From assembly GCF_011065895.1 (NCBI RefSeq), contig NZ_JAALCR010000004.1, positions 248,001-312,000 of the forward strand: 64,000 nt of DNA, in the 5' to 3' direction. Numbering within the stretch: position 1 is the stretch's first letter; each line of letters begins with the position of its first letter. The position numbers and the translations under genes are program-made. Below the pieces are notes generated by a model that was not told the origin of the DNA, searched no databases, and worked only from the letters and a program-made list of their open reading frames with translations. Below are positions 1-64,000 of the stretch, piece by piece. Source of the stretch: Paludisphaera rhizosphaerae (lineage in GTDB: Bacteria; Planctomycetota; Planctomycetia; Isosphaerales; Isosphaeraceae).

Positions 1-1
1 C

Positions 2-124
2 TACGTCGACAAGGCCGCCGCCGAGGCCCGCGCCGCCGAACTCAAGGCGAAGGGAAAGGGCAACCACTTCGTCCGCTCCGTAAAGGAGCCGTTCAGCTCC
101 CATGGGACCTCCTCGCCCGATTGA
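2..124 (+). CDS. 3' end of an unrecognised gene (partial)
   Basis: An open frame enters from the left edge and ends at TGA 122-124, giving 40 residues. The tail is rich in Ala, Lys and Glu (AAAEARAAELKAKGKG), the pattern of a helical C-terminus, and it ends in a Ser-rich stretch. Codon use is GC3-rich like the genes next to it, which is why I treat it as coding. The family cannot be told from so short a piece. Confidence 0.45.
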   Translation, partial: YVDKAAAEARAAELKAKGKGNHFVRSVKEPFSSHGTSSPD

Positions 125-330
125 CGGGACGGGCGCGAACATCTCGGGGAACACGCCCCTCTGGAGAGACGCCCGAATCGGAGGGACGAAACTCCACGCG
201 CGTCGGGTTGTCGCCGCGCCGGGCCGTTGGCTAGAATGACATGTTTCCGGGACCCGCCGGCTCCGAGGCCGAATCGAGACGTCACCGGAACGACGAACGC
301 AAGTCAAGTAAGTACGACGAGGGACGCACT

Positions 331-2100
331 GTGGCCGCCACAGAGAATTGCAAGCTTCCGACCGCAACCAGGCCCACGACCGGGGCAGACGTCCTGGTCG
401 AGTCTCTGGCGAGGCACGGCGTCGACGTCGTATTCGCTTACCCGGGCGGGGCGAGCATGCCCATGCACCAGGCCCTGACCCGCTACCGCGACCGGATCCG
501 GACCATCCTCCCCCGCCACGAACAGGGGGGCGTCTTCGCGGCCGAGGGTTACGCGCGGGCCAGCGGCAAGCCTGGCATCGTGATGGCCACCTCCGGGCCC
601 GGCGCCCTGAACCTGGTCACCGGCCTGGCCGACGCCAAGATGGACTCGATCCCGCTGATCGCCATCACCGGGCAGGTGCCGACCCACGTCATCGGGACCG
701 ACGCCTTCCAGGAAACGCCGACCGTCGAAGTCTGTCGCGCCATCTGCAAGCACGCCTACCTCGTGCAGGACGCCCGCGACGTCGCTCGGGTCGTCAAGGA
801 GGCGTTCTATCTGGCGACCACCGGCCGTCCGGGCCCCGTCCTCATCGACATGCCCAAGGACGTCCAGAACACGATCGTCCAGAACCCCGACTACGACGTT
901 GAGATGGATCTCCCCGGCTACCGCCTCCCCCCCCCGCCCTCCCAGGCGAGGATTCGTGAGGTGGTCGAGGCCCTGCGCACGGCCGAGCGGCCCATCATCT
1001 ACTGCGGCGGCGGCGTCCTGGCCTCCAACGCCGGCGATGAACTCCGCGAGTTCGCCGCCAAGACGGGCATCCCGGTGGCCATGACCGTCCACGGCCTGGG
1101 GGCCATGCCCAGCGACCATTACCTCTCGCTGGGCATGCTCGGCATGCACGGCACGGTCTACGCCAATGAGGCCGTCAACGGCGCCGACCTCTTGCTGGCC
1201 CTGGGCGTCCGGTTCGACGACCGCGTCACCGGCAAACTGACCGAGTTCGCCAAGCACGGCAAGATCGTCCACGTCGACATCGACGCCTCGGAGATCAACA
1301 AGAACAAGTACGCCCACATTCCGATCCACTCCGACGTCAAGTCGTTCCTTCAGGAAGTGACGCCTCTGGTCTCCACCGGCGACTACCGCGCCTGGCACAA
1401 GCAGGTCGACGAGTGGCGCGCCAGCGACCCGATGGCCTACGACCAGCGCGACGACGCGATTCTGCCCCAGTACGTCCTCGACGAGTTCTCCAAGATCACG
1501 GAGGGCGAGTTCATCATGTCGACGGGCGTCGGCCAGCATCAGATGTGGGCCGCGCAGTGGACGAAGTTCAAGCGGCTGCGGTCGTGGATCACGTCCGGCG
1601 GCCTGGGCTCGATGGGTTACGGCCTCCCCGCCGCCATGGGCGCGCAGGCGGCCTTCCCCGACGCCCTGGTGGTCGACATCGACGGCGACGGCAGCTTCGT
1701 GATGAACATCCAGGAGCTGGCGACGGTCTTCTGCGAGAACCTGCCGATCAAGATGATCGTCCTGAACAACCAGCACCTGGGGATGGTCGTCCAGTGGGAA
1801 GACCGCTTCCACCAGGGGAACCGCGCCCACACCTACCTGGGCCCCGTCGACCACCCCGAGGCGGTCGGCAAGGGGGACGGCGAACTGCCGGCCGTCACCT
1901 ATCCGGATTTCGTGACGATGGCCAAGGGCTTCGGCATCGCCGCCCGCCAGATCCGCAAGAAGTCGGACGTCGCCGACGCCCTCAAGGAGATGATCGCCCA
2001 TAAGGGCCCCTACGTCCTTGACGTCCTGGTCCCCTACCAGGAGCACGTCCTCCCCATGATCCCCGCCGGCGGCACGGTGCGGGACATCATCAAGAGCTGA
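331..2100 (+). CDS. ilvB: Acetolactate synthase, large (catalytic) subunit
   Basis: ThDP-dependent enzyme that condenses two pyruvates, or pyruvate and 2-oxobutyrate, in the first common step of branched-chain amino acid synthesis. The N-terminal Pyr domain carries the catalytic Glu in RHEQGG, followed by the family signature [18 protein letters not shown]. The central domain has [12 protein letters not shown], and the C-terminal PP domain has the ThDP motif GDGSF...NNQHLGMV around residues 451-480. I chose GTG at 331 (gaggga just upstream), which gives 589 residues, the usual length. An in-frame ATG at 241 would add 30 low-complexity, Arg-rich residues. No ilvN or ilvC lies beside it, so the regulatory subunit must be encoded elsewhere. 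A GC-rich hairpin follows the stop. Identification is secure; the exact start is less so. Confidence 0.95.
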
Positions 2101-2128
2101 CCCGACCATCGATCGACGAACGGAACTT

Positions 2129-2164
2129 CACGACGGCGGCGGCCCAGAGGTCGCCGCCGTCGTG
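2129..2164 (+). terminator. Hairpin downstream of ilvB
   Basis: A perfect 13-bp stem, CACGACGGCGGCG (2129-2141) with its complement at 2152-2164, and a 10-nt loop. It starts 28 nt after the ilvB stop and is followed by only a short T-run (GTTTC). It is a plausible intrinsic terminator. The rest of the gap to the next gene (2165-2406) shows nothing else recognisable. Confidence 0.55.
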
Positions 2165-2406
2165 CGTTTCCGGGGTTCGTCCTTGCATGGAATAGCCGAT
2201 CGGCGACAATGGAAGTCCTGGAGGGTCGGCTCTGGGGAACCGGCTTTTCGATCCCTCCGCGCTCTCGATGACTTCTCGATCGACGCCTCCGCCCAGTTCG
2301 AGCGGACGCGAACCGTCGATCTCCGCCCTGCATCCCACAGGGTTCCCCCGCTGACGAATAGGGGATGCGCCGGGGCTCATCGACCACAGAAAGTCCGAGT
2401 CCTCCG

Positions 2407-3912
2407 ATGGGAAGAGCCTTTCCGACCCTCACCGCCGAAGACGCGGCGGAGTTGATCCCTCACGGCTCCTTGGTGGGGGTCAGCGGCTTCACGCCCGCCG
2501 GCTCCCCGAAGGTCGTGCCAGCCGCCCTGGCCGCGCGAGCCAAAAAACTGCACGCCGAGGGCCAGCCGTTTCAGGTCCGGCTCCTCTCGGGCGCCTCGAC
2601 CGGGCCGATGTGCGACGACGCCCTCGCCGAGGCCGAGGCGATCAGTTGGCGGGCGCCCTACATGACGTCCGCCCCGTTCCGCAAGCTGGCCAACTCGGGG
2701 AAGGTCGACTTCATCGACATGCACCTGTCGCACGTTGCGCAGGTGACCGCGGGGGGCTTTCTCGGCCAGATGGACGTCGCGATCGTCGAGGCCGTCGAGG
2801 TCACTCCGCAGGGGCGGGTGTTCCTCACCACGGGCATCGGCAACACGCCGACGTTCCTGGAGCAGGCAAGCCGAGTCATCATCGAGCGGAACGCTTACCA
2901 CTCGCCCAGGATCTCCGAACTGGCCGACATCTACACCCTGCCGAGGCCTCCTCATCGCGATCCGATCCCGATCTACGACCCGCTCGACCGGATCGGCAAA
3001 CGGTACGCGGACGTCGATCCCCGTAAAATCGTGGGGATCGTCGACAGCGACCAGGCCGACGGCGGCCGGGCGTTCTCGGCGGTCGACGCGACGAGCCGGG
3101 CGATCGGCGAGCACGTCTGCCGCTTCCTGTTGAACGAGATGGCCGCCGGCCGGATTCCGGCCGGATTCCTTCCGCTTCAAAGCGGCGTCGGCAACGTCTG
3201 CAACGCCGTGATGGCCTCGTTCTCGTCAAACCCCGACTTCCCCCGGTTCAAGCTCTACACCGAGGTCCTCCAGGATACGGTGGTCGACCTGATCACCTCG
3301 GGCTCGGTCGTGGGGGCGAGCACCTGCTCACTGAGCCTGACCGACGAGAAGCTCCAGTTCGTCTACGACCACTTCGAAGACTTCGCCGATCGGATCGTCC
3401 TTCGTCCTCAGGAGATCTCCAACAACCCCGAGGTCTCGCGACGGCTGGGCGTCATCGCCACGAACACGGCGATCGAGGTCGACATCTACGGCCACGTCAA
3501 CTCCACGCACTTCTTCGGCACGCAGATGATGAACGGCATCGGGGGGAGCGGCGACTTCGAGCGTAACGCCTACCTCTCCATCTTCATGTGCCCGTCGTTC
3601 GCCAAGGGGGGGAAGGTGTCGACCATCGTCCCCATGTGCACCCACGTCGACCACAGCGAGCACTCGGTCCAGGTCGTCGTGACTGAGCAGGGCGTCGCCG
3701 ATCTTCGCGGGTTGGCTCCGATGGCCCGCGCCCGCGCGATCATCGACAACTGCGCCCACCCCGCCTATCGGGACTATCTTCACCGCTACATCGAATCCGC
3801 ACCGATGGGGCACCTTCGACACGATATGAAGCGGTGCTTCGAGCTGGTGAACAACTATCTGGAGTCCGGACAGATGCTCCCAGATCTGGACCTTAAACAG
3901 TTCGGCGCCTGA
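2407..3912 (+). CDS. Acetyl-CoA hydrolase / succinyl-CoA:acetate CoA-transferase family protein
   Basis: Class I CoA-transferase of the Ach1/AarC/Cat1 type, which moves CoA between acyl-CoA and a carboxylate (probably succinyl-CoA/acetate, or propionyl-CoA/succinate). The expected catalytic glutamate is E286 in YTEVLQD. The Gly-rich SGVGNVCNAV before it (about residue 259) and IGGSGDFERNAYLSIF are conserved family blocks. The 501-residue length is normal. An in-frame ATG at 2365 would add 14 residues, but MGRAFPTLTAEDAAELI at 2407 matches the usual N-terminus better; neither start has a strong ribosome-binding site. The gene converges on the NtrC-like regulator (3972) and has no operon partner. 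Substrate specificity cannot be read from the sequence. Confidence 0.88.
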   Translation: MGRAFPTLTAEDAAELIPHGSLVGVSGFTPAGSPKVVPAALAARAKKLHAEGQPFQVRLLSGASTGPMCDDALAEAEAISWRAPYMTSAPFRKLANSGKVDFIDMHLSHVAQVTAGGFLGQMDVAIVEAVEVTPQGRVFLTTGIGNTPTFLEQASRVIIERNAYHSPRISELADIYTLPRPPHRDPIPIYDPLDRIGKRYADVDPRKIVGIVDSDQADGGRAFSAVDATSRAIGEHVCRFLLNEMAAGRIPAGFLPLQSGVGNVCNAVMASFSSNPDFPRFKLYTEVLQDTVVDLITSGSVVGASTCSLSLTDEKLQFVYDHFEDFADRIVLRPQEISNNPEVSRRLGVIATNTAIEVDIYGHVNSTHFFGTQMMNGIGGSGDFERNAYLSIFMCPSFAKGGKVSTIVPMCTHVDHSEHSVQVVVTEQGVADLRGLAPMARARAIIDNCAHPAYRDYLHRYIESAPMGHLRHDMKRCFELVNNYLESGQMLPDLDLKQFGA

Positions 3913-3971
3913 GGCGAATCGTCCAAGAAGAAGGATGAGAAGGGGGAGGCTTGTGGGTCGACCGACGAGCG

Positions 3972-5498
3972 TCAGTCGACCCACATCGGCTCGTCGACGA
4001 GCAGCCCGTACTTCTTCATCTTCTTGTAGAGCGTGGTCCGGTTGATGTCGAGCATCCGGGCCGTCTCCTGGCGGTTCCAGTTCAGGGCCTGAAGGGCCTG
4101 GATGATGATCTGCTTCTCGGGCTCCTCAAGGGCCTCCTTGAGAGGACGAATCCCCATCGGGAGGTGAGGGCGGGAAGCGTTGGCGCGAGCGGCGCGGGCG
4201 CCGCGATGAGGATTGAGGATCGGCCCAAGATGGGTGGCGGTGATCCGCGTCCCGTGGCAGAGGACCACGGCCCGCTGAACGACCCCCTGAAGCTCGCGAA
4301 CGTTCCCCGGCCAGTCGTGACGCCGGAGCACCTCGATGGCGTCCCGCGAGAAGCCGACGACCTGACGGTCGAACTGGCGGGCGAATCGCGCCCGGAAATG
4401 CTCGGCGAGCAGTTCCACGTCCTCGCCGCGGTGCCGAAGCGGAGGCGCGGTCAGACTGACGGAGCTGATGCGGTGGAAGAGATCCTGGCGGAATCTCCCC
4501 TGGTCGACGAGCCCGGCGAGATCCTCGCTGGTCGAAAGCACGAGCCGAGCCTGGCCCTGATTGCGACGATCGCCTCCGGAGCGGCCGGACGCGGCCTCCA
4601 TGTCCTGAAGCTGGATTTCTCGCAGAAGCTGGAGCTGCAGCCCGGGATCCAGGGCCCCGACCTCCGCGATGTAGAGTGTGCCGCCGACCGCCCGAGAAAG
4701 CTTCGAGGCCCATTCGGCTCCCAGATCGCGACGAGTGGAAGTGGGGTCGTCGAGCCCGGCGGCCTCGCTCAACTCGGCCGCATGGATGGCGACGAACGGT
4801 CGATCACCCGGCGTCCCCCGGTGGAGCCACCGAGCCAACTCCGACTTTCCGGTCCCAGGCTCCCCCTGGATCAGAACCGTCGCCGACGATCCCGCCAGCG
4901 CGGTGGCCAGCCCCAAAATCTGCCTTAGGCCCGGGTCAACCCCGATCAGGTTGGACTCGCGAACGAGATCCGTCGGCGGAAGAGCAGGCGCCTGAGACGT
5001 CAGAACCTCCTGCGTCGCGATCGGCGGGGGCTCCGCGACGGCCGGCGACGGGGTCCAGTCCGAAAACGTCGGAGCCGACGCGGTCCGGTTCGTCGCCTCG
5101 GACGCGACCGGAACGGCCGCGGGCTTCGAGGCGTTCGCCTTCTCCAAAGCCTGTTGCACGGCGGCCCGGAGTTCGGCGGCCGGGGCCGGATACCTCAGAA
5201 CCGCGGCTCCCAACCGCATCGCTTCTTTCGCTCGATCGGGATGGATCCGGGGGAACATCAGCACGACGGCCGCATGCCCATGCTTGCGGCGGACGTAATT
5301 CAGCAGTTCCAGACAGTCCGAATCAGCCGGGTCGACGCTCGCAAGCACGAGATCGACCGATTCGCGCTCAAGCAGACGCACCGCCGCACGATCGTTCGGC
5401 GCCTCGTCGATGACGTGCCCCAACGACTTAAGCATGGAGGTCAACAAGGCCAGGCCGCTGGAGTCCGGGCAGACGATCAAGATTCTTGACTTATACAT
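3972..5498 (-). CDS. Degenerate NtrC-family regulator (pseudo-receiver, AAA+, Fis HTH)
   Basis: 508 residues with the order of a sigma54 activator: receiver-like domain (about 1-115), Pro/Ala linker, AAA+ domain (about 182-412), Fis-type helix-turn-helix (about 462-500, NRQETARMLDINRTTLYKKM). Several key positions are lost. The phospho-acceptor Asp is Ser54 (VDLVLASVDP), the acidic pair is CPD, and the conserved Lys is absent. Walker A is intact (GEPGTGKS, 212-219), but Walker B reads LYIAEV, with Ala278 for the Asp. No GAFTGA loop is visible between residues 240 and 270. The WPGNVREL block (396-403) and PPLRHRGED remain. It probably acts as a DNA-binding regulator independent of phosphorylation and perhaps of sigma54. 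ATG 5498 is preceded by AGAGAAGG. Confidence 0.85.
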   Translation of the reverse strand: MYKSRILIVCPDSSGLALLTSMLKSLGHVIDEAPNDRAAVRLLERESVDLVLASVDPADSDCLELLNYVRRKHGHAAVVLMFPRIHPDRAKEAMRLGAAVLRYPAPAAELRAAVQQALEKANASKPAAVPVASEATNRTASAPTFSDWTPSPAVAEPPPIATQEVLTSQAPALPPTDLVRESNLIGVDPGLRQILGLATALAGSSATVLIQGEPGTGKSELARWLHRGTPGDRPFVAIHAAELSEAAGLDDPTSTRRDLGAEWASKLSRAVGGTLYIAEVGALDPGLQLQLLREIQLQDMEAASGRSGGDRRNQGQARLVLSTSEDLAGLVDQGRFRQDLFHRISSVSLTAPPLRHRGEDVELLAEHFRARFARQFDRQVVGFSRDAIEVLRRHDWPGNVRELQGVVQRAVVLCHGTRITATHLGPILNPHRGARAARANASRPHLPMGIRPLKEALEEPEKQIIIQALQALNWNRQETARMLDINRTTLYKKMKKYGLLVDEPMWVD

Positions 5499-5733
5499 AC
5501 GGATGCCTTCTCTGGTTGTCGCGTCCTAGCGGAAGACCCTGTCCGACGTCCACGAAGGGAACCGCCGGGCGAGCGCCTCAATGCGGCCGTTCGCCCTGCC
5601 GTCGTGCCGGAAACCAACGAGCAGAATCGATTTGCATCGTCGATACCGTGAAGGGAATCGCATGTCCCTCTGAATGAACGAGTACGCCACTAATGATGCG
5701 TCGTCAAAGCCTCGCCTCCCGAAAACCACATCG

Positions 5734-6618
5734 TCAGGCGCGCGGATGTGCTTCTTGGTAAACGTCCAGGATTCTCTCCTGAGTCACGTGGGTGTAGATC
5801 TGGGTCGTCGTGAGGTTGCGATGGCCTAGCAATTCCTGGACGCTTCGAAGGTCGGCGCCTCGATCGAGCAGGTGTGTTGCAAAGCTATGACGCAATGTGT
5901 GGGGGCTGGCCTCGCTCCGAATTCCGGCGCGGGCAAGATGATCCTCCAAGAGTCGGCCGACGCTTCGCGAGGTCAGCCGATCACCGTAGCGGTTCAAAAA
6001 GACGGCTCGCTCCGAACCCGAACTTGGGGCTCTGGACGCGAGGTGCAGCCGAATCCAATACGCGGCCATCGACCCAACCGGACAGAGGCGTTCTCGCTTT
6101 CCTTTGCCCCGGACTCGAATCAGCTCCTCGTCGAGGTCCAGGTCTTCCAGGTCGAGTCCTACCACCTCGCTTACTCGCAGACCGCCGCCATAGAGCGTCT
6201 CGAACATCGCTCGATCGCGCCTTCCCAGGGCGTCGGCCACGGGAATCGAGTCCAGCAGGCGGACCACTTCTTCCACTCTTAGTAGTTTGGGGAGCCGTTT
6301 GGGTTGCTTGGGATTGCGGAGCGAGGCGGCCGGGTCGGTCGCGACCTCGCCGCCGCGACGAAGGTAGCGGAAGTACGAGCGCAGGCTCGCCAATCGTCGC
6401 GCCACCGTCGACGCCGCATAACCTTGCCCGGTCAGCCATGCGGAATACCGCCGCAGCCTCCGGGCGTCGATGGTCGTCGCGTCTTCCCCCACTCCTCCCG
6501 TCTCCTCGAGAAACCGCTCAAACTGAACCATGTCATCCTCGTAGCACCGCAGCGTGTGCTCCGACGACTGACGCTCCACCCGAAGATGCTCCAGGAACGA
6601 TTGGATCGAAGCTCTCAC
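5734..6618 (-). CDS. xerC: Tyrosine recombinase XerC
   Basis: Site-specific tyrosine recombinase, expected to resolve chromosome dimers at dif with a XerD partner. An N-terminal SAM-like core-binding domain covers about residues 1-90. The catalytic domain shows the full set, numbered from GTG 6618: Arg148 (GGLRVSEV), Lys172 (RGKGK), His240/Arg243 (HTLRHSFATHLL), His266 (LGHRNL) and Tyr275 (TTQIYTHV). I start it at GTG 6618, 294 residues, because VRASIQSFLEHLRVERQ is the family-like N-terminus and a GGAGGGG Shine-Dalgarno lies just upstream. A TTG at 6636 would give 300 residues. No integron or phage genes are adjacent, so a housekeeping role is likely. Confidence 0.92.
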   Translation of the reverse strand: MRASIQSFLEHLRVERQSSEHTLRCYEDDMVQFERFLEETGGVGEDATTIDARRLRRYSAWLTGQGYAASTVARRLASLRSYFRYLRRGGEVATDPAASLRNPKQPKRLPKLLRVEEVVRLLDSIPVADALGRRDRAMFETLYGGGLRVSEVVGLDLEDLDLDEELIRVRGKGKRERLCPVGSMAAYWIRLHLASRAPSSGSERAVFLNRYGDRLTSRSVGRLLEDHLARAGIRSEASPHTLRHSFATHLLDRGADLRSVQELLGHRNLTTTQIYTHVTQERILDVYQEAHPRA

Positions 6619-6904
6619 GGCCCCCCCCTCCGACAAGGCTCCTCAGGTTCGATACGGCCCCGCAAGCGAGCCTCCCTTAGTTTCGGCTCGCCTCCAGGGA
6701 GACCGTCTCCCCTTTCCACAGTCTCATCGGTTCCCAGAGTCCAGGGGTCGACAAGCTCGCACTGACTTAATCCGTTAAACGCTCTGTTCTTACATCTTTC
6801 GGCGACGCCCGCTCATGCGCCGAGGTCAGGCGGTGTCGCAAGAAATTCTGGAAAAGGGGGGGGTGGGGGGTTCCATCAGCTACCAGCGTCGGATAGTATC
6901 CAAG

Positions 6905-6977
6905 TGCGCCGTGGAGCAGCGGCTAGCTCGCCAGGCTCATAACCTGGAGGTCGTAGGTTCGATTCCTACCGGCGCAA
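6905..6977 (+). tRNA. tRNA-Met (CAT), initiator type
   Basis: A complete cloverleaf: acceptor TGCGCCG/CGGCGCA (6905-6911, 6970-6976), D stem GAGC/GCTC, anticodon stem CCAGG/CCTGG around loop CTCATAA (anticodon 6938-6940), and T stem GTAGG/CCTAC. CCA is not encoded. A11-U24 in the D stem and the GGTCGTAGGTTC region point to the initiator class. Unlike textbook initiators, position 1 is U and pairs with A72, and the third anticodon-stem pair is A29-U41 rather than G-C. An elongator identity cannot be wholly excluded. Confidence 0.9.
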
Positions 6978-7199
6978 CTCAGTCACTCCCCCTTTTCCCA
7001 CCTCGCGGTAAAACGTCTTCGAGTCTTTCGCCCTCCGGGCGATCGAAGCCGAACCAACCGCTTCATCCGGCACTGTCGACGCTTCTTCGATGGCCGTCGA
7101 GCGTTGCGACGTGTTTCGGATCTTGCTAGAGTCGAACCCTAGACCGCGGCCGGACGCGATCCAGGCTCGCAGTGATCGACAATTTGGGATGGGATTCGC

Positions 7200-7664
7200 A
7201 TGGCACCTTCGGATCCGCACGACGCCGAGACGGTGACCCACCGCCTCGTCTTGCCCCGCGACGCCAATCATCACGGAACGCTCTACGCCGGGTCGCTCCT
7301 GTCGCTCGCCTTGGAAGCCGGATACTCCACGGCCTACCGCGCGGCGGGCCTCGACGCCAATCTCGTCCTCAAACGCGTACTTGACCTCCGGTGCTACGTC
7401 CCGGTTCCGATCGGTCGCGTGATCCAGATCCGGGGTCGCCAGATCCATCGCGGAACGGCGCAAATCGTCGTCGCTCTCTGGGGGCCACCCCTCAGCGACA
7501 AAGCGCCGCCGTGGATGGACGGTGTCATGCAATTTGTACATGTGGATCTCGAAGGTCGTCCGGAACCGCTGGCCGAGGGACCTTATGAGCACCACGAGGA
7601 ACTTGGCCATCCCTGGCACCGTCTCCGCGAGCGAACGCGAAAGCTCCTACATGTGCGTCGATGA
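7200..7664 (+). CDS. Hotdog-fold acyl-CoA thioesterase
   Basis: A 154-residue single-domain protein of the YciA/BfiT-like acyl-CoA thioesterase group, expected to hydrolyse acyl-CoA to fatty acid and CoA in the cytoplasm. The signature NHHGTLYAGSLLSLALEAG (about residues 23-41) is the central hotdog helix with the conserved HxGxxxxG pattern. DLRCYVPVPIGRVIQIRGR is the following strand region. ATG 7200 is preceded by GGGATGGGA. It stands alone between a tRNA and the sigma-factor fusion. The substrate is unknown. Confidence 0.75.
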   Translation: MAPSDPHDAETVTHRLVLPRDANHHGTLYAGSLLSLALEAGYSTAYRAAGLDANLVLKRVLDLRCYVPVPIGRVIQIRGRQIHRGTAQIVVALWGPPLSDKAPPWMDGVMQFVHVDLEGRPEPLAEGPYEHHEELGHPWHRLRERTRKLLHVRR

Positions 7665-7903
7665 CGTGTCGGGTCGACCTCTTACATCCGACTGATTGAC
7701 CCAAGCATCCAAGGTTGCTCCCGTCATTCCTACGCAGCATATACGAAACCGGGACACGCCGCTTAATTATTTTTTGCGACGCCCCCCAGCCCTTTACTGA
7801 GGAGAGACGGCGGCGTTTCGGCGAGAAAATTCGGAGAACGCCGTATCCGAATCGCGTCTGCGTGCAGTACTCGTCGGTCATCCAGTCGACGGGAGGGAGC
7901 GGA

Positions 7904-10147
7904 ATGACGCGAACCGCAGCGTCTCAGGGGCGCGAACACGCGAAGTTGTTCGAGCGGTTGTTCGACGAGGGATCGGCGCTGGGGCTGACCGAGGCTCAGC
8001 TCGTGGACCGGTTCGCGGCCAATCGCGATGAATCGGCGTTCGCGGCGTTGGTCGACCGTCACGGACCGATGGTCCTGGGCGTCTGCCGGCGGTTCCTTCG
8101 AGATCCAAACGACGTCGACGACGCGTTTCAGGCGGTCTTCCTGATCCTCGCCCGCAAGGCGGCCGGGCTGAGGGAGAAGGAGTTGCTGGCGAACTGGCTC
8201 TACGGCGTCGCCTGCCGCGTGGCGATCCGCTCCCGGGCGACGGCCGCTCGAAGGGCGGTCGGCGATCCTGGCGATCGGCTCGAAACCGATGCCAGGAAGC
8301 CGACAGCCGTCCCTCCCGCCGAGATCCTCGCCCGCCTTGAGGACGAAGCGAGGCTGCATGAGGAAGTCGGCCGGCTGCCGACGCGCTATCGCGCGCCGGT
8401 GGTGGCCTGCTACTTCGAGGGCAAGACGCACGAGGAAGCCGCCGCCTCTCTCGGCTGCCCGGTGGGGACGGTCAAAGGCCGATTAGCCCGCGCCCGCGAC
8501 CTGCTCCGGCGTCGGCTGGAGCGGCGCGGGGTCGTCGCGCCGGCCGCGTTGGTATCAGCGACGTTGGCCGCGACCGACCTCCGCGCCGCCGTCCCCCCCG
8601 CCCTGGCGGCGCAGGCGGTGGCAACCTCCCTCGCCCTGACCGTCACCCCCGCCGCCTGGATGACTGCCGCGGCGCTTTCGACCCCGGCTCGTTCTCTGGC
8701 TCAAGGAGTCATCCAGGCCATGTTATATTCGCACTTGAAGGTGATCTCGATCCCCACGCTCCTGCTCGGATCCGCCCTCGTCGGCGGGGCCAGCCTGGCC
8801 GCGCCATGGCAGGAAGGCGTCGCTACGAAGGACGAGAAGACTTCGCCGATCGTCAGAGCGATCGAGAAGCCTCCGGCCCCCTCTCAGCCTGGCGAATTGG
8901 GACCGGAGGACGTTCTGGAACGGATCAACCAGGCGGCGCTGAGGTACAGGCGATCCATTGAGGACGCGGAACTGGACGGAGCCGACGCACTCAGCAATGG
9001 CGACGCAAGGGTTCAGCCCGAGCTTTCGACAATCCTGGAGCGCCATCGTCACCGACTCGACCAGATCATCAAGGATGTGCAGGCGACGGTCGCCCCCGAC
9101 GAACCTTCGCGAAGCCTCCTCGCCTTACTCGCCGGCTTTCTGGCCCGCGAGCCGCAAACCAACCATCCGGACCCGGGCCGCATCAGGCGCATTACCACGG
9201 AAACGATGGTCGCGCTCAACGGTACTTATAACGAATTCCGGCGCGCGATCGATTGGGCCCGCGAGGACGACCAGGAGGCCAAGGATCCAGCCGTTCGCGC
9301 GAAGGCTGCGGAACGCTACGTGATGCGGATCAAGATGATCATCGGAAAGCCCTCAGAATCGGCGCCCAATGACGAGGCTGCGTCAGGACTTATCAAAGCC
9401 TACGCAGACTACCTCATGCACTTCATCACCATCGACGAGAAAACCGCCTTCAAACGGATTCTCACCGCCAACGAAGCGCGAGGACGCTCGAAAGTCGGTG
9501 CCGTCACCAAGTCTGAGGGACCGGATCAGGCCCAATCGACGACCCCGCAGTCCCCTAAGCCCGTGGCGGACCAACCCGCCTCTCAGCCTCAATCAACCCC
9601 CGTGACGAACGACGCCGATGGGGGTGGGGGTTTCGGAGGCGGCGGCGGTTTCGGCGGACCCGGTCCGGACCAGATCCGCCAGGATATCGCCGGCCTCGCC
9701 GCGATGATCGGCAAGGTGGACGAGGATCCCGCGTCGGCAGCCGTGCGGGGGGCCCTCAACCTGCCAGCCACGTTGAGGGCGGGAGCGGGCTCGACGCTCG
9801 GGTCGTTGCTCAACCAGATCAAGAAATCTCAATTCGCCGAGGGAAAGAAGATCCCGGTCTACGTCGACCCGGTGGGACTTGAGGACGCCAACGCAACGCT
9901 CGATTCGCCGGTGTCGATCGACCTGGAGGACGTGCCGCTGCGGTTCTCGCTGCGGGTGGTCCTCAAGCAGCTCGGCCTGGCGTATTGCGTCCGCGACGGC
10001 GTCCTGATCATCAGCTCGATCGAGGGGATCCAGCAGGAGCTCCTCGAAGCGGAGAAGGAGATGATCGGGCTCCATCCCGACAAGGTGATCATCACGCCGA
10101 ATGGACCGACCTTGCAGGGGATGGGCCGACCCGGCGGGATGATGTGA
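7904..10147 (+). CDS. ECF-type sigma factor fused to a transmembrane and secretin/TonB short N-terminal-like region
   Basis: 747 residues. Sigma region 2 (about 40-95, [26 protein letters not shown]...[15 protein letters not shown]) and region 4 (about 158-207, [23 protein letters not shown]...[15 protein letters not shown]) form a normal ECF core. A hydrophobic stretch follows (about 215-300), including [15 protein letters not shown], a likely membrane span. Then comes a long soluble region, a Gly/Phe/Pro-rich linker ([13 protein letters not shown], near 573), and a C-terminal piece (about 648-715, [11 protein letters not shown]...[25 protein letters not shown]) resembling the STN/secretin short domain. 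Such sigma fusions are known from planctomycetes; the signal is unknown. ATG 7904 follows GGGAGGGAGCGGA; a longer in-frame extension to 7715 looks noncoding. Confidence 0.88.
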
Positions 10148-10160
10148 GAGCCCGGTCGGC

Positions 10161-10787
10161 TCAGACCGCCGTGGGCGTCGGCTTGCGGCAGCGAGAGCCT
10201 CGACAACGCATCGCCTGGAGGACGTCGCGGAGCGCCTGCTTGGCCGGTAGGTATCGCGGGTCGAGCCGCAGGGCTTCCTCGAAGCATCGGGCCGCCTCTT
10301 CAGGGCGGTCGAGGGCGCGGAGAACCAGGCCCAGGTTCAGGAACGCCTCGTCGCGGCAGCCGCGTTCGCAGGTCGTCGCGGCGCGATGGGCGGCCTCGGC
10401 CTCGTCGAGCTTGCCGGCCTGGGCCAGCACGCCGCCGAGGTAGATGCGCGCCCCGGCCTCGTCCGGCGCGGTGTCGATCGCCCGGCGATACCAGGAGGCG
10501 GCTGTTTCGTAATCACCGCGAGCCTTGTGGAGATGACCCATCTCGGCCAGCGGGATCCAGAGTCGATCCGTCGGGCAGAGCGCCGTCGCTCGACGGATGG
10601 CCTCCTCAGCCTCGTCGTATCGGGCCAGCGCGATCAGCGCGGTGCCCAGCAGCTTCCACGCCGGGCCGCATTCCGGGTGGCGGGACGTCAACTCACGGGC
10701 CCGCGCCACGGTCAGGGCCGGCATGTCGGCCCGGTGCGCGGCGCGGAGGCGGTTCCAGCGGGCTTGAATCCACGTCGTCGGCTTCAT
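10161..10787 (-). CDS. Tetratricopeptide-repeat protein
   Basis: 208 residues made almost entirely of TPR units. Successive 34-residue helical pairs are visible, for example AWKLLGTALIALARYDEAEEAIRRATALCP, MGHLHKARGDYETAASWYRRAIDTAPDEA, IYLGGVLAQAGKLDEAEAAHRAA and AFLNLGLVLRALDRPEEAARCFEEALRLDP. There is no signal peptide, so it is probably a cytoplasmic scaffold or adaptor. The start is ATG 10787 with AGGAG eight bases upstream. It converges on the sigma fusion with only 13 bp between the stops. No specific partner is evident. Confidence 0.85.
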   Translation of the reverse strand: MKPTTWIQARWNRLRAAHRADMPALTVARARELTSRHPECGPAWKLLGTALIALARYDEAEEAIRRATALCPTDRLWIPLAEMGHLHKARGDYETAASWYRRAIDTAPDEAGARIYLGGVLAQAGKLDEAEAAHRAATTCERGCRDEAFLNLGLVLRALDRPEEAARCFEEALRLDPRYLPAKQALRDVLQAMRCRGSRCRKPTPTAV

Positions 10788-10890
10788 CGGAATCGCTCCT
10801 GGTGCGGGCCTCGGCCCTTCGCGTGATACCAGGAGGATGATCAGCACGACTCGCCGTGCGATTTCAGCAATCCCGAGGAACCACCGAGAT

Positions 10891-11613
10891 TCAGGCGCAA
10901 CCCGTCCAACGGCGGGCTCGGGTGACGATCTGCTCGGCGCCCTCGGGGCGGCCGATGACCAGCACGTCGCAGAGCCCCAGGAAGAGGCCCGTCTCGAAGA
11001 CGCCGACGACCGCCTTGAGGCCGGCTTCGAGCGTCTCCGGGTCGGCCAGCGCCGGGAATCCGCAGTCGATGATCACGTTGCCGCCGTCGGTGACGAAGAT
11101 CATTCCCTCAGGCGTACGCCGGAGGGTCGTCGTCGCACCCAGCTTCTTGAGACGCTGCTCGACGTGCCGGTGGCCCAGGCGGCTCACCTCGACCGGGACG
11201 GGCATCTCGGCTCCAAGCCGCGACACGACTTTCTCCGGTGAGACGATTGTGACCCGCCGCTTGGCGATGCAGGCGACGAGCTTCTCGCGCAGAAGGGCCC
11301 CGCCCCGCCCCTTGATCATGCGGTATTGCGGGTCGATCTCGTCGGCTCCGTCGATGTTCAGATCGACGGAGGGAACGTCGTCGACGTCGCGCAGCGGGAT
11401 GCCGACCTCGCGGGCCAACTCCGCCGTGGAGACGCTTGTGGGGACGCCGACGAACTCCAGGCCTTCCTCGGCCACGCGTTCGCCCAACCGTTTCACCATC
11501 AGGGCGGCCGTTGAGCCCGACCCCAAACCGACGATCATCCCGGGCTCAACCAGACCAGCGGCGCTCCTTGCCGCGTGGGCCTTCGCCACGTCCGCTTCCA
11601 GTGTCACGCTCAT
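10891..11613 (-). CDS. rpiA: Ribose-5-phosphate isomerase A
   Basis: Interconverts ribose 5-phosphate and ribulose 5-phosphate in the pentose phosphate pathway. The 240 residues carry the RpiA blocks in order: GLGSGSTAALMVKRLGE (phosphate loop), DLNIDGADEIDP (with the catalytic Asp residues), KGRGGALLREK (catalytic Glu/Lys region), and FVTDGGNVIIDC near the C-terminus. ATG 11613 has GAAGG a few bases upstream. The gene is monocistronic or loosely grouped with the next gene upstream on the same strand (161 bp gap). Confidence 0.95.
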   Translation of the reverse strand: MSVTLEADVAKAHAARSAAGLVEPGMIVGLGSGSTAALMVKRLGERVAEEGLEFVGVPTSVSTAELAREVGIPLRDVDDVPSVDLNIDGADEIDPQYRMIKGRGGALLREKLVACIAKRRVTIVSPEKVVSRLGAEMPVPVEVSRLGHRHVEQRLKKLGATTTLRRTPEGMIFVTDGGNVIIDCGFPALADPETLEAGLKAVVGVFETGLFLGLCDVLVIGRPEGAEQIVTRARRWTGCA

Positions 11614-11774
11614 CACGCCTTCAAGGTGGGAGGCTCCGCGCCGGACGTTCCGCACGCGTCCGACGCTCGCAAGGCAAGTCGACCGACCCGATGAAGCGAT
11701 CCATTAGAACGGTTTTCGTCGCCTGCCGCCACCCGCCAAGCCGGCGCTTCGGGAGGAGCCCTGCGGATCGACCG

Positions 11775-12398
11775 TCATTTCCGGGCGTCGTAGCTGCTGA
11801 TTAAGTTGGCGTAGCTGGGAAGATGCTTGGCGAAGAGGGCCGCCAGGCCGGCGACGTCGTTCCGCCAGTCGCGGTGCAGTTCGCAGGCGACGCCGAACCA
11901 CGTCATGAGCTGAACGCCGGCCGCCTGCATCCGCGCCCAGGCGGCATCTCGGGTCGTCTTGTTGAACGTCCCGGATGCGTCGGCCACGACGAAGACGTCG
12001 AACCCTTCCTCGATCGCCGAGAGCGCGGGGAAGGCCACGCAGACCTCGGTGACCACCCCCGCGATGATCAGCTGCCTCTTCCCCGTGTCCTTGATCGCCT
12101 TGACGAAGTCGGCGTTGTCCCAGGCGTTGATCTGTCCCGGGCGGGCGATGTACGGGGCCTCCGGGAAGAGGGCCTTGATCTCGGGCATGAGCGGCCCGTT
12201 CGGCCCGTCCTCGAAGCTGGTCGTCAGGATGGTGGGGAGGTTGAAGTACTTTGCCGAGTTCGCCAGCGCCAGGACGATGTTCTTGAAGTCGTGGGTCGAG
12301 TAGTCGCGGACGAGGTTGCACAACCCCGACTGGTGATCGACCAGCAGGACGGCGGCGTCGTTCTTGTCGAGTCGGCGGTACTTGAACGCCTCGCTCAT
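11775..12398 (-). CDS. YcaC-type isochorismatase-like hydrolase
   Basis: 207 residues, a cysteine hydrolase of the isochorismatase superfamily closest to the YcaC group, whose physiological substrate is uncertain. Visible features are the N-terminal Asp21 (AVLLVDHQSG), the block ARPGQINAWDNADFVKAIK, and the nucleophile Cys120 in IAGVVTEVCVAFPALSA. ATG 12398 is preceded by AAAGGAAGC. The closest neighbour on the same strand is the SWIM gene 118 bp upstream, with no obvious functional link. Confidence 0.85.
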   Translation of the reverse strand: MSEAFKYRRLDKNDAAVLLVDHQSGLCNLVRDYSTHDFKNIVLALANSAKYFNLPTILTTSFEDGPNGPLMPEIKALFPEAPYIARPGQINAWDNADFVKAIKDTGKRQLIIAGVVTEVCVAFPALSAIEEGFDVFVVADASGTFNKTTRDAAWARMQAAGVQLMTWFGVACELHRDWRNDVAGLAALFAKHLPSYANLISSYDARK

Positions 12399-12516
12399 GG
12401 GAAGCTTCCTTTCGGCTGAATGCAGCGATCGAGAACCGTAAGAGCGTACTGAAACGGCTCTCCATCCGCAAACTGGGCGACGACGATCGAGGAGCAGTCG
12501 GGCCCTAACCGTCAGC

Positions 12517-13578
12517 CTATTTCTTCCTGGCTGCCGCCTTTGACTTCGGCTGCTTAGGCGACGTCGGCTTTTTCGCAGCCGGTGTCTTTGCAGCAGCCGC
12601 CTTCGCCTTCGCAGTCGCCGCATCGACCTTTTTCACGGTCGCCCGCTTTGGCGCAGTCGCCGGCTTCGACGCGGTCGGCGACTCCTTCGCGACGGTCGCC
12701 TTGGATTTCTTCGCGCTCTTGCGGCTGGCTGCCGTCGAGCCCGCAGCCTGGCCCTGGCCGGACTTCACCGAAGCGGCGGGGGCTTTCTTCGCGGGCTCCG
12801 CCGCCTTGGCGCTCTTCTTCTTCGGAGCTCGGGCGGCGGGCTTGATTGCGACGGGACTCACAGGCGCCGCGTCGTCGATCTCGATGCCGAAGATGGAACC
12901 CAGATCGTCCGCCGCAATCGTCGGCGAACCGCCCTCGGAAGCCGTCGGCGAGGCGGGGAGAGCCTGTTCGATCAACTCCTCATGGTTCACACCGCGAAGA
13001 ACGAAGAGCAGTTCCGGCGACGCGTCGAGGCGGTTGCCGACGCCATACATCACGGCGGCGACGTGCTTGCACATCCGGGCGCCGTCTGGGCAACTGCACG
13101 ACAGCTTGATGTCGCTCGGTGCGGGAAAGAGCCCTTCCTTCGGGTCGGTCGCCAGGGCCATCACATCCTTGGAGAGCTTCCCCTGGAGCAGCTCGACGAG
13201 CGAGCCGATCGCGCCGCTGCATCGCTTCTTGAAGGCTTCCCATCGAGCCTTCGGCAGCGGGGCGACCTCGATCTTGAGGGTGTACAACTCCGACCCGCTG
13301 ACCAGCGCCGTGATCTTCCCTTCGGCGATCTGGAGGTCGACGACCGATCCGTTGCGGACGTAGGTCCGCCCCCGAGGCAGCCGATTCGCGTAGTCGCTGT
13401 ATCGCTCCAGGTTCGTGCACCACGACAGGCCCCAGAAGCTCTTGGCGATCTTCTGGCCCTCGACGACGACTGGAGAGATTTTCTGTCCGGCCTTGCGACG
13501 CTTCTCGACCTCGCGCGCCGCCTGGACACGTCGCTGGGCCACGGGGACGTAGGGTTTGTAGTCGTAGTACCAACCCAT
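12517..13578 (-). CDS. SWIM zinc-finger protein with histone-H1-like basic tail
   Basis: 353 residues. The N-terminal part (1-155, beginning MGWYYDYKPYVPVA) is typical of bacterial SWIM proteins and contains KSFWGLSWCTNLERYSDYANRLPRGR. The SWIM finger is C161-x-C163-x6-C170-x-H172. After about residue 247 comes a tail of roughly 105 residues dominated by Ala, Lys, Pro and Ser (AKAKAAAAKTPAAKKPTSP), very like histone H1 or bacterial HU/H1-like DNA-condensing tails. It lies 31 bp downstream of the SNF2 helicase and is surely co-transcribed with it. I infer a nucleic-acid-binding partner of that ATPase. ATG 13578 is the first start giving the conserved N-terminus. Confidence 0.85.
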   Translation of the reverse strand: MGWYYDYKPYVPVAQRRVQAAREVEKRRKAGQKISPVVVEGQKIAKSFWGLSWCTNLERYSDYANRLPRGRTYVRNGSVVDLQIAEGKITALVSGSELYTLKIEVAPLPKARWEAFKKRCSGAIGSLVELLQGKLSKDVMALATDPKEGLFPAPSDIKLSCSCPDGARMCKHVAAVMYGVGNRLDASPELLFVLRGVNHEELIEQALPASPTASEGGSPTIAADDLGSIFGIEIDDAAPVSPVAIKPAARAPKKKSAKAAEPAKKAPAASVKSGQGQAAGSTAASRKSAKKSKATVAKESPTASKPATAPKRATVKKVDAATAKAKAAAAKTPAAKKPTSPKQPKSKAAARKK

Positions 13579-13609
13579 GGGCCGCCTCACGGCTGAAGTT
13601 GTCGTCGGG

Positions 13610-16285
13610 TCAGCCCTCCGCCGCTCGCGAAAGGTCCAACGCGACGAATCGAAGCAGCGTATCATTGTCCATTTCCGTCAGCAACATTTCACTCGAGCCG
13701 TCGCCGCCCACGAGTTCCTCCGCCACGCGGCTCTTGGACGCGATCATCTCGTCGATCCGCTCCTCGACCGTCCCCCGGCAGACGAACTTGTGGACGAGCA
13801 CGTTCCGCTTCTGGCCGATCCGGAAGGCCCGGTCGGTCGCCTGGTTCTCGACGGCCGGATTCCACCAGCGGTCGAAGTGGATCACGTGCGAGGCCGCCGT
13901 CAGGTTCAGTCCGGTTCCGCCCGCCTTCAGCGAGAGCACGAAGAACGGCGGCCCGTCCTCGCGCTGGAACTGATCGACGAGTTCCTTCCGCTTCTTGACG
14001 GGGGTGCCGCCGTGGAGGATCAGTCCGGTGCGGCCGAAGGTCCGCGCGAGAGCCTCGGCAAGGGGTTCGGTGATCTCGCGGAACTGGGTGAAGACCAGCA
14101 CCTTCTCCTGCCGGGACGCGATCTCCTCGGCGATCTCGGCCAGCCGGTGGAATTTGCCGCTGCGGTCGGGGTCGTAGTCGGCCGAGCCCGTCGCCTGGGC
14201 GGGGTGGTTGCAGATCTGCTTCAGCCGCATCAGTTGGGACAGGACCAGTCCGCGGCGGTCGATGCCTTCCTCGATCGTGTCGAGTTGGTGAGCCAGGTCG
14301 TCGACCGCGTGCTGATAGAGAACCGCCTGGTGCTTGCTGAGCGAGCAATAGGCGTTGACCTCGGTCTTGTCGGGAAGGTCGGCGATCACCCGCTTATCGG
14401 TCTTCAGCCGCCGCAGGATATACGGCTGGACGAGGTCCCGCAGAGGCTCGAAGGAAGGCGTCGGTCCGGACTGAAGAGCCTTGACGAAGGAGGCGAACCG
14501 CTTCGCCGGGCCAAGCAAACCGGGGTTGAGGAAGTCGAACAACGACCAGAGGTCGGACGGTCGGTTCTCGACCGGGGTGCCCGTCATGGCGATCCGGGCG
14601 TCGGCGGTCAGCTCCTTCACGGCCCTCGTCTGCTTCGCCCCCGAGTTCTTGACCGCCTGGGCCTCGTCGAGGATCGCCAGCCGCCAGCGATGCTTGCGCA
14701 GCCATTCCGTGCGGACGAGCATGCCGTAGGTCGTCATCACCAGGTCGTGCGTATCGGCCTGGTCAGGCTCGATCGCGGCCTCCGAAGGATGGACGACCGC
14801 GAACGTCAGGCTCGGCGCGAACTTCGCCAACTCCGACTTCCAGTTCGCGATCAACGAGGCAGGCACGACGAGCAGGCTGGCGCGACTCTCGGCGTCGCGC
14901 TTCAGGTCGAGCAACAGCGAGATCACCTGGACCGTTTTGCCGAGCCCCATATCATCGGCGAGGCAGGCCCCAAGTCCCAGGCGAGTCGTGAACCGGAGCC
15001 AACCGTAGCCCGCCCTCTGATAGGGCCGCAGTTGCGCCTGGAGGCCGGGGGGAGCCGTCTCTCCCTCCGCCTCGGGCGATCGCAGCCGTTGGAGCGTCTC
15101 CTCCAGGACAGGACCGGGGGTCAGGCCCGACCACTCGCGAACGCCCTCCTTGGCGGCCTCCGGATCCCCGCGGGTGAGATCGGCCCCGGAGAGGAGCCGC
15201 ATCCCCTCGAAGAAGGTGAGCCCTCCACGCTGCACGTCACGTTCAACGCCCTTCCAGTGCTCCAGGGCTTGATTGATCTTCTCTCGGTCGACCTCGACCC
15301 ACTTCCCGCGCAGGGGGACCAGGCCGCCCGTGGATTCGAGCAGGGCGGCGATCTCGCGTGGGTCGAGCGACTCGCCGTCGAGACTCATCCCAATCGAGAA
15401 GTCCATCAGGGCGTCGACGCCGACCCTGGCGGAGTCCTTCACGTCGACCTTGACGTTCACCGTCGGCCGAGGGGGCTTGCGGGCGTTCCACCAGTCGGGA
15501 ACCCGCACGATCAGCCCGCTCGACTCGAACAACGGGACGGCCTTGAGGAACTCATAGGCCGATCGCGCGGGCCAGGCGAGCGGCCGATAGACGTCGCCCG
15601 ATTCGACCAGGCGGCGGACGAACGGAGACGCCTCGGCGGCCTTCGACACCGGGATCAAGAGCTTCAGCATGGCCTCGCGGTTGCGTTCCCCGGCGTACTG
15701 CTGAAGCGCCCGGCTGAGGGGCTCGTGCTTGACCTTCCCCTGGGGCGTCAGGCCGTTGGCGAACGTCGCCAGAAAGGCGAAGGGATAGTCAGGATCGCGT
15801 TTGTGCTCCGCCAGGTGGAACGTCACCCGGCCAACGGTCCGCCAATGAGGGTTGCGTTCTCGAAGGAACTCCTGCACGCCGCCGGGTCGCTTCGCACTCT
15901 CGGCTCGGGCCAGCGCATCGAGATCCCGCCACCAGCCTGCGACCGCCTCGACGTTCAGGTACTCGAGCCCGGTCATCGGCGGAGCCCGCCGGACCACGCC
16001 GTCGAGATCGCCCATCGGTGGAGGGACTTCGGGAGCAGCTTCCCCCCCATCGGCAATAGCGACCCGCACCAACTCGGCCAGATAAAGCCGACCAATGGAA
16101 CGAGCGAAGTCATACGCCGGCGGCAGCGCGGCGTCGGTCTCATCGCCTGCGGACTGCAGCATCCCCTCTGCAGCGCTGATTTTATAGGCGTCTAGCAGCC
16201 GCTTGCTGAGGCCGCGAGCCGAGGACCCGTCCGAGGTTTCGCGAAGGAGAAGATGCCCCTGAGGCGAGATCGTCAGGTCGAACAC
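13610..16285 (-). CDS. SNF2-family DEAD/DEAH-like helicase
   Basis: 891 residues. The N-terminal 400 residues match the region found in bacterial SNF2/HepA-like proteins next to SWIM genes. The SNF2 ATPase core follows: motif I DDMGLGKTVQ (around 447), motif II LDEAQAVKN (around 538), motif III MTGTPVENR, then helicase C with GLVLSQLMRLKQICNHP and motif VI DRAFRIGQKRNVLVHKFV (around 825). It is expected to translocate on duplex DNA and remodel or evict bound proteins or polymerase. ATG 16285 lies 54 bp from tRNA-Pro. The SWIM gene follows directly, the common SNF2-SWIM pairing. Confidence 0.93.
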   Translation of the reverse strand: MFDLTISPQGHLLLRETSDGSSARGLSKRLLDAYKISAAEGMLQSAGDETDAALPPAYDFARSIGRLYLAELVRVAIADGGEAAPEVPPPMGDLDGVVRRAPPMTGLEYLNVEAVAGWWRDLDALARAESAKRPGGVQEFLRERNPHWRTVGRVTFHLAEHKRDPDYPFAFLATFANGLTPQGKVKHEPLSRALQQYAGERNREAMLKLLIPVSKAAEASPFVRRLVESGDVYRPLAWPARSAYEFLKAVPLFESSGLIVRVPDWWNARKPPRPTVNVKVDVKDSARVGVDALMDFSIGMSLDGESLDPREIAALLESTGGLVPLRGKWVEVDREKINQALEHWKGVERDVQRGGLTFFEGMRLLSGADLTRGDPEAAKEGVREWSGLTPGPVLEETLQRLRSPEAEGETAPPGLQAQLRPYQRAGYGWLRFTTRLGLGACLADDMGLGKTVQVISLLLDLKRDAESRASLLVVPASLIANWKSELAKFAPSLTFAVVHPSEAAIEPDQADTHDLVMTTYGMLVRTEWLRKHRWRLAILDEAQAVKNSGAKQTRAVKELTADARIAMTGTPVENRPSDLWSLFDFLNPGLLGPAKRFASFVKALQSGPTPSFEPLRDLVQPYILRRLKTDKRVIADLPDKTEVNAYCSLSKHQAVLYQHAVDDLAHQLDTIEEGIDRRGLVLSQLMRLKQICNHPAQATGSADYDPDRSGKFHRLAEIAEEIASRQEKVLVFTQFREITEPLAEALARTFGRTGLILHGGTPVKKRKELVDQFQREDGPPFFVLSLKAGGTGLNLTAASHVIHFDRWWNPAVENQATDRAFRIGQKRNVLVHKFVCRGTVEERIDEMIASKSRVAEELVGGDGSSEMLLTEMDNDTLLRFVALDLSRAAEG

Positions 16286-16339
16286 CGTGGACCTACCCCC
16301 TGAGCGTCGCGGATCGGACCAAGGGGGTCTTGAAACGAG

Positions 16340-16413
16340 TCGGGGCGGTGGGATTCGAACCCACGGCCTCCTGCTCCCAAAGCAGGCGCGCTGCCAGGCT
16401 GCGCTACGCCCCG
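16340..16413 (-). tRNA. tRNA-Pro (TGG)
   Basis: Cloverleaf on the minus strand: acceptor CGGGGCG/CGCCCCG (16407-16413 and 16341-16347), discriminator A, anticodon loop TTTGGGA between CCTGC and GCAGG stems, and T arm GTGGGTTCGAATCCCAC. The anticodon TGG reads proline. CCA is not encoded. Confidence 0.95.
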
Positions 16414-16490
16414 TGACGTTGAGCGAAAGGCATCGTATGCCGAGCGGGGGGCGACGGTCAAGGGAGGGTCTGATCGCCGGGGATGGAGAC

Positions 16491-17282
16491 TCAGCCGAGG
16501 GTGGGCGTCAGCGGCGAGTGGGCGGTGGGGACGAAGCCGGCCCCAGAGGGCGCCGCGGGCTCGGAGACGGCCTGAGGCCACCAGAAGTACGCCTCGACGT
16601 CGGCGCCAGGCGTCCAGGAAAGCCGGCCGTGATGCTCGACGATCACCCGAGCCAACAGCGGCAGGGACAACGACCGAGTGGTGGCGGACAACGCCGCATG
16701 GGGGGGAGTGGGAATTGCGGGCTCGGGTGGAGCTGCAGAACCAGATGCTTCCTTCCAGGTCACCTGGAAGCGGCCGCCGGACGTCGACCACGAGAGGACC
16801 GCCCCGCCCCCCGGACGGAGCAGCGAAGCTCGCCAGGCGATGAAGCCGTCCAGCGCTGACGCGAGCCGCATGGCGTCAAACTCCCCGGCCGACTCGCGCG
16901 ACGGCGGCTCGATCGTCAGCGTCAAACCCCGGCGTTCAAAAAGCCCACGCCAGGTCTCTCGACGCTCGTCCACCATCGCACGAAACGGCTGGCGGACGAG
17001 GGTGAGCGACATCGTCCGGTAGATCGCCTGGATCACGTCGAACAACCGCTCTACCTCGGTGTAGGTCAGGCTCAGCTCTTCCCAACGCTCCGGCATCGGA
17101 CCGGTCGCCGCCCGCTTCGTCAGATAAAAGCCCATCTTCATGCTGTTGAGCATGTTGCGGCAGCGATGGTTGAACCCGCTGAGCGCCTGCCGCAGCGGTT
17201 CGAGCTGTCCTTCGTCGATGAACCGCAGCAGGGAGCCGCTCAATCCGCCGTCCGCCGATCCATCACGCGGGAGTTGCGACAT
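16491..17282 (-). CDS. Degenerate histidine-kinase-like protein
   Basis: 263 residues from ATG 17282; a GTG at 17294 is a possible alternative. An N-terminal helical part contains GFNHRCRNMLNSMKMGFYL, which looks like a dimerisation/phosphotransfer helix with a central His. The C-terminal half ends in RSLSLPLLARVIVEHHGRLSW and a final strand AYFWWP, the last helix and strand of a GHKL ATPase. The N, G1 and G2 ATP-binding boxes are not recognisable. This suggests a histidine phosphotransferase (ChpT-like fold) or an inactive kinase rather than an autokinase. It sits between tRNA-Pro and parB, separated from parB by a hairpin. The function is inferred only. Confidence 0.6.
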   Translation of the reverse strand: MSQLPRDGSADGGLSGSLLRFIDEGQLEPLRQALSGFNHRCRNMLNSMKMGFYLTKRAATGPMPERWEELSLTYTEVERLFDVIQAIYRTMSLTLVRQPFRAMVDERRETWRGLFERRGLTLTIEPPSRESAGEFDAMRLASALDGFIAWRASLLRPGGGAVLSWSTSGGRFQVTWKEASGSAAPPEPAIPTPPHAALSATTRSLSLPLLARVIVEHHGRLSWTPGADVEAYFWWPQAVSEPAAPSGAGFVPTAHSPLTPTLG

Positions 17283-17623
17283 CGGGTATGGCACCTATGC
17301 GTCGAGAAGCATCCATCGAAACACGCCGGATCGCAGCCTATTATGGCAATGCATAAAGCCTCGCCGCAAGGCTGTGAGATACCGACTCGGTGGGGCGTCC
17401 GGCCCACTTCGCAAGGGGTTTGGCGAGATCAAAGCAAATCGGGTGCCGATTCTGAAGGCTTTCGACAGTGTCGGCCTTCATGTGCCTTTCACGAGAACGG
17501 AAGAGGGGCGAAGGATCTTCTGGGAAAGATCCCCGCCCCCCGGTTAGACGCATACTGAGATTCTCGAAATCAGGAGGATCTCTGCGCAAATGGGAAGACC
17601 GCCGCGCATGCGCGGGGAAGGCT
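17283..17623. other. Intergenic gap between the kinase-like gene and parB
   Basis: About 340 bp. It contains the parB-side hairpin described at 17505-17539. Further left is an AT-richer patch with a possible minus-strand promoter for the kinase-like gene (TTGCGG, 18 bp, CATAAT near 17342-17371), of only moderate quality. No coding potential that I trust. Confidence 0.4.
17505..17539 (-). terminator. Hairpin downstream of parB
   Basis: A two-part stem: GGGGCG (17505-17510) with CGCCCC (17534-17539), and GGATCTT (17513-17519) with AAGATCC (17526-17532), with a 6-nt loop. It lies about 85 bp past the parB stop on the minus strand. The T-run on that strand is poor (TCTTCC), so termination is plausible but not certain. 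Confidence 0.45.
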
Positions 17624-18502
17624 TCAGCCGCCCCGGATGAGCGAGGAGACGCGGTCGAACTCCTCCTGGGAGTTGTAGTCGATGATGAACTGGCCCTTCT
17701 GGGGGGTTCGGGAACGAATCAAGACCGCCGTGCCGAACCGCTGATGGAGCTGCTGCTCCAGCTCCAGGAGATGCGGGGACTTTTCGACGTGGGCCGAGTC
17801 CTTGCGGATGCGGGTTTTGGCCGGGGTCGGGACGCCGGTGGCGACGAGGGCCTCGGTCTGGCGGACAGAGAGACGCTCGGCGATGACCCGTCGGAGGCCG
17901 GCGACCTGGCTCTCGGCGTCGGGCAAGCCCAGCAGGGCTCGGGCGTGCCCTTGTGTGATCTCGTTGTCGCGAACCGCGTTGAGGACCTCTTCCGGAAGGT
18001 CCAGCAGGCGGATCAGGTTGGAGATCGTGGAGCGGTCCAGCCCGAGTCGGCTGGCGAGCTCCTCCTGAGTGCCGCCGTAACGCGAGAGGTACTCGCGGAA
18101 GGCGGTCGCCTTGTCGACGGCGTTGAGATCCTCGCGCTGGAGGTTCTCAACCATGGCCAGTTCGAAGACCCGCTGGTCGTCCAGCTCCATCACCCGGGCG
18201 GGGATGTCGTGGACCTGGGCCTCGATGCTGGCGCGGAGCCGACGCTCGCCGGCGATGAGCTGGTAACGGTCGCCGACGGCCCGCACGAGGATCGGCTGGA
18301 GGATCCCGTGCTGGCGGATCGAGTCCGCGAGGGTGGCCAGTTCGGCGGGGGCGAAGTGGCGTCGGGGCTGGTACGGATTCGGGTCGATCTGGTCCACGGC
18401 GACGTGGAGCAGCTCCGACTCCTCCAGCGACCCGGGCTCGAATCCCCCTTCTTCGCGTCCCAAGAGGGCCTCGAGTCCACGTCCCAGGCGTCGTTTATTC
18501 AC
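17624..18502 (-). CDS. parB: Chromosome-partitioning protein ParB
   Basis: 292 residues, DNA-binding CTPase that loads at parS and works with ParA in chromosome segregation. Visible: the basic N-terminus NKRRLGRGLEALLG; the N-terminal nuclease-like/CTP-binding domain with QPRRHF, HGILQPILVR and GERRLRAS; AMVENLQREDLNAVDKA; and the HTH around EELASRLGLDRSTISNLIRLLDLP. The C-terminal dimerisation part ends in an isolated strand-helix (GQFIIDYNSQEEFDRVSSLIRG). GTG 18502 overlaps the parA stop by 8 bp and has GGAGG nine bases upstream, so translation is coupled. I saw no copy of the parS-like TGTTTCACGTGAAACA in the window. Confidence 0.95.
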   Translation of the reverse strand: MNKRRLGRGLEALLGREEGGFEPGSLEESELLHVAVDQIDPNPYQPRRHFAPAELATLADSIRQHGILQPILVRAVGDRYQLIAGERRLRASIEAQVHDIPARVMELDDQRVFELAMVENLQREDLNAVDKATAFREYLSRYGGTQEELASRLGLDRSTISNLIRLLDLPEEVLNAVRDNEITQGHARALLGLPDAESQVAGLRRVIAERLSVRQTEALVATGVPTPAKTRIRKDSAHVEKSPHLLELEQQLHQRFGTAVLIRSRTPQKGQFIIDYNSQEEFDRVSSLIRGG

Positions 18503-19241
18503 GGTCGATGACCTCCATGACAAGTTCCGTGTAGGCCCTGGCGCCCCGGGCCCTCGGGGCGTAGTCGAGGACGCTCAGCCCGTGGCTGGGCGCCTCGCTG
18601 ATTTGCACGTCGCGGGGGATGAGCGAGTCGAACACCGTCTCCTCGAAGTATCCCTTGACCTCCCCCACGACCTCGTTCGCCAGGTCGAGCGCCGGGTCGT
18701 ACATGGTCAGCACGATCCCGCCGATCTCCAGGCGGTGGTTGTCCTTGGCCTTGGTCTGGCGAGCCAGCTCGATGATCTGGGAGAGCCCTTCCATCGCGAA
18801 GTACTCGCACTGGATCGGGATGTAGATCTCGGCCGAGGCCCCCAGCGACGCCCGGGTCAACTGGCCCAGCGACGGCGGGCAGTCGATCAGGACGTAGTCG
18901 AACTTCCCAAGCTCTCCGTTGAGTTGCTGGCGGAGCGTCGACGCCCGCTGGCGGTTCGAGGCCGAGAGCGCGTCGGCGTCGGCGAGGCTCTGCGAGCCCG
19001 GCAGCACGTAGAGGTTCGCCTGGGAGGTCTCGGCGACCGACTCGGCCAGAGGCTTGCCCGCCAGCAGCGGATGCCTCTGCGCCGGCTCCACGCCGAGGCC
19101 GCTCGTGGCGTTGCACTGGGGGTCGACGTCGATCACCAGCGCGGACCTTCCCGACTTCGCCAGCCCGGCCGCGATATTGATGGCCGTGGTCGTCTTCCCC
19201 ACGCCCCCCTTTTGATTGGCCACGCTGATGATCTTGGCCAT
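18495..19241 (-). CDS. parA: Chromosome-partitioning ATPase ParA
   Basis: 248 residues, deviant Walker ATPase of the ParA/Soj type. The N-terminus IISVANQKGGVGKTTTAINIAAGLA holds the Walker A motif with its signature Lys. VIDVDPQCNATSGLG is the Walker A' block and DYVLIDCPPSLG is Walker B. It lacks the extra N-terminal HTH of plasmid ParA, so it is the chromosomal form. ATG 19241 follows GGGAGGGCGG. It is first in the parAB operon. The upstream extension in the same frame is Arg/Ser-rich and not conserved in character. Confidence 0.96.
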   Translation of the reverse strand: MAKIISVANQKGGVGKTTTAINIAAGLAKSGRSALVIDVDPQCNATSGLGVEPAQRHPLLAGKPLAESVAETSQANLYVLPGSQSLADADALSASNRQRASTLRQQLNGELGKFDYVLIDCPPSLGQLTRASLGASAEIYIPIQCEYFAMEGLSQIIELARQTKAKDNHRLEIGGIVLTMYDPALDLANEVVGEVKGYFEETVFDSLIPRDVQISEAPSHGLSVLDYAPRARGARAYTELVMEVIDRE

Positions 19242-20215
19242 GAAACCACCGCCCTCCCTGACGTCCCCGCGGTTCCACCTACGCGGATTCATCGGCTCGC
19301 GCCGGCGGAAACTCGAACCGTCCCGTCCGCGGGAGGAAGTTCCCTCAAGCGATGTTCGCGTCGGGCAAACAAGGCAAGATCGACCGGCGTCCGCAACCCC
19401 CTGGGCGTCAATCAAACCGCCATTGTCAAACCTCACTCGACCTGCCTACTTCGCCCATGCATCCAGATCAACAAGCCCGTCAGGAGCCAGAACTGCCGGA
19501 TGTCTCACAAGCCGCATCCGGCCTGGCTCGCCCCTGCAGGGGACTCCCCGCCCCATCACCCCACGACCATTCCGTCACTCATCGCGGCCGGCTTCGATTG
19601 GCTCCGTTCGCCACGGTCGACGAATCAATTCGATCGACGCAAACTCCATTCCTGATTACTGTTGAGTCCGATATCCGTCACCCCCGATTGGCTTCCTTCG
19701 GTGGATTCTCTTTCGACGGCGGTTCGTTCGGGCCCACTCGCGGCAGCCCGTTGATTCGCCCACACACACCGTCCGCCGAATTGTCAGAGAGCCGCTCTAT
19801 CAAACACCGTGGCCCCAGATCGCGATTCCTGGTCGAGAATTCTGCATCCCGCACGAACGATTCTCGGCGGCCGATCGGAAAACGACGATCAGACCGATTC
19901 CCCGCCCGCGCCGAGCTTCGACGCAGCCCGGAGCGGACGTCGCGAGGCCTCCCTTGGTATCTGGCCAACGAGTGCCGCCTCAGGCGCGGATCCTGGCTCG
20001 CATGATCCCTGCGCTGGCCGCTGAGACGCTTTCACCTTCACCTCCGCGAGCGGCTGCGACTTCCTCGGGTGTTGATGACGGGCGTCGTGATCCCACCTGG
20101 CCCTGGCAAAGCGACGCCTCGTTGTAATCCTGCGGGCGCCTCGTGCGTAAATAAGGATAGAGCTGAATCAGCTCCACCACTTCTCTCAGCCCCGTTCCTC
20201 CAGGGGAGTCCAAAC
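19242..20215. other. Gene-free region upstream of parA with a dispersed-repeat copy
   Basis: About 970 bp without a convincing gene. Several open frames exist, but they are short, rich in Arg/Ser/Pro and lack ribosome-binding sites. The piece around 19590-19720 resembles two copies in the 57.5-58.1 kb region (see the repeat entries). Near 20163 there is a small palindrome, GAGCTGAATCAGCTC, ahead of the secreted-protein gene. Confidence 0.5.
19590..19720 (+). repeat. Dispersed noncoding repeat, divergent copy
   Basis: Starts with GGCTTCGATTGGCTCCGTTC and includes GATCGACGCAAACTCCATTC about 50 nt later, then CGATTGGCTTCCTTC. The same ordered blocks occur at 57512-57640 and 57962-58094. Similarity is partial, judged by eye. 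Confidence 0.45.
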
Positions 20216-20629
20216 ATGACCCGGTTTGCGGTGATCGTCGTCGCATTGCTTGCCCCGGGACTGGGCGACGACGGAAAGCCCGTCCCACGCACCTGGCGTT
20301 ATCCGGCTGACAACGGTCAGTTCGGCTCTATCTCGGGATGCGACGGCAGCGATTGGAAGGAGACAAGGCCTGCGGGGTTGCCGCCGATCACCTTCAAATT
20401 CGTCCGCCACACCAACCGATTCACCGAGCTTTTCGACGAAGACCGGAAGTTCACCCTGATCCTCTATTCCGACGGCGAGAGCGAATGGAGCGTGGGGGAC
20501 GGATGGAACAACTGGCTCAAGGGAAGCTGGGATTCAGACAAGGCGCCGGCCGCCTGGGGATCGACCCGGCTCGACGCCGAGAAGGCAAAGCATGCGGAGA
20601 GAACCGAGCCTGCCCACAACCAGCCTTAA
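20216..20629 (+). CDS. Small secreted protein of unknown function
   Basis: 137 residues. The N-terminus MTRFAVIVVALLAPGLGDDG looks like a short signal peptide, so the product is probably exported. The mature part is rich in Trp, Asp and Gly (SGCDGSDWKE, EWSVGDGWNNWLKGSWDSD). I do not recognise the family. ATG 20216 has AGGGGAG eight bases upstream, a convincing start. The next gene on the same strand begins 96 bp later. Confidence 0.6.
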   Translation: MTRFAVIVVALLAPGLGDDGKPVPRTWRYPADNGQFGSISGCDGSDWKETRPAGLPPITFKFVRHTNRFTELFDEDRKFTLILYSDGESEWSVGDGWNNWLKGSWDSDKAPAAWGSTRLDAEKAKHAERTEPAHNQP

Positions 20630-20725
20630 GATCCGAGGCGGGTTCCTGACGGAGCGATCATCCGGGACGCTGCTCAGACGCCGAGCTTTTGGACTGTTTC
20701 CGGCAAGGTGAAGGGAGCCCAGGCG

Positions 20726-23281
20726 ATGGATGAGAAAGAAGTTCCACGCGACCGGCTGGAGTTGAAAGAGGATCCGAAACTACTTTCGCCCCCCTACCTC
20801 GCCCAGCCGTACGCCTGCGCCGTCGCGGTGACGGTGTACGGCTTCGTGCCGCACGCGACGATCGAGATCGAGGTCGCCGGGGTTTCGGTCGTCACCCAAC
20901 CTGTGGGCTTCCCCGAACCCGTCGGCGCGACGTTGAAGCTGCCTGCGCCGCTGACGGCAGGGCAGGCGGTTCGTGCGAGGCAGATGCTCGGTCCGGGGGT
21001 GAGCGACTGGTCGGCGCCCGTGACGGCGCTCGACCACACGAAAGACTTTCCGGCTGGTCCGCCTCGACCCGAGATCAACCCCGCGCCGGTCTACAAGTGC
21101 GGCATCCGCACGGGGGTCGACAACCTGCTTGCGGGGGGCACCGTCTGGATCACGGCCGATGGGGCCACGGTCGGCAAGGTTGTGGGCTGCAACCCACACC
21201 AGGGAGTGGACGTCAGCCCGCCTTACAACTTGAACCAGCACGTTCGCGCGTGGTTCGAGCTGTGCAAGGACGTCAGCCCGCCCTCGGTGGAACAGATCAC
21301 TCAGACCGCCGCCTCGCCGCCGCCCACGCCGGGTTTCGAACCGATCTATGCGGGCGGCGAACAGCTCGTCGTGACCAACATCGTCAACGGCGCGAAGGTC
21401 ACGCTCTTTCGCGGGGGCGTCAATCAGGGTACGTGGGGCTGCTGGGGCGGGAGCCTCCAACTCGGTTTGAATCCGCCTTTCAGTTCGGGTGAGACGTTCT
21501 CAGCCACCCAGGCCATGTGCCCCGGCGACCCGACCAGCCCGCCCGGAACCACCACAGTGCAGCCGTGCTCCAGCCTCCCTGCGCCTCACATCGGGCCGGT
21601 GCAGGCCGGCGACGTGCAGATCACCGTGGTCAGCTCCGCATCCGGCGCCGTCATCAAGGTCTGGGTCAACGGCAGTCCTGCCGGGACCGGCTCAGCGCCC
21701 GTCGTGAATCTAAACACGACGCTGAAGTTCGGCGACACCGTGGTCGTGGTTCAGGATCTGGCCGGGTGCAAGGGGAGAACTGCGCTTCAGGCCACGGTCG
21801 CCTGCGTCGATCCACCGATCACGGGCAATCCCGCGGCGCTCGACCTCTTTCCCGTCGGCAACACCGAATACGACAATGGAGCGGGCGTCAGGGGCAGCGT
21901 CTACTACCCGGCCGAAGACGACGGCAAGAACCAGCCGTTCAACAAGCGGCTGACCAAGCTGGGCCCTGCGCCGATCGTCGTCATGGCGCACGGCAACCAC
22001 AACCCGGCCGATCCCAGCTACCTGGGCTACGACTATTTCCAGGCCGACCTCGCGAAGATGGGAATCATCGCGGTGTCGGTCGATTGCAACGCCCTGAACG
22101 GCCCGGGCGGCGGCGTTCAGAACATCGAGGACCGAGCCGACCTGATCATCGAGTCGATCAAGCACTTCCAGGCCGAGGCGGCGGATATCACCTCCACCTT
22201 CTTTCAGCGAATCGACTTCAAGCGGCTGGGCTTGATGGGGCATTCGCGAGGTGGTGATGCGGTCGTGACCGTCCCCAGTGTGATCTCACTGTCTGGAGTG
22301 ACCATCCGCGGCGTGCTGGCGCTGGCTCCGACGAACTTCCGGTTCTGGGCGGGCCTGAGCACCATCCAGCCCAAGGGCTACGCGTTCATGACGCTCCTGC
22401 CTGCCGGCGACGGCGACGTCGTCGACAACAACGGCGCCCAGTTCTACGACCAGGCCTCCCCGGACCCGTACAAGTCCCAGCTCTACGTCCACTTCACGTC
22501 CCACAACCTTTACAACCGGCAATGGCTCAATGACGATGGAGTTGGGCCGCCCAGGATTCCGCGCGTCGAGCACGAGCGAATCCTCTCGTCGTACGGCTGC
22601 GCGTTCTTCCGATCCGTCCTCCTGGGTCATGCCACCGAAGTCTACCTGGCCGGCTACCAGAAGCCGGGCGGAGTCCTGCACCAGAACGTCTACACGTCGT
22701 TCATGAAGAACGGCCAGACGACCATCGACAACCATGAGGACGGGAACGGCATCGGCAAGAACTCGCTCAATCTGCCTACCGCACAGTCGGGCGGGCTCAT
22801 CGCCGACGAGTTCCCGTTCGCACAGGCTCCCGCCGGGGGGCCCGCTCCAGGCGCGTTCAACGGTTCCTTCTTCGGCCTGACGACCGGCATGGTGACTGGG
22901 CCTGGCGGCTCGAGCCGGCTGTTTCGCTCGGAGATCGGCGGCAAGGACCTGACCAAGAAGGAGATCTGGATCCGGGCCGCCGAGGTCGTGCGGACTCAAG
23001 GGAGCGTGCCGAACGGAGCCTCCGGGTTCCAACTCGGCGTCGAGGACGCCAACGGCGTGACCGCATTCGTCGACGTCGACGCCGTGGGTGGGCTCCCTCG
23101 GCCGTATGCCCATCCGTTCCGGACCAAATCCATGCTGAACACGATCCGGTTCAAGGCCGACTGCTTCAAGATCGGCAACCGCAAACTGACGCTCACGAAA
23201 GTCAGAGCCCTGCTGATCGCCTGCGACCGGAACGACGAACGGGCCACGGCGTTCGACGACCTGCAAATCGTCAAACCTTGA
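20726..23281 (+). CDS. Large alpha/beta hydrolase with tandem Ig-like N-terminal modules
   Basis: 851 residues. The first 370 hold about four beta-rich modules of 75-95 residues with recurring patterns such as VAVTVYGFVPHATIEI, GGTVWITADGATVGKV, GEQLVVTNIVNGAKVTLFRGG and GDVQITVVSSASGAVIKVWVNG, which look like related Ig-like domains. A hydrolase domain follows: IVVMAHGNHNP, then the nucleophile elbow LMGHSRGGDAVV with Ser507, similar to chlorophyllase/PET-hydrolase-like esterases. The C-terminal 150 residues form another beta-rich region. No signal peptide is visible, which is odd for such architecture. ATG 20726 follows AAGGGAG. The substrate is unknown. A small gene follows at 16 bp. Confidence 0.7.
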   Translation: MDEKEVPRDRLELKEDPKLLSPPYLAQPYACAVAVTVYGFVPHATIEIEVAGVSVVTQPVGFPEPVGATLKLPAPLTAGQAVRARQMLGPGVSDWSAPVTALDHTKDFPAGPPRPEINPAPVYKCGIRTGVDNLLAGGTVWITADGATVGKVVGCNPHQGVDVSPPYNLNQHVRAWFELCKDVSPPSVEQITQTAASPPPTPGFEPIYAGGEQLVVTNIVNGAKVTLFRGGVNQGTWGCWGGSLQLGLNPPFSSGETFSATQAMCPGDPTSPPGTTTVQPCSSLPAPHIGPVQAGDVQITVVSSASGAVIKVWVNGSPAGTGSAPVVNLNTTLKFGDTVVVVQDLAGCKGRTALQATVACVDPPITGNPAALDLFPVGNTEYDNGAGVRGSVYYPAEDDGKNQPFNKRLTKLGPAPIVVMAHGNHNPADPSYLGYDYFQADLAKMGIIAVSVDCNALNGPGGGVQNIEDRADLIIESIKHFQAEAADITSTFFQRIDFKRLGLMGHSRGGDAVVTVPSVISLSGVTIRGVLALAPTNFRFWAGLSTIQPKGYAFMTLLPAGDGDVVDNNGAQFYDQASPDPYKSQLYVHFTSHNLYNRQWLNDDGVGPPRIPRVEHERILSSYGCAFFRSVLLGHATEVYLAGYQKPGGVLHQNVYTSFMKNGQTTIDNHEDGNGIGKNSLNLPTAQSGGLIADEFPFAQAPAGGPAPGAFNGSFFGLTTGMVTGPGGSSRLFRSEIGGKDLTKKEIWIRAAEVVRTQGSVPNGASGFQLGVEDANGVTAFVDVDAVGGLPRPYAHPFRTKSMLNTIRFKADCFKIGNRKLTLTKVRALLIACDRNDERATAFDDLQIVKP

Positions 23282-23297
23282 GGCTGAGGAGTCGAAG

Positions 23298-23675
23298 ATG
23301 AGCACCGATTCCGGGCAACGCTTGCCGGATCCGCCCCGCGCGGAGACGGCAATGCCCAACGTCATCGACGTCAAGACCCGCACGATCAAGTACGAGCCGC
23401 GCAAGCCTCGCAACTTCAAGTCCGCGATCGCAGCCAGCAACGACGCGGTCGAGTTCGTCGTCAAGACCGACGCTCCGATCCCCATTCGCGCCCTGGGTCC
23501 CGCGCTCTACGTGGGCGGGACATGCTTGACGGAAGTCTCGGAGGTCGGACCGAACACCTATCGATTCGTCGCTCCTGCGCGCGACGCCCTCAAGAAGGAC
23601 GCCGCCATCCAACTCGGCTGGACCGGTCAACCGCCGGCGAGTAAGGCCGCCGCCAAGTTCCGGTATCGCCCTTGA
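23298..23675 (+). CDS. Small protein of unknown function, partner of the hydrolase gene
   Basis: 125 residues, no signal peptide or membrane span. The central segment FKSAIAASNDAVEFVVKTDAPIPIRALGPALYVGG suggests a beta-rich fold, possibly Ig-like. ATG 23298 has GAGGAG six bases before it and lies 16 bp after the hydrolase stop, so the two are co-transcribed. No family recognised. Confidence 0.6.
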   Translation: MSTDSGQRLPDPPRAETAMPNVIDVKTRTIKYEPRKPRNFKSAIAASNDAVEFVVKTDAPIPIRALGPALYVGGTCLTEVSEVGPNTYRFVAPARDALKKDAAIQLGWTGQPPASKAAAKFRYRP

Positions 23676-23844
23676 AGTCCAGACTGCGGAAACGCCTCGG
23701 AGAGCCCGAACGGTCGTCCGGCCGAGCGTTCGGCGTTCGGCCTCCAGCCGTCGGTCGGCCGGGGCCGACTCTCGCCTCGCTTGGAGCGAAGGAGCCGGTC
23801 GACAGGAAACGGGGCTCTCCACGTTCGACTCCTCGTGTCGGCGC

Positions 23845-24669
23845 TCACCGATCCTGGACGGGGCGAGGCTCCGTGGAGCGTCGCGCCCACGAGAGAGCGC
23901 GCCTCGACGTCGTCAGAGAGGTCCGGTCCGCGCCCGCGGCGAGGCTCCGCCAGCGTGGGATCAACATCGGTACCCGCCGTCGGTAGGCGGCGTATTCGGG
24001 GTGTGCTTCGGCCAGGTCGCGTTCCTCCCACTGGATCGCGGCCAGGATGTACGCCGTGAGCGCAGCGGCGAAGACCAGGTGCGCCGAAGTCATCTGCGGA
24101 GTCCCCCAGAAGGCCAGCAGCCAGCCGACGTAGAGCGGGTGACGCACCACCCTGTACAGCACCGGGGTCTTGAAACGGAGGGGCGTGTAGGGACGGCCGC
24201 GGAACTGCAGCCACACCTGCCGCAGGCCGAACAGGTCGAAGTGGTTGATCAGAAAGGTCGCCGTCAGCACGATCACCCAGCCCACGGCGAAGACCGTGTA
24301 CAGCATCGCCCGGCCCGCCGCATCTTCAACCGCCCATACGACCCCGCCGATCGGCCTCCAACACCAGAACAGAAGCAGCAGCGCCAGGCTTGAGAGCAGT
24401 ACGTAAGTGCTCCGCTCGGCGGTTTTGGGGATGTACTGGGTCCACCACCGCTTGAACGCCGGCCGGGCCATTCCACTGTGCTGGAGCGCGAACAGGGCGA
24501 TCAGTCCCAGATCGACCGCCAGCGCGACACCGACCGACCCCTGCCGAGGGGCGTCCAGCGTTGTCGGCGTGACGAAACCGCCGATGAATCCGACGCCGTA
24601 GAGAAGTGCGACAAGGCACAAAGCGTATGACGCCGTGCCATAGGCCAGGATCAGGACGCGACCGACCAT
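23845..24669 (-). CDS. mddA: Probable methanethiol S-methyltransferase (NnrU/ICMT-like membrane protein)
   Basis: 274 residues with five or six membrane spans. The block FALQHSGMARPAFKRWWTQYIPKTAERSTYVLLSSLALLLLFWCWRPIGGVVW, read in parts (ALQHSGMARPAFKRWW; ERSTYVLLSSLALLLLFW), and the C-terminal ICMT-like RHPLYVGWLLAFWGTP and WEERDLAEAHPEY fit MddA, which methylates methanethiol with SAM to give dimethyl sulfide. A more general isoprenylcysteine-methyltransferase-like role remains possible. ATG 24669 follows AGAGGAGC. The gene is divergent from a TetR regulator and has a strong promoter with two operator-like sites about 240 bp upstream, implying repression by that regulator. Confidence 0.72.
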   Translation of the reverse strand: MVGRVLILAYGTASYALCLVALLYGVGFIGGFVTPTTLDAPRQGSVGVALAVDLGLIALFALQHSGMARPAFKRWWTQYIPKTAERSTYVLLSSLALLLLFWCWRPIGGVVWAVEDAAGRAMLYTVFAVGWVIVLTATFLINHFDLFGLRQVWLQFRGRPYTPLRFKTPVLYRVVRHPLYVGWLLAFWGTPQMTSAHLVFAAALTAYILAAIQWEERDLAEAHPEYAAYRRRVPMLIPRWRSLAAGADRTSLTTSRRALSWARRSTEPRPVQDR

Positions 24670-24894
24670 CTCAAAGCTCCTCTCGCGTTGAGGGCGCGCG
24701 GACTCCCCGCGAGCCCGATGTGGGGCGTCAGGAAAAAGCTGTCTGGATGCGGGCCCGGTCGCACACCGGGCAGTTCCTTCGGAATGAAGGACTGACGATC
24801 ATCCGCTGATAAACGTCGTCCACGCGCCGAATGGCGTCGTTTCCAGGTCGCGCCTAATCCAGGCTCGCCGATCCAATGAACCAGGATAAACAGC

Positions 24895-24906
24895 ACGACC
24901 GTTCGT
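24895..24906. promoter_or_regulatory. Operator-like palindrome 1 (ACGACCGTTCGT)
   Basis: Half-sites ACGA and TCGT around CCGT. It lies at the start-site position of the predicted mddA promoter, 24 bp from a near-identical second site. The pair is a natural target for the TetR protein encoded at 24999. Confidence 0.6.
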
Positions 24907-24910
24907 ACTT

Positions 24911-24938
24911 TTGATAATACGACCGATCGTGCTAGAAT
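24911..24938 (+). promoter_or_regulatory. Predicted tetR promoter, overlapping the mddA promoter
   Basis: TTGATA (24911-24916), 16 bp, TAGAAT (24933-24938). Operator-like site 2 lies exactly in the spacer. The tetR ATG is about 55 bp downstream of the expected start, consistent with autorepression. Confidence 0.55.
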
Positions 24939-24943
24939 GTCAA
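24914..24943 (-). promoter_or_regulatory. Predicted mddA promoter
   Basis: On the minus strand, TTGACA (24943-24938) and TATTAT (24919-24914) are separated by 18 bp. The -35 is perfect and the -10 is 5/6. The expected start is near 24907, giving a long leader of about 240 nt before mddA. One operator-like site fills the spacer and the other overlaps the start point. Confidence 0.6.
24919..24930. promoter_or_regulatory. Operator-like palindrome 2 (ACGACCGATCGT)
   Basis: Differs from palindrome 1 by one base and is spaced 24 bp from it, start to start. It sits between -35 and -10 of both face-to-face promoters, so one bound regulator could shut both. Confidence 0.65.
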
Positions 24944-24998
24944 GCGGGAATGATCGGGTTTATTTCGAGGGGGCGATCGAGTGGGGGAGCGAGCCGGG

Positions 24999-25709
24999 AT
25001 GTCTGGTACAAGCGGCGGTGTCGCATCAGATCGGGATGAGGAATGGCGGCCGCAGCGAAAGCCGCGAGCGGACGGCGAGGAGAGCCGCCGTACGATCCTG
25101 CTCGCGGCCGCCAATCTGGCGACCACGCGCGGGCTGGAGGGCCTGTCGATCGGCGAGTTGGCCCAGCACATCGGCATGAGCAAAAGCGGTCTCTACGCCC
25201 ACTTCAAGTCGAAGGAGGAGCTGGAGCTGGCGACGATCGAGACGGCCGCCGAGATCTTCGACCGGGACGTGTTGGTTCCGGCGGGCGAGTCGGCGGAGGG
25301 CCTCGAACGGGTGCGGGCGCTGGTTGAGGCGTTCCTCAGCCACCTGGAGCGGCGGGTCTTCCCGGGCGGTTGCTTCATCGCGACGGTCTCAGTCCAACTC
25401 GCCTCGCGCCCAGGACGGCCCCATGACCGGGTGATGGACATGCAGGCGCGATGGCTCGCCCAGTTCGCCGGGGCGCTGGGCCAGGCCGTCGCCTCGGGCG
25501 AGTTGCCGCGCGACGCCGACATCGACCAGCTCGTCTTCGAGGTCACCGCGATGCTCGTCCGCGCGAACTTCGCCTGGGTCATGACCGGAGACACGCGCGT
25601 GTTAGAACAGGCCCGGGTCGGCGTCAGCCACGTTCTCAAGGGGGTGACGGTTCATCCAGGCCCAGAAAGTCGACCGGCCGAGAAGCGCGTCGCGAACAGA
25701 CGCAAATAA
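24999..25709 (+). CDS. TetR/AcrR-family transcriptional regulator
   Basis: 236 residues. The N-terminal HTH is clear: RRTILLAAANLATTRGLEGLSIGELAQHIGMSKSGLYAHFKSKEELELATI (about residues 30-80, in parts). The ligand-binding half contains GGCFIATVSVQLASRPG and FEVTAMLVRANFAWVMTGD, similar to the YxaF/LmrA-type C-terminal domain. ATG 24999 is preceded by GGGGGAG at nine bases; GTG 24981 would add six residues. The gene is divergent from mddA, and two palindromes in the overlapping promoters suggest that it represses both. The ligand is unknown. Confidence 0.9.
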   Translation: MSGTSGGVASDRDEEWRPQRKPRADGEESRRTILLAAANLATTRGLEGLSIGELAQHIGMSKSGLYAHFKSKEELELATIETAAEIFDRDVLVPAGESAEGLERVRALVEAFLSHLERRVFPGGCFIATVSVQLASRPGRPHDRVMDMQARWLAQFAGALGQAVASGELPRDADIDQLVFEVTAMLVRANFAWVMTGDTRVLEQARVGVSHVLKGVTVHPGPESRPAEKRVANRRK

Positions 25710-25762
25710 ATGCTCACCCCTGGGTTGGTCGGGCTTGTCGCCGACGTCGCGATGTGCGGGGG

Positions 25763-27292
25763 TCAGGGCGGGTAGACGAGCTGGATCATGCACTGGAGGC
25801 CCAACGTCTGAACGCCGGTCAGGGCGACGGTGACGAAGACCGCCTGGAAGCCTGCATTAAGTCGCCTCAGGCCGACGCCGGCGGCGAGGAACAGCGGGGG
25901 GAGGAAGAGGATCCAGAGTCTCGCGACCTCTCCCATGTTGCGCCCGGAAAGGTCCGCGATCGCCAGGACGGCGAGCGTACACCACGCGGCGCGGGGGACG
26001 AGACGACGGCCCGCCGTCAGGCCGATCGCCGCCCAGATGAAGGCCGGCAGCCCCGCCGCGATGGCGGTCTCGAACGGGTTGTAGATCAGCCAGGTCAGGT
26101 AAGATCCGCGCATCCCCTCGTTGAACCGGGCATTGTTCGCCAGGTTTGCCGCCCAGGTGGCGAACGGGTCGGAGCGCGTCGCCAGCCAGCAGGCCGCGAC
26201 CACTCCGAGGAACCCCGCGCCGATCGCGACGATCACCGAAAGCCCACGAGTCAGACCCAGCCCGCGGGTGGTCATGACGACAAGCGCAACGCTCAGGCCC
26301 ACCGGCAGCAGGGCCAGCGTGAACATCATGCCGAATCCCATCACCGCCCCGGAAACGACCGCGAGGAACGCCCACCCGAGAACACTCGCTAACGGCCTTC
26401 CCCCTCCTAGGGTGGATACGTCGGAACTCGACCTCAATCGAGCCGCCCAGGCTGCGGCGGCCAGCGCGCAGGCCGAAAGGAACGGATAGGCGACGTCCGA
26501 CAGCGGCTGGAACAGGTTCGCGGCCGGGGCCAGAGGCCAGAGGATCGCCGAGGCCCAGGCAACCTGCGGAGGCAGTGATTCTCGGGCCAGCAGGTACAAC
26601 GGCGCGACCGTCCCCGCGCAGGCGAAGAGCGTGATCAGGGTCGCCAGGTAAACCGCCGCACGGTCGGCGGCGGGGATCGTCATGCCCATGCCGACCTCCA
26701 CCTGTCGGAAACCGTCGGCCGTCGACGAGGGCATCGCCGAGTTGAGCAAATCGGCCGCCGCGGGGTGTCGCTCGGTCAGGGCGAGAAGTCCACAATACCC
26801 CGCGATCAGCCCCGGGGGATGGACGCCCAGATGCCCCGCCCCTTGTGCGCGGACCCATCGCGGATAGTCCGCCAGGAAGGCCCAGGGATCGGGCCCGACC
26901 TGTTCCTTCACGACGTCGTAATACCCAGTGCAGACGCGATAGCAGTGGATGACTCCCCACCGCTCCAGGCCGTACCTCCCCGGCGCCCCGATCGGGACGA
27001 CGGCTTGAACCGCCGAGGCGCCCAAGACCAGGCCGAAAAGCCAGGCCGCTTCGCGACGGCGGCTGACCTCGACGGCCCCGAGCGATCGAAAGCCCGCCGC
27101 CGCGAAGGCCCCGTAGACAGCAACGCCCGCCCCCGCGATCAGCAGACCGCCTACCGGAAGATCCTCGATGATCCGGGGCCAGACCCATTCGCCGGGGATC
27201 CCCAGCGGGACGTCGCCCGACGCCACGGCCGTCAGGAGGATCGCCGTCGAGAGAGCCGCCAGGCCCAGCACCAGGTCGATCTTGCGTTTCAT
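25763..27292 (-). CDS. Multi-pass membrane protein, GT-C/PMT-like glycosyltransferase candidate
   Basis: 509 residues with about ten to twelve hydrophobic spans (for example LFGLVLGASAVQAVVPIG, YLATLITLFACAGTVAPLYLL, VIVAIGAGFLGVVAACWL). The first luminal loop after span 3 includes CTGYYDVVKEQVGPDPWAFLADYPRW, and later APAANLFQPLSDVAYPF and LSGRNMGEVARLW occur, a layout like GT39/ArnT-type GT-C transferases. I do not see an unambiguous catalytic Asp pair, so this is a fold-level guess. ATG 27292. It converges on tetR with 53 bp between stops, and the secreted-protein gene lies 60 bp upstream on the same strand. Confidence 0.6.
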   Translation of the reverse strand: MKRKIDLVLGLAALSTAILLTAVASGDVPLGIPGEWVWPRIIEDLPVGGLLIAGAGVAVYGAFAAAGFRSLGAVEVSRRREAAWLFGLVLGASAVQAVVPIGAPGRYGLERWGVIHCYRVCTGYYDVVKEQVGPDPWAFLADYPRWVRAQGAGHLGVHPPGLIAGYCGLLALTERHPAAADLLNSAMPSSTADGFRQVEVGMGMTIPAADRAAVYLATLITLFACAGTVAPLYLLARESLPPQVAWASAILWPLAPAANLFQPLSDVAYPFLSACALAAAAWAARLRSSSDVSTLGGGRPLASVLGWAFLAVVSGAVMGFGMMFTLALLPVGLSVALVVMTTRGLGLTRGLSVIVAIGAGFLGVVAACWLATRSDPFATWAANLANNARFNEGMRGSYLTWLIYNPFETAIAAGLPAFIWAAIGLTAGRRLVPRAAWCTLAVLAIADLSGRNMGEVARLWILFLPPLFLAAGVGLRRLNAGFQAVFVTVALTGVQTLGLQCMIQLVYPP

Positions 27293-27352
27293 GCCGACAT
27301 CATAGCGGCCGGCCTGCGACGAGTCTCGTCGGTGGACGAGGCTGAAGGTCCA

Positions 27353-29143
27353 TCAACGATGCTTCGGCTCATCTTCCGCCGACGGCGATCCGCCGCCGAT
27401 CATTTTCAGTCCGGCGTCAACTTCCCTCTCGGCTTCTTGCAGTTCCATCGCCTCGAGCCGCGCTTCGAGCGCCTTCATGAGCTCGGTCGCTCGCCTTAGC
27501 CGATCGGGGTCCCCCTGGAACCAGGCGGGAAGCCCCTTCTGGAGCTTCTGGATCTTGGCCGGCAAGCGTTCCTGAACCGAGGTCGCCGCCGCTCCGCCCT
27601 TCTCGGGGTCGACGCCGATCAGCGACAGAACCTCGTCGGCGACCTTGTCCGCCTCGACCCACTTCTTCTCCGTCACAAGGCCCTGGATCTTCTGCATCAG
27701 GGGCATCGCGCGAGCCTGCCCGCCCGACTTCTGGACCCAGGCGGGAAGTTCAGCCTGAATCCGACGCATTTTGTCCTGGAACGCCTTGCTCGAGAATCCC
27801 GTCGCGGCGGATTCGACGAGTGGTTCTCCCTTTAGGAATTTCGCATAAGCGGCCAGCGCCTCGGGGTTCTCCGTCGCCTTCCGGAAGAAGTTGTCGCGCA
27901 TCGCCGCGCCGCCGATCCCCCATGAGAAGACGTTCGTCATCACGGCCCCGTGGTTGAACATCCGGCCCAGGTACGTCTCCATCGTCGGCTCGCCCGGCAT
28001 GCTCGTGGGCGAGACGTTGGTCCCCTCGGCGGAGATCCACGCGGGAGAGCCGTGCTTCGCCAGCAAGGCGCGAATCTCCGCGAACGTCGCTCCCTCGGGA
28101 TAGGTGGAGAACCCGGGACGGTACGCGGGGCTGAAGGCCACCTCCGGCACGGCGAAATGAACCTTCTCCGCGAAAGATTCCTTGGCGTCGGCCTTTCTCA
28201 AGCCCTGGTCGGTGAATGCGATGTGACAGTAGATCCGATCGCGGGGGACGCCGCCGTCGTGCAGCGAGTCAGCCCACAACTCCATGAACTCCTTGACGAT
28301 CCTCGACCGTTCGAGATCCGCGTCCTGGGGCGGGTTGGTCCGGCTGAACCCGCGATGCCCGAGCGCCCGGAATCCGAGCGGCCGGTTCGAGTCGAAATCG
28401 TCGCCGATCTGCGTCTCCCACCCAGTCATCACGCCGGCGAAGAGGTGCGACCTTCCCTGGGCCTTCAACTCCACCGACTCCCGGCGAATCTCCCCGCCGA
28501 TCAACCGGCCCCGGTCCTTGACCGCCGCAATGATCGCCGGGCTGTTGAAGCACATTTGGGGAGGAAACCGGGTCGGCTTTGGTCCCCAGTCCGCGCGTCT
28601 GCCGGCGTTCGGCGGCTCGTCCCAGCCTGCCGACTCGAGGTTGTCCGGGTTGGAAAGGAGGTCTTTTCGCTTCCCCCACATCATCGAGTCGTCGATGTGG
28701 AACGCGACCGCCACGTCGTTCTCGCGGGCCACCGCAAAGGCGTCGCGGATGAACTGGCGAGTCTCATCGTCGGACATGTCGAAGCAGAGCGGTCCAACGG
28801 CGAAACTCAGTTTTCGATGGTCGTCCCCGGTCGTCCCAATCGCCTGCGCGAGTTCGCGCACAAACGCCTCCAACTGAGCCTTCGAGAGCGAGGACCGGCC
28901 CGGGCTGGGCGGCGGCCCGGCGTAACCGGGGAGGCCGGTCATGAGCTGAAACGACAGGTACTTCGTCTCGGCCGTGCCGGCGCTTCGCGAATCCTCGCTC
29001 GCCACCTGACCGTCTCCCGCATCCAGCCCACCGGCCTTCCCGGTCGTTGTCTCGTCGGGTCGGCCTGGCCCTCCGCCGACCGCCCACCCGATCGAGGATG
29101 CAACGACAACGCCCGCTGCGAGAACCCGCAATTTCAGAATCAT
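27353..29143 (-). CDS. Secreted protein, TIM-barrel glycosidase-like, with duplicated C-terminal motif
   Basis: 596 residues. The N-terminus (MILKLRVLAAGVVVASSIGWAVG) is a signal peptide. The central region (about 60-440), with YLSFQLMTGLPGYAG, VAVAFHIDDSMMWG, GVMTGWETQIGDDF, RIYCHIAFTDQG, WISAEGTNVSPTSMPGEP and NHGAVMTNVFSWGIGG, reads like a beta/alpha barrel of glycoside-hydrolase type. Its family is not recognised. The C-terminal 140 residues contain two similar 50-residue helical units, each beginning with a variant of IQxxLPAW and ending LxMIG or LSLIG (about 458-510 and 533-586). It lies 60 bp before the membrane protein and may be co-transcribed with it. Confidence 0.6.
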   Translation of the reverse strand: MILKLRVLAAGVVVASSIGWAVGGGPGRPDETTTGKAGGLDAGDGQVASEDSRSAGTAETKYLSFQLMTGLPGYAGPPPSPGRSSLSKAQLEAFVRELAQAIGTTGDDHRKLSFAVGPLCFDMSDDETRQFIRDAFAVARENDVAVAFHIDDSMMWGKRKDLLSNPDNLESAGWDEPPNAGRRADWGPKPTRFPPQMCFNSPAIIAAVKDRGRLIGGEIRRESVELKAQGRSHLFAGVMTGWETQIGDDFDSNRPLGFRALGHRGFSRTNPPQDADLERSRIVKEFMELWADSLHDGGVPRDRIYCHIAFTDQGLRKADAKESFAEKVHFAVPEVAFSPAYRPGFSTYPEGATFAEIRALLAKHGSPAWISAEGTNVSPTSMPGEPTMETYLGRMFNHGAVMTNVFSWGIGGAAMRDNFFRKATENPEALAAYAKFLKGEPLVESAATGFSSKAFQDKMRRIQAELPAWVQKSGGQARAMPLMQKIQGLVTEKKWVEADKVADEVLSLIGVDPEKGGAAATSVQERLPAKIQKLQKGLPAWFQGDPDRLRRATELMKALEARLEAMELQEAEREVDAGLKMIGGGSPSAEDEPKHR

Positions 29144-29434
29144 CGCCGACGCCTCGAATCAGAAGGAAACGGCTGGTGGGACTAACTTCTTCTCGATGGC
29201 TACTCCCGTTACGCGATCGTGGTTTCAGGAATCGAAGGCTCCTCCGCCTCTCCCATCCGTCCCAGGCCGGGGAACGGCCACCGATTCCCTTCGACGCGTG
29301 CGCACTCGGACGACTCCCAGAGCCATATTGGATATAGGGGTCTTCCAACCACCCGTTCTTTGGCAACTCGAGTGTGGAATGGACATGGAACGGTCGCGGA
29401 GCGAGCAGAAGTGCGCGAACAAACCCGCGCATGA

Positions 29435-29469
29435 AAAAAGGCAAGTCCCTGTGTCCCAGGGACTTGCCT
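29435..29469 (-). terminator. Strong intrinsic terminator of mdh
   Basis: A perfect 15-bp stem, AAAGGCAAGTCCCTG (29435-29449) with its complement at 29455-29469, and a 5-nt loop. Read on the minus strand it is followed by TTTTTT (29437-29432, partly within the stem). It lies about 57 bp beyond the mdh stop, in the right direction. A second hairpin sits between. Confidence 0.85.
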
Positions 29470-29478
29470 TTGGTCTGA

Positions 29479-29506
29479 CGGTTGGCTCCGTTTGCGAACG
29501 GAGCCA
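29479..29506 (-). terminator. Second hairpin between mdh and its terminator
   Basis: A perfect 12-bp stem, GTTGGCTCCGTT (29479-29490) with its complement at 29495-29506, and a TGCG tetraloop. It begins about 20 bp after the mdh stop and has no T-run. It may stabilise the 3' end of the mdh message or help termination. Confidence 0.6.
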
Positions 29507-29525
29507 ACACTCGGGCTCGCCTGGA

Positions 29526-30521
29526 TCAGAGGGCGGGGCCGAGGAGATCCTTGACGGCGTCGCGTTCGGAGATGAGTTCGGCGGCGGAGGCGTCGAGGCG
29601 CTTGCGGGCGTCCTCGTCGATGGGGACGTTGGGAACGATCGACCAGGCGCCGTCGCCGCGGGAGGTCAGCGGGAAGCTGTAGATCAGGCCCGAGGGGATG
29701 CCGTAGCTGCCGTCGGAGACGACGGCCGTGCTGAACCACTCGTCGGCCGGAGTCGGGTGGTAGACGTTGTAAACCGTGTCGATCGCCGCGTTGGCGGCCG
29801 ACGCGGCCGAGGACGCGCCCCGGGCCTTGATGACGGCGCTGCCGCGCTTGGCGACGGTCGGGATGAAGGTGTCGGCCAACCAGGCGTCGTCGCGGATGAC
29901 CTTGGGGGCGGGGACGCCGGCGATCTCGGCGTTCTTGTAGTCGGGGTACTGGGTGTCGCTGTGATTGCCCCAGATCGTCATCTTCTTGACGGAGGGGACC
30001 GGCACGCCGGCCTTCTTGGCGATCTGCGCCGTGGCCCGGTTCTGGTCGAGCATCGTCATCGCGAACCAGCGGTCGGCGGGGACCTTCGGCGCGTGCGACC
30101 TGGCGATCAGGCAGTTGGTGTTGCAGGGGTTGGCGACCGTCACGACCCGGACGTTCGGGCCGGCGACCTCGTTGATCGCCTTGCCCTGGCCGGTGAAGAT
30201 CGGCCCGTTGGCGCGGATCAGGTCGGCCCGGCTCATGCCGTCCTTGCGCGGCAGGCCGCCGACGAGGATCACCCAGTCAGCGTCGGCGAAGGCGACCTCC
30301 GCCTTGTCGGACGCCTTGACGTCGGTCAGCAGCGGGAAGGCGCAGTCATCCAGCTCCATGATCGTGCCGCCCAGCGAAGGCAGGGCGGGCGTGATCTCCA
30401 GGAGTTGCAGGGCGACGGGCCGGTCAGGGCCGAAGAGGGCGCCCGAAGCGATGCGGAACAGCAGGGCGTACCCGATCTGGCCGCCGGCCCCAGTGATCGC
30501 GACCCGGATGGGAGTGGACAT
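29526..30521 (-). CDS. mdh: Malate dehydrogenase
   Basis: 331 residues, NAD-dependent malate/oxaloacetate interconversion in the TCA cycle. The Rossmann motif [19 protein letters not shown] (9-27) and the block [11 protein letters not shown] with substrate Arg92 and Arg98 identify the cytosolic-type MDH group rather than LDH-like MDH. Catalytic His187 lies in [10 protein letters not shown], and VANPCNTNC precedes it. ATG 30521. It is monocistronic, ending in two tandem hairpins. The MFS gene upstream on the same strand ends 57 bp before it. Confidence 0.96.
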
Positions 30522-30578
30522 CTCGAAAGCTCTCCGATCGATGGCTAGTGAAAAGACGCGTTCTGGTGGATACGTGTT

Positions 30579-32054
30579 TCAATTGGGGTCAGCGGCCCGG
30601 CCCGCGCTCGACCTCGTCGGCGCGGCGCGGAGGTTGGCGAGCATCAGGGCGGCTTCGCGAGGCAGGTGGCGGGCGCCGGCGAGCAGCACGAAGCCGGCGG
30701 CGGCCAGCGTCGGAGCGGCGAACAGCAAGGCGGCCGCCACGTTCTCCGGCGATCGGCCTCCGACCACCTGGGGATTCGCCCCGATCATGGCCAGCACCCG
30801 GCCGAAGGTCGTGGCCATGAGATCGGGCTGGCCGAAGGACTCAGCCGCCCAGCCGGTCAGCCGAGGCGCCCAGGCGTCGCCGAGCAACTGGACCACGGCC
30901 ACCGCCGCGCCGCAGGCCACGCCCCGCATGTTGGGCGCGGCGACCGAGGCCAGGATGGCGAAGCAAGGCCCGAGGTTGACCGAGGCCAGAGCGACGGTCG
31001 CGAACAGGGCCGCCGGTTGCCAGGGCCGGCTCGGGCCCAGGAAGGCCACCAGCCAGCAAGGGACGGCGGCGGCGGCCGCCAGCGCCGGGATCAGGAAGTA
31101 GGCCCGGGGATCGGTCCGCCCCCAGCGGTCGGCCAGCCAGGCGCCGATGAGCAGCCCCACCGCCGCAGCCGCAGGGGGAAGCGTCCCCGTGAAGGTCGCT
31201 GCGACCGGCTCAGGCAGGCCGCGGGCGCCCATCAGGAAGGTCGGCAGCCAGGCCGTCAGGGCGCTGATCGCGAAGGCCGTGAACGTCAGCCCGAAGACGG
31301 AGTAGGTGAACGAGGAATTCACCATCAGGTCGACGTAGTCCTCGGCGCTCGGCCCGAAGGACTCGTGCCGCCGAAGTTGGGCGACGGGCACGCCCTCGCT
31401 GAGGCCGCGGACGGGGTCGGGGAGGGTCAAGCTCGCCAGGGCCAGCACCAGCGCCGGAGCGCCGGCCGCGAGGAAAGCCGTCTGCCAGGTCGTCGCGTGG
31501 GCCAGCGGCGGCCCGAGGCACAGCGCGAGCGCCGCACCGACCGGCCCGGCCAGGAAGTAGACCGCCAGGGCTCGAGCGCGGACCGTGCGAGGGAAGACGT
31601 CCATGAGCATCGTCAGGGAGACCACCCCAGCCGTCGCCGTTCCCAGGCCCACCAGGGCGCGGGCCCGCTGGAGCGCCGGGTAAGTGGCGGCCAGTCCCGA
31701 GGCCACCCCCGCCAGGCCGAAGGCGGCGATCCCCAGGGCCAGCAGCCGAGGCCGTCGAACGCGGTCGGCGAAGTAGCCCAACGTGGGAGCCCAGAGCGCC
31801 GCGGCGACCAGCGGCAGGGCCTCCAGCCAGTCGGCCTGATCGTCCCAGAGGTCCAATTCGCGACCGATCGGCAGGGCCAGGGCGGGGAAAAGCCAGCGAT
31901 CCATCGAGGCCAGCAGATTGGCCAGGAAAAGGAATCCCAGCAGCCCCCAGGTCCACCACGGGATAGGCCGAGGGTTGGAGAGCCTGCTCGGGAGGTCGGC
32001 ACGCCTGGGCGGCGGCCCGTCTCCGGCGATCGGCTCATGACTCGGCTGGCTCAC
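30579..32054 (-). CDS. Major facilitator superfamily transporter (Spinster/ACS-like)
   Basis: 491 residues with 12 predicted spans. Typical MFS pieces are the N-terminal span FLFLANLLASMDRWLFPALALPIG, the loop 2-3 motif GYFADRVRRPRLLALG, FPRTVRARALAVYFLAGPVG, and the equivalent second-half motif GAWLADRWGRTDPR. The substrate is unknown. The start is GTG 32054, after a GGAGAGAGA sequence. The first 30 residues are Pro/Arg-rich and cytoplasmic. It is transcribed away from the retron-like operon across a 200-bp divergent gap. Confidence 0.85.
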   Translation of the reverse strand: MSQPSHEPIAGDGPPPRRADLPSRLSNPRPIPWWTWGLLGFLFLANLLASMDRWLFPALALPIGRELDLWDDQADWLEALPLVAAALWAPTLGYFADRVRRPRLLALGIAAFGLAGVASGLAATYPALQRARALVGLGTATAGVVSLTMLMDVFPRTVRARALAVYFLAGPVGAALALCLGPPLAHATTWQTAFLAAGAPALVLALASLTLPDPVRGLSEGVPVAQLRRHESFGPSAEDYVDLMVNSSFTYSVFGLTFTAFAISALTAWLPTFLMGARGLPEPVAATFTGTLPPAAAAVGLLIGAWLADRWGRTDPRAYFLIPALAAAAAVPCWLVAFLGPSRPWQPAALFATVALASVNLGPCFAILASVAAPNMRGVACGAAVAVVQLLGDAWAPRLTGWAAESFGQPDLMATTFGRVLAMIGANPQVVGGRSPENVAAALLFAAPTLAAAGFVLLAGARHLPREAALMLANLRAAPTRSSAGRAADPN

Positions 32055-32205
32055 GGACGTCTCTCTCCGCTGCGGTCGCCCCCCGGGAACGAGCCGAGGT
32101 TCGAGGTCCGCGATTGATCGTAACCCGAGACCGGAGCGGGGTCCAGGGGGCGGCCGACGGGGCGAGAGCGGTCGGAGGTCCGATGATTAATAAAACACCA
32201 GTCTC

Positions 32206-32234
32206 TTGCATGCACCCGACTGGCGCACTAGAAG
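32206..32234 (+). promoter_or_regulatory. Tentative promoter of the retron-like operon
   Basis: TTGCAT (32206-32211), 17 bp, TAGAAG (32229-32234), with an AT-rich patch (GATTAATAAAA) just upstream. The match is modest, but the expected start near 32241 would place the predicted msr-msd RNA at the very 5' end of the transcript. Confidence 0.3.
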
Positions 32235-32260
32235 TGGGATGAACGCTTCAACGACAAGCG

Positions 32261-32510
32261 TCCTGAAGAGGTCTGTGCTAGCTCGACGCCCTGCGTCGGG
32301 GCGGCGTTGCGCCGCCCGAGTTTCACGCCGAACATCCGTCACAGCGAAGGCTGTTTCAGACTCGCTTCTCGGGGGAATAACCCCTCCGGCGTGGGCGGGC
32401 CTGGGGCAACCCCGCCGGACGGGGTTCCGCCCACGCCGGAGGGGTTATTCCCCCGGCGAGTCAGAGAGCCTTCGATGTCCCAGGTTTTGTGGTAGACGAA
32501 CCTCTCAGGA
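32261..32510 (+). ncRNA. Predicted retron msr-msd RNA
   Basis: Retron architecture read directly from the DNA. a1 TCCTGAAGAGGT (32261-32272) pairs with a2 ACCTCTCAGGA (32500-32510), 11 bp with one bulged A. A TAGC follows a1 (32279-32282), where the branching G is expected (32281). msr hairpins follow: CGACGC/GCGTCG (32284-32298), GGGCGGCG/CGCCGCCC (32299-32317) and ACAGC/GCTGT (32341-32354). Then comes the msd: a 7-bp outer stem (32359-32365/32456-32462) and a perfect 29-bp inner stem (32370-32398/32427-32455). No protein-coding explanation fits. It precedes the four-gene operon whose last gene encodes a retron-type reverse transcriptase. It was folded by eye only. Confidence 0.7.
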
Positions 32511-32604
32511 AAACGGGGCGGTCGATCCGGAAGACCTCCGGGTCGGCCGCCCGTCGTCGCGTATCGGCCGATGTCTTACTCGACATGAATCGAGGCCCTC
32601 TCCA

Positions 32605-35600
32605 GTGGCCACCCCGATCCGCCTTGAGGACGTCCAGCTCGCCTGGCAGGCGAGGGACCCGGAGACCGTCGCCCTCGTCGTCGACCTCGCCCGGCAGGAC
32701 GACCCCGAACCCGAGACGCCGCTCCGCCCCGGAGCGCCGACGTTCGCGGCGTTCCTGGCCGAGATCCGCTCCAAGGCGTTCCGCGCCAAACCGCGAGACG
32801 TCCAGGCCAGCGAGCGTCAGGCGAAGCTCCGGGCGCTGGAGGCGCCCGACGCCGAGCTCCCCCTCCCGGATCGCTTCAAGCTGCACACGATCCTGGAAGA
32901 GCTCTGGGCCGACGGCGGCCCGATCGCCCGGTCGTGGCTGCTCCGGATCATCGCCCAGATCCCGGCACGCTATGGTCCCTGGAAGGCCCTCAAGCGGATC
33001 TTCAAGGAGGCCGAGGCCCGGGGCGACGCCGAGGTCTTCGCCGCCCTCGCCGCCCGGTTCGACGAGATGCACGCCGAGGGAGTCTCCGAGGTCGGCCGCG
33101 CCACGCTGGCCTACCTCCGGCGTCGCGGCTGGCGGGCCCTGCGACGGGCCGCCGAGCGCCTGCCGGCCTCCTACCCAGATCTCGCCTGCGACGTCCTCGC
33201 GTGCTACGGCGAACGGACGAACTGGACGCGGACGTGGATCGCCAACCAGATCTTCTTCCATGAGGCCGGCGGCTACGGCAAGGACGAGTTCAGCAGTCCG
33301 GTCGTACACTCCAGCGACCTCCTGAAACACCGCGCCTATCCCGACCTCTGGAAGCGCACGCCCCGGCCCCTCTTCGGCCTGCTGGAGAAGGCCCGCAACG
33401 ACCGTCCCCGGAGGTTCGCGGCCGAGGCGCTGAAGGCCGACTTCCGGGCCTCGCTGCGCGAGGTCGAGCCAGCCTGGGTCGCCCGGCTGGTGGACGTTAG
33501 CAGCGAGCCCGTCGACGCCCTCATCGTCTGGATCCTGACGAACGTCCCCCGGTTCGAGCAGTCGGCCTTCCGCTCGCTGGGGCTGCACGAACCCGTCCTG
33601 AAGCTGTTCGACTCCCCCTCGCAGGAGGCTCGCACTTACGCCGCCGGCTACGCCCGAACCCACGCCCGCGACCTGCCCGTCGACGAGCTGATCCGCCTGA
33701 CCGACAACGACAACCAGGCTGTGCGAAAGCTGGCCGCCGACCTCCTGGGCGACCGCGACCCCCGCACCGAAGTCGGACTCGAAGCCTGGGGAAGGCTCCT
33801 CAACACGCAGCACGGCGCCAAACTCGCTGGGGAGGCCATCCGCAAGAACTTCGGTGCGAAGGAACTGAGCCCCGACTGGTTCCGCGACCACCTGCTCACC
33901 GACAGCCGCGAGGCGTTCGGTTTCCTGAAGGACCTGCTCGCGCGCCTCCATCCGACGGAAAAGCTCGGGGCGGGGTTCTTTCGCGACCTCATCGTTAAGG
34001 AGAGCAAGTCTCACGTTGGCTATCAGGTGCTCCTGGTCCCGTTCGCCATGGGCGAGCTGGCGAGGTTCGACCTGAACGAGCAGCCCGCCGACTTTCTCCG
34101 CCGTCTCCTGCTGAATCGGTCGACCCAGACTCAGACCGTCCGATGGGTCGAGGAGGGGAAGCTCAAGGTCCCCACGTTGGGCGTCGACTTCCTCAAGGCC
34201 CTCGCTTACGAACCGGACTTCGGGACGAATTCCTGGATCGCCGAGTTCCGCCGCACCGGGCCGGAATGGGCCCGGAAGCTCTCGTTCGACCAGGGCCTAT
34301 CCGACAAGGTCCGCGCCTGGCTCGCGGACGTGCGGAAGGTCCCGCCGGCCGACCTGGGATTCGACTGGCTCCTGTCGCTGGCGGCTCGATCGGAGCCCGC
34401 CTACCACGACTTCGCCGTGAGCGTCCTCACCAAGGGCTTCACGCCGGCCGACTTCGCCCCCCGCGAAGCGCCCGCGACGACCGCCCAGGCAGCCGGACCG
34501 GTCGACCTGAAGGGGGCGTCGTTCCTCTTCACCGGCAAAATGGCGACCCTCAAGCGGAAGGACGGCGAGGACCAGGTCAAGGCGGCAGGGGGGACGACGG
34601 CTTCGGGAGTCAACGCGAAGCTGCATTACCTGGTGATCGGCGACGAGGGGTCGCCCCTCTATGGCCACGGCAAGAAGGGGGACAAGCAGACCAAGGCCGA
34701 GTCGCTGAACGCCGCCGGAGCGAACATCAAGATCATCTCCGAGACGGCCTTCCTGAAGATGCTGGCCGGCGGGGTGCAGGAGGTGTCGACCGACGCCGTG
34801 ATGGCCGGCTGCGAACGCCTCTGGCAGATGGCGACGGCCCCCGGCCCGGCCGACGCGCCGAAGGCCCGGTTCGCCGTCGAGTACATCCTCAAGCACCACC
34901 CCGACATCGCCCTGGCCAAGACCGAACGACCCGTCGACCCCGGGGCGGAGATCCCCGCCGAGTTCCTCACGTTCGAGAGGGTCGAGCCCCTCTTCTACGA
35001 GTCCCGCAAGCCGCTTCGCGACCTGGCGTTGGAGCTGGCGCGTTGGGAGTTCGCCCGCTGGGCTCCGCCGTCCGACGCCCTCGTCCGGCTGGCAGAGAGC
35101 CCCCACGCGGACGTCCACCGGTTCGTTACGGATGCCCTGCTGGCCGAAGAAGCCCCCGAACATCGCCGCTTCCGGATCGACCCGGAGAGCCTGAGCCCCG
35201 CCGCCGTGTACGCCTTCTGCGAGTCGGCCGACGCGTCGACGCGGGACCTCGGCATGCAGCTCATCGGCCGCTCCCCCCGACTCCGGCGGCCCGAGGAATT
35301 GTTCCGCCTGACCGACAGCCCAGACCGCCGGATGCGGGCGTTCGTGATCCGGGCCCTCTGGTCGCTCTATCGCGACCGTGGCATCACGGAGGGCTGGAAA
35401 CCCTCGGCGCCGCCGAGTTCCACGATCGGCGCGGGGACTCGAAAGGCAGCCGCCGCGGCGGCCGAGAACCGGGGCACGGGCGCTCCCGCCCGCCCCGACA
35501 ACCTGCCGGCGCAACCGACCGGCATGTGGGGCCTGCTCCGCCGCTCGCTGTTCGAGCTTCCTCCGCCCAGGCCCGAGAAGGGCGAGAAGTCCGCCGGCGG

Positions 35601-35829
35601 CGAGAAGCTCAAACCGCTCCCCGCCCGCAAGGCCAAGCTGGCGATGATCGAGGTCATCCGCGACCTGGCCCTTGAGGACGTCGACTTCGCCCGGGGCGCC
35701 CTCCCCTTGCTGGAGGAGTTCCTCCCCTCGCGCGGGCCGAGCGAACGGGCCGCCTGCCTGACGGCCGTAACCCGCATTCGCCACGTCTGGCCCGAGCTGC
35801 GGCGACGGGCCGAGGAGGCGGCCTCTTGA
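32605..35829 (+). CDS. HEAT-repeat protein with internal BRCT domain
   Basis: 1074 residues from GTG 32605 (cGAGG upstream, conserved-looking VATPIRLEDVQLAW). Helical HEAT/ARM-like repeats fill the N-terminal 620 residues (for example SPSQEARTYAAGYARTHARDLPVDELIRLTDNDNQAVRKLAADLLGDRDP) and much of the C-terminal part (SPHADVHRFVTDALL, DSPDRRMRAFVIRALW). Between them, about residues 632-716, lies a BRCT domain: KGASFLFTGKMATLKRKDG, VKAAGGTTASGVNAKLHYLVIGD and INIKIISETAFLKML-like end, as in NAD-dependent DNA ligase. It probably binds DNA ends or nicked/branched nucleic acid. It is first gene of the operon, directly behind the predicted msr-msd, and its stop overlaps the next start (TTGA). A longer frame to 32206 would cover the RNA structure and is not coding. 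Confidence 0.8.
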   Translation: MATPIRLEDVQLAWQARDPETVALVVDLARQDDPEPETPLRPGAPTFAAFLAEIRSKAFRAKPRDVQASERQAKLRALEAPDAELPLPDRFKLHTILEELWADGGPIARSWLLRIIAQIPARYGPWKALKRIFKEAEARGDAEVFAALAARFDEMHAEGVSEVGRATLAYLRRRGWRALRRAAERLPASYPDLACDVLACYGERTNWTRTWIANQIFFHEAGGYGKDEFSSPVVHSSDLLKHRAYPDLWKRTPRPLFGLLEKARNDRPRRFAAEALKADFRASLREVEPAWVARLVDVSSEPVDALIVWILTNVPRFEQSAFRSLGLHEPVLKLFDSPSQEARTYAAGYARTHARDLPVDELIRLTDNDNQAVRKLAADLLGDRDPRTEVGLEAWGRLLNTQHGAKLAGEAIRKNFGAKELSPDWFRDHLLTDSREAFGFLKDLLARLHPTEKLGAGFFRDLIVKESKSHVGYQVLLVPFAMGELARFDLNEQPADFLRRLLLNRSTQTQTVRWVEEGKLKVPTLGVDFLKALAYEPDFGTNSWIAEFRRTGPEWARKLSFDQGLSDKVRAWLADVRKVPPADLGFDWLLSLAARSEPAYHDFAVSVLTKGFTPADFAPREAPATTAQAAGPVDLKGASFLFTGKMATLKRKDGEDQVKAAGGTTASGVNAKLHYLVIGDEGSPLYGHGKKGDKQTKAESLNAAGANIKIISETAFLKMLAGGVQEVSTDAVMAGCERLWQMATAPGPADAPKARFAVEYILKHHPDIALAKTERPVDPGAEIPAEFLTFERVEPLFYESRKPLRDLALELARWEFARWAPPSDALVRLAESPHADVHRFVTDALLAEEAPEHRRFRIDPESLSPAAVYAFCESADASTRDLGMQLIGRSPRLRRPEELFRLTDSPDRRMRAFVIRALWSLYRDRGITEGWKPSAPPSSTIGAGTRKAAAAAAENRGTGAPARPDNLPAQPTGMWGLLRRSLFELPPPRPEKGEKSAGGEKLKPLPARKAKLAMIEVIRDLALEDVDFARGALPLLEEFLPSRGPSERAACLTAVTRIRHVWPELRRRAEEAAS

Positions 35830-38800
35830 GCGCGACGACCGACTACACCATCCCGTTTCGCGGCGACCTCAAGGCGATCGCCGGCGTCGGCTCCGCCGTC
35901 GCGCTGGCGACGCGCCATCCCGAGGCTCGGCCGACCGCCCTGTTCTGGGTCGACCAGGGCGACGACCGCCCGCGATCCCACGGCGAGGAGTTCCCCGGCG
36001 GCGTCACCGCCATCGCCGACAGCGACTCCGTCTGGATCGCCGGGACCGACGGCCATGTCTATCGGGCGCCGCTCGACGGCCCGCCAAAAGCGATCGGCCC
36101 GAAGGTCGGCGAAGCGAAGGCGCTGGCCCTGCTCTCCGACGACCGGCTCGGCGTACTCGTGGGCCGCGAGGTGAGGGTCCTCGCGCGAAAGGACGGCAAG
36201 CTCGCGCAGACGATCGAGCTGCCCGAGCCGGGCTCGACGCTGGCGAGCGACCCATCCGGCAAGTGGCTGGCGGTTGGGACCACCGATGGGCTGGTTTCGA
36301 TCTACGAGGCCGAGTCCTCGGCCGATTTCGCCCCCGGCGACTCCGCCCGACTACACGAAGGCGAAGTCACGGCCATCCTGTTCGAGCGCGACGACCTGCG
36401 TTTCTTCTCGGCCGGAGCTGACATGAAGCTCCTGTCGACCCACGCGCGAGGCAAGCTGGAGCCCGAGGACAAGGGTCGCGCCAACAACCACTCCGATCGG
36501 ATCACGGCCATGATCTGGGGGCCGGAGGACCGCCTGCTCACGGGCAGCCTCGACGGCACGGTCAAGTCGTGGCCGCGTGTCGGAGGGGTCAAGCCGACGA
36601 CGCAGAAGGAGGGCGTGGTCCGAGTCTTGGGGATGGCCCTGGTCAAGCGGCACGGGCGCGACCACCTCGTCGTGGCGGGCGGGGACGACACGCTCCGCAC
36701 CTTCGTCATCGACGCCGCCGGCAAGCCCGCCGGCCTGATGCTCCGCGGCTGCGGCGCGATGGACGCGACCAGGGCAGACCTCGCCGGCGACGACCCCCGT
36801 GCTCGCGAAGCGGCCATCCGTCGACTGGCCGAGTTCGACGACGCGGCCTCCCTCTCGCTCCTCGCCGAGCAGGCCGTTCGCGATCCCGACCACGGCCTGA
36901 GGCTTCTGGCCGTGCAGTCGCTCGGGCAGTCCGACCATCCCAAATCCCCTGCGTTGCTGGAGGGCCTATTCTCGCACGCCGAAGCCGCTGTCCGCACCGC
37001 CGCGTTCGAAGGGCTCCGCCGCCAGCGCGGTCCGGCCGACCTTCGCGTCCTGGACCTCGCCCTCAAGGCCGAGAAGCCCGAGATCGGCAAGCTCGCCGTT
37101 GAGGCTCTGGGGACACTCGCCGGCAAGGACGACCAGGCGCTGACCCGCCTGACCACAGCCCTCTCGGCCAAGACGCCGGAGGTCCGCCAGGCGGCCCTGA
37201 TGGCGCTGGAATCGGCCTACCCGGCCGACTCGCCCGAGGCGAATCTCGCGGCCCTCGGAACGTCCCACGCTGATGTCCGGCGGGCGGCGCTGATGAGGCT
37301 GTTCGCCCGCAAAATGCTGGGCGACGCCACGGTCCAGTCGGCCCTGCGTCGACGCGTCGAGGACGCCGATCCCGAAGTTCGTCGGGTCGCCTTTCTGCTC
37401 TCGCTCCATACCCGCCCCGCCCTGCTCTCCGCCCTGCGCTCGCGCGACCCGGAGTTGGAGCGTCAACTGGCCGACCTCGAAGGCGGCCAGGATCCGTCGT
37501 CCGCGGTCGCGAAGCCGAAGAAGGGCCGCGGCGAGGCTACGACGAAGGCCGAAACGCCGAGCGACGAGGAGTTGACGCCCCTGCTCCAGGCGTCGGCCAG
37601 CAGCGCTCTCGAGACCAGCCTGCGGGGAGCCCGCGGCCTGGCCGTTCTGGGCGACCCCCGGGCCTTCGGCCTCCTGTTGCAGCTAAGTCGCGAAGAGGAC
37701 GAGAAGGCCCGAGTCGAGGCCTGCCGGGCCATGGCCGCGCTCGACGACGCTCGAGGGGCTGAGCGGCTGAGGTCGCTCCTGTACGACCCCTCGCTCGCCG
37801 TCCGAGACGCCGCCTTCACCGCCCTGGCCCGTCTTCTCGAAGACGAGCCCCTCAAAGCGGCCGAAGCCGGGCTCAACGCACCGTCTGAGAACGTCCGCCA
37901 GCGAGGGCTCCAACTCCTGGTCGCCGAGGCGCGCAAGGCCCCGATCAAGAGCCTCGAAGATCGCCCCGCCGCGATGCTGGCCGATGCGCTGAACGACTCG
38001 TTCAAGACGGTCCGATCCGAGGCGTTCAAGGCCGCGCTCAATCTGAAGGTCGGGGGCGGAGGCGCCGCCACGCTTCGGTACGTGATGAGGAGCCAGCACG
38101 CCGACGTCCGTCGCGAGGCGATGACCGAAGCCATGGCGAACGCCGGCGAGCCGGGCGGCTGGGACGCCGTCTTCGAGTTCCTCAACGACCCCGACCCCGG
38201 CCTCCGTTCCGAGGCGTACGAGTTCGCGTCCAGAAAGACGAAGGGGCTGGAGACACTCGACGCCGCCCTGGGATCGCGCTACCCCGACTTGCGCAAAGCG
38301 GCCGTCGACGGCCTCGTCAAAAAACACACGGCCGCCGCGCAGAAGCTGCTCGCGCGGGCCCTGGACGACGAGGAGAAGAACGTTCGACTGGCCGCGTTGG
38401 AGGCCCTCGTCGGGGCCGACGCCCAGCCCGTGTTGCGAACGGCCGTTGAGAACCCTCACGCCGACGTTCGGGTCCGAGCGGCCCGCGCTCTGGCCAGGCA
38501 CGGAGACCCGGCCGCGCTCAAGCCGCTGATCGCGTTGGCGACGGCTCTCGAACCCGAGGAAGAGGAACGCCGCAAGGACTGGTCGAGCCTCGCCGAATCA
38601 GCCCTGCTCGGCCTCGGGCAGCTTGGCGACGCCTCCGCGCTGACGGCCCTCATCCCGCTGATCGACAGCCCGCACGCACCGATCCGCCAGGGGGCGACGC
38701 GAGCCCTGGCCTGGCTCACTCCGGCCGACCGCTCGGCCCCGCTGCGCGACGCCCTGCGACACCACGACGCGGTCGTCCGGGACCTCTCGGCGTTCGGCCT

Positions 38801-41800
38801 GACGCTCCTCGGAGATGCCTCGGCGGGCCCGCTCGTCTTCGCGGATTCGGCGAAGACCCTGAAGCCCTGGGAACGGTTCGCAGCGGCGGTGGCGCTGTCG
38901 GGGACCGCGATCGGCGACGGCTCCCTCGTGGCCGGGCTCGACGACTCGGACGAGAAGATCCGGGCCCGGATCCTCCTGCTTCTGTTGATGATGGAGTGGA
39001 AGGCGCCCCGCGAGGGCTCGCCGCTCGTCCTGGCCGCGCTGGCCGGCCGCGATCCCCGAACGCGGCTCGTCGCGGCCGAGGCCCTGGAGGCGATGGCCGC
39101 CGGCGCGGGGGGCCTCGCCGAGTTCATCGTCAAGACGATCAACGACCGCGGCGGCAAGCTTCCCTGGACGATCCCCGCCGCCGTCGTGGACGACCTGGCC
39201 GAGTTGCTCGTTCACGCTGAGCCTCGCCTCCGCGCCCGGTCGGCCGAGTTGCTCCGGGCGCTGGAGAGTGACGAACAGGCTGCGTGGGACCAGACCTGGG
39301 CGACACACGCCGAGCGCTTCGCCGCCGCGATCGAGGCCCTTCGCAAAGCGGCCGCGAAACGTCGCTCCACAACAGATCAGGCCCCGCCGAAAAGCCTCCG
39401 TGAGCTGGCCCTCGGCGCCTACGTCGGGCTGCTCCGCAATCAGGGCGGGACGCAGAAGGCCGGCGACCCGGCCACGTTGAGAGTGCGGCGATCGGCGCTG
39501 GGCCGTATCGAGACTTTGGCCAAGAATGATCCGACGATCGCCTCGGCCGCCCGCCCGGTGCTGGTGCAGGTCCTGGGCGACCCGAACGCGGCGATCCGCA
39601 TCCCGGCGTTCGAGTGCCTCCCCGTGCTGGGCATGGAGCCCACGACCCTCGCGGCCGAGGCCCTGGCGACGGGGCACGTCGACCTGGGCGTGAAGGCCCT
39701 GGAGATCCTGGCCGCGGGCGGATCGACGGCCGAGGGCCGCCGCGTCCTGGACGAGGCGATGCTGACCCGACGCGACGACCTGGCCATTGAGGCGGCTAAA
39801 CTCCTGATCGCCCGCGAAGGGACGACTCCCGTCGCGACGAGGGCGCTGGAGGGCGCCCACGAACCGCTCCGGAAGGCCGCCGTCGCCTGGCTGGCCGACG
39901 AGGCCGAGAAGGACGAGAAGGCCCGCGTGTCCCTCCGCGCAGCGCTCTCCTCGCGGCATGCGCCCGTCCGCGAGGCCGCCGCGATGGCCCTGGCCGCGCG
40001 GAAAGACGCCTCGGCCTTCGACGCCCTGGTCGCCCTGCTGAAAGCGGCCCCCGATGCGAACGCCGCCCGTCGCTGCATCGCCGCCCTGACGACGCTCGGC
40101 GATCCTCGCACCGCCACGGCTTTCCTCGACCGCGTCGAGAACGATCCGTCCGAGACCGCGCCGGCCGACGAACTCATTCGCGCCGTCGGTGGCTTCGGCC
40201 GGCCGGAGGTCATCGACCGCCTCTTCGCCCTCTGGGACAAGGACCGTAAGCGCGGGCTGCCGGCCTACCAGGCCCTCTTCACGATCAGCGGCCACCACCA
40301 ACGGATCGAGGATCCGGAGGACGAAGCCCCCGACCGCCGTTGGGAGGAGAAGCAACTCCCGAGACGCGACGACGTGCTGGCCCGCCTTCTCGCACGCCTC
40401 ACCGCACCGGGCGAAAAGGGAGCCATGGCGCTCATCCCCGCCGCCCGTTGGTCGCGGTCGAAGGAGGTCGACCCGGTCCTCGCCGGCCTGATCGGCCACC
40501 CGGACGAGGCGATCCGACGCGCGGCGATCGAGGCGATCGGCTGGCGGCTTCGCAAGCGTTCCGGCGACCCGGCCGTCCTGGTCAAGGCGTTGGCCTCGAA
40601 GGATCCCGTCGCGCAGTTGCTCGCGGCCGAGGGCCTGGCTCGGGTCGGGCGGCCCGAAGGACTCTCGGTCCTGATGGCGAGCGTTGAGTTGGTCCCCGAC
40701 CTGAACCTCCGCCGCCGGGCCGTCCTGGCGCTCGGCGAGTTGGCCGACGAGCGTGCCGCCGAGATGCTCATCAAATTGGCGTCCGACGACGCCCACGCCC
40801 TCAACGAGGCCGCCGCCGAGGCGATCGGACACCTCGGAAAGTCGAAGCACGCCGAGGCCGTCGAGCGGCTGCTCGTACGGTTGGCCGATGGGAGCGGCGG
40901 CGTGGCCTACCAGGCGATCAAGGGGCTCCGCTGGCTCGACACGGCCCAGGGATGGCGGGTCCTCCGCAGGCGGGCCGGCGAGGACTCAGCGCCGCATCGC
41001 GAGATCGCCATCGAACAACTCGCCCACAACGACGATCCTGCCACCCGGGATCTGTTGCTCAAGCTGATCCGCGAAGACATCTCGAACGAGGAGCAGGCGT
41101 ACGCCGCGGCCCGCAAACTCTGGGGCCCGGACGCTCTCGAACCCGACGAGGCCCTGCTCCAGAGTGTGTACCCCGAGGGCTTCGAGGAGTACGACGAGGC
41201 CCTGAAACGCGGCTCCGAGCGTTCCTCCCCCTCCCGGATTTTCGCCATTCTTCCCTCCTGTGAGGACGACGACGTCCGCAAGGCTCTGGCGCGGGCGCTT
41301 CTGACGCGGAAGGACGTGCCGACCGCCGAGGCCAGGGACGCTCTCGACAGCCTGGACCCGGCCGTTTCGGGCCTCGCGGCGCACATTCTCGGCCGGTCCG
41401 GCGAGGCCGCGAAGGGTGGCGCGAAGTCGGTCGAAACGACGCTGACGCGCTGGTGGAAAGCCTGGGTCGATCGGCGCAAGACTTCGCGAACGGTCGGCCT
41501 GGGAGATGACGACGCTCAAGCTCTCGTCGAATGTCTGGGCCTCGTCGCCTGGGCCGCAGGACGACTGGGCGTCGGAGGAGAAACCCTGGCCGCGATGGCG
41601 AGCCTCCCCGAGGCGGATCGCCAGGCCGTCGAGATGCGACGGTCGGCCGTGGAGGCGCTCGCGGCCTCGCCCGCGAGAAAGCTCGCCGTCGCCGCTCTGG
41701 AGGAAGCCGTCTCGACTACTGGCCCCGAGACCCGAGCGCTCGCGGCCCAGATCGTGACCGAGGACGCGCCTGACAAGGCCTTACCGCTTGCGGAGAAGCT

Positions 41801-42173
41801 CCTGGCCGACCGCTGGGCCTTCGATCGGGTGGCTCGCGGTAGGTCTGCACGGCTCTCGAACGTCCTCCGCCAGGCCTCGCGCCAGAGCCATTACCAGGGC
41901 GTCGCGCTGCCGTATCTCGTCGCGCAAAAGGACGTGGAGGGCCTGGCCGCCGTCGCCGGGGATCGTTCCGCGGCCGAAGGCGCGCGGCTCGGCGCGATCG
42001 AGGCGCTCGCCGCGCTTGCGACGGAGCCGGCCGAGGACGTCCTCCGCAAGATCGGCCTCGATGAGCGCGAGGAGGAAGACCTCCGCAAGGCCGCCTGGCG
42101 AGGGCTCCGTAAATCGAAGCGGCTCCGGACGCCGAAGCCCACCAAGACTCCAACCCCCAAGGTGAGCGGATGA
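35826..42173 (+). CDS. Giant WD40 beta-propeller plus HEAT-repeat protein
   Basis: 2115 residues. The first 310 look like a WD40/beta-propeller (SVWIAGTDGHVYRAPLDG, LHEGEVTAILFERDDLRFFSAGAD, ITAMIWGPEDRLLTGSLDGTVKSWP, LVVAGGDDTLRTFVI). From about residue 320 to the end there are dozens of HEAT units of about 31 residues with the pattern DPxxxVRxAAxxAL. The start is TTG 35826, overlapping the previous stop (TGA 35827-35829), with GAGGAGG eight bases upstream. The stop overlaps the next gene by ATGA. No enzymatic domain is visible; I infer a cytoplasmic scaffold. It corresponds to the ARM component of the retron class that also has SWIM and RT proteins. Confidence 0.85.
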   Translation: MSATTDYTIPFRGDLKAIAGVGSAVALATRHPEARPTALFWVDQGDDRPRSHGEEFPGGVTAIADSDSVWIAGTDGHVYRAPLDGPPKAIGPKVGEAKALALLSDDRLGVLVGREVRVLARKDGKLAQTIELPEPGSTLASDPSGKWLAVGTTDGLVSIYEAESSADFAPGDSARLHEGEVTAILFERDDLRFFSAGADMKLLSTHARGKLEPEDKGRANNHSDRITAMIWGPEDRLLTGSLDGTVKSWPRVGGVKPTTQKEGVVRVLGMALVKRHGRDHLVVAGGDDTLRTFVIDAAGKPAGLMLRGCGAMDATRADLAGDDPRAREAAIRRLAEFDDAASLSLLAEQAVRDPDHGLRLLAVQSLGQSDHPKSPALLEGLFSHAEAAVRTAAFEGLRRQRGPADLRVLDLALKAEKPEIGKLAVEALGTLAGKDDQALTRLTTALSAKTPEVRQAALMALESAYPADSPEANLAALGTSHADVRRAALMRLFARKMLGDATVQSALRRRVEDADPEVRRVAFLLSLHTRPALLSALRSRDPELERQLADLEGGQDPSSAVAKPKKGRGEATTKAETPSDEELTPLLQASASSALETSLRGARGLAVLGDPRAFGLLLQLSREEDEKARVEACRAMAALDDARGAERLRSLLYDPSLAVRDAAFTALARLLEDEPLKAAEAGLNAPSENVRQRGLQLLVAEARKAPIKSLEDRPAAMLADALNDSFKTVRSEAFKAALNLKVGGGGAATLRYVMRSQHADVRREAMTEAMANAGEPGGWDAVFEFLNDPDPGLRSEAYEFASRKTKGLETLDAALGSRYPDLRKAAVDGLVKKHTAAAQKLLARALDDEEKNVRLAALEALVGADAQPVLRTAVENPHADVRVRAARALARHGDPAALKPLIALATALEPEEEERRKDWSSLAESALLGLGQLGDASALTALIPLIDSPHAPIRQGATRALAWLTPADRSAPLRDALRHHDAVVRDLSAFGLTLLGDASAGPLVFADSAKTLKPWERFAAAVALSGTAIGDGSLVAGLDDSDEKIRARILLLLLMMEWKAPREGSPLVLAALAGRDPRTRLVAAEALEAMAAGAGGLAEFIVKTINDRGGKLPWTIPAAVVDDLAELLVHAEPRLRARSAELLRALESDEQAAWDQTWATHAERFAAAIEALRKAAAKRRSTTDQAPPKSLRELALGAYVGLLRNQGGTQKAGDPATLRVRRSALGRIETLAKNDPTIASAARPVLVQVLGDPNAAIRIPAFECLPVLGMEPTTLAAEALATGHVDLGVKALEILAAGGSTAEGRRVLDEAMLTRRDDLAIEAAKLLIAREGTTPVATRALEGAHEPLRKAAVAWLADEAEKDEKARVSLRAALSSRHAPVREAAAMALAARKDASAFDALVALLKAAPDANAARRCIAALTTLGDPRTATAFLDRVENDPSETAPADELIRAVGGFGRPEVIDRLFALWDKDRKRGLPAYQALFTISGHHQRIEDPEDEAPDRRWEEKQLPRRDDVLARLLARLTAPGEKGAMALIPAARWSRSKEVDPVLAGLIGHPDEAIRRAAIEAIGWRLRKRSGDPAVLVKALASKDPVAQLLAAEGLARVGRPEGLSVLMASVELVPDLNLRRRAVLALGELADERAAEMLIKLASDDAHALNEAAAEAIGHLGKSKHAEAVERLLVRLADGSGGVAYQAIKGLRWLDTAQGWRVLRRRAGEDSAPHREIAIEQLAHNDDPATRDLLLKLIREDISNEEQAYAAARKLWGPDALEPDEALLQSVYPEGFEEYDEALKRGSERSSPSRIFAILPSCEDDDVRKALARALLTRKDVPTAEARDALDSLDPAVSGLAAHILGRSGEAAKGGAKSVETTLTRWWKAWVDRRKTSRTVGLGDDDAQALVECLGLVAWAAGRLGVGGETLAAMASLPEADRQAVEMRRSAVEALAASPARKLAVAALEEAVSTTGPETRALAAQIVTEDAPDKALPLAEKLLADRWAFDRVARGRSARLSNVLRQASRQSHYQGVALPYLVAQKDVEGLAAVAGDRSAAEGARLGAIEALAALATEPAEDVLRKIGLDEREEEDLRKAAWRGLRKSKRLRTPKPTKTPTPKVSG

Positions 42174-44047
42174 GCGACGAGCCCCTGCCGCCGGACGTCC
42201 CCTCCGACGAGCCGCCCGCCGTCGAACGGACGGAGGTCCACCTGGCCTACCACGGCGCGAGCCGGCTGACGACCACCGAGGACTCGGCCCGGCTGGCCCT
42301 GGCCGCCAACATCCTCCGCCCCCCCGCGCGGTTCGACGGCGTCATCAAGGATCCGATCCGCTTCCGCGAGGCGATGTCCGCCCTCTACGCGGTCGTCGCC
42401 AGCGACATGCGGTATCAGCCCAAGGACCGCACGGCGTACCTCGCCTACATGCGGATGAGGCGTGAATCGTCGGGGCTCGACGTCTGGCAGGCCCAGCGCG
42501 AGTATTTCGGCTGGCTCTTGCGGAACGACCCGCTCGCGTTCGTGATCCTCGACCCGGTCGTGACGGTCCATCCCGACGAGGTCTTCTTCGAGGTCTTCAG
42601 CAAGGACGAAGGGGCGTACGCGAAGCTGGGCGTCGACCGCGACTGCTTCTCCAGCGCGACCGACCCAACCTACGGCACGACGAACATCGACTTCAGCCAG
42701 TCGCTCTACCAGGGCCTCCAGCAGATGCGCTCCTATCGGGAGACGAGGCTGACGATTGGCCCCGAGGGCGTGGGGCTGATGACGAAGGCGTCCGGCGAAG
42801 TCCTGGAGAAGACGATCCGCGTGCCGGATTCATGGCTCCGCGGGTTCCTCCAGGTCCAGTCGGCCGCCGCGCTGCCGAGGGACACGTTCGCCCTCGCGCC
42901 GATCGATCTCTACAACGCCCTGCGTCACCTGCGTCTCCACGCCGATGAGAAGGGCAAACGCCGAGGCCTGCGCGTCGAGTTGATGCCCGGCCAGCCGCCC
43001 CGCCTGGTGCTCGAGCCATGGAACGAGGTGATTCCCACGACGGCCGCACCGTACAAGGGGAAGTCGGCGCGGGTCGCAAGGGTCTGGGGACGTCGTCGGT
43101 TGATGCTCCTTCAGCGGTTCCTGCCGTTCACCGAGGAGGTCGACGTCCACCTCCTCGGCAGCGGCCTGCCTAGCTTCTGGGTCCTTCGCGGACGGGGCAT
43201 GACGCTGACGCTCGGGTTGACGGGGTTCACCTCGGCGAACTGGTCGCAGGCGCTGAACTTCGACCTGCTCCTGCCCCGCAAGGCCGAGCCCGGCGGCAAG
43301 TCGCTCGACGCCGTCCTGGAGCATCTCAACGGGCGCTGGTCGGCGGGCGCCGGCGAACTTGCGAAGGCGACGAAGCTCTCCTGGCCGGCATTGACCGAGG
43401 CCTTGCAGCTCGGCTGCCAGCAAGGGCGGATCATGTACGACCTCGCCGCCGACGTCTATCGTTTGCGGCCGTTGACCGACGCTCCCCTCGACCTGGGCCG
43501 ACTGGAGTTCCGCGACGCCCGCGAGCGGGTGGCTCACGACCTCCTCGTGCGCCGCGGGGCCGTCGAGATCGTCTCCGAGAACCGCATCCCCGGCTCGGGA
43601 CTGGAGCTGACGGGCCGCGTGACCGTTAAGGAAGACAACCGCGAATACCGCCCCAAGATGCTGCTGGCCGACGAGGGTCAGGTGACGCGGGCTGAATGCA
43701 CCTGCTCGTTCTTCCGCAAGCAGGGCCTGAAGGCTGGGCCGTGCGTTCATCTGGTCGCGTTGAGACTGGCACACGCCGCCCGCGAGGCCGAGCGGGCTTC
43801 CGGCCGCGCACCGGCGGAGGCGATCACCGCCGAGACCCGCGCGTTCAGCCGCCGCGATGCGAAGGGGGAGGACGTGTACCAGGTCACGCTCGACCGCCGT
43901 CGGCTGAAGGTCCGCTGGGGCCGCGCCGACGGGGATTCGCGGCTCCAGACGCTTGCCTTCGATTCGGTCGACGAGGCGCGGGCCGCCTATCTCGCCCGCG
44001 TCGCCGACCTCGCCGCCCGCGGCTTCCTCGACGCCTCCGCAGGATGA
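42170..44047 (+). CDS. SWIM zinc-finger and WGR-domain protein
   Basis: 625 residues. The N-terminal 480 are of mixed structure, with a winged-helix-like segment near 385-430 (AGELAKATKLSWPALTEALQLGCQQGRIMYDLAADVYRL). The SWIM finger is C510-x-C512-x12-C525-x-H527 (AECTCSFF...GPCVHLVAL). The last 60 residues (about 568-622) form a WGR domain: VYQVTLDRRRLKVRWGRADG...LAFDSVDEARAAYL. Both are nucleic-acid-binding modules. ATG 42170 overlaps the preceding stop, and its own stop overlaps the reverse transcriptase start (ATGA at 44044), so expression is translationally coupled. It matches the winged-helix-SWIM partner of the retron class with ARM proteins. Confidence 0.85.
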   Translation: MSDEPLPPDVPSDEPPAVERTEVHLAYHGASRLTTTEDSARLALAANILRPPARFDGVIKDPIRFREAMSALYAVVASDMRYQPKDRTAYLAYMRMRRESSGLDVWQAQREYFGWLLRNDPLAFVILDPVVTVHPDEVFFEVFSKDEGAYAKLGVDRDCFSSATDPTYGTTNIDFSQSLYQGLQQMRSYRETRLTIGPEGVGLMTKASGEVLEKTIRVPDSWLRGFLQVQSAAALPRDTFALAPIDLYNALRHLRLHADEKGKRRGLRVELMPGQPPRLVLEPWNEVIPTTAAPYKGKSARVARVWGRRRLMLLQRFLPFTEEVDVHLLGSGLPSFWVLRGRGMTLTLGLTGFTSANWSQALNFDLLLPRKAEPGGKSLDAVLEHLNGRWSAGAGELAKATKLSWPALTEALQLGCQQGRIMYDLAADVYRLRPLTDAPLDLGRLEFRDARERVAHDLLVRRGAVEIVSENRIPGSGLELTGRVTVKEDNREYRPKMLLADEGQVTRAECTCSFFRKQGLKAGPCVHLVALRLAHAAREAERASGRAPAEAITAETRAFSRRDAKGEDVYQVTLDRRRLKVRWGRADGDSRLQTLAFDSVDEARAAYLARVADLAARGFLDASAG

Positions 44048-45369
44048 CCTCTCTCATGGCCATGCAACGTCAGACCAACCCGTTCGACCTCTGGCGATCG
44101 ATCGTCCAGGCGGGAGGAATCCAGCCTTACATCAACGCCCAGCTCTCCGAGCGGGGCTTCCTCGTCGCCCGCCGCGAGACCGACGGCATGTCGGAACGCG
44201 AGCTGGCCGATTACAAGAAGTCGCTGAAGGCCGAGGCCGCAGAGCGCCGGCGGCTGCGGCGCGAGGCCTGGGCCGCCTTCCGCGCCGAGCACATCGTCCA
44301 CCTCGGCGACGGCGTCTACTGGAGCGACGAGCCCGGCCCCGATCGCTGGGACCAGCCCAACGCCGAGGTCCGGGCCGCCGAGAACGAGCTGCCGCCGCTC
44401 GACTCCCCGCGGCAACTGGCCGAGGCCCTCGGCCTGACGATCCCGCAGCTTCGCTGGCTGGCCTTCCATCGCGACGCCGCCCGACGGATCCACTACCGAC
44501 GCTTCACCATCCCCAAACGCGACGGCTCCGAACGGGCCATCTGGGCGCCGATGCCTCGGTTGAAGCGGGCCCAGCACTGGATCCTCCGGAACATCGCCGA
44601 GAAGCTCCCCGTCCACGGCGCGGCTCACGGCTTCCTGCCCGGTCGATCGATCCTCTCGAACGCCGCCCCCCACTGCGACTCCAAGGTCGTCGTGCGGATC
44701 GACCTCAAGGACTTCTTCCCGACCGTGACGCTCCGGCGCGTGAAAGGGCTCTTCCGCAAGGCCGGCTACCGCGAGCACGTCGCCACGCTGCTGGCCCTCA
44801 TCTGCACGGAGTCGCCCCGCGAGATCGTCGAGCAGGACGGCGAGACCTACTACGTGGCCCTCGGCCCCCGTTGCCTGCCTCAAGGCGCTCCAACGAGCCC
44901 GGCGATCACGAACGCGCTCTGCCTCCGGCTCGACCAGCGGCTCTCGGGCGTCGCCCGCAGCCAGGGTTGGCGGTACACGCGGTATGCCGACGACCTCACG
45001 TTCAGCCGGCCGGCCGACTCCAAGGAAGCGCCGGGAATCGGCCGGCTGCTGGGGACCGTCCGCCGGGTCGTGGGCGATGAGGGATTCACGATCCACGACA
45101 AGAAGACGGCCGTCGGTCACAACGGAGGCCGCCAGCGCGTCACGGGCCTCATCGTCAACGGCGACCGTACCCCGCGCGCGCCGCGAGAGTTCAGGCGGAA
45201 CCTGCGCGCGGCGATCCACAACCTGGTCACGGGGAAGGAGTCGCCGTCGGCCGAGCCTCCTTCGGTCCTCGCCGGCCGCGCGGCGTTCGTTGCGATGACC
45301 GACCCTTCCCTCGGCAGGGCGATGCTGGAGAGGCTCTCCCAGGCGGTCGAGCGCTCTCCGGAAGCCTGA
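44044..45369 (+). CDS. Retron-type reverse transcriptase
   Basis: 441 residues. RT motifs in order: HYRRFTIPKRDGSERAIWAP (RT1), GFLPGRSILSNAAPH with the retron-specific NAxxH at N206, VVRIDLKDFFPTV (catalytic Asp220), LPQGAPTSPAITNALCLRLD, the active site YADD at 314-317 (YTRYADDLTFSR), and the retron region Y triplet VTG at V366 (RVTGLIVNGD). About 140 N-terminal residues precede the RT core. It should extend msDNA from the branching G of its own RNA. It is last gene of the operon, its ATG overlapping the previous stop. No second RNA candidate lies close to it; the candidate is 11.5 kb upstream in front of the first gene. Confidence 0.92.
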   Translation: MTSLMAMQRQTNPFDLWRSIVQAGGIQPYINAQLSERGFLVARRETDGMSERELADYKKSLKAEAAERRRLRREAWAAFRAEHIVHLGDGVYWSDEPGPDRWDQPNAEVRAAENELPPLDSPRQLAEALGLTIPQLRWLAFHRDAARRIHYRRFTIPKRDGSERAIWAPMPRLKRAQHWILRNIAEKLPVHGAAHGFLPGRSILSNAAPHCDSKVVVRIDLKDFFPTVTLRRVKGLFRKAGYREHVATLLALICTESPREIVEQDGETYYVALGPRCLPQGAPTSPAITNALCLRLDQRLSGVARSQGWRYTRYADDLTFSRPADSKEAPGIGRLLGTVRRVVGDEGFTIHDKKTAVGHNGGRQRVTGLIVNGDRTPRAPREFRRNLRAAIHNLVTGKESPSAEPPSVLAGRAAFVAMTDPSLGRAMLERLSQAVERSPEA

Positions 45370-45372
45370 GCG

Positions 45373-46710
45373 TCACTTCGGCGTTTCGGGCTCGGCCGGC
45401 GGGGCGGGGACTCGGGCTTCCCAGCCGAAGGGTTGCGTCCACGCCTGGGCTGGCTGGCCGGCGTAGGAAGGGTTCGCGGGAGACTTGTCGGAGGTGACGA
45501 CGGCGCGGACGTAGAGTTCGTCGCCAGTCATCCGGTACTCGGCCTTGAGGCCCTCGACGGTCGCCAGCACCTTGCCGACGTCGTCGGAGTAGCGCTGGGT
45601 GACGGCCAGCGGCTTGCCGTCCTTGTCGGCGACCGGCTTGCGGGTGCGGTCGTAGTTCTGGGGCGTGCCGATGAACCGGGTGACGTACTTTGCATCCCCC
45701 TGGGGCTCGATCTCCACCGAGAGGGTCTTCGTCTCGGGCGCGTAGTGGACGTCCTTCAAAGAGACGCCGCTGGAGGCGTAGAAGTCCCGATCCTGCATCG
45801 CCTTGATGATCGACTCCGGCGTGAGGAACCGGGCGCGGACCATGATCCAGCCTCGGCCGGGAGACGAACTGCCGTCGAAGTAGTGGTGTGAGTCGTCCGT
45901 CCCCAGACCGTTGAGCGGAGCGATTCCCATCTCGGCGATCCGCAGCGTGTTGATGATGTCCCACATCCGGTCGATCCCGACGTGGGTATCGTCGCCCTGC
46001 TGGTGGACGTCGGGGTGGCCGTTGTAGACCTCGAAGAACCGCTCCTTCGTCACCATGGCCAGTTCCTCGGCGGTGACGGCGTAGCCGAAGTTGGGGTGAT
46101 TGAGGTGGCCGATGATGGGCCGGCCCAGCCGTTTGGCCTGCTCGTCGACGGCCGCCAGGTTGTTCGACATGACCTCGGCGACACTTTTGCCCCCCTGGGG
46201 TTTGATCAGTTCGGCGACGTTGCTGGCGTTCATGTGGATGGGCTTTTTCTCAAAGCGGTCGGTGATCTCCTCGCCGGGGATGAGCAGGAATCGGCCGGGC
46301 TGTTCGAACAGGGCGCGGTATTCGCCTAGCGGCTTGAGACGGACTTCCTGGTCGCCGTTGACCATACGGGTCTCGATCCAGGCGTCGCCGAACCGAGCAC
46401 GGTAGCGGTCGAAGCCCTTGTGCCTGGCCCGCTTATCGGCGGCGGCGACGCTCATCCACTTGGTCCCCTGCCCCAGGACGTTGTGATCGGAGAGGGCGAG
46501 AAACTGGTAGCCGCGACGGACGTACCAATCGACGACCATCTCCGGATAATCGTCGCCGTCGCTCCAGAGCGTATGCGTATGCAGGTTCCCCTTGAACCAT
46601 CGAGTCTGGGCCCCAGCCGTGGGCGAGCCGTCGTCCTGGGAACGAGCCGTCGCCGGGTCGAGAGCGAGGAGCAGGGAAACGAGGGCGGTCGTCAGGGCGA
46701 AGCGGCTCAT
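45373..46710 (-). CDS. Secreted PHP-domain protein
   Basis: 445 residues. The N-terminus MSRFALTTALVSLLLALDPATARSQ is a signal peptide. The PHP metal-binding motif GNLHTHTLWSDGDDYPE (His44, His46, Asp51) is followed by FLALSDHN, IPGEEIT, IIGHLNHPNFGY, FFEVYNGHP and GLGTDDSHHYF, which together supply the metal ligands. A phosphoesterase-like activity is expected outside the cytoplasm; the substrate is unknown. About 120 C-terminal residues form a beta-rich extension. ATG 46710. It converges on the reverse transcriptase with only 3 bp between stops and no terminator, and is divergent from the histidine kinase. Confidence 0.85.
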   Translation of the reverse strand: MSRFALTTALVSLLLALDPATARSQDDGSPTAGAQTRWFKGNLHTHTLWSDGDDYPEMVVDWYVRRGYQFLALSDHNVLGQGTKWMSVAAADKRARHKGFDRYRARFGDAWIETRMVNGDQEVRLKPLGEYRALFEQPGRFLLIPGEEITDRFEKKPIHMNASNVAELIKPQGGKSVAEVMSNNLAAVDEQAKRLGRPIIGHLNHPNFGYAVTAEELAMVTKERFFEVYNGHPDVHQQGDDTHVGIDRMWDIINTLRIAEMGIAPLNGLGTDDSHHYFDGSSSPGRGWIMVRARFLTPESIIKAMQDRDFYASSGVSLKDVHYAPETKTLSVEIEPQGDAKYVTRFIGTPQNYDRTRKPVADKDGKPLAVTQRYSDDVGKVLATVEGLKAEYRMTGDELYVRAVVTSDKSPANPSYAGQPAQAWTQPFGWEARVPAPPAEPETPK

Positions 46711-46836
46711 CGATCGGTCTCCGAACGTCGGGGAGGTGATCCGGGGGGCGATTATAGAAGGACCGACGACGCGTCGAAAGCCGCCCGAGCCGACAGTCTC
46801 TGACCCAATGAATTCGGACGAGGACGATCCAGCGCG

Positions 46837-46842
46837 TATAAT
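46837..46842 (+). promoter_or_regulatory. Perfect -10 box (TATAAT) upstream of the histidine kinase
   Basis: TATAAT at 46837-46842, with a weak -35 (TTCGGA, 46813-46818, 18-bp spacing). The expected start near 46849 supports ATG 46868 as the kinase start over the in-frame ATG at 46808. Confidence 0.5.
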
Positions 46843-46867
46843 TTCGGCGGGAGGGAATGACGCGAGT

Positions 46868-48847
46868 ATGAGTGAGTCCGGGAGGAAACCGACGCCCCCG
46901 ATCGTGCTGATCGTGGTGGCCGTACTGGCGACCGCGGTCGGCTGGTTCGCAATCGAGCGGCTGGCGATGATCGCGGAACACACCGCCGGCGAGGGCGCCG
47001 TCTCGCACTCGTGGCACCTCATCGCCATCCAGGCGCTGATTCTGGCGATCCTCTGCCTGGTGGGGACGTCGCTCTGGCTGCTCCGCCGCCGCGACGAGGC
47101 CCGAGACGGCGAGACCGGGCTGCTGGCCGTCCTCGACGCCGCGCCCGACGGCATGGCCCTGATCGACGGCTCCTGCCGGATCGTCCTGGCCAACGCACGG
47201 GTGGAGGCCATGTTCGGATATCACAGGGACGAGTTGCTCGGCCGGTCGATCGAGGTCTTGCTGCCCGACGCTCCCCGCTTCCTAGGCGCCCGCACCGACC
47301 CCGACGCCGCACCGATCCTTCGGGCCGACCTCGGGGCGCTGCGCGGCCTGGAGACGAAGGGCCGGCGCAAGAACGGCAGCTCGATCCCGCTGGAGGTGAG
47401 CTTCGGGGTCGTGGGCCGCCGCGAGGAGGTGGCCGTCGCCGCCTGCGTTCTCCACGACGTCTCGGACAGGCTCGGAGAGGAGGCCCGGCTCCGCGAAGCC
47501 TATCGCGCCCTGCGGTTCGCCAACGACCGGCTGCGAGGAGTCGTCGAAGGGACCAGCGACATGATCGCCGCCCTCGACCGCGACGGCCGCTACATCCTGC
47601 TCAACGACGCTTACCGGCGGGCCTTTCAGCGTCTCTTCGGCTGCCGCGTCGAACAGGGGATGCGGCTGGAAGAGGCTCTTGAGAGCCGCCCTGAAGACCT
47701 CTCCCGGTTGAAGTCGCGGTGGGATCGGGCCCTGGCCGGCGAACGGTACAAGGATATGGCCATCTACCCGGACGGCGATGGAGCGCTCAGCCATCTGGAG
47801 GTGGCGTTCAACCCCATCCGCGACGAACAGGGAACGCTCATCGGCGCCGGGCAGCTCATCCGCGACGTCACCGATCGCGTTGAGGCCCATGAGGCGCTCC
47901 GCCGCAACGCCGCGCAGCTTGAAGCCCTCGGGGCGTCTCGCGAACAGGCCTACGCCGCTCTCCAGCACGCTTACGAGGAGTTGAAGCTGGCCGAGAGCCG
48001 CCTCGTGCAAGCGGAGAAGCTCTCCGCGCTGGGGCAGCTCATCGCCGGCGTCGCGCACGAGATCAACAACCCGCTGGCGTTCGTCGGCAACGACCTGGCG
48101 ATCCTCCAGCGCGATGTGGCGAACCTGATGCGTCTGATCCAGCTTTACCGACAGGCCGCCTCGACGCTGGCCGAACGGCATCCCGAACTGGCCGCCGAAA
48201 TCGCCGATACGGCCGAGGAGATGGATCTCGAATACGCGCTCGAGCACCTCAACGGCCTGACCTCTCGCGCCCGCGACGGCCTGGGACGGATCCGCCGGAT
48301 CGTCAAGGACCTCCGCGACTTCGCCCGCCTCGATGAAGGCGAGAAAGACGACGCCGACCTGAGCGCTGGGCTGGCTTCCACGGTCAACATCGTCGCCGGC
48401 CTGGCACGCGACCGTCAGGTCGAGGTCGTCACCGATCTGCCCCCGCTCCCTACGGTCACTTGCTCGCCTGGGAAGATCAACCAGGTGGTTCTGAATCTGT
48501 TGATCAACGCCATCGACGCCAGCCGGACAGGCGGCAAGGTGACGCTCCGCACTCGACAGGACGGTCCTGAAGGCGTGGCGATCGACGTGATCGACGAGGG
48601 CGTCGGCATCCCTCCGGATGTCCGAGGCCGCATCTTCGACCCCTTCTTCACGACGAAGCCGGTCGGCAAGGGGACCGGCCTGGGGCTCTCGATCAGCTAT
48701 GGGATCGTCCAGGAGCACGGCGGCCGGATCGAGGTCGACTCGACTCCGGACGTCGGCTCGCGATTTACGATCCACCTGCCGCTCCGGCCCCCGCCGAAGG
48801 AAGCCCCCGCGCTCGCCGTCGCCGAGACGCTTCGCGACGGGAATTGA
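46868..48847 (+). CDS. Membrane-anchored PAS sensor histidine kinase
   Basis: 659 residues. Two N-terminal membrane spans (IVLIVVAVLATAVGWFAIERL and LIAIQALILAILCLVGTSLWLL) are followed by two PAS domains (about 75-195 and 215-335; LLAVLDAAPDGMALIDG, GVVEGTSDMIAALDRDGRYILLN), a coiled linker, HisKA with phospho-acceptor His397 (IAGVAHEINNPLAF), and a GHKL ATPase (NLLINAIDASR, DEGVGIPPDVRGRIFDPFFTTK, GTGLGLSI). All catalytic boxes are intact. No response regulator lies nearby. The start is set at ATG 46868 because a TATAAT box lies just upstream. It converges on the AsmA-like gene. Confidence 0.92.
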   Translation: MSESGRKPTPPIVLIVVAVLATAVGWFAIERLAMIAEHTAGEGAVSHSWHLIAIQALILAILCLVGTSLWLLRRRDEARDGETGLLAVLDAAPDGMALIDGSCRIVLANARVEAMFGYHRDELLGRSIEVLLPDAPRFLGARTDPDAAPILRADLGALRGLETKGRRKNGSSIPLEVSFGVVGRREEVAVAACVLHDVSDRLGEEARLREAYRALRFANDRLRGVVEGTSDMIAALDRDGRYILLNDAYRRAFQRLFGCRVEQGMRLEEALESRPEDLSRLKSRWDRALAGERYKDMAIYPDGDGALSHLEVAFNPIRDEQGTLIGAGQLIRDVTDRVEAHEALRRNAAQLEALGASREQAYAALQHAYEELKLAESRLVQAEKLSALGQLIAGVAHEINNPLAFVGNDLAILQRDVANLMRLIQLYRQAASTLAERHPELAAEIADTAEEMDLEYALEHLNGLTSRARDGLGRIRRIVKDLRDFARLDEGEKDDADLSAGLASTVNIVAGLARDRQVEVVTDLPPLPTVTCSPGKINQVVLNLLINAIDASRTGGKVTLRTRQDGPEGVAIDVIDEGVGIPPDVRGRIFDPFFTTKPVGKGTGLGLSISYGIVQEHGGRIEVDSTPDVGSRFTIHLPLRPPPKEAPALAVAETLRDGN

Positions 48848-48863
48848 TCGGGATTCAGGCCGT

Positions 48864-51800
48864 TCAGTTCGGCGGCAGGCCCTGGCGAGCCCGCCGCTCC
48901 ATCTTCTTCTCCTCGCGACGCTGTTGCCGAGCCTCCTTCTGGAGTTGGCGTTCCTCCGGGGTGCGCGAGAAGGGGACGCGGAGGCCGGGCAGAAGCAGCT
49001 CCGCGTCGGGATCGTCCATAGCGGCCGGGGCGACGGCAGGATCGGCTGGGCCTCCCGGCTGCGGAGGCGGAGGCGCGGGCGTGGTGCGACGAGGCCCCGG
49101 ATCGGGAAGCGGCGTCGGGATGGGGGCGGGATTGGGACGAGGGCGGCGGAAGATGTCGCCGATCCCCCGGCCGATGCCCAGCGTCGTCTCCAGAAGGTCC
49201 TCGCCGAGGTTCTTGAACCGATCCTTGATCTGTTCGCCGTCGATCTTCGGTTTGTCAATGGTCCCCGTGAGCGGGAGGCGGATCTGGGCGTTCGCCAGCA
49301 GGGTGGAGAGCACCGGAATATTGCGTCGCGGCGGGACGGCGGCGAAGGTCGCCATCATGTCGATGCGTTTGTCGAAGTCCATCCAGCCTTCCAGGCCGAT
49401 CGCCGCCACGTCGCCCACTGGCAGGATCAGGCCCTCCTGGTAGATCGTGCGGCCGAGGATGCGGATCGAGACCGGGTCGCGCAGGACGAACATCGCCCGC
49501 CGCTCCAGGTTGAAAACGGCGATCAACTGATCGACCAGCGGGCCGGGCATGAACTTGACGTCGTCGAACTGGATGTCGCCGTCGACCTGCGTCTTGGTCG
49601 CGTCGCCGTCGAGTGAGAAGACGGCCTGATCGAGATCGAACGACACCTTCCCCTCGACGCGGGTGGCGTTGTCCAGAACCGGCGCTGCGAACGAGAGGAC
49701 GCGGTGCGAGACCTCGTCGTTGACCACGGCGCCCGTCAAGCTCGATCCCTTGCCCAGCCGCAGCCAGCGCTTGCCTTGATCGTCCACGGCGATCTGCGGA
49801 TCCAGTTGCAGCCGCCCGCTGTTGAGCATGCCGTCGATCGGATCGATGGCGAGCTTGCCCTCGTTCGCCCGGACGTGCAGCAGGGTCTTTTCGAGCCGCA
49901 TGCCGAAGACGTCGACCTCGTCGAGTTGGAGCCCGATCTCCCCCTTGAGATTCGACGGGCTCTCCGCGTGACCGCCCATGGGGAGAGTGCCGGCGAGCGC
50001 CCAGGCGTGAGGACGTCCCTTGATCGAGGCGTTGGGCTCGATCCGCGAGGCGAGTTCCTGTGTGAGGCGTTCCCAGTTGGGGGCGAGGGTTCCCGCCATG
50101 TCGACCACCGGCGCGTCGTCGGGGAGCGAGACGCTCCCCCGGCCGTCGGCCTTGCCGAAGGGAGTGTCGATCGCGAGCAGCCCCACGTCGAGCTTCTTCG
50201 TCTTCACGGCCAGGTTGGAATCCAGGTCGACGGTGATCGTGCCGATCTCCTGAGGCTTGCCGCCGGGGGCGTCGACCTGGATGACGTTCTGGGCCTGGAC
50301 GGTCCCGCCGAGCTTCCAGTCGTCCTTGTTCTGGCGGCCGTCGACCTCCGCCGCGAGCGTGCCAGCCAGCGAAGGCCCCTTGCCTCCGAGGACGTCCTGG
50401 ATCGAGGCCAGGTCGCCGGAGAGGTTTACGTGGAACCACGTCGAGCCCTGGGACTTCAGGCCGCCGGCGGTGACCTTGTCGATCGAGAAGGCCGGCTCGC
50501 GTTCCTTGGCCGCCTCCTCCGGGGTCAAGTCGCGGTGGGTGAGCGTCAGCTCGTCCTTCTTGAGGTCGTACCGGGCCGAGCCCCGCCAGACGTAGGGGGC
50601 TTCGGGCATGAACTGACCGCCGGGGCCGACGAAATGGGAGGCGGCCACTCGCAACTGGCTCGCGTCCACGGCCGAGGCATCGGCGACGACGCTGCCGGAG
50701 GCCTCGACGACGCGCTTCACGCCGTTGAAATCCACGGTCGTCCGACCTGAGGCGTCGACCGAGGACGGCGTCAGGCGGTTGGGCGGCGAGGACGTTTCCA
50801 GCTTCAGCTCGTCCTCAGCGCTGCGGCCGATCAGCGAGGCGTACTGCCAGTCGCGCGGGAGGCCGGACGGCTGGGCCTCGCCGCGAACGGCCAGATCGGC
50901 CTTCAGCTCGTCGCGCTTGAGGGTCTCCACGACGGGGAGCCCGGCGAGCGAGAGCCCCTTGATCCCGCCGTCGGCGGCGAGTTGGTACTGCCCGTTCTGG
51001 CGCGAGTATCGGGCGTGGAGCGTCCCGGCGCCGGCGGCCTCGAACTCGCCCAGGTCGACCCACTCACGGGCCTTCTGACGGGCTGCGGCCAGGTCGAACG
51101 CGGCGTCGACGATGATGCCGGCGTCCAGATCTCCCTTGCCCGTGGCGGTGAGGAACGGCGTGCGAAGGTCGAGCTGTTCCAGCGCGATGGCCTGAGGAGT
51201 GCGGTCGAGCTTGACGGCCAGCGTCGTTGGGTCGTTCCAGGCGATCGTCCTCTCCCCCTTCTTCGCGGCGAGGTCGTTCAGGTCGGCGGTGACCTCGATC
51301 CGCTGTCCGGCCTCGGAGCCCGGAGCGGCCGGACGCGCGACCGCCTCAGCCTTGAGCGCGACGGCTCCCTTCTCGATCGTCACGTCGTCCAGCAGATGAA
51401 GGGTGCGGCGAAGTTGATTGGCGACCGTCAGGTCGATGCGGCCTTCGAGCTTCGCCGAGCGGTCGGCGGCCGGCGGGAGATCGCCCGAGGCGGCGAGGTT
51501 CGCGGCGGGGGCGTCCAGGGCGAACCGCTCCAGGTGGTATTCCCCCCCCTTCCCCGCGGCCTTCCAGCCGATCTTGACGTTGGCCTGTCTCAACTCATCG
51601 CCGGCGAGCTTCGGCCCAGCGGCAAGGAAGTCGGCGAGCGCCAGGTCGCCCGAGGTCGTCAGCGCGCCTTCGACGACCTTGAGATCGATCGCGCCTGAGA
51701 AGAGGCCGGATGTTTGCAGTCCCGCCAGTTCGCCGTCCGTCGGCGAGATCCGCCAGGGCCAATGGTCGGCCGTCACGCCGAGCGTGGAATCCTTCCCCAG

Positions 51801-52460
51801 GTTGACGCCGTGATCGTCGCGTCCGATCTCCCCGGCGATGGTCATCTTGCCGGTGTCGGCGCCGATCTTGTCCCGGCTGAGCTTCAGGTCCCAGGAGATC
51901 GGCTCGGGGAACCGAGTCAGGTTGATGTCGAGATCGGCGTGATCGGCGTAGAACGGGTCGGCGAGCCCCTGCTGAGTGAACTTCAGGGTCGCGTCCTGGA
52001 TGCGGATCTGGATCGTGTGCTCGGGCTTCTCCTTGAGGACCGGCTTGAGGGTCTCGACCAGGTCGACGTCTCCGGCCTCGGAGCGACCGATCTCCACCGC
52101 CCCCTTGTGCAGCGTCAGCGTGGCGACGACCGGCTGCTTGAACAGGATGTCCCAAAGGCTCCAGGAGAACGTCCCCGAAGGCGCCTGCACGAGCTTATGG
52201 CCGTTGGCGTCGACGAGCGCGGGGGCGTCGATCTCGGTAGGCCCGAACCAGGAGAGTCCGACGCGGTCGAACGACACGCCCCCCGGCGCGAGAACCTTAT
52301 CGGCGGCGGCCTCCAGTTTGGGCCTCGCCCACGACGAACTCAGGATCCACGGCAGCGCCGCGATCAGCAGAACCGGAACGGCGACGACGGCCGCAACCAC
52401 GCCAAGCCACCACCGCCGGCGCTTTTTCGGGCGTTCCGCAGCGTCATTCGTCGTACTCAT
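48864..52460 (-). CDS. AsmA/TamB-like large membrane-anchored protein
   Basis: 1198 residues. One N-terminal span (WLGVVAAVVAVPVLLIAALPWIL, 18-40) anchors a very long beta-rich periplasmic region with repeated glycine/hydrophobic strand patterns, as in AsmA-like and TamB-like proteins that bridge the cell envelope and move phospholipid between membranes. The C-terminal part (about 990-1075: LVDQLIAVFNLERRAMFVLRDPVSIRILGRTIYQEGLILPVGDVAAIGLEGWMDFDKR, in parts) resembles the AsmA C-terminal domain. After residue 1090 comes a Pro-rich and then a basic tail. ATG 52460. Fold-level assignment; no partner genes adjacent. Confidence 0.7.
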   Translation of the reverse strand: MSTTNDAAERPKKRRRWWLGVVAAVVAVPVLLIAALPWILSSSWARPKLEAAADKVLAPGGVSFDRVGLSWFGPTEIDAPALVDANGHKLVQAPSGTFSWSLWDILFKQPVVATLTLHKGAVEIGRSEAGDVDLVETLKPVLKEKPEHTIQIRIQDATLKFTQQGLADPFYADHADLDINLTRFPEPISWDLKLSRDKIGADTGKMTIAGEIGRDDHGVNLGKDSTLGVTADHWPWRISPTDGELAGLQTSGLFSGAIDLKVVEGALTTSGDLALADFLAAGPKLAGDELRQANVKIGWKAAGKGGEYHLERFALDAPAANLAASGDLPPAADRSAKLEGRIDLTVANQLRRTLHLLDDVTIEKGAVALKAEAVARPAAPGSEAGQRIEVTADLNDLAAKKGERTIAWNDPTTLAVKLDRTPQAIALEQLDLRTPFLTATGKGDLDAGIIVDAAFDLAAARQKAREWVDLGEFEAAGAGTLHARYSRQNGQYQLAADGGIKGLSLAGLPVVETLKRDELKADLAVRGEAQPSGLPRDWQYASLIGRSAEDELKLETSSPPNRLTPSSVDASGRTTVDFNGVKRVVEASGSVVADASAVDASQLRVAASHFVGPGGQFMPEAPYVWRGSARYDLKKDELTLTHRDLTPEEAAKEREPAFSIDKVTAGGLKSQGSTWFHVNLSGDLASIQDVLGGKGPSLAGTLAAEVDGRQNKDDWKLGGTVQAQNVIQVDAPGGKPQEIGTITVDLDSNLAVKTKKLDVGLLAIDTPFGKADGRGSVSLPDDAPVVDMAGTLAPNWERLTQELASRIEPNASIKGRPHAWALAGTLPMGGHAESPSNLKGEIGLQLDEVDVFGMRLEKTLLHVRANEGKLAIDPIDGMLNSGRLQLDPQIAVDDQGKRWLRLGKGSSLTGAVVNDEVSHRVLSFAAPVLDNATRVEGKVSFDLDQAVFSLDGDATKTQVDGDIQFDDVKFMPGPLVDQLIAVFNLERRAMFVLRDPVSIRILGRTIYQEGLILPVGDVAAIGLEGWMDFDKRIDMMATFAAVPPRRNIPVLSTLLANAQIRLPLTGTIDKPKIDGEQIKDRFKNLGEDLLETTLGIGRGIGDIFRRPRPNPAPIPTPLPDPGPRRTTPAPPPPQPGGPADPAVAPAAMDDPDAELLLPGLRVPFSRTPEERQLQKEARQQRREEKKMERRARQGLPPN

Positions 52461-52800
52461 CGCGTCCGCCTCTCGGTCCGTCTCGGTGCTTCATCCAGCC
52501 GGCGGCAGCGTCCGGCCTGTCGACACCCACTATAACGTCCGAAAGCGCCGCATGTCTTACCCATTCGGCGCCGCCCGCATCGAGAAGTCGTTCATCTTGA
52601 TGCCTCCGAGTGGGAGGAGTCGGAAGTCCTTATCTTGGCAAAACGTAGGGGCCTCCTTCTTAGACAAACATCACTAAAATATTAGAACTTGGGAGTGGTG
52701 GATGCTTGACGGTCTGCGAGCGCCGCGGAATACTGAGCCGTCGCGTTCCAGGGACTCGGAACAAGATCTACACCTTTGACGGATGGAGCCGAGCCACACC
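52461..52800. other. Intergenic gap before a methyltransferase gene
   Basis: About 340 bp between divergent genes. The middle is relatively AT-rich (CACTAAAATATTAGAAC near 52671), a place for promoters on either strand, but no well-spaced pair of boxes stands out. No gene seen. Confidence 0.35.
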
Positions 52801-53568
52801 ATGAATCCCTACCGCGAAGCCTTTTACCAGCGTCAGGCCGAGTGGCACGGTTACGACAAGCCTGGTTTCGCTGAGGAGAAGCACACGCAACGTGTGCGTT
52901 ACTACGATTGGTACACTCGGGATTGGCTTCCCCGAGACAAGGACGTACCGATCCTGGACATCGCCTGCGGCAGCGGCCAGTTCCTCTATTTCCTGCGCGA
53001 ACGGGGGTACACGAACGCGGTCGGCATCGACCTGGATCGAGCCCAGGTCGAGATCGGGCGTTCCCTCGGCCTGGACTGTCGATGCGCGACGGTGTCCGAC
53101 TTCCTCGCGTCCGAGGACCCATCGAAGTCGTACCAGTTGGTGACGATGCTCGACATCCTCGAGCACTTCACCCGCGACGAATTGTTCCCCATTCTGGAAG
53201 CGGTCGCCGCCAGATTGGCTCCGGGCGGACGGCTGATGGTGAGCGTCCCCAACGCGGACAGCCCGCACGCCGCTCGGGCGATCTACGCGGACATCACCCA
53301 CGAAATCGCCTTCACGCCGACCTCCCTCAACGAGCTCTTCTTCTGCCACGGCCTGAAGGTCGCCGGCATGCGCGACCCCTGGCCTGCCCCGGTTTCGCCC
53401 GTCCTGCGAGCCTACCGGGCTATGAGCACGATCACCCGGAAGATGGAAGGCTTGCGTCTCCGGCTCCTGGGATTCGACTCGCCCCAGTACTGGTCGTCGG
53501 TCGTCTGGGCCCTGGCCGAGAAGCCGCAGGCGAAGCTCCAGGCCGCTGGATCGGGCGATCGTCGCTGA
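52801..53568 (+). CDS. Class I SAM-dependent methyltransferase
   Basis: 255 residues with a Rossmann-type methyltransferase fold. Motif I is VPILDIACGSGQFLYFLRERG (about 48-68), the acidic end of strand 2 is AVGIDLD, and later QLVTMLDILEHFTRDELFPILEAVAARLAPGGRLMVSVPN carries motifs II and III. It resembles UbiE/COQ5-like or polysaccharide-modifying methyltransferases with an NDELFF-type C-terminal part. The substrate is unknown. ATG 52801 is preferred (GGAG upstream); ATG 52783 would add six residues. No operon partner. Confidence 0.85.
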   Translation: MNPYREAFYQRQAEWHGYDKPGFAEEKHTQRVRYYDWYTRDWLPRDKDVPILDIACGSGQFLYFLRERGYTNAVGIDLDRAQVEIGRSLGLDCRCATVSDFLASEDPSKSYQLVTMLDILEHFTRDELFPILEAVAARLAPGGRLMVSVPNADSPHAARAIYADITHEIAFTPTSLNELFFCHGLKVAGMRDPWPAPVSPVLRAYRAMSTITRKMEGLRLRLLGFDSPQYWSSVVWALAEKPQAKLQAAGSGDRR

Positions 53569-53603
53569 GCCGGACGGCCGTCACGTGAGGCGGCCTCCCC
53601 AGA

Positions 53604-55046
53604 TCAAGGCGTCTCGACCCGCACGACGATCGAACGGCGGAAGGCAGGCAGGGAGATGCGCCCGGCGTCGGTCGCCGAGGCTTCGGCCCAGCGGTCGCGC
53701 CAGGGGTCGTAGGTTCGGACCTTCGCACCGCGGGGCAGCGGACCGAGATCGACGGAGAGGCCCGCCAACTCGGCAGCGGGGCGCTTCTGGGCGAGTTCGG
53801 CGCGCCAGTCGGAGGCCGCGTCGCGACACCAGGCGATCGACGTCTTCGTCCCTCGGAGGAGATAGACCCGCAGCGACGGGTGTTCGACTCGCATGGGCTC
53901 AAAGCGCTCGGCGGGCGGGTCGAGGCCCTGGACCGCCTGAGCGAAGCCCTTGAAGACGCGCCAGAGGTTGTTGGCGGCGACGTAGTGGTCCCAGTGCCAG
54001 CACTGGCCGGAGCCGGCCGCCCCGGCGAAGAACGGGGCGAAGAGGACGTCGTGGAGGATGACCCCGTCCTTGTCCTCGGCGTAGAGCTTGAACGGACCGC
54101 TGTGACCGGGCTCGACCGCGCCGCTTTCGGCCAGGAGCACCGGCTTGCCGGGCTTCGCGTCGATCAGTTCGCGAACCGCGTCGGCGGCCAGGACGTCGAC
54201 CGGGCCGTGGCAGAGTTCCATCCTGGCGCCCAGGTCGAGATAGCGGTGGACCTGCGCGACGTCGTTGCCGGGCAGAGCGATCATCCGACGGTAGGATGGG
54301 CGCTTGCCTTCGTTGTCGAAGCTGCCAAAGCTCTGCATCGCGAGCTGCTTCGGGAAGAGCCTGCGCAGCTCGGGGAGCATCGCCCGGGTCCATTCCAGCT
54401 CGTCGCCGTCGCCGGAGACGGCGTCCATCTCGTTCCACAGCTCCCAGCCGAAGATCGTGGGATCGTCGCGGTACCGTGCGGAAAGGTATTCGAGCTTCTT
54501 GATGAACTGGGCGCGGGCCTCGGGCTTGCTCATCCAGTCGGCCATCGAGGTCGCCAGGCCCCCCTTCGACTCGTGATGGACCGTCTTGATGGCCCAGGTC
54601 TGGCGGGTGCTCTTGGGGTCGATGTTCCGGAAGTGCTCGATGGTCATCTTGACCTTCAGCCCGTGCTTCCGCGCCAGGGCGAGCATGGCGTCGATGCGCC
54701 GGGCCTGCTCGGGGTCGTACTCGCCGGCGTGCTTCGTCTCCAGCTCGTAGAAGTCGTTGGAGAGCCAGACGCGGAAGAAGGTGCAGCCGTTCGCCGCGAG
54801 CTTCCCCAGCCAGTCGTCGAGAGCAGCCAACCGCGCTGCGGCGTCGCCCCCCTTGACGTACGGGGGATAGATCAGGTTCATCCCGATCGGGATGAAGGCC
54901 CGGCCGTCGTCGGTCTCGAAGTAGCGCGAGTCGCGAGGGCTCACCCGGACGAAGCCGTGCGGCACCCCGCTCGGCTCCTCGAAGCCGCGCGTCGTGGCCG
55001 AGACAAGCATCGCCATCAACACCAAGCTGAGCCTTCGCGTCGACAT
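53604..55046 (-). CDS. Secreted glycoside hydrolase, GH5/mannanase-like
   Basis: 480 residues. Signal peptide MSTRRLSLVLMAMLVSATTRG. The barrel has FIPIGMNLIYPP at its first strand, the acid/base Glu206 in GWELWNEMD, and the likely nucleophile Glu307 in KPVLLAESGAVEP, spacing typical of clan GH-A (GH5-like cellulases and mannanases). A C-terminal beta domain follows (about 395-480). ATG 55046 has GGAGGG eight bases upstream. It probably acts on a plant or algal beta-glycan; the specificity cannot be told. The neighbours are unrelated. Confidence 0.8.
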   Translation of the reverse strand: MSTRRLSLVLMAMLVSATTRGFEEPSGVPHGFVRVSPRDSRYFETDDGRAFIPIGMNLIYPPYVKGGDAAARLAALDDWLGKLAANGCTFFRVWLSNDFYELETKHAGEYDPEQARRIDAMLALARKHGLKVKMTIEHFRNIDPKSTRQTWAIKTVHHESKGGLATSMADWMSKPEARAQFIKKLEYLSARYRDDPTIFGWELWNEMDAVSGDGDELEWTRAMLPELRRLFPKQLAMQSFGSFDNEGKRPSYRRMIALPGNDVAQVHRYLDLGARMELCHGPVDVLAADAVRELIDAKPGKPVLLAESGAVEPGHSGPFKLYAEDKDGVILHDVLFAPFFAGAAGSGQCWHWDHYVAANNLWRVFKGFAQAVQGLDPPAERFEPMRVEHPSLRVYLLRGTKTSIAWCRDAASDWRAELAQKRPAAELAGLSVDLGPLPRGAKVRTYDPWRDRWAEASATDAGRISLPAFRRSIVVRVETP

Positions 55047-55128
55047 CGCCAACCCTCCGTACAACCGCCTGGGGCCATGACACGGAGCATTCCAACGCCG
55101 AACCCGACTCCCGGTGGAGACGAAGCCG

Positions 55129-55962
55129 TTACCCGACAGCGTCGCCTGCGTTCAGCGCGTCGGCCAGCGAGCCGATGAAGTCGCCGACCTCCTTGACCAG
55201 ATCCGCGCGGGAGCGTGTGGCCGAGTCGGCGAGCCGACGGACGAGGGCCGAGCCGACGATCAGGCCGTCGGCGACCTCGGCCAGCTCCTCGACCTGCTCC
55301 GGCGAGCTGATGCCGAAGCCGATGCAGATCGGCAGGTCGGTCTGGGTCCGCAGCCAGGCGACGTTGGCCTTGAGGTCTTCAGGCAGGGCCTTGCGTTCGC
55401 CGGTGATGCCGGCGACGGAGACGTAGTAGATGAACCCCGTCGTCAACCGGGCGATCTCCACGGCCCGCGCCCGGGGGGTGGTCGGGGTGATGAGCTGGAT
55501 CAGCTTGAGATTCCGGCGGGTCGCCTTGTCCTGGAGCGAGGCTGATTCCTCGACCGGAAGGTCGGGGACGATCAGGCCGTCGAGCCCTGCGGTGGCCGCG
55601 TCGTTGAGGTAGCGGTCCACGCCCATCCGGTTGACGATCGAGTACGAGACCATCGAGACCAGCGGCGTGTCGCGGACGGCGTCGCTCCCCTCGGCCCGCA
55701 GCGTTCGCAGCGTCTGGAAGATGTGGGCGACCTTCACCCCTTGCGTCAGCGCCCGGTGATAGCTGGCGGCGATCACGGGGCCGTCGGCGACGGGGTCGGA
55801 GTAAGGGATGCCGATCTCCAGCATGCTCGCCCCGCGGCGGACCAGCTCAGGGATGAGCGCGGCCGTCGTCGCCAGGTCGGGGTCGCCGGCGGTGAGGAAG
55901 GGCATAAGGGCGCGGCGGTTCTCGGCCTTGAGGCGAGCGAAGAGGGCGTCGATACGGTTCAT
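55129..55962 (-). CDS. trpA: Tryptophan synthase alpha subunit
   Basis: 277 residues. Cleaves indole-3-glycerol phosphate and passes indole to TrpB. The signature LEIGIPYSDPVADGPVI holds the catalytic Glu49 and Asp60. YVSVAGITGER and the phosphate-binding end GFGISSPEQV...ADGLIVGSALV are present. ATG 55962. It lies 106 bp downstream of trpB on the same strand, the usual trpB-trpA order; trpC/F/D are not in the window. Confidence 0.96.
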   Translation of the reverse strand: MNRIDALFARLKAENRRALMPFLTAGDPDLATTAALIPELVRRGASMLEIGIPYSDPVADGPVIAASYHRALTQGVKVAHIFQTLRTLRAEGSDAVRDTPLVSMVSYSIVNRMGVDRYLNDAATAGLDGLIVPDLPVEESASLQDKATRRNLKLIQLITPTTPRARAVEIARLTTGFIYYVSVAGITGERKALPEDLKANVAWLRTQTDLPICIGFGISSPEQVEELAEVADGLIVGSALVRRLADSATRSRADLVKEVGDFIGSLADALNAGDAVG

Positions 55963-56068
55963 GGGGGGATGCCGGCCGGTGCGCGAGGCGGCCCGTCTCA
56001 TTCGGATGGATGGATCGCTCGCGAAGAGGGGAGACGGGCGGACCCCCTCCGCGAGTTCGGCCGGCTCG

Positions 56069-57307
56069 TCAGGTGATCGGCTCGCCGCGGAGGCGGGCGA
56101 CCTCGAAGGCGTCCTTGTCGCCTCGACCGGAGAGGCAGGTGATCAAGATCTTGCCAGGCCCCAGCCGCTTCGCCTCCTTGAAGGCCTGGGCGATCGCGTG
56201 GCTGGACTCCAAGGCGGGGAGGATCCCCTCCTGCCTGGCGGCCTCGCCGTAGGCGGCCAGCGCCTCGGCGTCGGTGACGCTCTCATAGCGGACGCGACCC
56301 GAGTCCTTCCAGTAGGCGTGCTCGGGGCCGACGCCCGGGTAATCCAGGCCGGCGGAGATCGAGTGGACGTCCTGGGTCTGGCCGTCGTCGTCCTGGAGGA
56401 CGTAGCTGAAGCTGCCGTGCAGAACGCCCGGCTTGCCCTGGGTCAGGCTCGCCGCGTGGTCGCCCGACTTCCGCCCCCGGCCCCCGGCCTCCGCGCCGAT
56501 CAGCTCGACCGATTCGTCGCCGATGAACGGATAAAAGATCCCCGCCGCGTTCGAGCCGCCCCCCACGCAGGCGACGACGGCGTCCGGCAGGCGGCCGGCC
56601 TTCTCCTGGATCTGGGCGCGGGCCTCGCGGCCGATGACCGACTGGAAGTCGCGGACGATCGTCGGGAACGGGTGCGGACCGACGACGCTGCCGATGGTGT
56701 AGTGCGTCTCCTTGGACGACCCCATCCAGTCGCGGAAGGCCTCGTTGGTGGCGTCGCGGAGGGTCTTCGATCCGCTGGAAACCGGGACGACCGTCGCGCC
56801 CATCGTCCGCATGTTGAAGACGTTGAGCTTCTGGCGGCGGATGTCTTCCTCGCCCATGTAGACCGTGCACGAGATCCCGAACAGTGCACAGGCCGTGGCC
56901 GTCGCGACCCCGTGCTGCCCCGCCCCGGTCTCGGCGATGACCCGCTTCTTCCCCATCCGCCGGGCGATCATCACCTGGCCGATGGCGTTGTTGATCTTGT
57001 GCGCGCCGGTGTGGTTGAGATCCTCGCGCTTGAGGTAGATCTCCGCCCCGCCGGCGAACTTCGTGAGCCGGTCGGCCCTGTACAGCGACGAGGGACGCCC
57101 GACGTAATCCTTCCAGTAATACTCCAGCTCCCGGACGAACTCGGGGTCCGCCTTGGCCTCTTCATAGGCCGCCGAAAGCTGGTTCAGGGCGTCCATCAGG
57201 GTCTCGGGCACGAACCGCCCGCCGAACGCGCCGAAGCGTCCCAGCGCGTCGGGAGCCTGGGCGATCGTCGTCGAGGTGGACGACCCGGTCGAAGCAGGGT
57301 GAGACAT
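56069..57307 (-). CDS. trpB: Tryptophan synthase beta subunit
   Basis: 412 residues, PLP enzyme joining indole and serine. [16 protein letters not shown] starts the core, Lys104 in [15 protein letters not shown] forms the PLP aldimine, [13 protein letters not shown] is the conserved loop with the catalytic Glu, GGGSNAAG binds PLP phosphate, and [12 protein letters not shown] is a TrpB1-type signature. ATG 57307. It is first of the trpBA pair. A 20-residue Ser/Thr-rich extension precedes the conserved start of the fold. Confidence 0.97.
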
Positions 57308-57511
57308 CAGCGCACGATCCTTCATCTCGTTCGAGGCCGATCAACGGTCGGCGGTGGGCCGAGGATCCATTGTCGAAGCCGACGCCGGTCCCGGTCAAGG
57401 GATGTCCCACGCCGCCGGCCGTTCATCCGCCTAAGACGCCCCAGGACGGCCGACGGGTTCGCAACCGCAAGGCCAAGGCCGCACCGCCAGACCCCATCCC
57501 GGCCAAGCCGA

Positions 57512-57640
57512 TTCGGGTTCGATTGGGTTCCCTCGCGCCGGGATCCGACGACCCCTGCCCGCCCCAAACTCCATCCCCTCAAAGATTTAATCCCACAACC
57601 GCCGATCCCCCTGATGGCTTCGTTCGCCCCGTTCTCATGC
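57512..57640 (+). repeat. Dispersed noncoding repeat, copy A
   Basis: The first 25 bases (containing GGTTCGATTGGGTTCCCTC) are identical to those at 57962. CAAACTCCAT and GGCTTCGTTCGC follow at spacings similar to the other copies. It lies outside genes. Confidence 0.6.
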
Positions 57641-57757
57641 CAAACCTCCGTCACCGATCGCAGGGCCAGATGGCATCAGGCTTGTCCGCGAAAGGATTTC
57701 GAAGCCTCCCAGGAGAATCCGGAGGTGGTTTACGGCCCCCGACTCCAGCCGGAGAAC

Positions 57758-57863
57758 GGCCACAGATGAAGAGGATGGACACAGATCGGATAAAGAGGGA
57801 GATCCTCATGGACGCTCTCCCTCCTTTTCTCCCAGCGGTGCCGATCTGTGTCCATCCGTGGCC
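57758..57863. repeat. Long inverted repeat (cruciform-like)
   Basis: A perfect 17-bp arm, GGATGGACACAGATCGG (57773-57789), against 57841-57857, extended outward by GGCCAC/GTGGCC (57758-57763 and 57858-57863) with 9 extra bases on the left. A second nested stem (GAGGGAG with CTCCCTC) lies inside. No T-run. Possibly a small mobile or REP-like element. Confidence 0.65.
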
Positions 57864-57961
57864 TGTCTCTGCCTCTCCCACTCAGCAGACAGCCACGTAT
57901 CACGTCCTCGCGCGACACTTCTCACGGGCGAAACGCGAAAGCCAGGGGCCGCACCAGAAGC

Positions 57962-58094
57962 TTCGGGTTCGATTGGGTTCCCTCGCTCGGTCGTCCATCC
58001 GAACCCGATCGACGCAACCTCCCTGTCGAAAACCAGTTAAGGTTATCCAAAAGGCTTCTCTCGGCGGCTTCGTTCGCACACTTCTCACGAGCGG
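57962..58094 (+). repeat. Dispersed noncoding repeat, copy B
   Basis: Shares its first 25 bases exactly with copy A, GATCGACGCAA with the copy at 19590, and ends with CGGCTTCGTTCGCAC and CTTCTCACGA like copy A's GGCTTCGTTCGCCC and GTTCTCATG. Confidence 0.6.
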
Positions 58095-58221
58095 ACGCAG
58101 CGAACCGTCGCTGCTTCCAGCACCAATCGTCAAGTTGTCAAAGATCGCCCTCCATCCAATAGAGTGGGGTACGATCAGACTTCCTGAACGAGAATCCGAG
58201 GCCCCCTCCGATCTCGTGGAG

Positions 58222-59028
58222 TCAGCCTGATCCGAAACCTCCGAATGCTCCGATTGTCGGTCGCTTCCCTTCGCCCGGCCGACCGAATCGATGCCTCAAC
58301 AGCCGCCCCTCTGCCCTCTCGCACAACCGATCGAGGAAGCGCCGGAGCGTCAGCGTCGAGTAATGAATCCTCAACGTGACGATCCAGGTCCCCCGGATCG
58401 CCGTGGAGATCGAGTCACCGGTTTCTCGGTCCACACAGACACCGAGAAATAAGAGGGATGCCTCCGTCCGGGGCCGCTCGAAATGCTGGCAGGAGAAACC
58501 GGAGCCTGATTCGACGCCCTGCATCCGCCTGCGCCCAAGCGCCGGAATGTGCCGCCTCTGGTCGCCTCGCCGAGCGAACCGTCGCCCCCCCCTGGCCAGT
58601 CGGCTCGCCGCTGCCGAGACTGGCCAGGGAGGGGCGAATTGAATTGAAGTGAAGGGCGACGTGATTGCGGACGTCGGCTTTCGTCTTACGCGAAACTTAC
58701 GCGAAGGGGTCCGGCCGAGGTCACCCATTCGGAACCCCACCCACATGTCAGCCTCGATGTTGTAATACGCCTGCCACTCCGGCCTGGTCCGACCGAGGTA
58801 CATCTCGACAGGGTAGAGAATCCCATACAGCCCGAGAATCCAGCGCTCCTCCCAGTCCTTGACCGGAGGCGGCATGCCAGGGCGACGGCATCGGTGCCGA
58901 GGCGGATGCGGAGGGTGTACACGCCGGCGGGTGTTCCACCGCTGCTCCCCGGTGCTCGGTCGGGCCAGGTTCGCGGGATCGAACAGGGCGACGGTTGGAG
59001 CGGACGACATGCGATTGATCCGGCTCAT
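58222..59028 (-). pseudogene. Possible decayed gene of unknown family
   Basis: An open frame of 268 codons. Its middle part reads like real protein (KDWEERWILGLYGILYPVEMYLG, RPEWQAYYNIEADMWVGFRMGDLG), while the rest is low-complexity Arg/Pro. Around 58920 a second frame continues plausibly from the N-terminal part (RRRVYTLRIRLGTDAV), which suggests a frameshift. No function assigned; it may be noncoding. Confidence 0.25.
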
Positions 59029-59693
59029 GGCGGTCGATCCTGATACGAGAGGGGCTGGATATGATTCTCCGCCATTTTACACTACGAAAACCCGCGCAGC
59101 ACCGCTTAATTTAGCCTCAAACTGGGTGATCCCCTGTTCTCGACCCAGAGACGCGGCCGATGTCAATGGCAGGAGGAAATGGGCCCCTCTCCCCACGAGC
59201 GGCCTTGCCTGCCGAGTGATTGAGGAGATGCGCCCGGCCGCCGAGTCGAGCTAACGAGCCGAGCCGCTCGCTCTGGGATCGAGTGCCCTGTCTCCTCCGC
59301 CGGCGCCGAGCGCTATCCGAGCGGGCAGCGCTCAGAGCGAGGCCTGCCGATGGTCAGGCTCGAAAATGCAACGTTTGGCCGGTCCGACACAAAAGGCTAT
59401 CGGCTCTGTCGCCCGAAACGACCTACCAGGCGCGTACTCAGTGGCAACCTGAACCACGCGGCGGCCCCTTGATCCATCATCCCATGGCACGGCGCACGAC
59501 TGGGATGGGAACGCTGCCGGGCCGTGATCCGCTTCGCTCAGGCGTTTCGATCGTGGCCGCTCACCGAATTCAAACTGGTTTACAATAGACGTTTTAATCC
59601 GGTTTCGTTGTAGACTGCGTGCACCTCTGGCCGTCCATCTGCCGAGGGAAATCGAAGGCGCGGAAGCTCACCGTCAGTCGCTGGAGTCAAACC

Positions 59694-60062
59694 ATGAGCG
59701 CCCTGGAGGATGGAACCGACGCGGATCGTATCAGGGACGCGGTCACCCTGGCCAAGAACATGCGGAACAATGGGGTGTCTCGAGAGACGATCGCGATCCG
59801 CCTGGCGAATCGTGGGTTCAAGCCTCAGGCGGTCGAGGAAGTGCTCCGCCAGGTGCCCAGGGAAGAGCCTGTGAACATCATCGTCGGGAATGGTTCGACG
59901 AACGGCGGCAGGATGATCCTCGTCGCCGTGGGGGCGATGATCTCCCTGATGGGGTTGTTCTTCGTGGTGGGCAACCGGACGGGCGCAGCGCCGACCGTGC
60001 CGTTCTTCGGCTTCACATTCATGGTGATCGGCGGGGTCATCATGAATGCCGGCAGGTCGTGA
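59694..60062 (+). CDS. Small membrane protein of unknown function
   Basis: 122 residues. A cytoplasmic helical N-terminus (DAVTLAKNMRNNGVSRETIAIRLANRGFKPQAVEEVLRQV, in parts) looks like a UBA- or SHOCT-like three-helix unit. Two spans follow (MILVAVGAMISLMGLFFVVG and FFGFTFMVIGGVIMNAG). ATG 59694 has GGAG eight bases upstream. It stands alone, converging on the chain-length gene. No family assigned. Confidence 0.65.
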   Translation: MSALEDGTDADRIRDAVTLAKNMRNNGVSRETIAIRLANRGFKPQAVEEVLRQVPREEPVNIIVGNGSTNGGRMILVAVGAMISLMGLFFVVGNRTGAAPTVPFFGFTFMVIGGVIMNAGRS

Positions 60063-60129
60063 GCGCAGTCCGGAACACGATGGGGGGATCCATCAGGGAC
60101 GCCTCCTGCCCGCCGCTGAATGAGGCTCG

Positions 60130-61128
60130 TCACACCTCTTCCACGGATTCTCTCGCGGCCGCAGGTCGAGCGAGGTCCAGGCGGAGGCCGATCGCCAGAC
60201 CGAGGAGCAATATCACCGTCGTCGCCAGCGCCATGGAGAGCCATCGCGGATCGTCGGTCGGCGCCTTGGGGATGGCGGCCTCCTGTCTCAATTCGACTCG
60301 GATCGCATCGCGATTGGCGAACTCGAGGTTCTGGAGCTTCCGGCTGATGTGCTCGTAATCGCGGCGGAGCGACTCATATCGGGATTTCCAGTCGAGGAGC
60401 TTCCAGGCGTCGGCGCCCTTGCGCGCCAAGCCCCGCAGTCTCTTGATCTTCTCCTCCAATTCCGCCTTCTTCGCGACGTCGTCGGTCTCGGCCTGCTCGA
60501 GCATGATCGGGAACAATCGCTCGGCGAGCAAGCGATTGAACACAGCATCCATTTCAGCGTCGCTCTCTGAGGATTCCGCCTTGAGACGTTGTATCTCCTT
60601 TTGAACTGAGTCTAAGTATGACTTGAGACTCTTCATGTATTGCTCATCGCCGGCCGACGAACGATTTCGCGTCATGTCGAGATATGTTCTTGTCACCGCG
60701 TTCACGACGGCGGCGGCCTCAACAGGATCATGCGATTTGAACGAGACGACGACCAGTTCCGTGCGCGGAATCTGGTAGACCTTGAGGCGGTCGCGGATGA
60801 GAGCCACGGGCCAGGCCGAAGCCTTGATCGATGGCAGGTTGACGACGCTGGGATCAGCGACAGCCTCGTTGAGGACCGAGTCGACCGTGATCGAGTTGAT
60901 CGCCGTCTCGATGATACGTTGCACCAGCGCCTCGGGATACGCGAGGGGTTCGTTCGCGTCGGCGAATAGAATCGGGCGTCGCGTACGGACTTCCACGATC
61001 GAGCGGGCTTCGAATTGGGGCGGGACGAGCAGGAAGATCGCGAGGTCCACGGCTGCCGCGAGGGCGGCCGCGGCGAGCAAGGTGGGCCATAGCCTGGCCC
61101 CCTGCCGGCTCGGGGGAGCTGACGACAT
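60130..61128 (-). CDS. Wzz-like polysaccharide chain-length/co-polymerase protein
   Basis: 332 residues. Two membrane spans, near the N-terminus (LLAAAALAAAVDLAIFLLVPP) and C-terminus (ALATTVILLLGLAIGLRL), enclose a periplasmic part. The Wzz-like segment has FEARSIVEVRTRRPILF and VVSFKSHDPVEAAAVVNAVTRTYLDMTRNR, typical of Wzz/GumC families. A long coiled coil follows (about 175-290). No tyrosine-kinase domain is fused. ATG 61128 is chosen over the GTG at 61155 because GGAG lies upstream and the extra residues are not family-like. It probably acts in exopolysaccharide export; no other such genes are in the window. Confidence 0.8.
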   Translation of the reverse strand: MSSAPPSRQGARLWPTLLAAAALAAAVDLAIFLLVPPQFEARSIVEVRTRRPILFADANEPLAYPEALVQRIIETAINSITVDSVLNEAVADPSVVNLPSIKASAWPVALIRDRLKVYQIPRTELVVVSFKSHDPVEAAAVVNAVTRTYLDMTRNRSSAGDEQYMKSLKSYLDSVQKEIQRLKAESSESDAEMDAVFNRLLAERLFPIMLEQAETDDVAKKAELEEKIKRLRGLARKGADAWKLLDWKSRYESLRRDYEHISRKLQNLEFANRDAIRVELRQEAAIPKAPTDDPRWLSMALATTVILLLGLAIGLRLDLARPAAARESVEEV

Positions 61129-61509
61129 AGGTGATGAAACTCCGGTCGCCGCCACGGGACGGAACAGGCGAACTTAATGAATTTTATTGCATCGCAAGGT
61201 AACTTCTTCGGCCGAACTGTTATCGAGCATCGTCGGCGCTGGTGCAAGTCCTTGTTGCATTAAGGATACGTCGCCCCGCCTCGCTCCGGCGGGGGGAGCG
61301 AATCGCATCGATTCAGAAGTCCACGCGCGGGCGGGTCGACATCCGCGGCGGCGTTTCTTGCGGCTCGTGACTCAACGCCTGGAGGGAGCTGACGCCGGGG
61401 CGCGTTGGAAGTGAGGCTTGCCCCCCCTGCCCTCCGGGTGTAAATAGGACGCCGGACTCGTCGGGCAGGATGCCTTGTGGCGTGTCGTTCGTTCTTTCAG
61501 GAGCATCTC
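61129..61509. other. Divergent intergenic gap
   Basis: About 380 bp between the Wzz-like and methyltransferase genes. A minus-strand TAAAAT box near 61172-61177 could be a -10 for the Wzz-like gene, but no good -35 is placed before it. The right half is GC-rich and shows nothing recognisable. Confidence 0.35.
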
Positions 61510-62268
61510 GTGGATCAGGACGTCGTTGAAGCCGCGGTGGTTCGAGCGGTTCATCCGAGGGACGAGATGTTCACGAGCCCGGACCACTACTTCGGCGTGG
61601 GTCGATCCGCGCTGGCTTGCATCGACCTCGCTCTCCGAGGAGCGGCGACAAAGCCTTCCGACGTAAAGCGAATCCTGGACCTGCCGTGCGGGCATGGCCG
61701 AGTCTTGAGATATCTTCGCGCCGCATTCCCCGAGGCGGAAATCACAGCCTGCGACATCCTGCGAGAGGGCGTGGACTTCTGCGCCTCGACGTTCGGCGCA
61801 GTGCCTGTCTACTCCGAGGACGACCCGCACAAGATCCCCGTGGATCGCGAGGCCTTCGACCTCATCTGGGTCGGCTCGCTGTTCACCCACCTCGATTCCG
61901 GACTCTGGATCGAGTTCCTGGACGCCTTCCGGACGTTCCTCCGGCCCGGCGGGGTGCTCGTTTTCACGGCGGCGGGACTAGCCAAGTATCGCCGAGAACT
62001 CGCCGAGTATAAAAAAATCGGAAGCCATGCCAGGCTCCTCGCCGGCTATCAAAGGCATGGTTTTGGATTCGAGATGTATCAACACCTCGACTACGAGTAT
62101 TACGGCTCATCCGTCTCCAGCCCCGCCTGGGTTTTCTCCCAGATCGCCACGGTGGGAGGGCTGCGGACCGTGCATTTCGCCGAGATGGCCTGGGACAGCA
62201 ACCAGGACTGCTACGCCTTCGTCCGCGACGATTCACACCGCGCAGAGGTCGCTCAAATCGCTCAGTAA
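61510..62268 (+). CDS. Class I SAM-dependent methyltransferase
   Basis: 252 residues. Motif I is DVKRILDLPCGHGRVLRYLRAAFPEAEITACDI (in parts, about 52-84). FDLIWVGSLFTHLDSGLW carries the motif II region, and FLRPGGVLVFTAAG motif III. The sequence DYEYYGSSVSSPAWVFSQIATVGGL near the end is typical of glycan- or small-molecule-modifying methyltransferases. I start at GTG 61510, which has CAGGAG six bases upstream. GTG 61477 (11 more residues) and ATG 61567 are alternatives. It sits near the Wzz-like gene, so a role in surface polysaccharide is possible but not shown. Confidence 0.82.
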   Translation: MDQDVVEAAVVRAVHPRDEMFTSPDHYFGVGRSALACIDLALRGAATKPSDVKRILDLPCGHGRVLRYLRAAFPEAEITACDILREGVDFCASTFGAVPVYSEDDPHKIPVDREAFDLIWVGSLFTHLDSGLWIEFLDAFRTFLRPGGVLVFTAAGLAKYRRELAEYKKIGSHARLLAGYQRHGFGFEMYQHLDYEYYGSSVSSPAWVFSQIATVGGLRTVHFAEMAWDSNQDCYAFVRDDSHRAEVAQIAQ

Positions 62269-62388
62269 AGCCAGTGCGTCGGGAATGGCGTTTGCAGCGA
62301 TTGTGAAAGAAGGTCAGGACAGGATTGCACCCGGATGGCCGTCGCAGTAACCTGTCGCCGGAATCGACTGGTCCGGAGCTCACCCTTC

Positions 62389-62952
62389 ATGCCCAGTTTT
62401 CTGATGATCGCCGGCGACGCCGCCGAGGCCCTTGAGGTCTTCTACCCCAAGTACCGACTTGAGGAAGAAGGCTGGACGGTCCATCTCGCCGCCCCCGAGA
62501 AGCGCACGATTCAGACGGTGGTGCACGATTTCGAGCCGGGGTTCGACACGTACACGGAAAAACGAGGCTACCGCCTCGACGCCGATCTCGCGATCGACGA
62601 CGTCAAGGCGGAAGCCTACGATGGGCTGATCCTCCCCGGCGGGCGGTGTCCGGAGTATCTCCGGAACATCCCCCGGGTGTTGCAGATCGCCCGCCACTTT
62701 TTGGAAGTGGGCAAGCCGCTGGCGGCCATCTGCCACGCCCCGTTGATCCTTGCGGCCGCGGGGACGCTGGAAGGCAGGATCCTTACGTGCTATCCCCAAT
62801 GCGCTCCGGACGTCCGGGCGGCGCGAGGGGAATTCGTCGATCGCGAGGTGGTCGTCGACGACAACCTCGTCACGGCCCGCGCATGGAACGACGATGCGCC
62901 CTGGATGCGCGAGTTCGTGAAACTGGTGAAGCTGCGAGTCAAAGGGGCCTGA
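62389..62952 (+). CDS. DJ-1/PfpI-family protein
   Basis: 187 residues covering the whole family length. The nucleophile-elbow Cys115 is in PLAAICHAPLILAAAG, the preceding acidic partner lies in ILPGGRCPEYLR, and FLMIAGDAAEALEVFYPKYRL is the family N-terminus. Members include glyoxalase III/deglycase-like and protease-like proteins, and I cannot choose among them. ATG 62389. It is 120 bp after the methyltransferase and may share its transcript. Confidence 0.88.
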   Translation: MPSFLMIAGDAAEALEVFYPKYRLEEEGWTVHLAAPEKRTIQTVVHDFEPGFDTYTEKRGYRLDADLAIDDVKAEAYDGLILPGGRCPEYLRNIPRVLQIARHFLEVGKPLAAICHAPLILAAAGTLEGRILTCYPQCAPDVRAARGEFVDREVVVDDNLVTARAWNDDAPWMREFVKLVKLRVKGA

Positions 62953-62981
62953 TCAGCGAACGGCTGAGCCGGTTCGGTCGG

Positions 62982-63188
62982 TCAGGGGGTGGTCGTCCGG
63001 GAGCCCTGGTCTTCCGACCGGGCTTGACTCTGCTGGATCGCCTCGTAGACCTCGCGACGGTGGACCGCGACGTCCTTGGGAGCGTCGATTCCCAGCCTTA
63101 CCTTGTCGCCGCGGATCTCGATCACCGTCACGGTGATCCGATCGTTGATGATGATGGTCTCGTTCTTCTTACGGGAGAGAACCAGCAT
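62982..63188 (-). CDS. csrA: Carbon storage regulator CsrA
   Basis: 68 residues, dimeric mRNA-binding protein that blocks or stabilises messages at GGA motifs. The sequence [51 protein letters not shown], read in parts, is canonical, with the RNA-contacting LVLSRKK and VHRREV edges intact. ATG 63188 follows AGGAG. It has its own promoter (63303-63330) and a leader of about 108 nt. No flagellar genes or fliW lie nearby. Confidence 0.97.
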
Positions 63189-63302
63189 CGCCGCTCCTCT
63201 CTGGTGCCTATCGCGCGGTGCGCGAACCATCCGATGTCAGGACCAGAACGCCGAGAGAAGACCTCCTCGCGCTAAGACGAAGCATGGTCCCTCCTTGCAA
63301 CA

Positions 63303-63330
63303 ACTGTACATGCGGAAGATGGGTGGTCAA
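63303..63330 (-). promoter_or_regulatory. Predicted csrA promoter
   Basis: On the minus strand TTGACC (63330-63325), 16 bp, TACAGT (63308-63303). The -35 is 5/6 and the -10 is 4/6 to consensus. It lies about 115 bp before the csrA ATG and downstream of the sigma-factor gene, so csrA need not depend on read-through. Confidence 0.5.
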
Positions 63331-63433
63331 GGGTACGAGGGAATTTTCATCACGAAAGGAAAAGCCGTGCAATCCCGCGAAGGCGGCGATTCTTAGCTTA
63401 TTCGTTCGCCCAAGCCCTTCCCCGATCTAGCCT

Positions 63434-64000
63434 TTATGCGTCTGCGCCGGACGTGTATCGGCGGTAGAGGCGCCCCAGGCCGAGGTCGTTGATCTCGGCT
63501 TCCACGTCGGCGTTGTCGGTGGGATGGATGGTCTCTTTGAGTTCGAGGACCAGCAGCTCGATGAATTTGGCGCGGGCGCGCTGGAGGTTCTTGCGAAAGG
63601 CTTCCGGCGTGACCGGAGCGCCCACGATCTCGGCGAGCCGCTCGGCGATGTCGTCGATCGAGGCCTTCGGGTTGTCGCGGCGAAGCTGCAAAACGGTGGC
63701 GTAACGGTTCTTGGGAGTGGTGGCCTGGTAGGTTTCCAGCCGCGACCAGACCCGGTTCAGCACGGCCTCTCGCCAGACGCGGTCGAAGTCCTCGTCAGGT
63801 TGAGAGGCGTCCAGAAGGTCGCCGGGCGGAAGGGACTGGAGCCTGCGAGTGCGGAAGTGGTCGATGATGAGGCGGTGCAGAACGGTCCGCAGATAGTCGC
63901 GGAATCGTCCCTTGGACTTGTCGGCTCCGGCGAGCTTGCCGGTGAGGAGCTTGGTCCAGAATTCCTGGAGGACCTCGTCGGCCAGGTGGCGGTCGCGGAC
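63434..64000 (-). CDS. ECF-type sigma factor (5' end beyond the window)
   Basis: 188 residues are visible, in frame up to the right edge. The start is missing. Region 2 is recognisable (HLADEVLQEFWTKLLTGK...GRFRDYLRTVLHRLIIDHFRTRR). The C-terminal half (LQLRRDNPKASIDDIAERLAEIVG...TPEAFRKNLQRARAKFIELLVLELKE) is the variant region 4 of planctomycete sigma factors, with an unusually long tail (INDLGLGRLYRRYTSGADA). It lies 245 bp upstream of csrA on the same strand. Target genes unknown. Confidence 0.8.
   Translation of the reverse strand, partial: VRDRHLADEVLQEFWTKLLTGKLAGADKSKGRFRDYLRTVLHRLIIDHFRTRRLQSLPPGDLLDASQPDEDFDRVWREAVLNRVWSRLETYQATTPKNRYATVLQLRRDNPKASIDDIAERLAEIVGAPVTPEAFRKNLQRARAKFIELLVLELKETIHPTDNADVEAEINDLGLGRLYRRYTSGADA

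What the first reader, a model, noticed from the sequence alone, without database searches (positions are those of the whole stretch)
32261..45369. Complete retron-like operon: msr-msd candidate, HEAT-BRCT, WD40-HEAT, SWIM-WGR and reverse transcriptase
Four genes overlap stop-to-start (TTGA, ATGA, ATGA), so they are made as one unit. The last encodes an RT with NAxxH, YADD and VTG, the marks that separate retron RTs from group II intron and DGR enzymes. As I recall, a retron class (type XIII) is defined by ARM-repeat and winged-helix-SWIM partners, and these are largely uncharacterised. This locus has them plus a BRCT-HEAT protein and a candidate RNA. Hypothesis: RT-msDNA is held on the WD40/HEAT scaffold, and the BRCT, SWIM and WGR modules sense DNA ends or phage nucleases.
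Basis: partly seen in the sequence, partly recalled or inferred. Interest (0 to 1): 0.88.

Follow-up and report, generated by a model that had tools for sequence, protein, structure and literature searches.

The report
Retron with a clamp-like partner protein
This is a real bacterial retron (a reverse-transcriptase system of a kind thought to guard against phages); in relatives its RNA is often encoded far from the operon or in several copies with differing hairpin sequences, and one of its partner proteins is predicted to fold like the sliding clamps that encircle DNA.

Summary
Confirmed: 32261-45369 is a complete type XIII retron. All four proteins match PADLOC type XIII models, and the genes recur together in Planctomycetota, Myxococcota, Pseudomonadota and others, so the class is known. 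The candidate RNA is real: 50 distinct relatives keep its fold, and all 29 pairs of the msd stem vary on both sides.

Three things go beyond the finding. (1) In 16 of 32 cassette-bearing genomes no copy of the RNA lies within 3 kb of the operon; it is 15 kb to megabases away or on another contig. Some genomes hold 2-6 copies. (2) Within this branch the hairpin is nearly constant in length and perfectly paired, but in most close pairs its sequence drifts much faster than the rest. (3) Residues 54-364 of the SWIM protein are predicted to have a PCNA-like sliding-clamp fold (Z 15.8, 219 residues, rmsd 2.9).

The Myxococcus version looks like the founding retron Mx162. The mechanism is inferred: a clamp/WGR/BRCT/HEAT complex holding a constant-length msDNA duplex and responding to its damage. 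No msDNA, defence or clamp activity was tested. The defining paper on type XIII (Mestre 2020, recalled) could not be read.

The parts
32261..32510 (+). msr-msd RNA gene: a1 32261-32272, TAGC with presumed branch G at 32281, msr hairpins about 32285-32317, msd base stem 32341-32365/32456-32478, variable 29-bp stem 32370-32398/32427-32455, a2 32500-32510
   Evidence: (R1 195.6 bits; the window is one of the 16 sequences in R1)
32605..35829 (+). gene 1, HEAT/ARM solenoid with a BRCT domain (residues 635-713, 34507-34743); GTG start inferred
   Evidence: PADLOC HEAT-ARM_XIII PDLC02921 1143 bits; BRCT in 17 of 24 members at E <= 0.1; AlphaFold pLDDT 85, pTM 0.55, alpha-solenoid matches
35826..42173 (+). 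gene 2, WD40 propeller (about residues 105-296) then HEAT repeats, 2115 aa
   Evidence: PADLOC HEAT-ARM_XIII PDLC02919 2012 bits; HEAT_2 1.1e-82, WD40 7.8e-9
42170..44047 (+). gene 3: PCNA-like clamp fold (residues 54-364), region that looks like a winged helix by its predicted elements (about 376-432), SWIM zinc finger (501-531), WGR (about 554-622)
   Evidence: PADLOC SWIM_XIII 669 bits over residues 22-540; Pfam SWIM in 22 of 25 and WGR in 6 of 25 members at E <= 0.1, window's own hits below Pfam's cut-offs; model pLDDT 80; clamp matches Z 15.8
44044..45369 (+). retron reverse transcriptase with about 110-residue N-terminal extension
   Evidence: PADLOC RT_XIII 540 bits; RVT_1 1.1e-18; NAxxH, YADD, VTG; the best solved relatives are retron RTs

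Best explanation
A type XIII retron of the four-gene branch. SHOWN by sequence or prediction: an operon of RT, two large HEAT proteins (one with BRCT, one with WD40) and a clamp-fold/SWIM/WGR protein; a matching msr-msd RNA family; in relatives the RNA may lie in cis or far away, single or multiple. INFERRED: the RT copies the RNA into a branched msDNA whose core is a perfect duplex of near-fixed length. Because length and pairing are kept but sequence is not, the duplex is bound without sequence reading, most simply by the clamp-like protein, with WGR and BRCT touching nicks or ends and the HEAT proteins as scaffold. Damage, cleavage or displacement of the msDNA by a phage changes this assembly and releases a response. 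No catalytic effector domain was recognised, so the response may be stoichiometric (for example interference with replication) rather than enzymatic.
For: PADLOC type XIII matches to all four proteins and to six homologous proteins tested from Paludisphaera soli, M. xanthus, a Verrucomicrobia MAG and N. exedens. RNA covariation: 92.4% of cells paired against 64.8% shuffled, 924 against 273 double changes, 0 of 500 shuffles; sliding the partner by 1-3 columns drops pairing to 38-44%. R1 found in 32 of 32 cassette genomes, 20 of which gave nothing to the model. In 45 genomes of the order the RNA at 150 bits or more occurs in 10 (4 of them contributed to the model), and all 10 carry a cassette RT, truncated in one; one further genome, G431, has a broken cassette RT and no RNA match; Fisher 3e-9. 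Hairpin span is 84-87 nt in 49 of 51 copies. Clamp fold: Z 15.3-15.8 for the 50 rows shown, 537 of 998 chains at Z 8 or more and only two between 5 and 8; clamps and processivity factors dominate the named rows of the viral library. Invariant Arg in helices 62-77, 220-232, 244-256 and 308-316 of the clamp region, compatible with a DNA-facing surface.
Against: Nothing shows msDNA, DNA binding, ring formation or defence. The clamp match is structural only; the sequence profile finds no clamp in the PDB. Only gene 3 of the window's branch was folded; type-b SWIM proteins were not. Fixed hairpin length holds only inside the branch: L069 has 99 nt, a second G065 copy matches over 156 nt instead of about 191, and type-b perfect hairpins are mostly 59-78 nt. 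The a1/a2 pairing is significant in only 30 of 56 copies. Fast stem drift could be plain neutrality and needs no binding model; in Nannocystis the stems hardly change. The cassette is not always compact: in two Myxococcaceae, G416 and G417, gene 1 lies about 9 and 25 kb from gene 2.
Confidence: 0.6

Rival explanations
1. Standard tripartite toxin-antitoxin retron: one of the partner proteins is a toxin held inactive by RT-msDNA, and the stem sequence is itself what phage proteins attack, so stems diversify under an arms race and several RNAs widen the repertoire.
For: Stems diverge far more than flanks between many paralogues: tandem copies in L260 22/58 against 2/134, L248 against L249 34/60 against 5/131, every changed pair in these two comparisons still Watson-Crick (Fisher 2e-11 and 3e-16). 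Genomes with 2-6 copies carry mostly different stems.
Against: Nannocystis copies A and B nearly keep their stems across the 4 species compared. Three stem 20-mers have no exact match in IMG/VR. No toxin domain recognised in the libraries searched.
Confidence: 0.35
2. Housekeeping or stress role rather than phage defence: a DNA-integrity sensor kept vertically, with msDNA as internal reference duplex.
For: Myxococcal Mx162 and Sa163 are described as vertically inherited (PMC6868368, passage); two Nannocystis RNA copies nearly keep their stems between species; clamp, WGR and BRCT are DNA-repair type modules (roles of WGR and BRCT recalled).
Against: Patchy in the window's order (RNA in 10 of 45 genomes); retrons in general are described as anti-phage systems (abstract starts of PMC12548924 and PMC8989520).
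Confidence: 0.2
3. The distant RNAs belong to other, unseen retron RTs and not to the four-gene operon.
For: Nannocystis exedens has a second, type-b RT elsewhere.
Against: No cassette gene is matched in the fetched 10-20 kb of 19 of 20 loci with distant or extra copies, and only an RT fragment at 27.5% identity near the other, L246. The type-b system has its own RNA beside its RT. R1 finds no RNA beside the operons whose RNA is distant.
Confidence: 0.12

Closest known systems
Retron type XIII (PADLOC retron XIII models; classification of Mestre et al. 2020, recalled)
   Same: RT_XIII, HEAT-ARM_XIII and SWIM_XIII models matched over nearly the whole models
   Different: No published RNA, clamp fold or distant RNA for it turned up in the searches made of the CC-licensed library; the only type XIII mention found is a PADLOC label in a Variovorax strain (PMC11953036, passage). 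The 2020 paper itself is not held.
Retron-Mxa1 (Mx162) and Retron-Nex2 (Ne144)
   Same: M. xanthus L142: 485-aa RT, CAGC site as printed for Mx162 and an N-terminal RT extension (PMC6868368, passages), same RNA family (150.9 bits), same cassette. The 485-aa length of the Mx162 RT is recalled.
   Different: In Myxococcaceae the RNA sits between SWIM and RT, and gene 1 has no match to residues 465-731, the stretch that holds BRCT; the window has the RNA before gene 1. Identity to Mx162 was not checked against its own record.
PCNA / DnaN / 9-1-1 sliding clamps
   Same: Predicted fold over a whole PCNA protomer (model 54-363 against PCNA 1-255)
   Different: 7-15% identity in the rows shown, no sequence-profile match, joined to SWIM and WGR
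msDNA-like chromosomal repeats of Nannocystis exedens (Lampson and Rice 1997; Lampson et al. 2002; titles only, from the reference list of PMC6868368)
   Same: msd-only copies also seen here in two genomes (L253, L254)
   Different: The full-length distant RNAs found here keep both msr and msd; whether those papers describe them is unknown to me

Membership tests
Retron | RT with NAxxH, YADD, VTG | tested here: met
Retron | structured msr-msd with hairpin msd | tested here: met
Retron | AGC priming site in the msr | tested here: met
   TAGC in the window; (T/C)AGC within 45 nt in 50 of 56 copies, against roughly 0.3 expected per copy by chance (own arithmetic)
Retron | a1/a2 end pairing | tested here: met
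   window p 0.035; p <= 0.05 in 30 of 56, about 3 expected; 2 further copies cut by contig ends were dropped
Retron | branched msDNA is made | not testable with these tools
   indirect only: msd-only genomic copies L253, L254
Retron | phage defence | not testable with these tools
   no assay available
Retron type XIII | RT_XIII, HEAT-ARM_XIII, SWIM_XIII | tested here: met
   540, 1143 and 2012, 669 bits
Sliding clamps | clamp fold | tested here: met
   predicted model only
Sliding clamps | sequence relationship | tested here: inconclusive
   no match at E <= 10 in PDB sequences
Sliding clamps | ring assembly round DNA | not tested
   no oligomer was predicted

The most novel reading that the evidence does not exclude
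A retron that runs on a sliding clamp: the SWIM protein forms a PCNA-like ring or half-ring on a near-fixed-length msDNA duplex, and the operon serves several msr-msd genes, often in trans and in arrays, each making an msDNA of the same geometry but different sequence, so that one protein machine carries a repertoire of DNA probes.
Probability: 0.25. Interest if true: 0.9.

Novelty: new variant of a known kind. Interest (0 to 1): 0.74.

Why it matters
To my knowledge type XIII is among the least studied retron classes, and its Myxococcus form appears to be Mx162, the retron found first and, as far as I know, still without a function. A defined RNA family, a clamp-like protein and RNAs that live away from their RT give three direct tests. 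The distant RNAs also mean that surveys which look only beside the RT would miss the RNA: here in 16 of the 32 cassette genomes searched.

Tried and rejected
Rejected: that the long hairpin is a dispersed repeat (in the own genome only short matches of 22-28 nt besides itself and its antisense; the only other R1 match is that antisense). Rejected: known Rfam family (the RNA region has no hit at gathering; the permissive matches lie far below their cut-offs and the best are microRNA-type hairpins). Rejected: group II intron RT (51.6 bits of a 300 cut-off; RT_XIII 540); no DGR model was tested specifically. Rejected: a fixed RNA position; a first look upstream of gene 1 missed it in L069 and L070, and a motif scan found it in 16 of 43 loci until the covariance model was run on whole genomes.

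No result: three stem 20-mers in IMG/VR (0 hits each); Foldseek on gene 1 gives only generic alpha-solenoids among the rows shown; PDB sequence search with the SWIM profile. Literature: type XIII with retron gave one paper, which only names a PADLOC label; retron with sliding clamp gave seven papers, none on this by listing and abstract start.

Limits: R1 E-values are rough. Pairs counted on A4 lean towards the model's structure, as A4 was fitted to it. One search was given 32 of the 34 cassette genomes with handles; G416 and G418 were left out, though their loci L125 and L138 do hold the RNA between SWIM and RT. Of 18 Myxococcaceae-type loci, 16 hold the RNA; L126 and L147 begin too close to the RT to show it. 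For G397 only about 800 nt upstream of gene 1 are on the contig, so a neighbouring RNA cannot be fully excluded. In the first tree table I had labelled L072 as SWIM-RT gap; its hairpin in fact lies just before SWIM. With that mended the distant label still needs 7 changes, 5 forced by starred branches; if L187 (15 kb away) is counted as distant too, near/distant needs 6. The odds in this report did not change. One search counted identical rows once (51 to 50).
Full report
Observation. The four genes, their TTGA/ATGA/ATGA overlaps and the RT motifs are as described. Gene 1 most likely starts at GTG 32605. PADLOC assigns all four proteins to type XIII: HEAT-ARM_XIII 1143 and 2012 bits, SWIM_XIII 669, RT_XIII 540 with the next RT model at 323. 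The class is therefore known, and the HEAT-BRCT protein belongs to it.

Relatives. A genome-contig scan with three RTs kept the best 80 of 184 confirmed matches. Of these 80, 74 hold the SWIM gene, 54 the WD40-HEAT gene, 45 gene 1 and 39 all four in the DNA held, at E 1e-5; many misses are contig or flank ends, others are the second form below. In 31 of these genomes searched whole, gene 1 is found in 31. Hosts of the cassette include Paludisphaera, Singulisphaera, Minicystis, Nannocystis, Myxococcus and Corallococcus, and bins or records titled Acidobacteriota, Gammaproteobacteria, Desulfobacterales and Verrucomicrobia. In two Myxococcaceae gene 1 is separate, about 9 kb (G416) and 25 kb (G417) from gene 2. 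A second form (called type b here) has SWIM and RT with only partial matches to the HEAT-ARM_XIII model used; the window's own genome carries one on contig C51. The RT tree of 57 rows separates the type-b form (100/100), Myxococcaceae (100/100) and the four-gene branch (100/99).

The RNA. The window's candidate folds well below shuffles (z -10.65). The same RNA was recognised downstream of the RT in L070 and L114, 2.5 kb upstream of gene 1 in L069, just upstream of gene 1 in other Planctomycetota and elsewhere, and between SWIM and RT in Myxococcaceae (16 of 18 further Myxococcaceae-type loci). A covariance model from 16 copies gives 107-201 bits for the 50 uncut copies (the 51st is cut by a contig end) and 31-68 bits (E 3e-4 to 2e-12) for 10 of 27 loci without the cassette, none of which was in the model. 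On 50 distinct copies 92.4% of cells pair against 64.8% after shuffling; all 29 pairs of the msd stem change on both sides at 96.3% paired. (T/C)AGC stands before the msr hairpin in 50 of 56 copies, and a1/a2 complementarity passes p 0.05 in 30 of 56.

Where the RNA lives. In 32 cassette genomes R1 found the RNA in 32. Reading positions: 16 have it within 3 kb of a cassette gene (G000, G065, G107, G392, G393, G400-G402, G409-G412, G414, G417, G419, G422); 6 have it on the same contig but 15 kb (G398) or about 1.9 Mb and more away (G394, G403, G406, G407, G413); 10 have it on another contig (G395, G396, G397, G399, G404, G405, G408, G415, G420, G421). G394 and G403 are titled complete chromosomes (Minicystis rosea, Nannocystis poenicansa). 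In 19 of 20 fetched neighbourhoods of distant or extra copies no cassette gene is matched; one (L246) has an RT fragment at 27.5% identity. On the RT tree the distant label needs at least 7 changes, 5 forced by well-supported branches, so it arose or was lost repeatedly. Copy number varies: two tandem copies in six Nannocystis genomes (G403, G406, G407, G408, G413, G421); at least three before gene 1 in L197 with a fourth on another contig whose cut copy shares the stem part of copy 1; six in G415.

The stem. Hairpin span is 84-87 nt in 49 of 51 copies; the exceptions are L069 (99) and one copy cut by a contig end. A second G065 copy is shorter still, and type-b hairpins are mostly 59-78 nt, so the constancy is a property of this branch. 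In most close pairs the stem diverges much faster than the rest but stays paired: tandem copies in L260 differ at 22/58 stem and 2/134 other positions; L261 against L263 10/58 and 0/133; L248 against L249 34/60 and 5/131; window against L172 16/58 and 7/133 (Fisher p 2e-11, 4e-6, 3e-16, 4e-5). Against this, Nannocystis copies show 0-4 of 48 stem changes with 0-6 of 143-144 outside, so the excess is not universal. In some pairs not all changed stem pairs kept pairing, for example L246 against L250 (3 of 8), where the gapped alignment is doubtful, and L129 against L127 (9 of 10). Arm-to-arm correction plus lack of sequence constraint would suffice; diversifying selection is possible but not shown.

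The clamp fold. AlphaFold on 25 SWIM proteins gave pLDDT 80.1 and pTM 0.82, with weak stretches around 81-130, 201-209 and 355-369. The 50 Foldseek PDB rows shown are all sliding clamps or clamp complexes. VIA-align gives Z 15.8, 219 residues, rmsd 2.9 for a PCNA of 251 residues, with 537 of 998 chains at Z 8 or more and only two more between 5 and 8. The viral library is led by phage and viral clamps. Downstream lie a region with winged-helix-like elements, SWIM (22 of 25 members) and WGR (6 of 25 members), at E 0.1. Sequence profiles do not reach clamps, so this is a fold statement, not a family statement. Gene 1 is an alpha-solenoid with an inserted BRCT; four Myxococcaceae-type genomes have no match over that stretch.

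Link to Mx162. In M. xanthus L142 the cassette holds a 485-aa RT, a CAGC site and the RNA between SWIM and RT (150.9 bits). The review PMC6868368 (passages only) gives CAGC and an N-terminal RT extension for Mx162 and groups the RTs of Mx162, Mx65, Sa163 and Ne144. The 485-aa length of the Mx162 RT is recalled. I take L142 to be Mx162 or a close homologue, unconfirmed against its record.

Reading. Shown: a type XIII retron with a real RNA family. Predicted: a clamp-like fold. Inferred: msDNA, its binding by the clamp-like protein, a DNA-integrity trigger, and a response without a recognised enzyme. Whether type XIII RNAs or distant RNAs are already in print could not be settled: the defining 2020 paper is not held, and the searches made found nothing. 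Titles of 1997 and 2002 papers show that msDNA-like repeats in N. exedens were known.

Noticed in passing
G000:C51 (L072: hairpin 11400-11470, SWIM about 11551-13203, RT about 13840-14934): A second type XIII retron, of the type-b form, in the same genome; its hairpin RNA lies just before SWIM rather than between SWIM and RT. The in-frame TAG of the first search lies outside the stretch matched without stops.
   Followed up: partly
G000:C10:220120-220848 (L003): A third retron-like RT in the same genome, weaker match (131 bits).
   Followed up: no
L253:437-522 and L254:456-549: msd-hairpin-only copies elsewhere in two genomes, near-matching the stem of the full RNA there or in sister species, as if msDNA had been copied back into the chromosome.
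   Followed up: partly
L197:15531-16670 and L251:1-592: Array of at least three, probably four, msr-msd copies with different stems before gene 1 of a Myxococcales genome.
   Followed up: partly
L260:2156-2802 and L270:88-3320: Isosphaeraceae genome G463: two tandem RNAs, an ORF that reads like an RsmH-type methyltransferase (recalled) between SWIM and RT, and an RT gene that keeps only about its first 112 residues before running into an unrelated frame.
   Followed up: partly
L266, L267, L268: Two Nannocystis genomes and one Polyangia bin carry a type-b retron with its own RNA beside the RT besides the four-gene cassette with distant RNAs.
   Followed up: partly
L199:4504-7176 and 16136-19999; L200:12825-15497: In two Myxococcaceae gene 1 has moved away from the rest of the cassette by about 9 and 25 kb.
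   Followed up: no
L072:3843-4008 and 15134-15262: Long perfect inverted repeats (36 and 29 bp) sharing GATGAGGGGG-type pieces lie on both sides of the second retron; they look like dispersed palindromes.
   Followed up: no
window 29526-32054 and 45373-47211, - strand: The retron lies between MFS-like and malate-dehydrogenase-like genes on one side and a PHP-type protein on the other (names from reading the translations); mobile-element genes were not looked for systematically.
   Followed up: no
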